Shown: positions 1 through 32,434, numbered from the stretch's first letter. The stretch is 32,434 bases of DNA from a virus (IMGVR_UViG_3300030329_003487:1-32434); one strand, 5' to 3'. Made by a program: numbers and translations. The notes: generated by a model from the sequence alone, not told the origin.

Positions 1-2129
1 TTACCTTCTAATGGGCCAATGAATTTTGTTGCTTTTGCGTTGCCATTGACTTCTAGTAATTCGGTTAATGTGGTTGACCCCGTACCTATGCCAACATTTC
101 CATTGCTACTTATGGTTAGCCTTGGGCTTGAAAGGGTATCGGACCCAGTATTGTCCTGCGTAAAGAAATCTATTCGAGTAGCTTGTTCATAGCCAGAAGT
201 GGTGTTCCAGTCTGCATCAGCGGTAAACTCAACCTTCGCCCCTTGGTAGGGCACGTTAGTGCCAGAGTCCGACCCTTGCGCGGCAATGCGAGCAATTGTG
301 TCATTGTTGACTATAGAGGTGTCGGTTGACCACAAGCCTATTTCAGCGGGAGTGTTGTTTGTACCGTCTGTTGCAACAGTTAAATGACTAGCTGGGTTGC
401 GGCCAATGCCAACTTTTCCATCGTGTTCGAAATTAACTAAAAGATTATTCGAACTATCAACAATTTCAAGATTCCCATTGCTGCCCGCTCCATCGTACCT
501 GAGGCCCATAGTTTGGTTTGCTCCCTCACCAAATAGCAAACCGTATTTATTTAAACCAATATTCGAAAGGAGTATATCTCCAGCGTTGATTTCTAATTTT
601 TTAGAAGGAGCGCTCGCCCCCGTGCCTATGCCAACTTTTCCGTCATAATGGACTCTCATTTTATCAGAGCCAGCTATCCGAAATAAGATTCCATTAGTTG
701 AAGCCGTCTCTGTATCTAATATAAGTGCGGTTGATTTACCTTCTATTTTGTTATCGACTCTAATATTTCCAGCCACTTCAAGCGTTTGGGCGGGATCACT
801 GCTGCCCGTACCTATGCCAACTTTTCCATCAGATGTTATTCTCATCCTTTCTGCATTGGAGTTATTAGTGAGAAAGACTAGCGGTAAATTATTGGCGGCT
901 CTTATTACAGCCTCGGTTGCTTGTGTGCCATTAGCTTTATACCCAAGCGCCAATACGTTTCCTAGAACCGTATCACTTTCGACAATTACATCATGATAGC
1001 CTGACGCGGTTAGAGTCTCTTTAACTTGCAGCTTTGCTGCTGGCGCACTTGATCCCGTGCCTATGCCAACATCTCCATCTGCGTATGCGATGCTAATAGC
1101 GTTAATGTCATTAGCGATTGTCTCGTCGCTAGTGTTATGAACTCCTAAATTGAAGAGGTTAGTGCTACCATTGTAATGAATGAAACCGCCTTGAAATGTA
1201 TTAACATTTTCCCCAAGCCTTATTCTGCCGCTTTCGGACTGATTTCCTGTCGTTGTTCGTAAAAATATATCTGGCGCACTTGTGGCTTGAATCTCTAATT
1301 TTGCATCTAGACTGTTTGCCCCCGTGCCTATGCCAACTTTGTGTGTGCCGCTTCCCCCTGCGTGGGTCACTAGCGAATTTCCTATTATATCCCAACCAAC
1401 ATAATTAGCAGGGGTGCTCGCATCGGATATGTAAACGCCTTGCTTTAATCTAATAAAGCCATCGAACTGAGCGACAGCGGCAGAATTCATGACTTCACCG
1501 CCAACAAAAAGCTTGTGTCCATCCGCGCTAACCGTAGAAAAGTTTCCTATTTGAAAGTGGTCGTTTGTTTTTATTGTTACTGCTGTGCCAGAGTCATTTT
1601 GAATTTTAAAAGCGTCACTGGCAGTATCATCCGCTTTGATGGTCCACAATTCGTTGGTGTTTTTAAGCTCTACTGCTGCGGAGTCATTCGCGGTTGGCGC
1701 TGTAACTCTTACGTAAACATTTCCTGTTCCTGTAACTTCTAATTCACGAGAAGGCTGATCCAAATTAATACCAACATTACCGTCAGATTTTATATACAAG
1801 GCATTACTAACACTTCTAGTATTAAAAGATAAATCAACATAACCATCAACACTAGTATTAACCGCCTTGATAGAAGCCATCACTGTGTCAGCGCTAGCAC
1901 CCTGGGTAAACGCAATGCCTCCAAAATGAGAGGTATTAGTTGTACCGCCTTCCACGTTTAACGCTAAGTGAAATTGAGGGCTAGTGTTTATTCTAGATAT
2001 GGCTGTTTCAAATAAGTTTGAACCAGTGGTTAATTGCACTGCGTCTATACCAACGCCAACATTGCCCAGAGAGCCCAAGTCAGACCTCCCAAGCGTCAAT
2101 AGTTGTACATTTCTAATTTTTACTGGCAT
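1..2129 (-). CDS. Tail fibre-like protein with VGIGT repeats (3' end beyond window)
   Basis: Open frame from the ATG at 2129 to the window edge, at least 709 codons without a stop, so the protein is C-terminally incomplete here. Translation shows about eight spaced copies of a G-x-VGIGT-like motif (for example DGKVGIGTG), each followed by short sequences rich in beta-prone residues such as LEVNG or KLEIQA. This pattern is known from phage tail fibres and adhesins, where it builds trimeric beta-structured shafts, often ending in an auto-cleaving chaperone domain; any such domain would lie outside the window. It starts two bases after the stop of the upstream virion gene, as in a late operon. 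The role in host binding is inferred from the repeat type and from position after portal and structural genes. Confidence 0.8.
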   Translation of the reverse strand, partial: MPVKIRNVQLLTLGRSDLGSLGNVGVGIDAVQLTTGSNLFETAISRINTSPQFHLALNVEGGTTNTSHFGGIAFTQGASADTVMASIKAVNTSVDGYVDLSFNTRSVSNALYIKSDGNVGINLDQPSRELEVTGTGNVYVRVTAPTANDSAAVELKNTNELWTIKADDTASDAFKIQNDSGTAVTIKTNDHFQIGNFSTVSADGHKLFVGGEVMNSAAVAQFDGFIRLKQGVYISDASTPANYVGWDIIGNSLVTHAGGSGTHKVGIGTGANSLDAKLEIQATSAPDIFLRTTTGNQSESGRIRLGENVNTFQGGFIHYNGSTNLFNLGVHNTSDETIANDINAISIAYADGDVGIGTGSSAPAAKLQVKETLTASGYHDVIVESDTVLGNVLALGYKANGTQATEAVIRAANNLPLVFLTNNSNAERMRITSDGKVGIGTGSSDPAQTLEVAGNIRVDNKIEGKSTALILDTETASTNGILFRIAGSDKMRVHYDGKVGIGTGASAPSKKLEINAGDILLSNIGLNKYGLLFGEGANQTMGLRYDGAGSNGNLEIVDSSNNLLVNFEHDGKVGIGRNPASHLTVATDGTNNTPAEIGLWSTDTSIVNNDTIARIAAQGSDSGTNVPYQGAKVEFTADADWNTTSGYEQATRIDFFTQDNTGSDTLSSPRLTISSNGNVGIGTGSTTLTELLEVNGNAKATKFIGPLEG

Positions 2130-2131
2130 GA

Positions 2132-3826
2132 TTAGAATAAGTGTTGAACATCGTCTACCATATAATTACCTTGATCATCTGTTAATATGTTTAAATTATC
2201 ATCTACCAAATAATCCAAAATAAACAGACCTCTTCCTTCTGCTGATATTACATTTCTTCCATAATCAAAATCATTAGACATTGAAAAGTTTGCTGACGCG
2301 CTATTGTTATCGCCAACCGCCGCAGAGTAACTAACCCCATTAAATTTAGTACCAAACATTTTTATCTTCATGGCTTCGTTGTTATTTTCGTCCTCGAATT
2401 TTACATCGATGTCGTACTCTTCGTCTCTTCGTAAGTTATCTAAAAAATTTCCCGTTGGAGTATTTTGCACCAAAAAGTCGAAACTTACAGAACTCTTAAT
2501 AGGCAGCGTAACTGGTCTATCTGCATAATATTTGTGTCCAATGCAGGATATATTTTCGCGAGAAAGCGGTACGTTGATTTTTAACGACTGTATTGAGTCG
2601 TGATGAAATTGAATAGGTTCTTTTTCAGCGTCTTTGTAGATTTGAATATCGTCTATGTAAAAATCCTGAGATAAAGCTGTCATGTAAATATAACATTTAG
2701 TTTTAATTTGGTCTAGCTTTGCTCTGTGTTTATAAATCCTCCAAGTGTTATCAGCAAGGACGTTAAAAGATAATGAATTTTTATCGCCTTGTCCATTTTG
2801 TATAGAAAAATAAACTCTCTTTGGGGTACTTGAGTCTACTTTAATTGCTACAGAGAAAGTATAATACTCATTAGCTTTCATTTTGTCATGAGGCATATAA
2901 AATATAGCCCCGCGTCCGTTAGTCCCTTGGTTTATGGTGGTCATCTTTAAAGACCTTAATCCACCGTAGGAAGTGGTTGACACATTTTGCCTAACTGCTC
3001 CACCGTAATTGTTCAAATCTTCCCCGTCTTCAAAATCATATTTTAACAAAACGTCATCTTGATCGGGCCTTTTAGTAATAGTTATTTCTGCATCAGACGG
3101 CCTGAATGTTCTATCTACATCGAAGTAAGGATTAACTCTTGTATAGTTTTTGGGGAGCAAAAGCGTTTTGTCTCTGTATTCAACCTCGGCCTTTTCAACA
3201 TTTAAAATTGGGGGTTTAAGACCAAAAGCTGTATCATAATAAACAACATTATCTGCTGTAACCCCGATATCAACCTTCGGGTAATTGCCAACAGTAACAT
3301 CAAGCGCGTAATTATTAATATAGCAATTTTGAAAAGCCAGAAGCCCCATCCCTGTTGCGTCTGGATGACCCAACTCAGAGTATCTTCCCGAACTGATAAG
3401 GCCCGGTATTTCTGCGGGATCAGTAGCGGTGTTTCGAACGTCGCTATCTTCTTTATTAACAGCTAAATAAATATTTTGTTCGCGATTGCCATTAACAAAA
3501 TTATAAGTAAACTCTTTATTTGGATTGGTAGAAGAGCCGCTCGTTAAAACATTAAAGCCAATCTTTTTCTCGTTAGTTAAACCCTCTAAAAAATAAGAAA
3601 AAGACAAAGAAATATCTGGAGGAGAAGCTATTAAACTTTCGTCGTAACTAGACTTACCTAATAGACCGATGTCCGTTCTCGTCACATTGAAATCGTAATT
3701 TACCGATTGGACTCGGTGAATACGTTTGAGAACTTCGTGACCACTCACGTCTGGTAGGTTCGTTTCTCCACTTACTAGACCAAAGAATAAATCTTGGACG
3801 TTGTAAATTGTTCTGTTTCTTGCCAT
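2132..3826 (-). CDS. Virion structural protein with a CBM4/9-like insertion
   Basis: 564 residues, not matched to a named family by eye. Residues about 1-250 and 410-564 look like one beta-rich virion domain split by an insertion. Residues about 258-399 (starting YDFEDGEDLNNYGG and ending FYIDDIQIYK) have the look of a CBM4/9-type jelly roll: an opening FEDG, an alternating beta pattern and a closing 'DDI.IY' strand. Such modules bind carbohydrates and are often inserted into phage surface proteins. AAAGG precedes the ATG. It lies between portal and tail fibre, so a tail-tube, neck or decoration role is likely, but which one cannot be decided from the sequence. Confidence 0.65.
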   Translation of the reverse strand: MARNRTIYNVQDLFFGLVSGETNLPDVSGHEVLKRIHRVQSVNYDFNVTRTDIGLLGKSSYDESLIASPPDISLSFSYFLEGLTNEKKIGFNVLTSGSSTNPNKEFTYNFVNGNREQNIYLAVNKEDSDVRNTATDPAEIPGLISSGRYSELGHPDATGMGLLAFQNCYINNYALDVTVGNYPKVDIGVTADNVVYYDTAFGLKPPILNVEKAEVEYRDKTLLLPKNYTRVNPYFDVDRTFRPSDAEITITKRPDQDDVLLKYDFEDGEDLNNYGGAVRQNVSTTSYGGLRSLKMTTINQGTNGRGAIFYMPHDKMKANEYYTFSVAIKVDSSTPKRVYFSIQNGQGDKNSLSFNVLADNTWRIYKHRAKLDQIKTKCYIYMTALSQDFYIDDIQIYKDAEKEPIQFHHDSIQSLKINVPLSRENISCIGHKYYADRPVTLPIKSSVSFDFLVQNTPTGNFLDNLRRDEEYDIDVKFEDENNNEAMKIKMFGTKFNGVSYSAAVGDNNSASANFSMSNDFDYGRNVISAEGRGLFILDYLVDDNLNILTDDQGNYMVDDVQHLF

Positions 3827-3834
3827 ACATACCT

Positions 3835-5766
3835 TTATGCCTTACTCGAATATAAAATGCTGGCTAGATACTCATCTGTTTGATGTTCCACGGCTATATC
3901 TTGGATTTCGTGAATTCTATCTAGGTTTTTGTCGATAGGGCTTTTTATATAGGTTTCAATTGACTCTTCCCAATTTTCAGAATCTTCATTAGCGATGATA
4001 AGCTGGGTAATTTGAGCCGCAACTTCTTTTTGAGCTTTGTTCAGCCTAGATTTCTTATGGTATTTCCTAAGCGCAGCTTCAACTTTACTGAAAAGACCAT
4101 CAGCTATTCGCACATTTTCAACCACCTTGGTTAAACTGAATTGAGCCTTAGACTGCTCTCCCTCTCCCACTGGCGATTTATTCGATTGATCTTGAGTTGT
4201 TCCTTCTGGGCGACCAGGTTCATCGTTTTTCATGCCTCCCCCAATTAATGGCTCATATAACCCATCTTCCTTTAATTTGGTAAATTCTTTTTGCGACTTC
4301 AAAGAGCTCTCTTTATCTGGAAGTCTTCCTGAATCAATAGCTTCAAGACCCTCTTCAGCCGTAAGAACACCTAGCTCAATCAACCTGTTATAAATGCGCA
4401 ACATATTTGAATCATCTTTCAAAGAAATCCTATCAAAATAAGGAATAGGATAGTTTTTCAAATTCATTTGTTTTGCGATTCTCTTCATTTCTGGGATAAG
4501 AAAATCATTTAAGAACGCCTGTCTGCCTTGAGTAAGTCTTGCAATGAAAAGATCAGCTTTAGCGTTTTGATTTGCAAATTTTTCTCCTCCTACAAGAATA
4601 TTATTTAAACCAAGCTGAATGTCTTTATCGACCACTTCGTATTTTTTGGGATCGAGAAGGTCTGCAACTTGAGGGATAACAAATTGAGCTTTAGTAGTAT
4701 AATCAGCGATAAGAACTCTTCCTACGGATTCGTTCGCAAACAAATCCTGCATAAGCTTAATATTTTTTTGGTTTATGCCGTGCTTATCGGGCTCATTGCC
4801 CATAGTAACTAAAAGAATGGCTTGCTGCATGGTTCTTGAAACAGCCATATCCATTTTTTTGAGCTCGGCTTTCCAATTCAAATCCTCTAGCACTGGAAAC
4901 CCTAGTGGAACCGCAAAAGGCTCGTAGTCTTGCTTTTTGTAAAAAATAGCGCAGACTTTATCTACGTCTAGTTCTAAAAGGACGGCGCTGCTTCCACGTT
5001 TTTTTAGAATCTCCTTATTCTCTGGAGAGAGGCTTTGCAGTAATTCTTGGTCTTCTCTCGTTTTCGGGTCTTTAAGTCTAGCTAATTCGTAGTCCGTAAG
5101 AACTTTGTAGTATACCCCAGAATGAAACGCGGCAGAACCAGCAATTTGAATATCTGCTGGATTTAAAACTATATACTTAACAGGCAAAGTAATCTCGTCT
5201 TCTTGCAAATAAGAATCGGCATAAATTTGAGTAATTTTCTTCGCGTCTTCTTTTGTTAGGTTAGCGTCAAACCTAAACATAAATACATTACCAGACCTAT
5301 AATATTCTCTGAAGAATTTATCTTGAAGTTGCCAAATGTTAATTTTCTTAAAAAGAGCTTCAAAGAAGTTTCTGGCTTTTTTGTTCCCCCCCTTAAAGTA
5401 AATATCACTAACCGAAAATTCAGTCATTAGATCAATAACATTCCTAAAAGAAGAAAAGTTGTAATAAGCTTTTTGACACAGGACAACGGCGTCCTTAATT
5501 TCCATGTTAGATTTATTATTTACGCCCGGCGCATACTTATAAGGAACGATGCCGTCTTCAATGTTTTTATACTTATCCGTTCTTTGGATTGTACTTGAAC
5601 GGTTTCTTCTTGATCGAGTTGGGGAAGACACGTTAGTTGCGCTTGCATTAGAAACCATCAAAGGAGAATACTCCTCAGAGCTTTCCTTAGTCTTTCTCTT
5701 GGTCGTCCGTTTAGCTGGAGCTTTTTTAGCCGCTGCCGTCTTCCTTTTGCCTGTCGATTCTTTCAT
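3835..5766 (-). CDS. Portal protein
   Basis: 643 residues. Called portal from its place directly after the large terminase, its length, and an internal region typical of portals (roughly 90-470: helix-rich, with 'FREYYRSGNVFMFRF' and 'VKYIVLNPADIQIAG'), followed by a charged helical C-terminus. Portals form the dodecameric DNA gateway of the capsid. The first 30 residues are unusual: a Lys/Ala/Arg/Thr-rich, histone-H1-like tail (KRKTAAAKKAPAKRTTKRK) and then a Ser/Arg-rich linker to about residue 65. No clear Shine-Dalgarno precedes the ATG at 5766, 23 bases after the terminase stop. An overlapping plus-strand frame over the start is a shadow. Confidence 0.75.
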   Translation of the reverse strand: MKESTGKRKTAAAKKAPAKRTTKRKTKESSEEYSPLMVSNASATNVSSPTRSRRNRSSTIQRTDKYKNIEDGIVPYKYAPGVNNKSNMEIKDAVVLCQKAYYNFSSFRNVIDLMTEFSVSDIYFKGGNKKARNFFEALFKKINIWQLQDKFFREYYRSGNVFMFRFDANLTKEDAKKITQIYADSYLQEDEITLPVKYIVLNPADIQIAGSAAFHSGVYYKVLTDYELARLKDPKTREDQELLQSLSPENKEILKKRGSSAVLLELDVDKVCAIFYKKQDYEPFAVPLGFPVLEDLNWKAELKKMDMAVSRTMQQAILLVTMGNEPDKHGINQKNIKLMQDLFANESVGRVLIADYTTKAQFVIPQVADLLDPKKYEVVDKDIQLGLNNILVGGEKFANQNAKADLFIARLTQGRQAFLNDFLIPEMKRIAKQMNLKNYPIPYFDRISLKDDSNMLRIYNRLIELGVLTAEEGLEAIDSGRLPDKESSLKSQKEFTKLKEDGLYEPLIGGGMKNDEPGRPEGTTQDQSNKSPVGEGEQSKAQFSLTKVVENVRIADGLFSKVEAALRKYHKKSRLNKAQKEVAAQITQLIIANEDSENWEESIETYIKSPIDKNLDRIHEIQDIAVEHQTDEYLASILYSSKA

Positions 5767-5789
5767 AGAATTCAGTCTAAATTACACAA

Positions 5790-7613
5790 TTAATTAATCA
5801 TTACGGGGGTAAAAGTCTCACTATAGTCACTTTCGGGCAAATCCATCAGATCATAATAACACTTTACGCCCCAATTACCAAGCATTAAGGCTGTATAATT
5901 GTCTCGCCTAGCCCTATTTGTCGAAGTGTTTCGCTTTAAGTGTTGGGGTAAATCAAAAGTTTGAACCCCTTTTGCGGTTGATTTTACTTCAATTAAAGCG
6001 CACTGTTTTTTTACCTGGTAAATTAAATTGTCCTGCTCTTCGATAAGGTCTAAGACAGTTTCTCCTTCTTTTGGCTTCAAGCTAATCGACTGAGAAGATA
6101 TCCTTTGGAAAGCTTCTGGGTTTGGGGAGATTCTAGAGCCAAACCATAGCTTTTTATGGTCAATGCAAGCTTGCAAGTATTCGTTTGCGTTTCTTATGAA
6201 ATTCGTGGTAAAGTTCTGCTTGAAGCAAATAACACCATCTTGTTTGTTGTAAAAACGCCTTGCTTTTTTGACCATTTTTTCGTAGTCTAAATCCTCTGCG
6301 TCACTATTAAAATCGAAGAATTTAATTTGTTTCTTTTTGAAATTTTCATTTTCGTTACAAGCATCAATGAATTGATAACCAGCATTATCAATGACTATAA
6401 ACTCAGGCTTAAAAGAATCTGTAAGATAATTCATATAATTTATATGATCTTTAAGGTCTCCTCCAGCTACAGCATAATTATGCACCAGAGTAGAGTCCTT
6501 ATCTTCACTATTTAATTCTAATACGGCTATGGCAAAATAATCAGAACTTGGACTGTTAGAGAAAGACGGGTCGATTCCAAAAACATATTTCTTTTCGGGT
6601 TCTGCTGTTAATTTTATAGTAGGTAATTCCCCATCTGGAATAGTACATTCATGCATTTTCTTTGCGCTAAAATAACTATCTGATCCGTCAGTGAATTGAG
6701 CGCAATATTCCCGTTGAAATGAAGCATTGGAAGTTCCTCCGTTTTGAGCTTCTTCAATGACCGTTGGATCAATCATAAAAGAAGGAAGTGATTCATACCC
6801 CATTTGGGATATAAAATAAGTAGCATCTTTTTCTTCACTTCCCATTATGTGATTAGCCCACTCTTTATATGTTTTATATAAGTTCTCGAACGTATAAGAA
6901 GCGGAAGACAAGGCAACCATTTTCGAATCGTTTTCAAATTTCATTCTCTCCTCTTCCTTTATTAAGCCTTCTGCGATCATCTTGTCTTCCATCTCTCGAA
7001 TTTCCAAACGCTCTTTCATGTTTTGTGGAGCTACCAAAAACGGCATGAGAACAGTGTTGATAATATCCTCTGGAAGAAGAAGGTACTCGTCAAGAACTAA
7101 AACATTGGCACGGAAACCACGGATTTTTTCTCCGTTAAGCGGGATAGCGGTTATTGAGCCTCCGTTAATTAACCACTCAAACTGGTCGTTTCTTTTTGCC
7201 TTTGCGCCAAAACACTGAGCGAGTAACTCTGCGCCCTTTGATTCTACCAAACGCTCAAGGTTATTAAAAATAAAACGCGCAGTACGAAAAGTTGGGCCAG
7301 CTATAAGTATTTTTGTTCCTGGGTTAAATATGCATTGCAAAAAACAAAATACCGAAGCAATAAAAGTTTTACCGCAGCCACGACCCCAAACACACATAGA
7401 GAAATTTCTATTAAGCATTCCTTTTAAGGTTATCTCTTGGAATGGAGCCAGCTTAATTCCAGAAACCAATTCGGTAGTAAAGCCTACGTTTGCACGCAAA
7501 AACCTAGCCAAAGAAATTTTTGCGTCTTTGTCTTTTAGTTCCCCAGATAATTGAAGAAATTCTTCGTTTATGTTTGGGAATTTTTTTCTGTATTTATCTG
7601 GGCAGTACCACAT
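5790..7613 (-). CDS. terL: Terminase large subunit (ATPase and nuclease)
   Basis: 607 residues. The DNA-packaging motor shows its two domains in order. The ATPase has a Walker A GRGCGKT at residues 77-83, an acidic Walker B VLVLDEY at 171-177 and a coupling-like LSSASYTF near 235-242. The RNase H-like nuclease has FGIDPSFS (Asp348) and VIDN (Asp409) as likely metal ligands. Length matches T4-gp17-type terminases. The start overlaps the upstream nuclease gene by 46 bases; no other good ATG occurs before residue 66, and AAGGT lies upstream. It is followed by portal, the usual packaging order. Confidence 0.93.
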   Translation of the reverse strand: MWYCPDKYRKKFPNINEEFLQLSGELKDKDAKISLARFLRANVGFTTELVSGIKLAPFQEITLKGMLNRNFSMCVWGRGCGKTFIASVFCFLQCIFNPGTKILIAGPTFRTARFIFNNLERLVESKGAELLAQCFGAKAKRNDQFEWLINGGSITAIPLNGEKIRGFRANVLVLDEYLLLPEDIINTVLMPFLVAPQNMKERLEIREMEDKMIAEGLIKEEERMKFENDSKMVALSSASYTFENLYKTYKEWANHIMGSEEKDATYFISQMGYESLPSFMIDPTVIEEAQNGGTSNASFQREYCAQFTDGSDSYFSAKKMHECTIPDGELPTIKLTAEPEKKYVFGIDPSFSNSPSSDYFAIAVLELNSEDKDSTLVHNYAVAGGDLKDHINYMNYLTDSFKPEFIVIDNAGYQFIDACNENENFKKKQIKFFDFNSDAEDLDYEKMVKKARRFYNKQDGVICFKQNFTTNFIRNANEYLQACIDHKKLWFGSRISPNPEAFQRISSQSISLKPKEGETVLDLIEEQDNLIYQVKKQCALIEVKSTAKGVQTFDLPQHLKRNTSTNRARRDNYTALMLGNWGVKCYYDLMDLPESDYSETFTPVMIN

Positions 7614-8551
7614 TCTAATACCTTAGTGTCATATGCTAATTGTAAATCTATTTTTTTAAAAATACAACCAGACGTAAAGATTTTTTTAACAGCTTCAGCA
7701 GCTTCCACTCTGCCTTTAACAAACAAAAACTGAACAAATGGATACTCTTGAATTAACGCTCTTACATTATGAAATACATATTCTGGAGTTACCCTTGTAC
7801 CCTTCTTAAATACATGAGGCAAAAAATTAAAAGATAAACAATTAGTTAAAGTTTCTTCTACTAACACTACGAAGTTAGCCTCGGCTTCTTTCGCTCTTTC
7901 TATTTCTCTTTTAAACCTTTCAAAACCACCGCTTAAAGTCCCTATAAAATCGCTTACAGATTTTCTTTCTATATAGCATTTACAGGAAGCCAATTCGTCG
8001 CTAAAAGCATAATCTCCAAATTTTAATGTTTTTATTTCTGAAGGCACGTTTTTAAATTTTAAAGGCATTTTCTCTCTGGTATCAACGTATATCTTATAAG
8101 AAGGATCATTATAGGCTGAACCATAAACAATATCAGTGCAGTTTTGGTATTTGTTTTTAAAGCCTAACTCTTTACATAGTGCGTAATAATCCCCAAATAA
8201 CTCATTATAAAAATGAACTGGGGGTATAAGTATAGAACGCATTTCAACTTGAGAAGGAGAGTAAACCAAGCTCTTTTTCTTTTTTCTTTTTAAAAGGACT
8301 TCTTTGCAGTATTCTTGAGCTTCTGGAATAGTTACGGACTTAAGCCAATTTTTGAGGTTAGTCCTAGAATTAAAATCGCTGCTTAAATATTGGTCTTTGT
8401 TTTTAAATTTAATGATATTTTTGTCGTACTTGTCATAACGTGGAAATTGAGATTGATAGTATTCTGCTACTCTCATATCATGAGCTTTGATATGCGCGTG
8501 AAGCTGTCTATCTCCTTCGAATTCTTTTTGACATACGCTGCAATTAACCAT
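7568..8551 (-). CDS. ERCC4-type nuclease with N-terminal C2H2 zinc finger
   Basis: 327 residues. Residues 1-30 hold a C2H2 finger (CSVC, then HAHIKAH). The C-terminal half has the ERCC4/XPF/MUS81-type nuclease signature: VDTREK, then GDY and ERKSVSDF (the GDXnERKX3D motif), followed by a helix with FERFKREIERAKEAE. These nucleases cut branched or flap DNA with metal ions. The start at 8551 is preferred to the ATG at 8569 because AGGAGG lies eight bases before it and it overlaps the upstream stop (ATGGTTAA). Placement between the putative small terminase and terL suggests a role in processing replicated DNA before packaging; that is inference. Confidence 0.8.
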   Translation of the reverse strand: MVNCSVCQKEFEGDRQLHAHIKAHDMRVAEYYQSQFPRYDKYDKNIIKFKNKDQYLSSDFNSRTNLKNWLKSVTIPEAQEYCKEVLLKRKKKKSLVYSPSQVEMRSILIPPVHFYNELFGDYYALCKELGFKNKYQNCTDIVYGSAYNDPSYKIYVDTREKMPLKFKNVPSEIKTLKFGDYAFSDELASCKCYIERKSVSDFIGTLSGGFERFKREIERAKEAEANFVVLVEETLTNCLSFNFLPHVFKKGTRVTPEYVFHNVRALIQEYPFVQFLFVKGRVEAAEAVKKIFTSGCIFKKIDLQLAYDTKVLECGTAQINTEKNSQT

Positions 8552-9632
8552 CCAAAACCTCCTCTTCACTAATACCCATAATACGAGCTTTAACTTCGTC
8601 CATGCCTTCTAGATTTTGGATTTCTTTCTTAACCGCTTGTTTTCGTAGTTCGGCAAGCTTGATGAGTTTTTTGCGGGACTCTTCATCTTTCCACATTTGG
8701 ACCAAACTGATAATGCTTGCGTTTTCTTTGATCTGTTTCTTGAGCCTATCGCTTCTTTTCTCTTTTAGATCGCTAAGGAGTTTTTGCTGCCGCGTGACGC
8801 ATTGGTTGTATTCGGTTTGAGCAGCGCTTATCGCATTTACTAACCCCATAGCTATTCTTCTACCTTCGGTATCGTCTGCCGCTGTATCCAATAACGCTTG
8901 AAGCCGCTCAGATCGAGCTTGAATCATGAACCCGATAACAACCTCTGTAGCAAGTACAATATATTGATCAACTTCCTCTTGAGATAAATCTGTTTTATCA
9001 TATGTATAACGAACAAAACTAGATTCAAATAAATCTCTATGGTTAATTCCTTCGTATGTATTTGCTTGTTGGGTAAATCTAAAAGTATTCAAATAACCCA
9101 TCAATGATTGAACGCCTTTTTTTTGTTTGCCAGTCATTTTCGGCTTGTCAATCTTTTCGAAGATAAATTTGTTTATGCGTTTTAAAGTTTTGTCAAATGT
9201 GTTTGGTGGTTCGTAGCGTTCCGTAGCGGTTTCTTCTTGATGGACTATGTGAGGATTAACTTCATCTAGATATTCTTGAACCGCTTTAGTTTCCGCGTTT
9301 AAATTGTTCAATGATGGGTCATCAAAAATAGTTCGCGCAATAAGCACGGCACTCATTAAAGAAGCATGATTATCAATAAATTCTTTATGATCGTCTGTAA
9401 GCTCTATTTTTTTGGGTTTATAAACATGAGAGCCGTCCGCCCTAATATCAAACGAAACTAAATACTGTTTTAAATCTCTAGCTTCTTTTGTTCTGCCGTC
9501 TAGGTTGGGCTTATCTGGGTACGCAGCATTTATAAGCTCCATCAATGAGGGCGGGTCTTCGTTAGCTTCTTCCCTTTCCCTCCATAATGTTAGAGCCCTT
9601 AAATGGCGTTCGTCTTGAGATAATTCGGACAT
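8544..9632 (-). CDS. Unknown protein upstream of terminase; possible small terminase or packaging factor
   Basis: 362 residues, no family recognised. The N-terminal 120 residues contain alternating short helices with 'PPSLMELINAAYPDKPNLDGRTKEARDLKQYL', resembling a DNA-binding helix-turn-helix domain. The last 110 residues are strongly charged and heptad-like (RQQKLLSDLKEKRSDRLKKQIK, split by NASIISLVQMW), predicting coiled coil. It lies two genes upstream of the large terminase, where a small terminase subunit is common, and ends overlapping the nuclease start by eight bases. The packaging assignment rests on position and architecture only. Confidence 0.5.
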   Translation of the reverse strand: MSELSQDERHLRALTLWREREEANEDPPSLMELINAAYPDKPNLDGRTKEARDLKQYLVSFDIRADGSHVYKPKKIELTDDHKEFIDNHASLMSAVLIARTIFDDPSLNNLNAETKAVQEYLDEVNPHIVHQEETATERYEPPNTFDKTLKRINKFIFEKIDKPKMTGKQKKGVQSLMGYLNTFRFTQQANTYEGINHRDLFESSFVRYTYDKTDLSQEEVDQYIVLATEVVIGFMIQARSERLQALLDTAADDTEGRRIAMGLVNAISAAQTEYNQCVTRQQKLLSDLKEKRSDRLKKQIKENASIISLVQMWKDEESRKKLIKLAELRKQAVKKEIQNLEGMDEVKARIMGISEEEVLDG

Positions 9633-9634
9633 TC

Positions 9635-10321
9635 TTATAGTATATCAATTTCACCCTTGTCAAGTATTTTTTTTACTTTAACGATGATAGATTTTTTAAT
9701 GTTCTTGATTTGTTTATATCCAGGTTGTCTGTTTTTTTCGGTTGTTCGATATCCCATTGTTTGGGCCACTTCTTTTTCAGAAAGATGATCTATATATAAG
9801 AGTTTATAAATTTGCCACTCGTTAGCTTTTAATGAATCTTTCATTTTTACATGAAGCTTTTCGGCGGCTTCTTCTACATTAAAAAAATCAGCAGAAATAG
9901 AATGAATTTCCTTGGTGTGATTTTCTAGCGGAAGGGGTAGTTTTGCATCGTGTGCTCTTTTCTTGGTTTTTTCCCAATGTGCAAATAATGGACACGTACC
10001 ATTTTGGTCTCCATATATCATACAATGATCGCTACCTTCGGCAGCAGCACATTTCAAACAGGGTCTAGTGAAATTACCATAATTGTTTCTAATGAGATTT
10101 TTGATTTGGTTTGATATAATACGATTAACCCACGGCCCTAACGGCTTTTCTGGGTCATACATATCCCATTTTTTGTAAATGTGAATTCTTAAAATTTGAG
10201 AAACATCATCAAAATCCATCCAAGCTAAAGCAGTTAAATTCCATTTATTCCTGCGTTTGTTTATCTCTTGGTCGATTTCTTTAATACATTTTTCAAACTG
10301 TGGCCTACGTTTCTTGGGCAT
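9635..10321 (-). CDS. Sigma-70-like RNA polymerase sigma factor with zinc-knuckle insertion
   Basis: 228 residues. Residues 30-85 (WMDFDDVSQILRIHIYKKW, then PWVNRIISNQIKNLIR) resemble sigma region 2, which contacts core polymerase and the -10 element. Residues 165-222 (WQIYKLLYIDHLSEKEVAQTMGY and the basic helix after it) resemble region 4. Between them sit four cysteines (88, 91, 100, 110; CLKC, C, C), an insertion I read as a zinc knuckle. ECF-like and phage late sigma factors have this size. It lies at the head of the morphogenesis genes, consistent with late-gene control (inference). The downstream start at 9632 is only two bases away. Confidence 0.72.
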   Translation of the reverse strand: MPKKRRPQFEKCIKEIDQEINKRRNKWNLTALAWMDFDDVSQILRIHIYKKWDMYDPEKPLGPWVNRIISNQIKNLIRNNYGNFTRPCLKCAAAEGSDHCMIYGDQNGTCPLFAHWEKTKKRAHDAKLPLPLENHTKEIHSISADFFNVEEAAEKLHVKMKDSLKANEWQIYKLLYIDHLSEKEVAQTMGYRTTEKNRQPGYKQIKNIKKSIIVKVKKILDKGEIDIL

Positions 10322-10331
10322 AATAAGCTAG

Positions 10332-10718
10332 CTATTTTTCTCTTATAGCTCCAGCCTCTTTTTGGAATTGTTTTAGAAACTCTTCATTGGATAAGCTTTC
10401 AGATTGAGGATTATCCATTTGCGTTGATTCTCTTGTTTCTGGATTAAGAGTTCCGATGGCATCTTCAAATTTAATGCCTTTATTTGGTCTAATATCAATT
10501 TCAACATCTAGACTCTCAAGAGATGGAACTTGCAAAACATCTGTTTCTTCAGGCTCTTCTTCATTAGCAAGAGTCTGAGATCGACGTTTCATTGGTCTGG
10601 GGTTATTTTTTTGCGTTTTAGCGTGCGAACTCAAAGAATTGCCGCAATTTTGGCAAAACTTAGGCTTTTGAGACCCATGTTTATTCGGGTTTCCGCAAGA
10701 TTGACAATATATAACCAT
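10332..10718 (-). CDS. Zinc-ribbon protein, unknown role
   Basis: 128 residues. The N-terminus has a classic double CxxC zinc ribbon (YCQSCGNPN, then FCQNCGNSL; Cys 5, 8, 22, 25). The rest is low-complexity, acidic and probably disordered (Glu/Pro/Ser/Asn-rich, for example NEEEPEETDVLQVPSLESLDVEIDIRP), ending in a short charged helix. It sits just upstream of the sigma-like gene, so a transcription-accessory or assembly role is possible, but nothing in the sequence proves it. Confidence 0.65.
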   Translation of the reverse strand: MVIYCQSCGNPNKHGSQKPKFCQNCGNSLSSHAKTQKNNPRPMKRRSQTLANEEEPEETDVLQVPSLESLDVEIDIRPNKGIKFEDAIGTLNPETRESTQMDNPQSESLSNEEFLKQFQKEAGAIREK

Positions 10719-10761
10719 AATTTATTATACCTTTTCAGTTTTTAAAAATCAACTTTTTAAA

Positions 10762-10779
10762 GTGTAATATCAATTACAC
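10762..10779 (+). promoter_or_regulatory. Perfect 7-bp inverted repeat at the start of the SprT-like gene
   Basis: GTGTAAT and ATTACAC arms separated by four bases end one base before the ATG at 10781. The left arm includes TAATAT, a possible -10 hexamer. There is no convincing Shine-Dalgarno. A related GTGTAA/TTACAC pair lies at 12009-12030, before the only other plus-strand gene, suggesting a shared operator. Confidence 0.5.
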
Positions 10780-10780
10780 C

Positions 10781-11125
10781 ATGAAAAAGCCTTTTGTATT
10801 CCTAACTAATAAAAGAATAAGGTACGAGCTTTTTCTCAAAAAACCACCAAAATGCTATAAAGCAGTCGGTTTGTGCTATGATCCCATAGAGGAAAACCCC
10901 AAGATATTGGTAGACCCTAAGCTCCCAGAGAAGGAATTACTCAACACAATAGTTCATGAAGTTGCTCACGCATTCTTTTGGGAAGCCTCTGAAGAAAACG
11001 TTACAAAGTTTGCAAATACAGTAGCTAGATTTCTTTATAAAGAGGGTTGGCGTAAAGAAAAACCTTCCGCCGCTAAAACCAAATCGGGCAGAAAGCGTTG
11101 CGCGAGAAAAAAAAGTAATTCTTGA
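10781..11125 (+). CDS. SprT-like zinc metallopeptidase-like protein
   Basis: 114 residues. The motif HEVAHAFFWE contains HExxH (residues about 54-58), with a downstream Glu and a C-terminal basic tail (KSGRKRCARKK). Small HExxH proteins of this shape occur in phages as SprT/Spartan-like or ImmA-like proteases; here no helix-turn-helix is present, so SprT-like is favoured. One of only two plus-strand genes, it is divergent from the zinc-ribbon gene and convergent with PhoH. The start has no strong ribosome site but follows an inverted repeat immediately. Confidence 0.6.
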   Translation: MKKPFVFLTNKRIRYELFLKKPPKCYKAVGLCYDPIEENPKILVDPKLPEKELLNTIVHEVAHAFFWEASEENVTKFANTVARFLYKEGWRKEKPSAAKTKSGRKRCARKKSNS

Positions 11126-11136
11126 ATCATATGTTT

Positions 11137-11163
11137 CACGAAGCAGTTATACAACTGTTCGTG
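11137..11163. terminator. Hairpin between convergent genes
   Basis: Stem CACGAA-g-CAGTT pairing with AACTG-TTCGTG around a four-base loop, with one bulged base. It lies between the plus-strand SprT-like gene and the minus-strand PhoH gene. No strong T tract follows on either strand, so termination is plausible rather than shown. Confidence 0.45.
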
Positions 11164-11180
11164 GATTTGTTTGTGCATCC

Positions 11181-11210
11181 ATAATTATCCATAAATATCT
11201 ATAATTAATC
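11181..11210. repeat. AT-rich 10-bp-phased array (three units) at the PhoH 3' end
   Basis: ATAATTATCC, ATAAATATCT and ATAATTAATC follow each other with a 10-bp period. The last unit overlaps the PhoH stop codon. Similar arrays recur at 13055, 21343, 28657, 28848, 29069, 29561 and 30424. Confidence 0.6.
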
Positions 11211-11987
11211 TTTGTGATTCAATTCGCTAAATTTCTTAACAAGAAACTTAACTAATTCAGAACGCATGATATCCTCTTCATTGAATTCAAAATAATAAAT
11301 TCCTTTTTCGATTGACTCTTCATCAGAAAATAATTTACATAAATCATCAAAAGCGCCAGTGAGGTGGGAACTACGTAAATCAGTCTGCAATGGATCAGCA
11401 AGGACAAAGGCTCTACTGCCATCACCTAAACGAGTAAGAACAGTAATAATTTCTTTCGATGTGCTATTTTGGGCTTCGTCAAGAATGACGCATTTTCCCT
11501 TCCAATTCATACCACGAGCGAAATTAACAGGGAACATGGAAATCCTCCCTTCGTTTTCTAATTTTTCAATACGGGTTTCCGCTAAAAGCTCATCGAGCTT
11601 ATCAAGAAAAGGTAAATTATAAAATCTTAATTTATCTTCCGCTGAGCCTGGTAAATATCCCAGCCTAGATTCGGAAGACTCTACAGCCGATCTTAAATAC
11701 ATAATATCAGAAATAATTTTCATATTAAGCATTTGAAGGCCGCAATAAACAGAAAGCAGGGTTTTTGATGTTCCTGCTGGGCCATTAACGAAAACGATTT
11801 TCGTTGAAGGGTCAAGAGCAACTCTAAAAAATTCTTTTTGTTTTTCCGTCCATTTGAATTGATTAATTTTGATTTTTCTTTTGATGGGGTTTTCTGGATT
11901 AAAATTATCCGTAATTGCTTCTTCAAGCTGTTCGGCTATGTCATCCCTTGCATTGGCTCGTGGAGAGCTCGATTTGCTTTTGGCCAT
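11205..11987 (-). CDS. phoH: PhoH-like ATPase
   Basis: 260 residues. P-loop ATPase of the PhoH family, with Walker A GPAGTSKT at 69-76, the family segment YLRSAVESSESRLGYLPGS at about 97-115 and Walker B VILDEAQN at 167-174. PhoH proteins are common in marine phages and resemble the helicase half of RecD2-type or RNA-acting ATPases; the in vivo role is unsettled. AAAGGA lies ten bases before the ATG. The first 35 residues are a charged, probably flexible extension. The start is divergent from the C39-like lipoprotein gene. Confidence 0.9.
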   Translation of the reverse strand: MAKSKSSSPRANARDDIAEQLEEAITDNFNPENPIKRKIKINQFKWTEKQKEFFRVALDPSTKIVFVNGPAGTSKTLLSVYCGLQMLNMKIISDIMYLRSAVESSESRLGYLPGSAEDKLRFYNLPFLDKLDELLAETRIEKLENEGRISMFPVNFARGMNWKGKCVILDEAQNSTSKEIITVLTRLGDGSRAFVLADPLQTDLRSSHLTGAFDDLCKLFSDEESIEKGIYYFEFNEEDIMRSELVKFLVKKFSELNHKD

Positions 11988-12008
11988 TTGTTTTTCCTTT
12001 GATAAAGG

Positions 12009-12030
12009 TTACACGCAAAAAACAGTGTAA
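12009..12030. promoter_or_regulatory. TTACAC/GTGTAA inverted repeat in the divergent phoH/lipoprotein gap
   Basis: TTACAC at 12009-12014 and GTGTAA at 12025-12030 form a 6-bp inverted repeat with a ten-base A-rich gap. It sits between divergent starts at 11987 and 12043, a natural operator position. TAAATA just inside the right arm could serve as a -10 for the plus-strand gene. Confidence 0.45.
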
Positions 12031-12042
12031 ATAAAAGTAGAA

Positions 12043-12564
12043 ATGAAAGCCTACATCAAAAAAATGTCTTGGGTGCTGGCTGTTTTGTTTCTTTTCTTAC
12101 ATTCGGGGTGTGGTCTTTTAAACTATAATTCATTTAAAAAAGAAAATGGAAATTATATTAGACACTATAATTCATGTGGACCCGATGCTATTCAAGACGC
12201 AATGAAAGCTCTTGAAAACAAATTAATATCAAAAAAAAATATCAGCACCGAAATCCAATCCAATGGAAACGTAAGAAGAACACTAATAGCAGCAATTGTC
12301 CATCATAATGGTTTATGGGTTACTTTCCCCTCTGAACTTAAGAAATACTTCTCAGATAGAGAATATGAAGTAACAAACACCACTCTAGATTCTCTTGTCG
12401 AAGGTGATGTTGCTATTGTTTTAATCAAAGGGCGAATTGTATATGGAGAATGGCATTGGATCACATGGCCAACCTATTCAAAAGAAAAAATCAAAAATTA
12501 TTACAAGCATACAGACACTTCAGTAATAAAGGTATACAAAATAAAAAAGAGAGCCGCGAATTAA
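12043..12564 (+). CDS. Putative lipoprotein with a C39-like cysteine peptidase fold
   Basis: 173 residues. Residues 1-22 form a lipoprotein signal peptide (KK, then a Val/Leu/Phe run, then HSGC with Cys23 as lipid anchor; His in the lipobox is unusual). The mature part has CGPDAIQDAM (Cys45) and GEWHWITWP (His138), the Cys-then-His arrangement of C39/papain-like domains. Such proteins cleave peptides or have lost activity. A phage-encoded exported peptidase-like lipoprotein could alter the host envelope or exclude other phages; this is inference. It is one of two plus-strand genes and stands as a single cistron, suggesting a moron. Confidence 0.6.
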   Translation: MKAYIKKMSWVLAVLFLFLHSGCGLLNYNSFKKENGNYIRHYNSCGPDAIQDAMKALENKLISKKNISTEIQSNGNVRRTLIAAIVHHNGLWVTFPSELKKYFSDREYEVTNTTLDSLVEGDVAIVLIKGRIVYGEWHWITWPTYSKEKIKNYYKHTDTSVIKVYKIKKRAAN

Positions 12565-12661
12565 CACGGCCCCCCGCTCGGCATTGCGTCGAGCTAAGAA
12601 GCGGACGCCCTGAAAGCGTTTTAGGATCGACTGAGCGCGAGTCCTTGCTTCTTTAAATATT
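12565..12661. other. GC-rich structured gap between convergent genes (terminator or small RNA)
   Basis: About 97 bases, clearly richer in G+C than the flanks. One hairpin pairs GCTCG (12576-12580) with CGAGC (12590-12594). A second pairs AAGAAGC-GGAC (12596-12606) with GTCC-TT-GCTTCTT (12641-12653), followed on the plus strand by TTTAAATATTTTA. It can end the plus-strand lipoprotein transcript and may also act for the opposing HNH gene. A short open frame through it has no other support. Confidence 0.5.
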
Positions 12662-13036
12662 TTATCCCTTTTTTTGTATTCCGTCAAAAAAATTTTTCAC
12701 TCTTGTCCTAGAATATACATTCTTTGCTAAATTAACAGGTATACAAACAAATTCTACATTACCCCGAATGTATCCCCTATTGGGGTTTATCCTATCCAAA
12801 GAAGCTACTTTTAGGTCTTTTGATCCGTTCAATCCGTTTAACCTCTTCGTCGATGAAGTAAGCACCATCTCATAGCCTGTATACGGACAAATGCCTCCTT
12901 GTTTTTCCCAAATTTTTTTTAAATACTTGGGGGATATGTCAAATTCCTTGCACCAAGAGGGTTTTATCCTTCTTGGCCTGTTCGCTTTACCCTTTGACTC
13001 ATTATAGTAGTACTTAAAAGGTGATAGTTCGTCCAT
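12662..13036 (-). CDS. HNH-type endonuclease-like protein
   Basis: 124 residues. It has a compact HNH-like core: GGICPYTGYEM (Cys50), ASLDRINPNRGYIRGNVEFVC (Asp81, Arg82, Cys98) and NLAKN. This is the 'CxxTG ... LDRI ... GYxxGNVxxVC' pattern of phage and restriction HNH nucleases; the first His of the classical motif is replaced, as in several phage members. It may be a free-standing homing endonuclease or a packaging-related nickase. It is isolated between a GC-rich structured gap and the methyltransferase gene. No good Shine-Dalgarno is seen. Confidence 0.7.
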   Translation of the reverse strand: MDELSPFKYYYNESKGKANRPRRIKPSWCKEFDISPKYLKKIWEKQGGICPYTGYEMVLTSSTKRLNGLNGSKDLKVASLDRINPNRGYIRGNVEFVCIPVNLAKNVYSRTRVKNFFDGIQKKG

Positions 13037-13054
13037 AATAGACGTTAGTTGTTT

Positions 13055-13084
13055 GTAATTATGTTTATTTATTCATAATTATAA
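13055..13084. repeat. AT-rich 10-bp-phased array at the methyltransferase 3' end
   Basis: GTAATTATGT, TTATTTATTC and ATAATTATAA follow with a 10-bp period; the array covers the methyltransferase stop codon and lies just upstream of the HNH gene. It belongs to the same family as the array at 11181. Confidence 0.45.
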
Positions 13085-13610
13085 CACCAAATTGCCTTTC
13101 GCCATTATAGCGGAGTAGTTCGACTGAGTAATTGTCAAAATAATTCTTTAATTCTTTTATCCACCAACAAATATCCTTAATTGTTTTATGCGCGTTTGTT
13201 CCATCAGGCAGTATTGAGTATGCCTCCCTTGTGCAAACCACTAAATACATCACAGAAGGGTCTAAAATATCAAATTGATTATAAACGCCCCGAAGCTCAT
13301 CTTCATAAACATGCTCTAATACATCAGTACATATCAACATATCGTACTTTTTATCAGGAAGGTCTTTGTATTCTGGTATTGCTGGGTCGTAACCGTCTAC
13401 ATTAACGCTTAGGTTTGAATCATTTAAGGCTTTTAACAGCGTTCCCTTGCCGCATCCAAAATCAATAACAGAATTTAATTCATCAAACGCACCGAATTTA
13501 CGTTGTTTGATTATTTTTTCTACTTCTAATAGATACCCAATACTAGTCGCCCCATACGAAGGGTCTTGTTCATGTAGGGTTTTGTATAAATCTGCGTCCC
13601 GGAAATTCAC
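13065..13610 (-). CDS. Class I SAM-dependent methyltransferase
   Basis: 181 residues. Motif I is VIDFGCGKGTLL (about 48-59), followed by an acidic ligand region (VDGYDP) and a motif II/III-like YDMLICTDVLEHV with the 'D.LEH' turn typical of small-molecule or carbohydrate-modifying methyltransferases (Methyltransf_11/23 type). There is no NPPY/DPPY DNA-methylase motif, so DNA methylation is less likely. The substrate cannot be told. Upstream lies a gap with long G and C tracts. Confidence 0.75.
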   Translation of the reverse strand: MNFRDADLYKTLHEQDPSYGATSIGYLLEVEKIIKQRKFGAFDELNSVIDFGCGKGTLLKALNDSNLSVNVDGYDPAIPEYKDLPDKKYDMLICTDVLEHVYEDELRGVYNQFDILDPSVMYLVVCTREAYSILPDGTNAHKTIKDICWWIKELKNYFDNYSVELLRYNGERQFGVIIMNK

Positions 13611-13796
13611 TTTTAATTATAATTAATAATTGGAAAGTTGTCAAATTTTTGGAATAGGGGGGTCTTTTGGCTGGGGAGAATGATGACAGACACCCCCCCC
13701 GCTTAAATAAATCCCCCCTATTTAGCTTTTTTTGGAAAGGGGGGGCAAAAAAATGCCATACCGTTCTGGCTTTGAATATAATTTAGCTAGATTTTA
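13611..13796. other. Gap with alternating long G and C tracts
   Basis: No convincing gene. AATAGGGGGG (13653-13662) pairs perfectly with CCCCCCTATT (13713-13722). An eight-C tract lies between them, and a further seven-G tract (13739-13745) could compete for the C runs. Homopolymer G/C runs are striking in this AT-rich sequence. Possible roles are termination after the 75-residue gene or control of the methyltransferase gene downstream. Assembly error in the homopolymers is also possible. Confidence 0.45.
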
Positions 13797-14024
13797 TTAG
13801 TGAATCCATTCCCAGAGTCTTTCGTGTCTCCAGTCAGCGAATTTTTCGGAATCGTTTAGTTCGTCCAACTCTTCTGAACTCATTTCGCGGTAACTCTCAC
13901 CGTCTTTTATCCAGCACTCACTTATAAAAGCATCACAAAAATCAGGATAATCTTCAAAATTTACATTTTCCCAAGCATCATCCGCTAAATTTTTTGTGTC
14001 AATTTCTGTTTTTACGTTTTTCAT
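13797..14024 (-). CDS. Small acidic phage protein, unknown
   Basis: 75 residues, very acidic and Trp-rich (YPDFCDAFISECWIKDGE, then DWRHERLWEWIH). The 'YPDFCDAFI' stretch is reminiscent of small conserved hypothetical phage proteins, but I recognise no function. No Shine-Dalgarno is present; instead TAAACT lies exactly six bases before the ATG, the same spacing as the proposed leaderless genes at 14.8-18.5 kb. A 13-bp repeat array lies immediately upstream. Confidence 0.65.
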   Translation of the reverse strand: MKNVKTEIDTKNLADDAWENVNFEDYPDFCDAFISECWIKDGESYREMSSEELDELNDSEKFADWRHERLWEWIH

Positions 14025-14048
14025 AATTAAAGTTTAAAATTAATTCGC

Positions 14049-14163
14049 TAAATAAATTACTTAAATAAATTACCGCATCAATCGCTGGCATCAATTCCCG
14101 CATCAATTGTCCGTATCAATTGTCCGTATCAATTGGCGGTATCAATTGGCGGTAGTAATACGC
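14049..14163. repeat. 13-bp iteron array flanked by AT-rich 13-mers
   Basis: Seven tandem 13-bp units (consensus CGTATCAATTGTC) run from 14073 to 14163, several containing the palindrome CAATTG. They are preceded by two copies of TAAATAAATTAC (14049-14060, 14062-14073) that keep the same 13-bp spacing. Iterons beside AT-rich 13-mers are the classic layout of replication origins; an operator array for the 75-residue gene is the alternative. Confidence 0.6.
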
Positions 14164-14171
14164 ACCTTTAA

Positions 14172-14187
14172 TTTAGTGAGGGTTAAT
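14172..14187 (-). promoter_or_regulatory. Sequence identical to the phage T3 promoter core
   Basis: On the minus strand ATTAACCCTCACTAAA matches positions -16 to -1 of the T3 RNA polymerase promoter (AATTAACCCTCACTAAA) exactly. The +1 to +6 region (TTAAAG) lacks the GGGAGA start. It also encodes the last codons and stop of the 89-residue gene, and points at the iteron array. No T7-like polymerase gene is in the window, so function is uncertain. Confidence 0.35.
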
Positions 14188-14442
14188 CTCACGGTCATCC
14201 ACAAAGCTATTCCAGAAGGGCAAGCGGGCAAGCTCCTCTGTGCTTTGTTCGGTTACTTTAACCAGCACCAAGCCGAGGCGTTGGCGACGGTGCGCGTTCA
14301 TGCCCCGATTGATTTCTTTAATGTCGTAAGGGTGAAAGCTGTGGTCAGCATAAGTGAACCGTGCATGAGTTGCACCCTCTGCTACTGCGTTGGCGTACTT
14401 TTTCCAGTCCTCTGGGCTTAATTCTGATAGTAGATTTTCCAT
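14173..14442 (-). CDS. Small hypothetical protein
   Basis: 89 residues from the ATG at 14442 (MENLLSELSPEDW). A longer frame to 14487 exists but overlaps the upstream gene by 38 bases. N-terminal helix, then a segment rich in His/Tyr/Arg (THARFTYADHSFHPYDIKE) and a basic helix. No family recognised. Its stop codon lies in the T3-promoter-like sequence. Confidence 0.6.
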   Translation of the reverse strand: MENLLSELSPEDWKKYANAVAEGATHARFTYADHSFHPYDIKEINRGMNAHRRQRLGLVLVKVTEQSTEELARLPFWNSFVDDREINPH

Positions 14443-14449
14443 AATCGTT

Positions 14450-14662
14450 TTAGTCTCTGTCTCTGATGTCGTTGCCATCATTGTCATTGTAATAGCCTGA
14501 CACGCCCCACATCTCGTCGTAGTTGGGGGAGTTGTTTGCCACTGGTCGCACGGGGGGAAGCTCTGGCACGGGTACTTCCAGCGCGGCTGCTTGTTTGGCT
14601 TCTTCTTTCTCTTTCATCTTATCCCTTATCCTTAAAATGTTTAACCAGTCTGCTCTTTTCAT
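14450..14662 (-). CDS. Small charged hypothetical protein
   Basis: 70 residues (MKRADWLNILRIRDKMKEKEEAKQ). A charged N-terminal helix is followed by a Pro/Val linker (VPVPELPPVRPV) and a polar Tyr/Asn/Asp-rich tail. I chose the ATG at 14662, one base after the upstream stop, over the ATG at 14695 that overlaps the previous gene. GGAAATGGA may serve as a weak ribosome site. Function unknown. Confidence 0.55.
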   Translation of the reverse strand: MKRADWLNILRIRDKMKEKEEAKQAAALEVPVPELPPVRPVANNSPNYDEMWGVSGYYNDNDGNDIRDRD

Positions 14663-14663
14663 G

Positions 14664-14828
14664 CTATTCCATTTCCTGCCAGCTTTTGCCATCATCGTAA
14701 GAAATCAAATCCAATGCGTGGATGCAGATTGCCTCTTGTCCTTCGTGGTCAAATCCACGCACTTCGTACTCTGTACCGTTTACAACGGCGTTTCCGTTTT
14801 CGTTTAGTTGTATGTCGTTCATAATCAT
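14664..14828 (-). CDS. Small hypothetical protein, leaderless gene
   Basis: 54 residues (MIMNDIQLNENGNAVVNGTEYEV...). It reads like a compact beta-rich domain with a terminal YDDGKSWQEME. No Shine-Dalgarno is present: the extended -10 TGATACTAT ends six bases before the ATG, so the mRNA probably begins at the start codon. It is the last member of the promoter-ORF-hairpin cassette array. Confidence 0.6.
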   Translation of the reverse strand: MIMNDIQLNENGNAVVNGTEYEVRGFDHEGQEAICIHALDLISYDDGKSWQEME

Positions 14829-14834
14829 GCGTCT

Positions 14835-14871
14835 ATAGTATCACAGGAGGTGGGACATCCGTAGTCCCACC
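14835..14871 (-). promoter_or_regulatory. Boundary element A1: hairpin plus extended -10
   Basis: GGTGGGAC (14849-14856) and GTCCCACC (14864-14871) form a perfect 8-bp stem with a seven-base loop. The -10 TACTAT (14835-14840) with TG upstream follows on the minus strand. The hairpin occupies the -35 region of this promoter and lies just after the stop of the gene before it. Confidence 0.65.
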
Positions 14872-14883
14872 CCTTAAGTTCTT

Positions 14884-15120
14884 TCATACCTCTGGAAACC
14901 CTGCGTCATACGCCTGAACCTCTGCATCACTCCACAGAGGGTGAAAGTCGGTGAGTCCGTCCTCGGTATAGGCAAAAATCTCCGCTTTGAAAATAATTGC
15001 TCCCTTTTCATAGGCGTCCAAAACTATCACTTGAGCAATCTCGATCAGCGTGTCGATATCGTCATGCCAAGCCAGTTCGGTGTCGCCTTGCATCAGTTTG
15101 TATGTGTGTTTGTATTCCAT
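14884..15120 (-). CDS. Small hypothetical acidic protein
   Basis: 78 residues (MEYKHTYKLMQGDTELAWHDD...). Mixed alpha/beta pattern with hydrophobic helix TLIEIAQVIVLDAY, ending in DAEVQAYDAGFPEV. Unlike its neighbours it has a real leader with AAGGAAAC, so it is translated conventionally from a promoter at 15154-15190. Function unknown. Confidence 0.65.
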   Translation of the reverse strand: MEYKHTYKLMQGDTELAWHDDIDTLIEIAQVIVLDAYEKGAIIFKAEIFAYTEDGLTDFHPLWSDAEVQAYDAGFPEV

Positions 15121-15153
15121 TGTTTGTTTCCTTCTTTGTTTATGTCTGCGAAC

Positions 15154-15190
15154 ATTATCTCATAGAGGGTGGGACATCCGTAGTTCTATC
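15154..15190 (-). promoter_or_regulatory. Boundary element A2 (decayed hairpin) with -10 GATAAT
   Basis: The left arm GGTGGGAC (15168-15175) is intact but the right arm is changed to GTTCTATC. TGAGATAAT forms an extended -10 at 15154-15162. Transcription would start about 25 bases before the ATG at 15120, giving a leader with a ribosome site, unlike the other copies. Confidence 0.55.
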
Positions 15191-15200
15191 GAAATCTTTT

Positions 15201-15395
15201 TCAATTTTCTTCGTGTAACGTCCATACTGCGTGGGTTGTTACTGTATCGGGATTATCGTCCCAACGAATGGCGAGCCGCCCGTTAACGTGTTTGCGTGGG
15301 GTGTCTAACAGCCACGCCACAGCACCGACCTTGCGAGGGTTACGGTGATGGCTTACGCGCTGTCCAACGTGGGCTTTGTTCATCTTGATTTTCAT
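15201..15395 (-). CDS. Small SH3-like domain protein, leaderless gene
   Basis: 64 residues. The pattern 'VGQRVSHHRNPRKVGAVAWLL ... HVNGRLAIRWDD' resembles small SH3/KOW-like beta-barrels. It is similar to the product of 17995..18195 (shared start MKIK, VxHR, then PRHPVNG/PRKHVNG). The -10 TATACT ends six bases before the ATG and no Shine-Dalgarno is seen. It may be a nucleic-acid or protein adaptor. Confidence 0.6.
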   Translation of the reverse strand: MKIKMNKAHVGQRVSHHRNPRKVGAVAWLLDTPRKHVNGRLAIRWDDNPDTVTTHAVWTLHEEN

Positions 15396-15401
15396 GCTAG
15401 T

Positions 15402-15438
15402 AGTATATCACAAGAGGTGGGACATCTGCTGTCCTACC
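15402..15438 (-). promoter_or_regulatory. Boundary element A3
   Basis: Imperfect 8-bp stem (GGTGGGAC with GTCCTACC, 15416-15438) followed by TGATATACT. The TAG stop of the preceding gene lies inside the stem arm, and ATG of the next gene is six bases after TATACT. Confidence 0.65.
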
Positions 15439-15670
15439 ATGTAACTCTTTCAATCTTTTTTATGGTGCGAATCTGCCAAGGCTCGTCTTCAGTACGCCGC
15501 CAGCGACTAAAACCCTTGTTGCTTTCCACGATATAGCGAGCATGGTCTTTGTCTCGTGCTGCGATGAATACGGTGCTGTCATTGTCAAAGGTTACTTCCC
15601 AAGTGACTTCTGGTAGTGGTGGTAGGCTTCTCATCTGGTCGTCTCTCACTTTCTGGGTATAGTATGCCAT
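15434..15670 (-). CDS. Small hypothetical protein
   Basis: 78 residues from the ATG at 15670; an in-frame GTG (near 15651) or ATG (near 15636, MRSLPPLPEV) may be the true start. The frame extends upstream to 15814, but that part crosses the palindromic module and looks non-coding. The core 'TFDNDSTVFIAARDKDHARYIVE ... IRTIKKIERV' shares a plan with 16349..16531 and 18234..18452: beta strand, 'ARD-x-x-HA' helix, terminal KKIE strand. Possibly a small paralogous family. Confidence 0.55.
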   Translation of the reverse strand: MAYYTQKVRDDQMRSLPPLPEVTWEVTFDNDSTVFIAARDKDHARYIVESNKGFSRWRRTEDEPWQIRTIKKIERVTW

Positions 15671-15722
15671 AACAGTGACAAAAAAGCGAGAACAATCCAG
15701 GCAAGTTACTAACATTTTTTTT

Positions 15723-15790
15723 GCTATTGTGAACATTTTCTTCTTGACATTCCGCCTTCCGCCGGGCAGCCCGGCCAAACGCATGTCAAG
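15723..15790 (-). repeat. Palindromic module M1
   Basis: Core GCCGGGCAGCCCGGC (15761-15775) nested within CTTGACAT (15743-15750) and ATGTCAAG (15783-15790), a perfect 8-bp outer repeat. A TTGTGAA sequence lies beside it. First of seven copies between 15.7 and 26.0 kb, each upstream of a minus-strand gene. Confidence 0.7.
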
Positions 15791-15800
15791 GAAAAAATAC

Positions 15801-15865
15801 AAAAAAGTTCGCACCCCTCATCCGTCACGCTGCGTTTAAAGCGTAGTTTCAACAAGGGCGCGAAC
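15801..15865 (-). terminator. Rho-independent terminator after the 144-residue gene
   Basis: On the minus strand GTTCGCGCCC pairs with GGGTGCGAAC (10 bp, one G-T pair) around an inner ACGCT/AGCGT hairpin, directly followed by TTTTTTG. It begins nine bases after the stop of 15874..16308. Confidence 0.8.
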
Positions 15866-15873
15866 CCAGTAGC

Positions 15874-16308
15874 CTACATGGCGCATAAGTCACCTATGGT
15901 GAAGGAAGGAGAGGGCTTCAGTGCCTCCTTGACTGCGGCGGTATGCTCGCCCTCAAGCTGCCGCTGATACTCACGCTCTGCCTCCTCACGCTCCTCCTCC
16001 TCACGCATATCCGCAGAAGCTTGATCTATACGCTTCTGCATCCACTCGATACTGGCTTCAAGGGCTGCGTCAGTGGTGGGCTTCTCTGGCCAGTAGGGCT
16101 TATGGCCATAGGCAGACTTGTAAACGTCCACATAACACTCGGCTTGCATGAGCCAGTCAAACTGTAGTGGCGTAGTGACACCGTACTCTGCCCAGCGCGA
16201 TGGGTCTTCTACTAGGGTGGTGGCCCAGCGACCCTCTCCTGCATTAACCCACTCACGGGTCTTGGCGTTGATAGCGGCGATGTGGTTGCGTAGGTCGTTG
16301 TTCATCAT
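15874..16308 (-). CDS. Hypothetical protein with Glu/Arg-rich helix
   Basis: 144 residues from the ATG at 16308 (MMNNDLRNHIAAINAK). The N-terminal half contains Trp/Tyr/Pro (AEYGVTTPLQFDWLMQAECYVDVYK). Residues about 95-130 form a long charged helix (ADMREEEEREEAEREYQRQ) likely to be coiled coil. TATACT lies eight bases before the first ATG, close to the leaderless arrangement; the upstream extension MIYYTH overlaps the promoter and is rejected. A strong terminator follows. Confidence 0.65.
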   Translation of the reverse strand: MMNNDLRNHIAAINAKTREWVNAGEGRWATTLVEDPSRWAEYGVTTPLQFDWLMQAECYVDVYKSAYGHKPYWPEKPTTDAALEASIEWMQKRIDQASADMREEEEREEAEREYQRQLEGEHTAAVKEALKPSPSFTIGDLCAM

Positions 16309-16316
16309 ATGCGTAT

Positions 16317-16353
16317 AGTATATCACAGTAGGTGGGACATCTGTAGTCCTACC
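16317..16353 (-). promoter_or_regulatory. Boundary element A4
   Basis: Stem GGTGGGAC/GTCCTACC at 16331-16353 followed by TGATATACT (-10 at 16317-16322). The preceding gene's TAG (16349-16351) is part of the stem arm. Confidence 0.65.
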
Positions 16354-16531
16354 GATTAAATTCTTTAACTTTTTTTACGAGACATCTGCAAACGCGCTCC
16401 CCCGTTTTAGAGGTGCAGAACAGTCTATCCGCAACGCGTTGCGCGTGGCCCTCATTCCTTGCGTTAATAAACCCAAGGGTTGCGTCCCCGTCAAATGAGA
16501 GAACCTCGAACAATGTTTCTTTAATCATCAT
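16349..16531 (-). CDS. Small hypothetical protein, leaderless gene
   Basis: 60 residues (MMIKETLFEVLSFDGDATLGF...). 'FINARNEGHAQRVADRL ... LVKKVKEF' parallels the proteins of 15434..15670 and 18234..18452. The start was set at 16531 because TATACT ends exactly six bases upstream; a longer frame would run through the promoter. The stop codon lies in element A4. Confidence 0.6.
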   Translation of the reverse strand: MMIKETLFEVLSFDGDATLGFINARNEGHAQRVADRLFCTSKTGERVCRCLVKKVKEFNR

Positions 16532-16537
16532 GCGTAT

Positions 16538-16574
16538 AGTATAGCACAGTAGGTGGGACATCCGCTGTCCTACT
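16538..16574 (-). promoter_or_regulatory. Boundary element A5
   Basis: Hairpin 16552-16574 with right arm GTCCTACT (one more mismatch than A4) and extended -10 TGCTATACT (16538-16543). It holds the stop codon of 16570..16767 and drives 16349..16531. Confidence 0.6.
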
Positions 16575-16767
16575 TACAATTTTCTTCTTCGTCGATTTGA
16601 GCCATGTCATCATCATAGGCTTGTACGTCTTCAATGGTACAAGGCGCACCAATTGCGCGAGAGATGTTCATCGCTCTTTCGGCTAACCATTCACGATGTT
16701 CGATTTCCGCCTCAACGTTAGGCGTGATGAACTCTTCGATTGTGGGCATCATGTCGTTAATCATCAT
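16570..16767 (-). CDS. Small acidic helical protein, leaderless gene
   Basis: 65 residues (MMINDMMPTIEEFITPNVEAEIEHREWLAERAM...). Predicted all-helical and acidic. TATAAT lies six bases before the ATG, with TTGTCA 17 bp further upstream, the best complete sigma70 promoter of the leaderless set. The TAG stop is inside element A5. Function unknown. Confidence 0.65.
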   Translation of the reverse strand: MMINDMMPTIEEFITPNVEAEIEHREWLAERAMNISRAIGAPCTIEDVQAYDDDMAQIDEEENCK

Positions 16768-16773
16768 GCAAGC

Positions 16774-16802
16774 ATTATATCACGCAGCTTTGTATGTGAC
16801 AA
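16774..16802 (-). promoter_or_regulatory. Sigma70 promoter for leaderless gene 16570..16767
   Basis: -35 TTGTCA (16797-16802), 17-bp spacer, extended -10 TGATATAAT (hexamer 16774-16779), then GCTTGC and the ATG. Confidence 0.75.
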
Positions 16803-16810
16803 GAAAAAAC

Positions 16811-16884
16811 TTCGTTGGTCAAGAGGAAAGTTATCCACGGCTTGTTAATAACTTCCGCCGGGCAGCCCGGCCAACGAATGTCAA
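16811..16884 (-). repeat. Palindromic module M2
   Basis: GCCGGGCAGCCCGGC at 16857-16871. In this copy the outer repeat is TTCGTTGG (16811-16818) with CCAACGAA (16871-16878), enclosing a TTATCCACGG ... TTGTTAATAA segment that looks like two facing DnaA boxes. Confidence 0.65.
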
Positions 16885-16904
16885 CTATAATTTTTAATAT
16901 GTTG

Positions 16905-17168
16905 TTATAGTCTTTTAATATAATTCACCCAATGTTCAACGTCGCTTTCGTTCTGCCAGCCTTTGACGGTATCACCCCAATCAGCAGGGTCAACCATGTG
17001 ATTGTTAAAGAAGCAACCAATCTCATACATACCTTTTTCGCTACCGTATGAATACTTGTGCTTCACAACAGAAACGTCATAGCCATTAGGCAATTCCACA
17101 TATGCCTGAATCGCACCCTCTCCGTGCGTCTCGGATATGTCATCGAATTTTAAATCTTCAAATTTCAT
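16905..17168 (-). CDS. Small hypothetical phage protein
   Basis: 87 residues (MKFEDLKFDDISETHGEGAIQAYVELPNGYDVSVVKHKYSYGSEKGMYEIGCF...). Alpha/beta domain of a type often seen as a conserved hypothetical in phages; the central 'YDVSVVKHKYSYGSEKGMYEIG' forms adjacent strands. The start overlaps the upstream stop as ATGA, so it is translationally coupled to the 33-residue membrane protein. Function unknown. Confidence 0.65.
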   Translation of the reverse strand: MKFEDLKFDDISETHGEGAIQAYVELPNGYDVSVVKHKYSYGSEKGMYEIGCFFNNHMVDPADWGDTVKGWQNESDVEHWVNYIKRL

Positions 17169-17266
17169 AGTGTTTCAATATAAATGCCTGTTAATATAAT
17201 AACAATAAAAGATATAACACCCACACCAATAAAAAAATGCAAGTCTCTTAAATCATCGTTTTTCAT
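17165..17266 (-). CDS. 33-residue single-pass membrane protein
   Basis: MKNDDLRDLHFFIGVGVISF... with one hydrophobic helix of about 21 residues after a charged N-terminus. The stop TGA overlaps the next ATG. Placement is tight between 17283..17603 and 16905..17168. Size and composition resemble phage small membrane proteins, but no function is recognised. Confidence 0.5.
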   Translation of the reverse strand: MKNDDLRDLHFFIGVGVISFIVIILTGIYIETL

Positions 17267-17282
17267 AATAATGTTTTTAAGG

Positions 17283-17603
17283 TTACAGCGTCATCAGCGC
17301 AATCATGGCTAGGCCAGCGATAACAGTAGCGATTGCGATGAGAGAGTTAAGCACTCGAACAGTCTTGTCGTCATCTACTTTTGTGGTTGGCTTGTAATGT
17401 TGCACGATTTGTTTCGCTGTCATGGTAGCCGTTTGTTTTTCTTCGTTTACCCAACGCCACATTCCTTTGCGTTGAAATTGTTCGCCATTAGTGTTTGTGC
17501 CTGAGCTTGTAATGATGCGACCATCCCAATGCCATTGACCTTTAGCACCGCAAGGAATCATTGGTTCTGGGTCTGTGTTGAAGATTGTTTTCATTTTCAT
17601 CAT
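17283..17603 (-). CDS. Tail-anchored small membrane protein, leaderless gene
   Basis: 106 residues. A soluble Trp-rich N-terminal domain (GQWHWDGRIITSSGTN, KGMWRWVNEE) is followed by a C-terminal transmembrane helix at about 84-105 (SLIAIATVIAGLAMIALM). TAAACT ends six bases before the ATG at 17603, and no Shine-Dalgarno is present. The anchoring suggests an inner-membrane role in host takeover or superinfection exclusion (inference). Confidence 0.6.
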   Translation of the reverse strand: MMKMKTIFNTDPEPMIPCGAKGQWHWDGRIITSSGTNTNGEQFQRKGMWRWVNEEKQTATMTAKQIVQHYKPTTKVDDDKTVRVLNSLIAIATVIAGLAMIALMTL

Positions 17604-17609
17604 GCGATT

Positions 17610-17646
17610 AGTTTACCACAGAGGGTGGGACATCCGCTGTCCTAGT
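17610..17646 (-). promoter_or_regulatory. Boundary element A6
   Basis: Hairpin 17624-17646 (right arm GTCCTAGT) followed by TGGTAAACT (-10 at 17610-17615). The stop TAG of 17642..17839 is in the stem. Confidence 0.6.
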
Positions 17647-17839
17647 AGAGACTTTCTTTTTCGTTGAAGTGTTGCTCTAATAGGTCGAACTGGTGTTCAC
17701 CTGTACCTCTGTTGTTGGCGTATTCTAGTTGTCTGAATAGCCAGCAAGCCTTTTGAAAGGTTTCAGCCAGCTTGGCGCATTCAAGATTCATCTCGATAGT
17801 GGTTGCGACTTCGTTGGTTGGTAGGTTTCTTTTCTGCAT
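17642..17839 (-). CDS. Small helical hypothetical protein
   Basis: 65 residues from the ATG at 17839 (MQKRNLPTNEVATTIEMNLECAKL...). All-helical with 'FQKACWLFRQLEYANN'. I prefer this start to 17887 because it lies five bases after the stop of the 35-residue ORF, suggesting coupled translation. Ends with TAG inside element A6. Function unknown. Confidence 0.55.
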   Translation of the reverse strand: MQKRNLPTNEVATTIEMNLECAKLAETFQKACWLFRQLEYANNRGTGEHQFDLLEQHFNEKESLY

Positions 17840-17844
17840 AATCT

Positions 17845-17952
17845 TTAGTGTGTTGCGAGGAAGATAGCCAGTTGCTCCTCTTCCCATTTGGTTAGCTTAA
17901 TGCCCTTTGCTACGGCTTCTAACAGTAGTCTTGCTTGGTGTTCGTTAATCAT
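17845..17952 (-). CDS. 35-residue ORF, likely leader cistron
   Basis: MINEHQARLLLEAVAKGIKL... one amphipathic helix. TATACT lies ten bases before the ATG, longer than the six bases seen in other cassettes. It probably forms a two-gene cassette with 17642..17839. Confidence 0.45.
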   Translation of the reverse strand: MINEHQARLLLEAVAKGIKLTKWEEEQLAIFLATH

Positions 17953-17962
17953 TATGTGTTGC

Positions 17963-17999
17963 AGTATAGCATAGGGGGTGGGACATCCGTAGTCCTACC
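17963..17999 (-). promoter_or_regulatory. Boundary element A7
   Basis: Hairpin 17977-17999 (GGTGGGAC/GTCCTACC) followed by TATACT (17963-17968). TAG of 17995..18195 is in the stem arm. Confidence 0.6.
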
Positions 18000-18195
18000 A
18001 CTCGCTTTCTACCAATAAGCCTTTTAGCATTTTAATCCGTCTTGGCGGGATATCCCCACCTTGTGGAAGGCTGGGATAATGCTCTACCTCTACCCAACCA
18101 TTTACGGGATGCCTTGGACTGAGGTCACTGGTAACGATTCCTAACCATCCACCATTATCACGATGGCGCACTTTGGTTCCTGCTTTAATTTTCAT
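17995..18195 (-). CDS. Small SH3-like domain protein, leaderless gene
   Basis: 66 residues (MKIKAGTKVRHRDNGGWLGIVTS...). The 'AGTKVRHRDNGGWLGIV' opening with 'VNGWVEVEHY' is typical of small SH3/KOW-like barrels and is similar to 15201..15395. TATACT lies six bases before the ATG. The stop is inside element A7. Confidence 0.6.
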   Translation of the reverse strand: MKIKAGTKVRHRDNGGWLGIVTSDLSPRHPVNGWVEVEHYPSLPQGGDIPPRRIKMLKGLLVESEW

Positions 18196-18201
18196 GCTAG
18201 T

Positions 18202-18238
18202 AGTATATCACAAGGGGTGGGGCATTGGCTGTCCTACC
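18202..18238 (-). promoter_or_regulatory. Boundary element A8
   Basis: Hairpin 18216-18238 with slightly diverged left arm (GGTGGGGC) and extended -10 TGATATACT (hexamer 18202-18207). The preceding gene's stop (18234-18236) is in the arm. Eighth and last copy. Confidence 0.6.
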
Positions 18239-18452
18239 TACATCTTTCTTCATCTTTTTCTCTACGCAATTCTTCTTCTTCTTCTGGTGTGAACAAGCGG
18301 CCCCTCTCAATCTTCTCAATCTTTAGGCCAATGTGCTTACCAAAGAATTCACGACGTACCTGTGCGAAGGATGCGGCAGTTGTTCCCCAGCGTGTGCCGT
18401 TGGTAGTCGTTACAATAAAGTCAGTGGTTTGGTTTTCGTCTTTCATTTTCAT
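18234..18452 (-). CDS. Small hypothetical protein, leaderless gene
   Basis: 72 residues (MKMKDENQTTDFIVTTTNGTRW...). A strand-helix-strand unit 'WGTTAASFAQVRREFF ... LKIEKIERG' is followed by a Glu/Arg helix. Similar plan to 15434..15670 and 16349..16531. The start is set by TATACT six bases upstream and TTGTCA 17 bp before that; the longer frame to 18512 crosses the promoter. Confidence 0.6.
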   Translation of the reverse strand: MKMKDENQTTDFIVTTTNGTRWGTTAASFAQVRREFFGKHIGLKIEKIERGRLFTPEEEEELRREKDEERCR

Positions 18453-18458
18453 GCGAGT

Positions 18459-18487
18459 AGTATAGCACACAGCCATGCGTGTGACAA
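18459..18487 (-). promoter_or_regulatory. Sigma70 promoter heading the cassette array
   Basis: -35 TTGTCA (18482-18487), 17-bp spacer, extended -10 TGCTATACT (hexamer 18459-18464), six bases, ATG. Confidence 0.75.
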
Positions 18488-18504
18488 GGAAAATCCTGGC
18501 TGGG

Positions 18505-18578
18505 TTATGCACGGGCTGTGAATAACTTTTCCTTGACGCGCCTGTTCGCCGGGCAGCCCGGCCGCTCTCTAAGTCAAG
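18505..18578 (-). repeat. Palindromic module M3
   Basis: GCCGGGCAGCCCGGC at 18548-18562, outer CTTGAC (18532-18537) and GTCAAG (18573-18578). TTATGCACGG and TGTGAATAA beside it form an inverted DnaA-box-like pair. Confidence 0.7.
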
Positions 18579-18601
18579 TTAATTAAACACTTATTTATTT
18601 A

Positions 18602-18618
18602 CCTTATTTAATACCAGG
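18602..18618. repeat. 17-bp copy of the 3' end of gene 23032..23277
   Basis: CCTTATTTAATACCAGG is identical to 23043-23059, where it encodes the C-terminus LVLNK. Both copies lie beside a palindromic module (M3, M5). Here it would encode LVLNKVNK and a stop but no upstream gene, so it looks like a remnant of a duplicated or replaced cassette. Confidence 0.5.
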
Positions 18619-18629
18619 ACTGACAATGT

Positions 18630-19014
18630 TAAAAAATGGAAGGGAGGATTCCTTGTTTACCTCCATCTATTCGGGGCCACAGCTACAAGTTTCAGCTAGA
18701 TATCCCTACTTTGAGCCAACCCTTACCAGCCCCCAGAGACGGTAATCTCCTGCCAGTAAACATTGCACTTTAGCTCCTATGACTAGAGCTTATTCAGTCA
18801 CTTCCGATGAGTCTTCCGTCGAAGACTCAAATTTGCTGTCGGTGTGAGGGGCTCGAACCCTCCCCCGTCCCTATCGTGTCACCTTCACGCCTTGTTTTGG
18901 AGCGTCCTCCCAGCGTGTAGGCTTTCAGCCACGGGCGGTTGCCTTGTCTGTCTTCTCATTTAAGACCAGCAACTTCCAATCTCACCAACATAAAATCAGT
19001 TGGGGAGAGCCTAC
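18630..19014 (-). ncRNA. Candidate structured RNA, about 385 nt, with its own terminator
   Basis: No supported ORF in this stretch. On the minus strand many stems nest: GTAGGC/GCCTAC (19009-19014 with 18917-18922), CACGC/GCGTG (18913-18917 with 18886-18890) enclosing GGAG-GACG-CTCC, a perfect GAGTCTTC-GACG-GAAGACTC hairpin (18809-18828), and a tRNA-T-arm-like GAGGG-TTCGAGC-CCCTC (18846-18862). TGTTTAC (18756-18762) can pair with the loop of a terminal hairpin ATGGAGG/CCTCC..CCAT followed by TTTTTT (18630-18666). TATAGT at 19013-19018 may be the -10. A tmRNA was considered; no acceptor/CCA or tag could be placed. The far edge of the 5' end is uncertain and may reach 19080. Confidence 0.55.
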
Positions 19015-19091
19015 TATACCGATGTTGGTTTTGGCTTTTTGCGCTGTTCGCTGCCTTCGGCGTCTCGGCCCAACTTTAAATTGTCAAAAAA

Positions 19092-19490
19092 CTACTTATA
19101 CTCCTTGACGACATAAACATTCCTACCGTCAATAAAAACTTCTTTTGCGTTCCTGACTTCTTCACCAGTCTTCGCATCTACAAACGTTTCGTATTTATAA
19201 GGGTTGTATGTTACCCTGCGTAACGTTTTTGGCTTTTGCAACTTCCGCTCTTCTAGAGATGGAGTATTGCCCAAGGACACAGCACCACGCACATAAGCGT
19301 GAACATTTTTCCGTCCTTCTTTTAAAACTCTTTTCCGCCCTTTTTCACTTACTATAAACCGTACCGTCCCAATATGCTTGCTTACTTTAATTCGGATAGC
19401 GTGTGTGTGCTTTACCACCAATCCAGTATCCCTGTCTTTTACGCTCAAACATTTGCGGTGCAAGTTATAATATACGTCTACTTCGTTCAT
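19092..19490 (-). CDS. Basic hypothetical protein
   Basis: 132 residues (MNEVDVYYNLHRKCLSVKDRDTG...). Beta-rich and strongly basic; segments such as VYYNLHRKCLSVKD, HTHAIRIKVSKHIGTVRFIV and VFIDGRNVYVVKEY suggest a small beta domain that may bind nucleic acid. No family recognised. The promoter is TTGACA, 17-bp spacer, TAACAT (19500-19528), with only a short leader and no Shine-Dalgarno. The structured RNA candidate follows directly. Confidence 0.65.
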   Translation of the reverse strand: MNEVDVYYNLHRKCLSVKDRDTGLVVKHTHAIRIKVSKHIGTVRFIVSEKGRKRVLKEGRKNVHAYVRGAVSLGNTPSLEERKLQKPKTLRRVTYNPYKYETFVDAKTGEEVRNAKEVFIDGRNVYVVKEYK

Positions 19491-19499
19491 CGTTTTATA

Positions 19500-19528
19500 A
19501 TGTTACTATAATCTTGCTTTGTTGTCAA
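19500..19528 (-). promoter_or_regulatory. Sigma70 promoter for 19092..19490
   Basis: TTGACA (19523-19528), 17-bp spacer, TAACAT (19500-19505). It directly follows the terminator of the gene before it. Confidence 0.65.
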
Positions 19529-19530
19529 TT

Positions 19531-19587
19531 AAAAAAAACCCTCTAGGCCGTTTCCTCTTTCGGACGTTTGTTACTTCACCTAGAGGG
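19531..19587 (-). terminator. Strong rho-independent terminator
   Basis: CCCTCTAGG (minus strand) pairs perfectly with CCTAGAGGG over nine base pairs and is followed by eight T. It lies 13 bases after the stop of 19600..19842. Confidence 0.85.
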
Positions 19588-19599
19588 CTTCCGATGAAC

Positions 19600-19842
19600 C
19601 TAGTTTGCCAAGGACACGATTCGGTCATAACGGAAGCTACGCACTTCCCCGCTTCGATTCAACACCCTAGCACGGAATCCAACATTAGGATTCTTTTCAG
19701 CTAGGTTGCCAAAGGTATTCTTGTGAATAACGTCGGACACAATATAGAGCTTGGTCTGACCCTTGGCGTTGCGGTAAATCAGATTGTACCGCTTCGGTTC
19801 GATGCCCAATAGGGACTTGAGTTTGTTCATCAGTTTCTTCAT
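19600..19842 (-). CDS. Small WYL/Sm-like beta-barrel protein
   Basis: 80 residues from the ATG at 19842 (MKKLMNKLKSLLGIEPKRYNLIYRN...). The C-terminal part 'FRARVLNRSGEVRSFRYDRIVSL' resembles the small WYL_2/Sm-like barrel seen in phage proteins, which binds nucleic acids or small ligands. GAAAGAAA serves as a weak ribosome site. The frame continues to 19950 but that part overlaps the promoter (19872-19900) and the end of the next gene, so it was trimmed. Confidence 0.6.
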   Translation of the reverse strand: MKKLMNKLKSLLGIEPKRYNLIYRNAKGQTKLYIVSDVIHKNTFGNLAEKNPNVGFRARVLNRSGEVRSFRYDRIVSLAN

Positions 19843-19871
19843 AGGTTTCTTTCTTTTCTTGTTACTTTCTA

Positions 19872-19900
19872 ATTGTCTCACAAACCTGACTTTCATGCAA
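19872..19900 (-). promoter_or_regulatory. Promoter with TGTGA-GACAAT
   Basis: -35 TTGCAT (19895-19900), 17-bp spacer ending TTTGTGA, -10 GACAAT (19872-19877), then TAGAA. The same layout recurs at 22534, 24125 and 25711. Confidence 0.65.
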
Positions 19901-19924
19901 GCTTTTTTTTCGTTTTTTTGCCTT

Positions 19925-20380
19925 TTACTTGAGGTTAAATTTTCGCCCAAGCCTATAATGCAAATACCGTTTTTTTATGTCATTGAGTAGGGGCATGGAT
20001 GAAACTTCTAGCAAAGAGGATTCGGACAAAGGAGAAAACCTATTAGCAAAAGGTTGCCACTTTACAGTCAATCCTCCAAAATAAAAGCTTTCAAGTAATT
20101 CATAAACAGCCCCGAACCTTTTCAAGTGAAAGCAGTAAAACTCTTTTCCGCTCCCTCCTGCGTTTGGAATCTCTGCTAGTCTTTGCTTTAAGCCTCTCTC
20201 TCGTTTTAACGCTTCCGATTCGCTTGTCACCTCTCCAATGAAAACATCTTCGCGTTGATGATTCAAAGCCGTTTGCGGCCAACGTTTAGGTGCTTCTTGT
20301 GAGTGTCCAATCTTTGTCACAAAGGTTGGAATTTCTTCGGTCTGACTGCTACCGAGAACAGAATAAATTTGATGCGACAT
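19925..20380 (-). CDS. GIY-YIG-like (T5orf172/MUG113-type) protein
   Basis: 151 residues. 'TFVTKIGHSQEAPKRW', 'VFIGEVTSESEALKRERGLKQRL' and 'KEFYCFHL' match the strand-helix pattern of the T5orf172/MUG113 branch of GIY-YIG nucleases (vKIGxS...R, Glu on the following helix). The catalytic tyrosines are less clear than in canonical GIY-YIG, so activity is uncertain. AAAGGAT precedes the ATG; it is six bases downstream of the ParB-like gene and likely co-transcribed. Confidence 0.6.
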   Translation of the reverse strand: MSHQIYSVLGSSQTEEIPTFVTKIGHSQEAPKRWPQTALNHQREDVFIGEVTSESEALKRERGLKQRLAEIPNAGGSGKEFYCFHLKRFGAVYELLESFYFGGLTVKWQPFANRFSPLSESSLLEVSSMPLLNDIKKRYLHYRLGRKFNLK

Positions 20381-20386
20381 AATAAT

Positions 20387-21259
20387 TTATCCTTTCAGTT
20401 GGGTAACAGATTCAACCTTCGCGTCTTTGCGAATGTTTTTACCATTTAGGAAATACTGCATAGCCAAAAGGACTCGCCTAGCTTGCCATTTAGTATCTTG
20501 CCAATCTTGAACCGATGTTGTCGTGATGAGACTGTGGACGTAATAAGCTGGGTTAGAGCGTTTTAGCTTTTCGCCTTTCAAGTCGTACCCATTCACAGCT
20601 TCAAAAGCAAACTCTTGTGCTTTAACTGGGTCAATGCTGTGAAGCATAGCCAAAGGCATAGAAAAAGCTTTACGCTTGAACAGCCTTCCGTTTTCATCAT
20701 TGGGAAGAAACTTTGCGGCAAACAAAATACTATCTTTGTTGTCAGTTAAAAACTTCAAACGCTCTGCAAAAGAGTAAATCGCTCCAGAATTAGTAGACGA
20801 CTTTCCATCACACCAATCTTGCCAAAACATACTAATTGAAGCAGCGCGAGAACGATAAGACTTCGGTAAACCCCATTCCTTAAAGACTGCCAAAGTAAAC
20901 CTATCAGCCCACGAACGAGGGTTGCCGATGTCAGTCATAAAAATAGATTCCGAATCTGCACCCGTTTCTACAATGAAAGTCACTGGACGATTCTGCTTCG
21001 TTACTGCGTAAAGCCGATGTTGCCCGTCAATCAAACTTCCGTTCTTGTCGAACTTAATTAAAGAAGGGAAAAAGTTTCCGTCCTCCATATCCAAAACAAG
21101 TGTGCGCGTCTTGATAGAGCATGGGCGCATATCTCGGTTTTGTTCGTTGTATTCATCCAGAATCTCCTGTGCGAATTCTGGCGTAATGTTGTAATAGCCA
21201 ACGGCTTGGTTTTTAGAAATCTCAGTCAGAGTTTCGATTGATTCTTTTGTTTCGTTCAT
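20387..21259 (-). CDS. ParB/Srx-like protein (DGQHR motif)
   Basis: 290 residues from the ATG at 21259. Residues 50-90 carry 'LVLDMEDGNFFPSLIKFDKNG' and LIDGQHRLYAV, the DGQHR-type ParB/sulfiredoxin-fold signature (CTPase or nuclease-like, also found in DNA-modification and phosphorothioation-related proteins). The rest is helical. An alternative start at 21331 is disfavoured because a promoter (21303-21331) covers it. It heads a two-gene unit with the GIY-YIG-like gene and lies downstream of module M4. Confidence 0.7.
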   Translation of the reverse strand: MNETKESIETLTEISKNQAVGYYNITPEFAQEILDEYNEQNRDMRPCSIKTRTLVLDMEDGNFFPSLIKFDKNGSLIDGQHRLYAVTKQNRPVTFIVETGADSESIFMTDIGNPRSWADRFTLAVFKEWGLPKSYRSRAASISMFWQDWCDGKSSTNSGAIYSFAERLKFLTDNKDSILFAAKFLPNDENGRLFKRKAFSMPLAMLHSIDPVKAQEFAFEAVNGYDLKGEKLKRSNPAYYVHSLITTTSVQDWQDTKWQARRVLLAMQYFLNGKNIRKDAKVESVTQLKG

Positions 21260-21302
21260 CTTTTTTAATAGGTTAATAGGGCTTTCCCCTGTTGCTTTTT
21301 TA

Positions 21303-21331
21303 ATTGTGCCACAGTCTTGTTTTGCGTGCAA
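21303..21331 (-). promoter_or_regulatory. Promoter for the ParB-like/GIY-YIG unit
   Basis: -35 TTGCAC (21326-21331), 17-bp spacer, extended -10 TGGCACAAT (hexamer 21303-21308). An AT-rich 10-bp-phased pair (21343-21362) and module M4 lie upstream. Confidence 0.6.
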
Positions 21332-21342
21332 GATAAAAATGC

Positions 21343-21362
21343 ATAATTATGAATAATTATCA
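21343..21362. repeat. AT-rich 10-bp-phased pair
   Basis: ATAATTATGA directly followed by ATAATTATCA, between module M4 and the ParB-like promoter. Confidence 0.5.
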
Positions 21363-21373
21363 GACCGACACCC

Positions 21374-21432
21374 CTTGTTGATAACTTTTTCTTGACAATC
21401 TGCCGGGCAGCCCGGCCGTTCAATAAGTCAAG
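21374..21432 (-). repeat. Palindromic module M4
   Basis: GCCGGGCAGCCCGGC at 21402-21416, CTTGAC (21391-21396) and GTCAAG (21427-21432). TTGTTGATAACTT precedes it. The left gap is five bases instead of ten to twelve. Confidence 0.7.
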
Positions 21433-21435
21433 CTT

Positions 21436-21639
21436 TTAAAATGTTTTATACTTTAAATCTTCTGGTGTGGTGGTGGGTGGTCGCCAACCCTCATCGCATT
21501 CACAATACTTCGGACAATCATCCTCTGCGCTTCCTTCTTTGCTTACTGTCTCATGACACGTTGGGCACAAATGTAGTAAGCGAAACTGTGGGTGGTCTTG
21601 GCAAAACTTTTTTGTTAGTGGGCCGAATTTAGTTGTCAT
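21436..21639 (-). CDS. Cys-rich zinc-binding hypothetical protein
   Basis: 67 residues with six cysteines (FCQDH, HLCPTCH, DDCPKYCECDEGW), likely a treble-clef or zinc-ribbon domain. The start overlaps the upstream stop as ATGA. The C-terminus is Pro/Thr-rich. Function unknown. Module M4 follows immediately. Confidence 0.6.
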   Translation of the reverse strand: MTTKFGPLTKKFCQDHPQFRLLHLCPTCHETVSKEGSAEDDCPKYCECDEGWRPPTTTPEDLKYKTF

Positions 21640-21797
21640 ACTAATTCTTTTGTTGCTGTTGGTTCCTTACCCTCTCGGACTAGGTTAACGTCGAAACAGA
21701 CTGCGCTTAATAGCTTGCCCTTGTCCGCGTTTCTGTTACTAGCAATGATTGCCATTGTAAAAATGAAGTCAATTTGTTTTGATTCTTTTTTTGTCAT
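21636..21797 (-). CDS. 53-residue hypothetical protein
   Basis: MTKKESKQIDFIFTMAIIAS... one hydrophobic helix segment and a basic C-terminal part. GGAGG lies five bases before the ATG; it starts directly after the upstream gene ends and its stop overlaps the next ATG. Function unknown. Confidence 0.6.
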   Translation of the reverse strand: MTKKESKQIDFIFTMAIIASNRNADKGKLLSAVCFDVNLVREGKEPTATKELV

Positions 21798-21977
21798 TTA
21801 ATCCTCCGCTAATCTATCTCTTGCTGCTCCAATTACTTCTTGATAATAATTATAGTCATGGTCAGAAAGAACTCGATGCTCATGGTTCCAAGCACTCTCT
21901 GTGTTATACTTTAGCCAATCTGACAATGCCCATAAGCCTTTGTCAATCCTATCTTTGTCTACCATTCTTCCGTTCAT
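21798..21977 (-). CDS. 59-residue hypothetical protein
   Basis: MNGRMVDKDRIDKGLWALSDW... helical with many Trp/His/Tyr (SAWNHEHRVLSDHDYNYYQEV). It ends exactly where the next gene begins. An ordinary short leader; no function recognised. Confidence 0.6.
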   Translation of the reverse strand: MNGRMVDKDRIDKGLWALSDWLKYNTESAWNHEHRVLSDHDYNYYQEVIGAARDRLAED

Positions 21978-21980
21978 AAT

Positions 21981-22301
21981 TTAATATGGGTCGCTGATGT
22001 TTGAGTCTGCCCAGTTCTCGTTTCTCATTTCTTGATACTTGTCTGCTGGGTCTACGTTCAGTTGTTGGTCAGATGCTTGATTTTCCACACCGTTCATCTT
22101 TGGAACTCTGCCATCCTCAATAATCTCAAGTTTACCAACAGAGTTTCCGTTGATGTCGATAGCGAAAACGGCGTCACCCACATACTGAAGGCAATGGTCA
22201 TCTACATCGTCTGCGATGTTTCTCAAGATGCGAGCCAATTCCGTGGCGGGACGTTCGCCAAAAGCCGCATTACCCATGTTAATTTGAAGTGTTGCTTTCA
22301 T
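21981..22301 (-). CDS. Conserved small phage protein, unknown
   Basis: 106 residues. The opening MKATLQINMGNAAFGERPATELARILRN (split here: MKATLQINMGNAAF, ATELARILRN) and 'DINGNSVG' form a recognisable compact domain often annotated as hypothetical in tailed phages. The C-terminal 40 residues are acidic and flexible. Start overlaps the upstream stop as TAATG. Confidence 0.65.
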   Translation of the reverse strand: MKATLQINMGNAAFGERPATELARILRNIADDVDDHCLQYVGDAVFAIDINGNSVGKLEIIEDGRVPKMNGVENQASDQQLNVDPADKYQEMRNENWADSNISDPY

Positions 22302-22510
22302 TAAAGGACGTTAAGTTCGTAATTGAATTGCGCTTGCGAGGATAACCCAGCTTTCAAGAAAGGCAGTCCCGCTTTGATGTTGTAAAGGCGATACGCTTCT
22401 GCTTTCGCCTCAACATGAGACACACCCAACTTCTTTTGGGATTTGATGTAGTTAGTGACTAATGCAGCTTTCACCGCATTACGCGCATTATAGGTTTTGT
22501 AGGTTTTCAT
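22301..22510 (-). CDS. Small basic helical protein
   Basis: 69 residues from the ATG at 22510 (MKTYKTYNARNAVKAALVTNYIKSQ). All-helical and basic, with 'SHVEAKAEAYRLYNIKAGLPF'. The longer frame to 22543 includes the -10 box and was rejected. It is coupled to the next gene. Function unknown. Confidence 0.55.
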   Translation of the reverse strand: MKTYKTYNARNAVKAALVTNYIKSQKKLGVSHVEAKAEAYRLYNIKAGLPFLKAGLSSQAQFNYELNVL

Positions 22511-22533
22511 CGGTTTTTCGTTTCGTTGTTCTA

Positions 22534-22562
22534 ATTCTCTCACAATCTTGCCATAAGGTCAA
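22534..22562 (-). promoter_or_regulatory. Promoter TTGACC / TGTGA-GAGAAT
   Basis: -35 TTGACC (22557-22562), 17-bp spacer, -10 GAGAAT (22534-22539) preceded by TTGTGA. The TGA stop of the upstream 39-residue gene lies inside the -35 hexamer. Confidence 0.65.
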
Positions 22563-22678
22563 GAAAAAATCGCTCTAAAAATTCCTTTTATATGGAACCA
22601 AACACGCTCAAGCTTGTTGTGTTCAACGTCCCACGCAATGCATTTACAATGAGCTTTGACTTGTTCTTTGCGGCCCAT
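22559..22678 (-). CDS. 39-residue hypothetical protein
   Basis: MGRKEQVKAHCKCIAWDVEH... small, with CKC and a hydrophobic basic C-terminus. Its stop codon overlaps the -35 box of the next promoter. It starts five bases after the 40-residue gene. Function unknown. Confidence 0.45.
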   Translation of the reverse strand: MGRKEQVKAHCKCIAWDVEHNKLERVWFHIKGIFRAIFS

Positions 22679-22682
22679 GAGG

Positions 22683-22805
22683 TTATTTATGTTTAGGTTT
22701 ACGACGATAAGAGCCTTTGCCCTTCTTTGGCTTTTCTATACGCACTGCGCTGCCCATCATTCCCTGCGGGTTGACTCGCACTTTAACTGGTTTCAATCTT
22801 TTCAT
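22683..22805 (-). CDS. 40-residue basic protein
   Basis: MKRLKPVKVRVNPQGMMGSA... extremely basic C-terminus (KPKKGKGSYRRKPKHK). CACAAT lies six bases before the ATG, as in leaderless genes. A frame extends upstream to 22895, which would add 30 residues; the start is therefore uncertain. Possibly a nucleic-acid-binding peptide. Confidence 0.45.
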   Translation of the reverse strand: MKRLKPVKVRVNPQGMMGSAVRIEKPKKGKGSYRRKPKHK

Positions 22806-22959
22806 TGTTAAATTGTGTGCCACTGTAAAGGTCGTCTCTTTCACCGCCTTCAGAGGTGGCTTTCGTGAGCAGTAGAGCCTTGCTAGTACTCTCACGAACT
22901 GCTTACATTAAACCATAGAACCCCAAAAAAGGCAATAACAAAATAAAAAAATAATTCAC

Positions 22960-23022
22960 ATTCTGTTGATAGTTTTTGCTTGACAGATAGCCGGGCTGCC
23001 CGGCCGCTCACTTCAAGTCAAG
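22960..23022 (-). repeat. Palindromic module M5
   Basis: GCCGGGCTGCCCGGC at 22990-23004 with T centre, CTTGAC (22979-22984) and GTCAAG (23017-23022). TCTGTTGATAG precedes it. The stretch 22806-22989 outside the module holds no clear gene. Confidence 0.7.
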
Positions 23023-23031
23023 TCTTTTTTA

Positions 23032-23277
23032 TTAATTATTTTCCTTATTTAATACCAGGGCAAATTCTTCCAAAAACTTTTGCGGCGTTTCTGCAATACG
23101 CAAAGCCTTAGCGAATAAAACAAAATGTTTATAATCTTCTTTTGGAATTTCTATCCATTCTGCCCCGTTCCAAAATGCTGAACGTCTTGTTCTGTCAAAT
23201 TGTATAAGCGCAAAGCTCGGCACTTTTTCTAAGTCACCGCCATGCAAAGGGTGTTTTATCTTATTTCCATCGTCCAT
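23032..23277 (-). CDS. Small hypothetical protein
   Basis: 81 residues (MDDGNKIKHPLHGGDLEKVPSF...). 'AFWNGAEWIEIPKEDYKHF' suggests a beta hairpin followed by helices. AGGAGG precedes the ATG strongly. The last 17 coding bases before the tail are duplicated at 18602-18618. The start overlaps a 25-residue upstream ORF. Confidence 0.65.
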   Translation of the reverse strand: MDDGNKIKHPLHGGDLEKVPSFALIQFDRTRRSAFWNGAEWIEIPKEDYKHFVLFAKALRIAETPQKFLEEFALVLNKENN

Positions 23278-23338
23278 TCGTTCCTCCTTCTAAATATAAC
23301 ATTATCCATACAAAAATAAAAACAATAAATATCTCCAT
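23261..23338 (-). CDS. 25-residue hydrophobic peptide
   Basis: MEIFIVFIFVWIMLY and a short tail; likely one membrane helix. AAAGGA lies ten bases before the ATG, and it overlaps the next gene by 17 bases. Small membrane ORFs of this kind recur in the window (17165, 26974, 29647). Confidence 0.35.
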   Translation of the reverse strand: MEIFIVFIFVWIMLYLEGGTNGRWK

Positions 23339-23360
23339 AGCACAAGCCTTTCCTTTAGGG

Positions 23361-24113
23361 TTAGGCCAATGCAAGCTCGGCGCGTTTACTATATCCGTTC
23401 CATCCTTTCCGCTTTAGCTCTTGCAAGGCTTGGCTTGCTTTGCTGCCCTTTGGCTGTGTTCCGTGAATCAGCAGCGCAAAGCTTTCCTTGCCATATGCTG
23501 CGTGGTAATCGTCGTGGTCAATCTCCAGACCTAGTTCCTCTGCCTCTGCTTCGCTGTAAACAACGCGAGCATTTTTCAAATCATGCTCGGCAATCAAATG
23601 GTCATACTTGCCACCATCGGAAGCCGTCAACGAAAAGTTTGCGGGAATCTCACCGAAACGCTTTACCCAAAAGTTTAAGCTCTTGGTGTATGCGTAAAAA
23701 TGTTTGTGAGGCATACGCCGCGCAACCTCCAACCATGCGTCGAAATACTTTTGCGAGAAGAAATCACCGCCAACGTGGACGCGGAGAATGTCAAAAGCTT
23801 TGGGGAGTTGAGACTGTAACAGGTCGGCCAATTGCAACTCATCGCCTTTGACTGAACGGATGGCGTCGAAATTGCGCCACACCATTGCGCGAGTGTTTTT
23901 ATACTGTGACTCACTACTTGCGGCAAAGCAACGAAACTCTGTTTCTTCTCCGTCCGTAATCTTGCCCGTTTCCCTGTCGGCTTTAGACAAGCAATCTTTA
24001 GCCGCTGGACAAGTCCAACCGCTTGGAAGGGTAAACGCTTTGATGCGTTTCTTGAGCTTCTTTGCCATTGCGACAAGTTTGGCGTTTGCGTTTGAAAAAG
24101 TAAGTTCATTCAT
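23361..24113 (-). CDS. GP88-like protein (Cys-rich, phage gene product 88 family)
   Basis: 250 residues from the ATG at 24113. The opening 'AFTLPSGWTCPAAKDC' (Cys35, Cys41) and 'FRCFAASSE' (Cys62), followed by 'HVGGDFFSQKYFDAWLEVAR' and 'HFYAYTKSLNFW', match the Gene-product-88 family of phages and plasmids, whose role is unknown and which may bind metal or an Fe-S cluster. The frame continues to 24134 but that part holds the -10 box. Two other frames here are shadows. Confidence 0.7.
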   Translation of the reverse strand: MNELTFSNANAKLVAMAKKLKKRIKAFTLPSGWTCPAAKDCLSKADRETGKITDGEETEFRCFAASSESQYKNTRAMVWRNFDAIRSVKGDELQLADLLQSQLPKAFDILRVHVGGDFFSQKYFDAWLEVARRMPHKHFYAYTKSLNFWVKRFGEIPANFSLTASDGGKYDHLIAEHDLKNARVVYSEAEAEELGLEIDHDDYHAAYGKESFALLIHGTQPKGSKASQALQELKRKGWNGYSKRAELALA

Positions 24114-24124
24114 AGGTTTTTCTA

Positions 24125-24153
24125 ATTCTCTCACAACCTTTCCAAATGGTCAA
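24125..24153 (-). promoter_or_regulatory. Promoter TTGACC / TGTGA-GAGAAT
   Basis: -35 TTGACC (24148-24153), 17-bp spacer, -10 GAGAAT (24125-24130). The upstream gene's TGA stop (24150-24152) lies in the -35 hexamer, exactly as at 22559. Confidence 0.65.
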
Positions 24154-24572
24154 GCACTTTCTCGGTTGCCATAGTCAGAATCGGGCCTTTCCGCGCTGAT
24201 GGTTCCCATTGCATAGCAATCCAAGTTAGCAACGGACGGAGTTTTTAGATACGGCATCGTTTTGCACTGACGCCAACGTCTAGCGGCAAGTTTATCGGCC
24301 AAGGCGGGAATGAGTGCGCCACGCTTACCTTCAAACTTATGCGAGTGATTGTTAAGGATGGCATTCACCGCAGCTTTACGAAACGCACGAATCAAACGCG
24401 CTTCTTGCGTCCAGAAAGAAACAGTGAATTCATCGCGCCAATCTGGGTCGGGTTGATTGGTTGCCTTGTGGTTGTATAGGCTCCAAAAAGCTTGCTCGGC
24501 TTCCTCGTGGCTGTCGCCAGTGATGAAAACATGAATATCTTTGCCGCAGTTGATGTAATGTGTTTTAATCAT
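24150..24572 (-). CDS. Hypothetical protein, leaderless gene
   Basis: 140 residues from the ATG at 24572 (MIKTHYINCGKDIHVFITGDSHEEAEQ...). Strand-helix N-terminus with 'HEEAEQAFWSLYNH', then a basic helical region 'RLIRAFRKAAVNAIL' and 'LAARRWRQCK'. TACAAT ends six bases before the ATG. The frame continues to 24704 through module M6, which I reject as coding. Function unknown. Confidence 0.6.
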   Translation of the reverse strand: MIKTHYINCGKDIHVFITGDSHEEAEQAFWSLYNHKATNQPDPDWRDEFTVSFWTQEARLIRAFRKAAVNAILNNHSHKFEGKRGALIPALADKLAARRWRQCKTMPYLKTPSVANLDCYAMGTISAERPDSDYGNRESA

Positions 24573-24578
24573 GTGAGC

Positions 24579-24587
24579 ATTGTACCA
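24579..24587 (-). promoter_or_regulatory. Extended -10 TGGTACAAT for a leaderless gene
   Basis: TGGTACAAT (hexamer 24579-24584) with TGTCAGTG upstream. The sequence before it (TCTCGCTTTGTTCTGTCA) resembles that before gene 15434..15670. Confidence 0.55.
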
Positions 24588-24633
24588 CACTGACAGAACA
24601 AAGCGAGAAAAATCCTGGTTTTTTTTCGTCCAG

Positions 24634-24705
24634 TTATCCACGGATTGTGAATAACTTTCTCTTGACTTGTGGGTCGGCCGGGCTGCCCGGCAAACACTTG
24701 TCAAG
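24634..24705 (-). repeat. Palindromic module M6
   Basis: GCCGGGCTGCCCGGC at 24677-24691, CTTGAC (24661-24666) and GTCAAG (24700-24705). TTATCCACGG and TTGTGAATAA lie beside it; the latter fits the DnaA-box consensus TTATNCACA on the opposite strand. Confidence 0.7.
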
Positions 24706-24725
24706 CAAAAAGTTTACCCAATCAC

Positions 24726-24787
24726 AAAAAAAAATCCCCCGCTCCAAAGTTAATAAAGGAGCGAGGGAAGGCAGGGGCGCGGCCCCT
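24726..24787 (-). terminator. Rho-independent terminator of the DUF932 gene
   Basis: CCCTCGCTCC pairs with GGAGCGGGGG (24758-24767 with 24736-24745) and is followed by a run of nine T on the minus strand. A second palindrome AGGGGC-GCG-GCCCCT (24773-24787) contains the TAG stop codon. Confidence 0.85.
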
Positions 24788-25661
24788 AGTTTTTCTCCAC
24801 TTCAACCGTCTTGAGCGGCAGTAGCAGCTTGTCCATGTCGGACTGCTTGCGGGTCGCGCTCCACAACCGCTTGAACACATTGCGGGAAGTGCGGTCAGCG
24901 AGTTCGCTCCGAGTATCTTCCACTTGATGCGTCAAATGCTGGGTGGTAGCATTGTAAAGGTTGTAAAGGTTCCGATCCTCATCCTCGGCATGGGTTGGGT
25001 CATTCCAAACCTTGGCAATCTCGCCGCTCATGCGTTCGGACAACGTACCGAGCCGCACAAGGTTTCCGAGAATAGTCAAGCCCTGTTCATGCTCGATGGG
25101 CTTTTGTCCAAGATGCTCCACCTTGTCGATAGCCTTGTCCCAGCTAGAAATAGCTTTTGCAAGCGCATCTTCCAAAAAACCAGTTTCCACATTGCTCGAA
25201 TGCTTTTTGGTCATGGACTGCTCGTTTTCCAAGGTTGTCATGCCGTTGGTGCAAACCAACCGCAGCATCCCCAGCGCAAACGATACGCGCAACGAACGAT
25301 CAAAAGAGTTTTGAAGGGTAAGGCGCAAACCCACTTCATCACCCACCTTGCGATCCTCACGGCGTAACGCACGGGTCTGGTTTTTGAAATCATAATGCGC
25401 TCGCATACGCGCACCGTCACCAGTGACATATACCGTGCGCTCGTACCCGCCAAGGTCAGCGTTGTCAAAAGCACGTTCAGCAACGTCAATCAAGTCGCCA
25501 TGCTGTACGATGCCGTAACGGTCAGACGTTACGCCTAACACGCCACCATTATCGGAGCGTTGGTTTCCAAAGAAGCCCGTGCGGCGTCCTTGCGAATCAA
25601 ACAAGGGAACTTGCTCAACGGTGAAGTCGTAATCAGAGGTTTGTGGTGCGATTTTTGGCAT
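24786..25661 (-). CDS. DUF932 / phage-plasmid-like protein
   Basis: 291 residues. 'GVLGVTSDRYGIVQHGDLIDVAE', 'GDGARMRAHYDF', 'GDEVGLRLTLQNSFDRSLR' and 'FALGMLRLVCTNGM' are the hallmark segments of DUF932 (TIGR03299-type), common on plasmids and phages with unknown function. Codons and local G+C look richer than the neighbours, suggesting separate ancestry. A ribosome-site-like AAAGAAAG precedes the ATG. A long 5' region with two promoters and a hairpin lies upstream (25711-25940). Confidence 0.85.
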   Translation of the reverse strand: MPKIAPQTSDYDFTVEQVPLFDSQGRRTGFFGNQRSDNGGVLGVTSDRYGIVQHGDLIDVAERAFDNADLGGYERTVYVTGDGARMRAHYDFKNQTRALRREDRKVGDEVGLRLTLQNSFDRSLRVSFALGMLRLVCTNGMTTLENEQSMTKKHSSNVETGFLEDALAKAISSWDKAIDKVEHLGQKPIEHEQGLTILGNLVRLGTLSERMSGEIAKVWNDPTHAEDEDRNLYNLYNATTQHLTHQVEDTRSELADRTSRNVFKRLWSATRKQSDMDKLLLPLKTVEVEKN

Positions 25662-25710
25662 AACTAGTTTTTCTTTCTTTAATGGTTCTTACTGTCGTTC
25701 AACTGTTCTA

Positions 25711-25739
25711 ATTCTCTCATACTCTTGGCTTCGGGGCAA
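25711..25739 (-). promoter_or_regulatory. Proximal DUF932 promoter
   Basis: -35 TTGCCC (25734-25739), 17-bp spacer, -10 GAGAAT (25711-25716) preceded by TATGA. Confidence 0.55.
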
Positions 25740-25764
25740 GCTTTTTTTTGCAATAGGAAACACT

Positions 25765-25834
25765 TTTTTTGTCGATCACTTGCGAGCGGCAAAGTTTTTT
25801 GTCGATCAATTATGCCAATTAATGAGCGGCAAAG
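25765..25834. repeat. Two-part direct repeat upstream of DUF932
   Basis: TTTTTTGTCGATCA (25765-25778 and 25795-25808) and GAGCGGCAAAG (25784-25794 and 25824-25834) each occur twice in the same order. This fits a regulator binding site between the two promoters. Confidence 0.65.
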
Positions 25835-25849
25835 GAACAATTGTTTTGA

Positions 25850-25878
25850 AGAATAAGGCTGTTTTTGCGAGGTGTCAA
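25850..25878 (-). promoter_or_regulatory. Distal sigma70 promoter
   Basis: TTGACA (25873-25878), 17-bp spacer, TATTCT (25850-25855). Transcription would run across the direct repeats toward DUF932. Confidence 0.6.
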
Positions 25879-25886
25879 GCCAAATA

Positions 25887-25940
25887 ATTTCTTAAAAAGG
25901 GGCGTTTTCTCCGATGAGAAATTAGCTGTTTTTAAGAAAT
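25887..25940. other. Perfect 12-bp hairpin with nested stem
   Basis: ATTTCTTAAAAA (25887-25898) pairs perfectly with TTTTTAAGAAAT (25929-25940); inside, TTTCTC-CGAT-GAGAAA forms a second stem. It lies between module M7 and the distal promoter. Confidence 0.6.
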
Positions 25941-25948
25941 GTTTATAA

Positions 25949-26015
25949 CCTGTGAGTAAAAAGTGCTTGACATCTGAACCCGGCCGGGCTGCCCGGCCCT
26001 TGGTGCTTTGTCAAG
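25949..26015 (-). repeat. Palindromic module M7
   Basis: GCCGGGCTGCCCGGC at 25983-25997, CTTGAC (25966-25971), GTCAAG (26010-26015). The adjacent TGTGAGTAA is the most diverged DnaA-like box. 26016-26189 beyond it is AT-rich with several TTATTTA copies and no supported gene. Confidence 0.7.
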
Positions 26016-26185
26016 AGAAAAATCAAACAAAATCCAACCTTTATTTCTATTATTTATTTACAGTTAGCCGTTTGCTTTGTCGCTTTATTTGACTCTATAT
26101 TTATTTACATCCATTTAATTGATTATTTGTTATTTATTTCATTCACATTGAAAAAACTGACTTATTATTTATTTGAAGTGTAATG

Positions 26186-26382
26186 TTAAAAACAGCGACG
26201 AGGGAGAGCAAGTACGGAATTTCACCGCACCCAATTATGCTTGTAGCTGCAATGGGAGGGGGCCATACACCTTGACTACAATCTCCCCTACCTGTTATTA
26301 CCAAGTTTAGCAAGTTCGACCTTCCGCTTGTTATCACGGCCTAGCCAGAGCCTAGTAGGTACTCTTGCTCAACCCTCGTCAC
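26186..26382 (-). ncRNA. Candidate structured RNA, about 190 nt
   Basis: A long closing stem joins GACGAGGG (26373-26380 read on minus) to CCCTCGTC (26197-26204), continued by GAGCAAG/CTTGCTC (26364-26370 with 26206-26212). Inside are CCTAC/GTAGG and GGGAG/CTCCC pairings. On the minus strand it is followed by GCTGTTTTTAAC, a terminator-like T run. It lies right after the stop of 26390..26926. TTTTTAACATT at its end is shared with the end of the candidate at 18630. A 'GGTGAAATTCCG' run recalls cobalamin riboswitches, but other conserved parts were not found. Confidence 0.5.
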
Positions 26383-26389
26383 TCTTAGC

Positions 26390-26926
26390 CTAGTTAGCTA
26401 ATTCTTCTTCGTCTTCGGGATAATAGTATCCCAGCTTCTCTCTAAGCTCTATGCCTTTTTCACTTTCCCAATCATAGTCATGGACACTCTCAATGACACC
26501 GTCCATAATCTCGTCCTCTCCAACAAAACCACCGCCTTCATCGGCATACGTTTGATGGAACACCAAGGATGGATAAGCCTTAGACACTTTCTTAAAATAT
26601 TCTGTAGCTGGCGACCAAGCTGTATAATACGAAATCTCAGCATAAAAGCTCATCGCCTCTTCGTCCAAGCCAAACTCCCACCCCCCGTGGTGGTCATAGC
26701 AATCCCACTTCGTACCCCAATTAGTTATCCGCCATTCGTACCAATCAGGCATCTTAAATTTACCATCATCACCAACATTAGACCTGTCTTTTAAAGTCTC
26801 TGATGGGGTAGGATGACTAGCCTCAAAAGAAAAAGGCTGCTCTTTAGTGCTGTTGTTCTTCACGAACTCTTCGAGCTTCTCTTTCTCCCCGTAGATTCGT
26901 AAAATTGTTGAAGTATGATTTGGCAT
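26390..26926 (-). CDS. Api92/YubB-like ferredoxin-fold protein
   Basis: 178 residues. Start MPNHTSTILRIYG, then FSFEASHPTPSE, 'WYEWRITNWGTKWD', 'MSFYAEISYYTAWSPATEYFKKVSKAYPSL' and 'FHQTYADEGGGFVG' match the YubB-ferredoxin-like (DUF1281/Api92) family carried by phages and plasmids; function unknown. The promoter is TTGCGT, 17-bp spacer, TAAACT (26966-26994). The candidate RNA follows its stop by about eight bases. Confidence 0.75.
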   Translation of the reverse strand: MPNHTSTILRIYGEKEKLEEFVKNNSTKEQPFSFEASHPTPSETLKDRSNVGDDGKFKMPDWYEWRITNWGTKWDCYDHHGGWEFGLDEEAMSFYAEISYYTAWSPATEYFKKVSKAYPSLVFHQTYADEGGGFVGEDEIMDGVIESVHDYDWESEKGIELREKLGYYYPEDEEELAN

Positions 26927-26965
26927 AGGCTTTTGTTGTTTAACTTTGTTGTTTAACTCTTCCTA

Positions 26966-26994
26966 AGTTTAACCTACTCTTGCCCCCCACGCAA
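26966..26994 (-). promoter_or_regulatory. Promoter for the Api92-like gene
   Basis: TTGCGT (26989-26994), 17-bp spacer, TAAACT (26966-26971); it overlaps the end of the 33-residue membrane ORF. Confidence 0.5.
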
Positions 26995-27075
26995 GAAAAA
27001 AAATAAAAAATATACAAGCCCCAATCCTATTACTAAAAAAAGGTATATTGCTGTAAGAAAAAAAATCCACCCCAT
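26974..27075 (-). CDS. 33-residue membrane peptide
   Basis: MGWIFFLTAIYLFLVIGLGL... almost entirely hydrophobic, probably one long transmembrane helix with a short polar end (RGGQE). It begins two bases after the upstream stop. Function unknown. Confidence 0.45.
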   Translation of the reverse strand: MGWIFFLTAIYLFLVIGLGLVYFLFFFLRGGQE

Positions 27076-27076
27076 C

Positions 27077-27370
27077 TCAACCAAGCCACATATCTTCTTC
27101 ATCGCAAGTCCATTTCATTTTGTCCATTATATTTATAAACGACGTTTTAGTAATTGGTAAATCATTAATTAATACTGGTAATATTTGTCGGCTTTCATAT
27201 TCGCTTTCACCCCAACCCATATATACTATATTCTTATTATATTTAACAATTATAAAATCAGAATCAGTAGTCACCCACCACTCGTTATCACTATAACAAT
27301 AAACAGACAATAGCTCCGCACCCCGAAGGGTACGGTAACTATTATCGTCTGCTACGCTAAACTTCTTCAC
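27077..27370 (-). CDS. Hypothetical protein, GTG start
   Basis: 97 residues beginning at a GTG (GTGAAGAAGTTTAGC) inside the end of the RuvB-like gene, a 14-base overlap that suggests coupled translation. Beta-rich N-terminal half ('LLSVYCYSDNEWWVTTDSDFIIVKY'), helical C-terminus ending MWLG. No family recognised. Confidence 0.55.
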   Translation of the reverse strand: MKKFSVADDNSYRTLRGAELLSVYCYSDNEWWVTTDSDFIIVKYNKNIVYMGWGESEYESRQILPVLINDLPITKTSFINIMDKMKWTCDEEDMWLG

Positions 27371-28322
27371 CGTCTATTTCGCGAAGGTACTTGTGTCCCT
27401 TGGTCGTGAGAGAACGCCCCGCAGGAGCAATCTCCATCAAGCCTTTCTTCATCAAGAACATCTCGTAATCCTTTTGGATGCTCCCCTTGGACAAACAGGT
27501 AATCGCCGCCAATTCAGTGAGCCGAGTTTCTTTCTTGCGAGCTAGGATACGAAGCAACTCCAACTCCTTATTCAGTAATCCTAAAGGTAGAATGTCCAAC
27601 TCTTCTTTCAATTTTTCCCAATCATTGACATTGAAAGTTTTTTGACCATTGCCATCGCAGTAAGATTTAATTTTATCTTTCATCTTGGCAGCAGCGCGTG
27701 GATTACCACGGAGTACGGTAGCTACTTCTACAAGAGCTTTTTCACTTACTTTATAATCTTCCAAACCAATCTTGGTGATTTTAGCAAGCTCATCCTCGCT
27801 GTATTCCTGTAAGTCAATACGCTCCATCCTGTCCATCAGAGCATGGAAAATAGATTGCCCCTCGGTTGTTGCGAACATGAATGTTTGCCGCGAGAAATCA
27901 AAATCTACCGTATATTCCTCATAGGAAAACTGAGTACGTCCAGTTGGATTAGGATTCAACACGGTTAATAGTGCCATCATCACATCCTTGGGCATCTCGC
28001 TTGCCTCGTCAAACAAGACCGTGCAGTCTTTGTCATTGATATGAGGGATCACGATTTCATTCCAAAACTGACGCAGATTTCGTAATTGAGAACAATTAAA
28101 CACTATCTTGCGCTTGTTAGGTTCACGCCACTTGAGACACTCTCCCAAAGCAGACGCCAACGTGGTCTTTCCGCATCCACGGGGCGCGGTGAACATAAGA
28201 TGAGGCATACGACCATTAGCCATATACCCTTTAAAGTGAAACGCTAACTGACGCTTCACACGATCTTGCCCAATCAGTTCTGGGAACATCTCACTAGGCT
28301 TGTAGGTTTTAACAGCAGACAT
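27357..28322 (-). CDS. RuvB-like AAA+ ATPase
   Basis: 321 residues. 'LIGQDRVKRQLAFHFKGY', Walker A APRGCGKTT (about 49-57), Walker B VLFDEAS (about 100), sensor 1 FMFATTEG and 'GNPRAAAKMKDKIKSY' follow the RuvB branch-migration helicase plan. A C-terminal winged helix ('TELAAITCLSKGSIQKDYEMFLMKKGL', split in two) completes it. Bacterial RuvB needs RuvA and works with RuvC; neither is visible here, so a stand-alone role in phage recombination or clamp-loader-like remodelling is possible. The promoter TTGACA, 16-bp spacer, TAGAAT lies at 28329-28356. Confidence 0.8.
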   Translation of the reverse strand: MSAVKTYKPSEMFPELIGQDRVKRQLAFHFKGYMANGRMPHLMFTAPRGCGKTTLASALGECLKWREPNKRKIVFNCSQLRNLRQFWNEIVIPHINDKDCTVLFDEASEMPKDVMMALLTVLNPNPTGRTQFSYEEYTVDFDFSRQTFMFATTEGQSIFHALMDRMERIDLQEYSEDELAKITKIGLEDYKVSEKALVEVATVLRGNPRAAAKMKDKIKSYCDGNGQKTFNVNDWEKLKEELDILPLGLLNKELELLRILARKKETRLTELAAITCLSKGSIQKDYEMFLMKKGLMEIAPAGRSLTTKGHKYLREIDGEEV

Positions 28323-28328
28323 TTTTCT

Positions 28329-28356
28329 ATTCTATCAGTTTCTTACCAGTTGTCAA
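28329..28356 (-). promoter_or_regulatory. Promoter for the RuvB-like gene
   Basis: TTGACA (28351-28356), 16-bp spacer, TAGAAT (28329-28334). The -35 lies inside the 3' end of 28343..28579. Confidence 0.6.
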
Positions 28357-28579
28357 CCTCAACATCTAGCTTATGCTCTGCTTGAGGTTCCTCTTTAGGC
28401 TCTTCCACCTGTACGGCTAACGGTTTAGTAGGTTCTCGGCGGATAGGTTTTACGCCATCAGTAATACCAATGGCCCGCGCCCAAGAACGAGACACACGCA
28501 CGTTAGCTTCTGGGGAGAGCATATTGCATAGATCGCCCAAGCGGACATCTATGTGACTTGTTGCTCCTTTTGTTTTCAT
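28343..28579 (-). CDS. Small hypothetical protein
   Basis: 78 residues. The N-terminus 'TSHIDVRLGDLCNMLSPEANVRVSRSWARAIGI' (split) forms helices with an Arg/Trp-rich stretch; the last 30 residues are Glu/Pro-rich and likely flexible. CAAACT lies eight bases before the ATG with TTGCAT 17 bp upstream. Function unknown. Confidence 0.6.
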   Translation of the reverse strand: MKTKGATSHIDVRLGDLCNMLSPEANVRVSRSWARAIGITDGVKPIRREPTKPLAVQVEEPKEEPQAEHKLDVEVDNW

Positions 28580-28587
28580 CTGTTTCT

Positions 28588-28616
28588 AGTTTGCCAGAAC
28601 CTTGAACCTCATGCAA
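28588..28616 (-). promoter_or_regulatory. Promoter for 28343..28579
   Basis: TTGCAT (28611-28616), 17-bp spacer, extended -10 TGGCAAACT (hexamer 28588-28593), short leader. Confidence 0.6.
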
Positions 28617-28656
28617 GTAAATAATTCATAAATATGAAAAAAAAATTAACGCCCTT

Positions 28657-28686
28657 ATAATTAAGGATAATTAAGCATAATTACAA
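28657..28686. repeat. AT-rich 10-bp-phased array (three units)
   Basis: ATAATTAAGG, ATAATTAAGC, ATAATTACAA. It overlaps the stop of 28661..28849. Confidence 0.65.
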
Positions 28687-28849
28687 TCGGGGCTTTTATG
28701 TAATTGTTATATAGTTTTTTCTTTATGACAGTAACAGAATACCTATCACAATCACTAAATCTCTTGAAGGCGGGGCAGGAAGGACAGTAATATTTGGCAA
28801 GTCCAGAACCAGGGTCAGAAATATTTGGCTCAATTGCGTCCAGGTTCAT
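28661..28849 (-). CDS. Possible small Cys-containing protein
   Basis: 62 residues (MNLDAIEPNISDPGSGLAKYYCPSCPAFKRF...) with YYCPSC and a later Cys. A promoter (TTGACT, 17-bp spacer, TATCAT at 28899-28927) lies upstream. Against it: the N-terminal codons fall in a duplicated segment (28814-28844, copy at 28923-28956) and the start codon lies in an AT-rich array. Confidence 0.4.
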   Translation of the reverse strand: MNLDAIEPNISDPGSGLAKYYCPSCPAFKRFSDCDRYSVTVIKKKLYNNYIKAPIVIMLNYP

Positions 28850-28877
28850 AATTATAAATAATTAAGGATAATTATAA
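28848..28877. repeat. AT-rich 10-bp-phased array (three units)
   Basis: ATAATTATAA, ATAATTAAGG, ATAATTATAA, lying in the leader of 28661..28849. Confidence 0.65.
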
Positions 28878-28898
28878 TTTGTGTTTGTTCTATTCTTT

Positions 28899-28927
28899 AT
28901 GATAACATAAACTTGATTGGAAGTCAA
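28899..28927 (-). promoter_or_regulatory. Promoter upstream of 28661..28849
   Basis: TTGACT (28922-28927), 17-bp spacer, TATCAT (28899-28904). Confidence 0.55.
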
Positions 28928-28982
28928 CAGTAATATTTCGCTCAATCGCGCCCAGGGCTACAGTAATATTTGAAAATCATCA

Positions 28983-29093
28983 AAAAAACCTAAAAAAATT
29001 AAAAAAAGTGGGTATATTTCACCCAAAATCATTCAAAATTAACAAAAATAACTAAAAAAATACCCCCGATAATTAAACATAATTATGCGGGGG
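28983..29093 (-). terminator. Two tandem terminators
   Basis: The first on minus pairs CCCCCG/CGGGGG and ATAATTA/TAATTAT (29063-29093) and is followed by TATTTTTTT. The second is TGGGT-ACCCA (29009-29025) followed by CTTTTTTTAATTTTTTT. They end transcription from the 29-31 kb genes. The first hairpin loop is itself built from a two-unit AT array (29069-29088). Confidence 0.8.
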
Positions 29094-29122
29094 TTAATAT
29101 ATTTGGCTCTTTTTAAATCAAC

Positions 29123-29293
29123 CTAGCTATTTAATAACTCTTTTATTCTTACTTCTACTTTTTTGTTTATCTCCTTGCCCTCTGGGCCGTTGGGGTTTTC
29201 CATTACTTTATCTGCAATTTCTAAATCTAATTCATCAATTACTTCTGTATAGGCTTGCTTATGAGCTTGCCAGTATTTAGTATCTTTTTCCAT
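29123..29293 (-). CDS. 56-residue helical protein
   Basis: MEKDTKYWQAHKQAYTEVID... charged helices (AHKQAYTEVIDELDLEIA, VEVRIKELLNS). It parallels the next gene upstream in pattern (aromatic-rich helix, P-[ND]-G turn, terminal helix), perhaps a distant duplicate. A terminator pair follows. Function unknown. Confidence 0.55.
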   Translation of the reverse strand: MEKDTKYWQAHKQAYTEVIDELDLEIADKVMENPNGPEGKEINKKVEVRIKELLNS

Positions 29294-29309
29294 AATAGTA
29301 ATAATAATT

Positions 29310-29516
29310 TTAATTAATGTCTTGATTTGATTCTGCTAGGGTAGCTACTTCATGTGCTAATTCTCTGGCTATTCTTCCGTCTGGCTCGTTAATAACTTCT
29401 TCTTGCTTCCAGCGTGGAAGTTGGTAATATAGCTTATGCCATGCTTTTTCATATCTCTGAGCCATCCTTACTTGCTCTTTGTCAAGTTTTATTTTCTTTT
29501 TTCTGTTGGCTGTCAT
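29310..29516 (-). CDS. 68-residue basic helical protein
   Basis: MTANRKKKIKLDKEQVRMAQ... strongly basic N-terminus and helices ('RYEKAWHKLYYQLPRWKQEEV', split at Pro). TATACT lies only three bases before the ATG, with no Shine-Dalgarno. Possible DNA-binding or capsid-associated peptide, by composition only. Confidence 0.55.
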   Translation of the reverse strand: MTANRKKKIKLDKEQVRMAQRYEKAWHKLYYQLPRWKQEEVINEPDGRIARELAHEVATLAESNQDIN

Positions 29517-29560
29517 AACAGTATAATTTACACTTCTAGTTAATGGAATAAATGGAGTGC

Positions 29561-29590
29561 ATAATTAAGGATAATTATTTGTAATTATAA
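29561..29590. repeat. AT-rich 10-bp-phased array (three units)
   Basis: ATAATTAAGG, ATAATTATTT, GTAATTATAA, between 29516 and 29647, on the downstream side of 29647..29802. Confidence 0.6.
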
Positions 29591-29646
29591 AAGTCTCGCA
29601 CTACCCATTCCACACTTTAAGACACTTTGAAACATTCTTAAACACT

Positions 29647-29802
29647 CTATTTTTTATCTATTCCTTTCTTACTGTAATATCTAGTTAAAGACATACTTTC
29701 CATTACTTCTTTGTAGTTTTCTGGGGGTTTTTGTGCTTTGCAAGCTAGATTTTGAATCCAATAAAAGACCCAAACCGCTACAAATCCGACTATGAACTCC
29801 AT
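29647..29802 (-). CDS. 51-residue small membrane protein
   Basis: MEFIVGFVAVWVFYWIQNLA and then a Lys-rich cytoplasmic-like tail (KAQKPPENYKEVMES). One N-terminal transmembrane helix. TGATATATA lies upstream as a possible -10. Function unknown. Confidence 0.5.
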   Translation of the reverse strand: MEFIVGFVAVWVFYWIQNLACKAQKPPENYKEVMESMSLTRYYSKKGIDKK

Positions 29803-29874
29803 ATTTATTTTTATATATCATAAGGTTAAGGTTTATTATGTTAACAGGTTTGTTTTAAATATATCACAAGGGTA

Positions 29875-30174
29875 CTATTCACCCTCTAAAAGCCCTTCTA
29901 TGCCCTCCACAGAGCGTCCATTCCATGTCCAAGTACCAGAGTATTCCTCTTTTAATTTGCGCCGATTGTCCATACGGATGTAGGAAAACTCTCCAGAAAC
30001 GCCATAGAAACAGTCAAAGTCTCTGATAGGCAATGTAGCTGTTTTAGGATCGCCGTTCTCTTTAAATTCACTATCAAGAATCAACCGCGCATGGGTAGCG
30101 TGAGTTGGGGGGCGAGGAATATCCACTCTAGGACTTTTCCCTACTTGAATCGTTTTCTTTTTCTTAAATGGCAT
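29875..30174 (-). CDS. Hypothetical basic protein
   Basis: 99 residues. Lys/Arg-rich N-terminus (MPFKKKKTIQVGKSPRVDIPRPP), then beta-rich segments around 'DFDCFYGVSGEFSYIRMDNRRK' and 'GTWTWNGRSVEGIEG'. It starts two bases after the upstream stop. No family recognised. Confidence 0.6.
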   Translation of the reverse strand: MPFKKKKTIQVGKSPRVDIPRPPTHATHARLILDSEFKENGDPKTATLPIRDFDCFYGVSGEFSYIRMDNRRKLKEEYSGTWTWNGRSVEGIEGLLEGE

Positions 30175-30176
30175 TG

Positions 30177-30383
30177 CTAGATTTTAATTTGTCGTTCTTC
30201 TATCCATTGATTTACTAACCTACTAGCATCCTCAACAGGCATACTATCTGGAATCCCGCTCCGTTTGTAGCCAAACTCCTTGACAAAGCATCCTATTAAA
30301 TAGGGAATCCATACGCCTTTTCTGCTGTCCTCCCATTGTCTGTCCAGCCAAGTTCTCATATCTTCCGTTAATTCGTGTTCCAT
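30177..30383 (-). CDS. Small hypothetical protein
   Basis: 68 residues (MEHELTEDMRTWLDRQWEDSRKG...). Helical, with 'WIPYLIGCFVKEFGYKRS'. TAGAAT ends five bases before the ATG and TTGATT lies 17 bp further upstream, giving a near-leaderless message. Confidence 0.6.
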   Translation of the reverse strand: MEHELTEDMRTWLDRQWEDSRKGVWIPYLIGCFVKEFGYKRSGIPDSMPVEDASRLVNQWIEERQIKI

Positions 30384-30388
30384 TTTTA

Positions 30389-30417
30389 ATTCTAACCTAA
30401 TTCTTGGAATAAATCAA
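30389..30417 (-). promoter_or_regulatory. Promoter for 30177..30383
   Basis: TTGATT (30412-30417), 17-bp spacer, TAGAAT (30389-30394), then five bases to the ATG. Confidence 0.6.
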
Positions 30418-30423
30418 CATTTT

Positions 30424-30453
30424 ATAATTAAGCATAATTATAGATAATTACAA
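30424..30453. repeat. AT-rich 10-bp-phased array (three units)
   Basis: ATAATTAAGC, ATAATTATAG, ATAATTACAA, ending exactly at the stop codon of 30454..30756. Confidence 0.65.
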
Positions 30454-30756
30454 TCACTTCAAATCCTTAACAGTTCCATCTTCACCAATCTCAAGCCCAC
30501 GATGTCGCTCTACATCACGAACATCAGCATACCAATGCTTACTAAAACTAGGTACAGTTTCGGGATAATGAATATGCTCTTCTGCTGGTCGATTTCGGTT
30601 GTATTGCTCTCGCATTTCTTCTTCATCTCGTTTTTGCCATTCTCGTTCGATATAGTCCTTCAAGTCTTTGATCCCTTCGTCTTGAGCTTCGGGCAACATC
30701 ATGTAAAGAGAAGTCAACCGTTCGTGTGCTTTCTCTAGTATTTCTTTATCAGTCAT
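30454..30756 (-). CDS. Charged helical hypothetical protein
   Basis: 100 residues from the ATG at 30756 (MTDKEILEKAHERLTSLYMM...). A long charged helix ('LKDYIEREWQKRDEEEMREQ') suggests coiled coil; the C-terminus is mixed. The frame runs back into the tRNA, which I trimmed. It starts 13 bases after the tRNA end and is probably on the same transcript. Confidence 0.6.
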   Translation of the reverse strand: MTDKEILEKAHERLTSLYMMLPEAQDEGIKDLKDYIEREWQKRDEEEMREQYNRNRPAEEHIHYPETVPSFSKHWYADVRDVERHRGLEIGEDGTVKDLK

Positions 30757-30768
30757 AATTTGTAATTT

Positions 30769-30855
30769 TGGTAGCGAAAGCGGGACTCGAACCCGCACGA
30801 ACTAATGTTCGACAGATTTTAAGTCTGTTGTGTCTGCCAATTCCACCATTTCGCC
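30769..30855 (-). tRNA. tRNA-Leu (UAA)
   Basis: Class II tRNA. Acceptor strands GGCGAAA and TTTCGCT pair (one G-U), anticodon stem ACAGA/TCTGT holds loop CTTAAAA with anticodon TAA, a long variable arm GAAC/GTTC is present, and the T-arm is GCGGG-TTCGAGT-CCCGC. Discriminator A and CCA (30769-30772) are encoded, which is common for functional phage tRNAs. UUA/UUG codons fit an AT-rich genome. Confidence 0.95.
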
Positions 30856-30859
30856 GTTA

Positions 30860-31045
30860 TTATTGATAGCACTCTTCTTCTAGGTTATAATCTTCAACCG
30901 TTATACTCTTGTAAGCATAATTTCCACTTATATGAAGCAAGTCATATAATTTTTCTGGAGGCAGAGGCTTAAACTCTGGCTTTTGGTTGTTGCTTACGCA
31001 ACCCGCGCCAAAAACCCCGATCATAATGATAATATATTTATTCAT
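30860..31045 (-). CDS. Small lipoprotein
   Basis: 61 residues. MNKYIIIMIGVFGAGCVS is a lipoprotein signal with lipobox FGAGC (Cys16). The mature part of about 45 residues has Pro/Lys-rich then acidic sequence. Small phage lipoproteins often act in superinfection exclusion or as Rz1-type spanins, but this one is not Pro-rich enough and lies away from lysis genes. Confidence 0.65.
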   Translation of the reverse strand: MNKYIIIMIGVFGAGCVSNNQKPEFKPLPPEKLYDLLHISGNYAYKSITVEDYNLEEECYQ

Positions 31046-31054
31046 AAATACTTT

Positions 31055-31231
31055 TTACTTCCACTTAAAAATATATTCTTTTACATCTAAAATCTTATAA
31101 TTAAAAGCCTCCGCTTGTGACTCGTATGCTCTGCGAACCGCATTGGGGTCGCCGCTCCTAAATTGACCGTGAGTAAGTTCCCATTGGGTTTTGCCGTCCT
31201 CGTATTTTTTTTGTATCCAATATTGTTTCAT
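31055..31231 (-). CDS. Small protein, paralogue of 31541..31741
   Basis: 58 residues from the ATG at 31231. 'YWIQKKYEDGKTQWELTHGQFRSGD', then 'AVRRAYESQAEAFNYKILDVKEY' aligns with 31541..31741 ('WEMTAGRYRSEAAVYQAYKARAKSLNFEILEIEEW') over most of its length. Compact strand-helix-strand domain of unknown role. Confidence 0.6.
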   Translation of the reverse strand: MKQYWIQKKYEDGKTQWELTHGQFRSGDPNAVRRAYESQAEAFNYKILDVKEYIFKWK

Positions 31232-31262
31232 CTTTGGTGTTCTTCCTGAGTCTTGCGCTTGG

Positions 31263-31544
31263 TTATTCTTTAGCCACATACAAAGGAGCTACAAATGCTG
31301 GCGTATATTCCCCAACGTATGCTCCTGCTACATTAAAATTGAAAAACTCAATCGCCTCATCATAACCCATACCGTCTCTCTCCATAAGAATATCTACGCA
31401 TTCGTCCTCATTGTAGAGAGCTTTGGGGCGCGAGCCATTGCTTTCCACAATACCCATGAACGCATCCTCAAAACCATCTGCGAGCAAAATCTTGTGATCT
31501 TGATAGTTCTGTTCTAAAAAAAATTTAATGTTCTCCTCGGTCAT
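31263..31544 (-). CDS. Conserved small phage protein, unknown
   Basis: 93 residues from the ATG at 31544, which overlaps the upstream stop as ATGA. 'GIVESNGSRPKALYNEDECVDILMERDGMGYDEAIEFFNFNVAGAYVGE' (read in parts) is a domain commonly found as a hypothetical protein in tailed phages. Helix at 'YDEAIEFFNF'. Function unknown. Confidence 0.65.
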   Translation of the reverse strand: MTEENIKFFLEQNYQDHKILLADGFEDAFMGIVESNGSRPKALYNEDECVDILMERDGMGYDEAIEFFNFNVAGAYVGEYTPAFVAPLYVAKE

Positions 31545-31741
31545 ACAATCGGCTCCCATTCTTCAATTTCAAGGATTTCAAAGTTAAGACTCTTTGCTCT
31601 CGCTTTATAGGCTTGGTAAACCGCTGCCTCGCTTCGGTATCTCCCCGCCGTCATCTCCCAAAGCGGATTAGCGCATCGAGGCCGCGCATTTCCTTCGCCT
31701 TTATATTCAACAAGCATTCTGTATTTTTTTAATGGTTTCAT
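31541..31741 (-). CDS. Small protein, paralogue of 31055..31231
   Basis: 66 residues (MKPLKKYRMLVEYKGEGN...). See 31055..31231 for the shared pattern; this copy has an insertion near residues 17-25. Both ends are ATGA overlaps, so it is coupled to its neighbours. Confidence 0.6.
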   Translation of the reverse strand: MKPLKKYRMLVEYKGEGNARPRCANPLWEMTAGRYRSEAAVYQAYKARAKSLNFEILEIEEWEPIV

Positions 31742-31905
31742 CGTTCTATCTTTTCAAAGTGTTTATCAAGAATATCATAAGCAATATCCTCTGCGATTGT
31801 TTGTCTCAGTTCGTCAGTGAAAGTCTGAGGGCAATCATATTTGTCCATATAATCAAACACGGCGGCTTGAATATCTTCTTTTAGGTCTGGTATCTTGTAT
31901 CCCAT
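31738..31905 (-). CDS. 55-residue helical protein
   Basis: Start at 31905 (MGYKIPDLKEDIQAAVFDYM...) chosen because AGGAG precedes it; the longer frame to 31998 has no such site. All-helical, acidic. Function unknown. Confidence 0.6.
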   Translation of the reverse strand: MGYKIPDLKEDIQAAVFDYMDKYDCPQTFTDELRQTIAEDIAYDILDKHFEKIER

Positions 31906-31921
31906 AATTTTTTCTCCTTTT

Positions 31922-32179
31922 TTACCCCCACAACGCCTTAACAGTTTTCTGCTCTGATAGTTGTTTGGGAGTGTGTTCCACCTTCTGCCATTTTCCATCT
32001 ATCTCCACCTTCAGTATATCAAAAGCCCACACTGAACCTTGTTCGTCAAACAGTCCGACTTCAGAGCCTTTAACGTCCACCGTCCTTCTGATGCCTCTCA
32101 AGTTGTCCATCATTATTCCTGTAACTGGCGGTTTAGCCAATTTAATTCTCATGCCTTTTTTAATTTCATTAGTTTTCAT
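31922..32179 (-). CDS. Small SH3-like hypothetical protein
   Basis: 85 residues (MKTNEIKKGMRIKLAKPPVTG...). 'KKGMRIKLA ... TVDVKGSEVGLFDEQGSVWAFDILKVE' resembles a small beta-barrel fold such as SH3. GGAGG lies before the ATG. Function unknown. Confidence 0.65.
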   Translation of the reverse strand: MKTNEIKKGMRIKLAKPPVTGIMMDNLRGIRRTVDVKGSEVGLFDEQGSVWAFDILKVEIDGKWQKVEHTPKQLSEQKTVKALWG

Positions 32180-32341
32180 TTAGTCCTCCCTCATTAAGTC
32201 GTTCATGTAGTCTTGCATCTGATAGATGGCCTCATAATTATTCATGCCATCCACATCACTCTGAACGCCTTCATCTTCTGCTACTTGCGCTCCCAAGTCT
32301 GCGAGTTTCAGCACTATTTCCATTGCTCTCCTGTTGCTCAT
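32180..32341 (-). CDS. 53-residue acidic helical protein
   Basis: MSNRRAMEIVLKLADLGAQV... helix followed by acidic residues and 'YEAIYQMQDYMNDLM'. GGAGGAT precedes the ATG. It ends directly against the next start. Confidence 0.6.
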   Translation of the reverse strand: MSNRRAMEIVLKLADLGAQVAEDEGVQSDVDGMNNYEAIYQMQDYMNDLMRED

Positions 32342-32344
32342 AAT

Positions 32345-32434
32345 TTAATCCTCCTCCACTTCGTATGTATCAAAAGGTACAGAGTTCGCGTGAATCTCTC
32401 CCCATTCGTTTGCTCTATCCAAGTCTTTGATTCT
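32345..32434 (-). CDS. 3' end of a gene entering from outside the window
   Basis: Last 29 codons and TAA of an open frame (ends 'DTYEVEED'); its start lies beyond the window. The tail GAGGAGGATTAA supplies the ribosome site of the next gene, the same layout as 21798/21797. Confidence 0.5.
   Translation of the reverse strand, partial: RIKDLDRANEWGEIHANSVPFDTYEVEED

Follow-up and report, generated by a model that had tools for sequence, protein, structure and literature searches.

A repeated palindrome, promoter and start-codon cassette precedes tiny genes in an uncultured phage lineage and is predicted to give leaderless messages

How are the tiny genes crowded between positions 14800 and 18500 of an uncultured viral genome transcribed and translated? 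The window, i.e., the whole stretch of DNA analysed, is an IMG/VR virus record of 32,434 bp whose substantial genes lie almost all on the minus strand. A preliminary description had pointed to seven sites in this array (14828, 15395, 16531, 16767, 17603, 18195, and 18452) and to one outside it (24572) at which a TAnnnT box is followed by 6 nt (N6) and an ATG, and all eight are confirmed, on the minus strand. Chance expectations were obtained by first-order Markov resampling (200 runs). Between 14800 and 18500, TAnnnT-N6-ATG opens an ORF of at least 40 codons nine times, whereas 0.33 occurrences are expected; with an additional TGn there are six against 0.01, and in the whole window 10 against 0.11. 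Judging from the sequence, we consider it likely, with a probability of roughly 0.78 for the explanation as a whole, that we are dealing with a hypervariable block in which each tiny accessory phage gene is a plug-in module, with a leaderless promoter, a regulator-binding palindrome and recombination through the cassettes.

Of the ten array promoters, two (16767 and 18452) are free of the palindrome and the other eight are copies of one cassette. In the 5' to 3' direction of the minus strand, this cassette opens with a 23-nt palindrome, GGTAGGAC-N7-GTCCCACC; 8 nt with TGn at their end lead to a -10 box, commonly TATACT, and another 6 nt to the ATG. A stop codon, the palindrome, the promoter, and the next start codon are thereby fused into a module of about 45 nt; in six of the eight window cassettes the upstream frame stops at a TAG within the left arm of the palindrome. 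The palindrome, the overlapping TAG stops, and the conservation in relatives had all been missed in the preliminary description.

Five cassettes, all on the minus strand like the others, show the N6 spacing. The first (14828–14871) has its palindrome at 14849–14871, with a perfect stem and a G at position 4, and TACTAT at 14835–14840; its ATG at 14828 opens a gene for 54 aa (14664–14828). At 15395–15438, the palindrome (15416–15438) holds the TAG of ORF 15434–15814, and TATACT (15402–15407) precedes the ATG at 15395 of a 64-aa gene (15201–15395). At 16531–16574, the palindrome (16552–16574) holds the TAG of gene 16570–16767, and TATACT (16538–16543) precedes the ATG at 16531 of a 60-aa gene (16349–16531). 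The cassette at 17603–17646 combines a palindrome (17624–17646) bearing the TAG of a frame ending at 17642 with TAAACT (17610–17615) and the ATG at 17603 of a 106-aa gene (17283–17603), and that at 18195–18238 a palindrome (18216–18238) bearing the TAG of gene 18234–18452 with TATACT (18202–18207) and the ATG at 18195 of a 66-aa gene (17995–18195). Three further array genes, absent from the earlier list, carry the same upstream cassette at other spacings. Two of them are off register: at 16308–16353 (palindrome 16331–16353 with the TAG of gene 16349–16531, TATACT 16317–16322) the ATG at 16308 of a 144-aa gene (15874–16308) stands at N8, and at 17952–17999 (palindrome 17977–17999 with the TAG of gene 17995–18195, TATACT 17963–17968) the ATG at 17952 of a 35-aa ORF stands at N10, as in a homologue in the related stretch L093. 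The third, at 15120–15190, is a leadered exception: between GATAAT (15154–15159; palindrome 15168–15190) and the ATG at 15120 of a 78-aa gene (14884–15120) lies a 33-nt gap (N33) that contains an AAGGA Shine-Dalgarno motif. Outside the array, 24572–24584 is an isolated minus-strand candidate lacking the palindrome, with TACAAT at 24579–24584, N6, and the ATG at 24572 of a 140-aa ORF. A start at 9632 (TATACT-N6-ATG) is conserved in relatives but was excluded because its -10 box runs into the end of the preceding reading frame, and the conservation there may be coding.

The terminase (5790–7613) has many relatives in IMG/VR, the best 80 being 69–82% identical, whereas its matches among cultured phages are distant (at most about 25% identity; the best are Mammaliicoccus, SPbeta-like, and Bacillus phages). 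Cultured phages gave no nucleotide match to window positions 12000–24000 or 14700–18600 and no protein match to the 60-aa product of 16349–16531. The array proteins had no significant match in Pfam and only weak matches, to families of unknown function, in PHROG. Searching IMG/VR with the palindrome pattern alone matched 40 stretches; in 14 of the larger contigs the palindrome clusters in one or a few short regions. With a weight matrix, about 2.25 Mb of related DNA yielded 103 non-redundant copies, and shuffled DNA none; the copies share ancestry, and these and the following cassette counts are not independent events. Judging by the record series, the phages are apparently marine. A terminase search of genome contigs matched a single MAG, labelled Flavobacteriales, and the Bacteroidota promoter TAnnTTTG was not enriched (113 versus 124 expected); on these grounds we assign no host. 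Sigma-70 promoters in non-coding DNA numbered 30, with 1.0 expected.

A scan of relatives for TGnTAnnnT-N6-ATG, as the preliminary description had proposed, showed that the spacing is conserved, with a sharp genome-wide spike at N6. Among 100 palindrome copies with a -10 box in relatives, the ATG stands exactly at N6 in 69, a slight undercount because the box of 14828 was taken as GATACT instead of TACTAT (70 with that site). All 69 of these ATGs open frames of at least 37 codons, and where another ATG follows nearby, the first one shares the frame in 59/59 copies. TGn precedes the -10 box in 95/100 copies, most often TATACT and without a -35 element, and base +1 is A in over 90%. When only the -10 element was used (TGnTATAnT, ORF starts within 60 nt), 92 starts fell at N6 and 14 at N7, with every other spacing up to N29 below 10; 38 of the 92 lacked the palindrome, and a reversed-motif control gave one. 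An ATG at N6 was open for at least 35 codons in 94/99 cases, compared with 0/15 at N1, N2, and N4. An independent scan using only the right arm and the -10 box, in which some records are duplicates, placed the ATG at N6 in 14/17 copies when a left arm was present and in 0/31 when it was absent. The genes at N6 fall into 50 families. The window is AT-rich, as a chance or low-complexity artefact would have it, but the array excess (9 versus 0.33) and the 92 starts at N6 against 0–14 at other spacings refute this explanation, to which we attach practically no weight.

Given the usual distance between a -10 box and +1, RNA polymerase is expected to begin with the A of the ATG; the resulting mRNA would have no 5' leader, and the ribosome would load it by its 5'-terminal AUG. 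In mycobacteria, a 5'-terminal ATG or GTG is necessary and sufficient for leaderless translation (PMC4633059). The spacing had been called near-invariant; N6 is indeed dominant, but the term is somewhat too strong, since about 70% of cassettes have it and the remainder are mostly short-leader variants. These roughly 30% carry AGTTAAA leaders reaching 6–18 nt past the expected +1, or an ATA in place of the ATG, which means that the cassette does not require leaderless initiation.

Of the 46 ORFs in the window only 7 are preceded by a Shine-Dalgarno-like motif; for 607 long ORFs of relatives the share is 15% (7% in shuffles), and A occupies -3 in 52% in the translation-context survey. The lack of such sites, previously described as a regional style, is thus phage-wide, and the contrast with the rest of the window was overstated. 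Comparison of homologues bears on which ATG is used. In one family with both forms, the leaderless version adds six residues (MIIETD before MKEKENTNEL), and in the leadered version the place of MIIETD is taken by AGTTAGAAGATAAAGAAT or ATAACAAATTAAGAAT, apparently untranslated. In-frame second ATGs are common, and codons 2–5 of homologues show 13 replacement versus 6 silent changes, so that translation may start mainly at the second ATG. Translation would then begin at the inner ATG after a 6–18-nt leader, with the +1 ATG framed merely to avoid out-of-frame harm. Leadered cassettes (AGTTAAA...ATTATG, ATAACAAATTAAGAATATG) do start homologous genes at the inner ATG, and the weak constraint on the amino acids of codons 2–5 also favours this reading. 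On the other side, 69/69 genes preserve the frame (the N6 genes as a whole comprise about 50 families), and this still requires that ribosomes initiate at the 5' AUG; in several genes no inner ATG lies near the start, and the gene at 18195 differs from its homologue in the related stretch L083 by silent changes from codon 2 onward, with the protein conserved. We therefore regard initiation at the inner ATG as unlikely and prefer initiation at the 5' AUG.

What the palindrome does is a separate question. It occupies -43 to -21, the usual place of a -35 element, lies 8 nt from the -10 box in 96/100 copies, and is absent from promoters bearing TTGACA. Its loop is partly conserved (C at -33, AT at -30/-29), a conservation biased by selection of copies with the weight matrix. 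T4-type phages possess promoter-early stem-loops (PeSLs), reportedly described by Arbiol in 2010 and Comeau in 2014. Following this precedent for terminator-promoter pairs, as presented in PMC4503421, the palindrome could be an RNA stem-loop that terminates transcription or stabilises 3' ends. Its 8-bp arms are perfect or near-perfect, about 73 of 93 upstream genes stop inside it or at most 15 nt before, and a scan called terminator-like sites at several copies, though on the opposite strand. The sense strand, in contrast, has no U-tract after the palindrome (longest T-run, 2), and an RNA hairpin supported by covariation was not upheld, as no palindrome pair covaried above shuffles. Pair 4–20 is an A.C mismatch in 68/100 copies without compensation, partly explained by the stop codon: G at position 4 occurs in 15/48 copies whose upstream stop lies elsewhere and in 0/45 in which the TAG is the stop. 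The rigid 8-nt distance to the -10 box and the retention of the palindrome in 22/96 copies where no gene on the same strand ends within 60 nt also argue against a terminator, as does the fact that a ribosome halted at the TAG would cover the stem. Several of these 22 copies sit just downstream of long GC-rich inverted repeats. Given the missing covariation and U-tract and the fixed distance to the -10 box, we lean somewhat towards a DNA site at -43 to -21 bound by a regulator, activator or repressor, as the most likely role, and hold a terminator or stabiliser to be a possible but clearly less probable one. A more tentative extension is that a phage-encoded regulator binds the palindrome and controls a regulon of leaderless messages, the accessory genes using a 5'-AUG route that does not depend on Shine-Dalgarno sites, so that any inserted frame would be expressible; this we find rather doubtful.

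Members of the same gene families are also driven by a second promoter type, type A, which has no palindrome and reads TTGACA-17-TATATT-N6-ATG; a -35 element with at least four matches at a 16–17-nt spacer was found in 32/45. The window holds two on the minus strand. At 16767–16802, TTGTCA (16797–16802), a 17-nt spacer, and TATAAT (16774–16779) lead at N6 to the ATG at 16767 of a 65-aa gene (16570–16767), and at 18452–18487, TTGTCA (18482–18487), a 17-nt spacer, and TATACT (18459–18464) lead at N6 to the ATG at 18452 of a 72-aa gene (18234–18452). The 18195 gene, which has a palindrome cassette, and its near-identical L083 homologue, which has TTGACA-17-TATATT, are both at N6. Genes elsewhere in the block would have this second leaderless promoter. 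These promoters also bear on whether the genes, which are packed and mostly co-directional, are instead read polycistronically from upstream, the -10-like boxes being incidental remnants of the repeat. With an N6 peak also in non-repeat promoters carrying TTGACA at 17 nt, TGn before 95/100 boxes, and A at +1 in over 90%, we consider that explanation very improbable.

The ATG is followed by an A-rich, in-frame start tag (A content about 55% in codons 2–8 versus 28% in codons 16–35), which moves together with the cassette. Sixteen 12-nt tags are common to two or more unrelated families, e.g., ATGATGAAAATG in nine, and two or more tags occur within 19 of 20 multi-member families. Gene order differs among the phages as well, one family being followed by many different neighbours. 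Recombination between cassette copies, which would shuffle genes among phages, is the simplest reading of the exchanged tags and order.

The closest functional relatives of the cassette are the PeSLs, which, according to PMC4503421, are likewise short repeated units of promoter and stem-loop, dense in hypervariable regions and associated with small-gene shuffling. The strong sigma-70-like promoter of each PeSL has its counterpart here in the extended -10 without a -35, and the modular shuffling in gene order and start tags that vary between phages, presumably by recombination. The palindrome may correspond to the terminating stem-loop of PeSLs. The differences are that the genome is not T4-type, the phage lineage and the sequence being others (its terminase shares no more than about 25% identity with those of cultured phages); that start codon and upstream stop are fused in, with the -10 box mostly at N6; and that the palindrome occupies the -35 position and shows neither covariation nor U-tract. 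What sets the cassette apart from PeSLs is thus the fusion to the start codon, the overlap with the stop codon, and the N6 geometry, the last being known from bacteria. There, leaderless genes are recognised by a TANNNT some 12 bp ahead of the start (Zheng 2011, PMC3160421), a signature present here, and such genes (PMC3160421; mycobacteria, PMC4633059) have an identical spacing from -10 box to ATG and the same inferred initiation at a 5' AUG. Those are scattered host genes, whereas here a copied, apparently mobile phage cassette carries an A-rich start tag. Cluster O mycobacteriophages (PMC4351075) resemble our phages in predicted SigA promoters with +1 on the first base of the start codon and in palindromic repeats linked to indels, but have three such promoters per genome rather than repeated cassettes, and their palindrome (TGTTCGG-N3-CCGAACA) is separate from the promoters. 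The SAS/ESAS of Cluster K mycobacteriophages (PMC3203893) and Cluster EF Microbacterium phages (PMC7302621) are also conserved repeats by non-structural start codons, with upstream elements that are inverted repeats in Cluster K. The SAS stands at the ribosome-binding site and partly pairs with 16S rRNA; here, the bases before the ATG are a -10 box and 6-nt spacer without a Shine-Dalgarno or the 13-bp GGGATAGGAGCCC-type repeat. No description of a leaderless promoter cassette repeated within phage genomes turned up in the open-access literature searched. The earlier judgement that the geometry is unusual needs qualifying, as bacteria are known to have it and a few mycobacteriophage genes are predicted to.

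The plug-in module suggests a route by which large uncultured phages may add or swap tiny, probably host-interacting genes, a 45-nt junction ending one gene and starting the next in frame with no leader needed. Its sequence signature (palindrome, TGnTATACT, N6, and ATG) provides a handle for finding overlooked small phage genes and correcting start sites, and the matched leadered and leaderless cassettes on homologous genes offer a natural series for testing leaderless translation.

The TGTGAATAAC motif was found upstream of type A promoters, the palindrome-free, putatively leaderless type (TTGACA-17-TATATT-N6-ATG, N6 being the six nucleotides between -10 box and ATG), for example at ~18520-18530 in the window, and also in related IMG/VR phage contigs. 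Non-coding DNA is enriched in this motif (17 observed vs 0.3 expected) and holds 34 copies of TTATnCACA against 5.1 expected; TGTGAATAAC resembles this sequence, the DnaA box.

GC-rich palindromes with the core GCCGGGCAGCCCGGC or a near variant lie at 15744-15789, 16857-16871, 18548-18562, 21402-21416, and 25967-26014, and TTGAC...GTCAA inverted ends flank most of them. Similar long inverted repeats precede the first cassettes (23-nt palindrome, 8 nt, -10 box, six nt, ATG) in the relatives. Tandem 13-nt repeats, ATCAATTGTCCGT / ATCAATTGGCGGT, occupy 14102-14153.

A match to the manA RNA (RF01745) at 18633-18829 (-) scored 53.9 bits, slightly under the gathering score of 55.2, and is adjoined by a tRNA-like T-arm sequence at ~18840-18870. 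The phage encodes a sigma-70 region 2 protein of 228 aa (9635-10321, -). The TATACT-N6-ATG at 9632 (-), ahead of a 362-aa gene, is kept in several relatives, yet it overlaps the last stretch of the reading frame upstream of it.

The relative L132, a 178-kb contig, carries a predicted tmRNA with the long tag EADEILAKFGYVEEEELQLAA (L132:10910-11327), which might help to identify the host.
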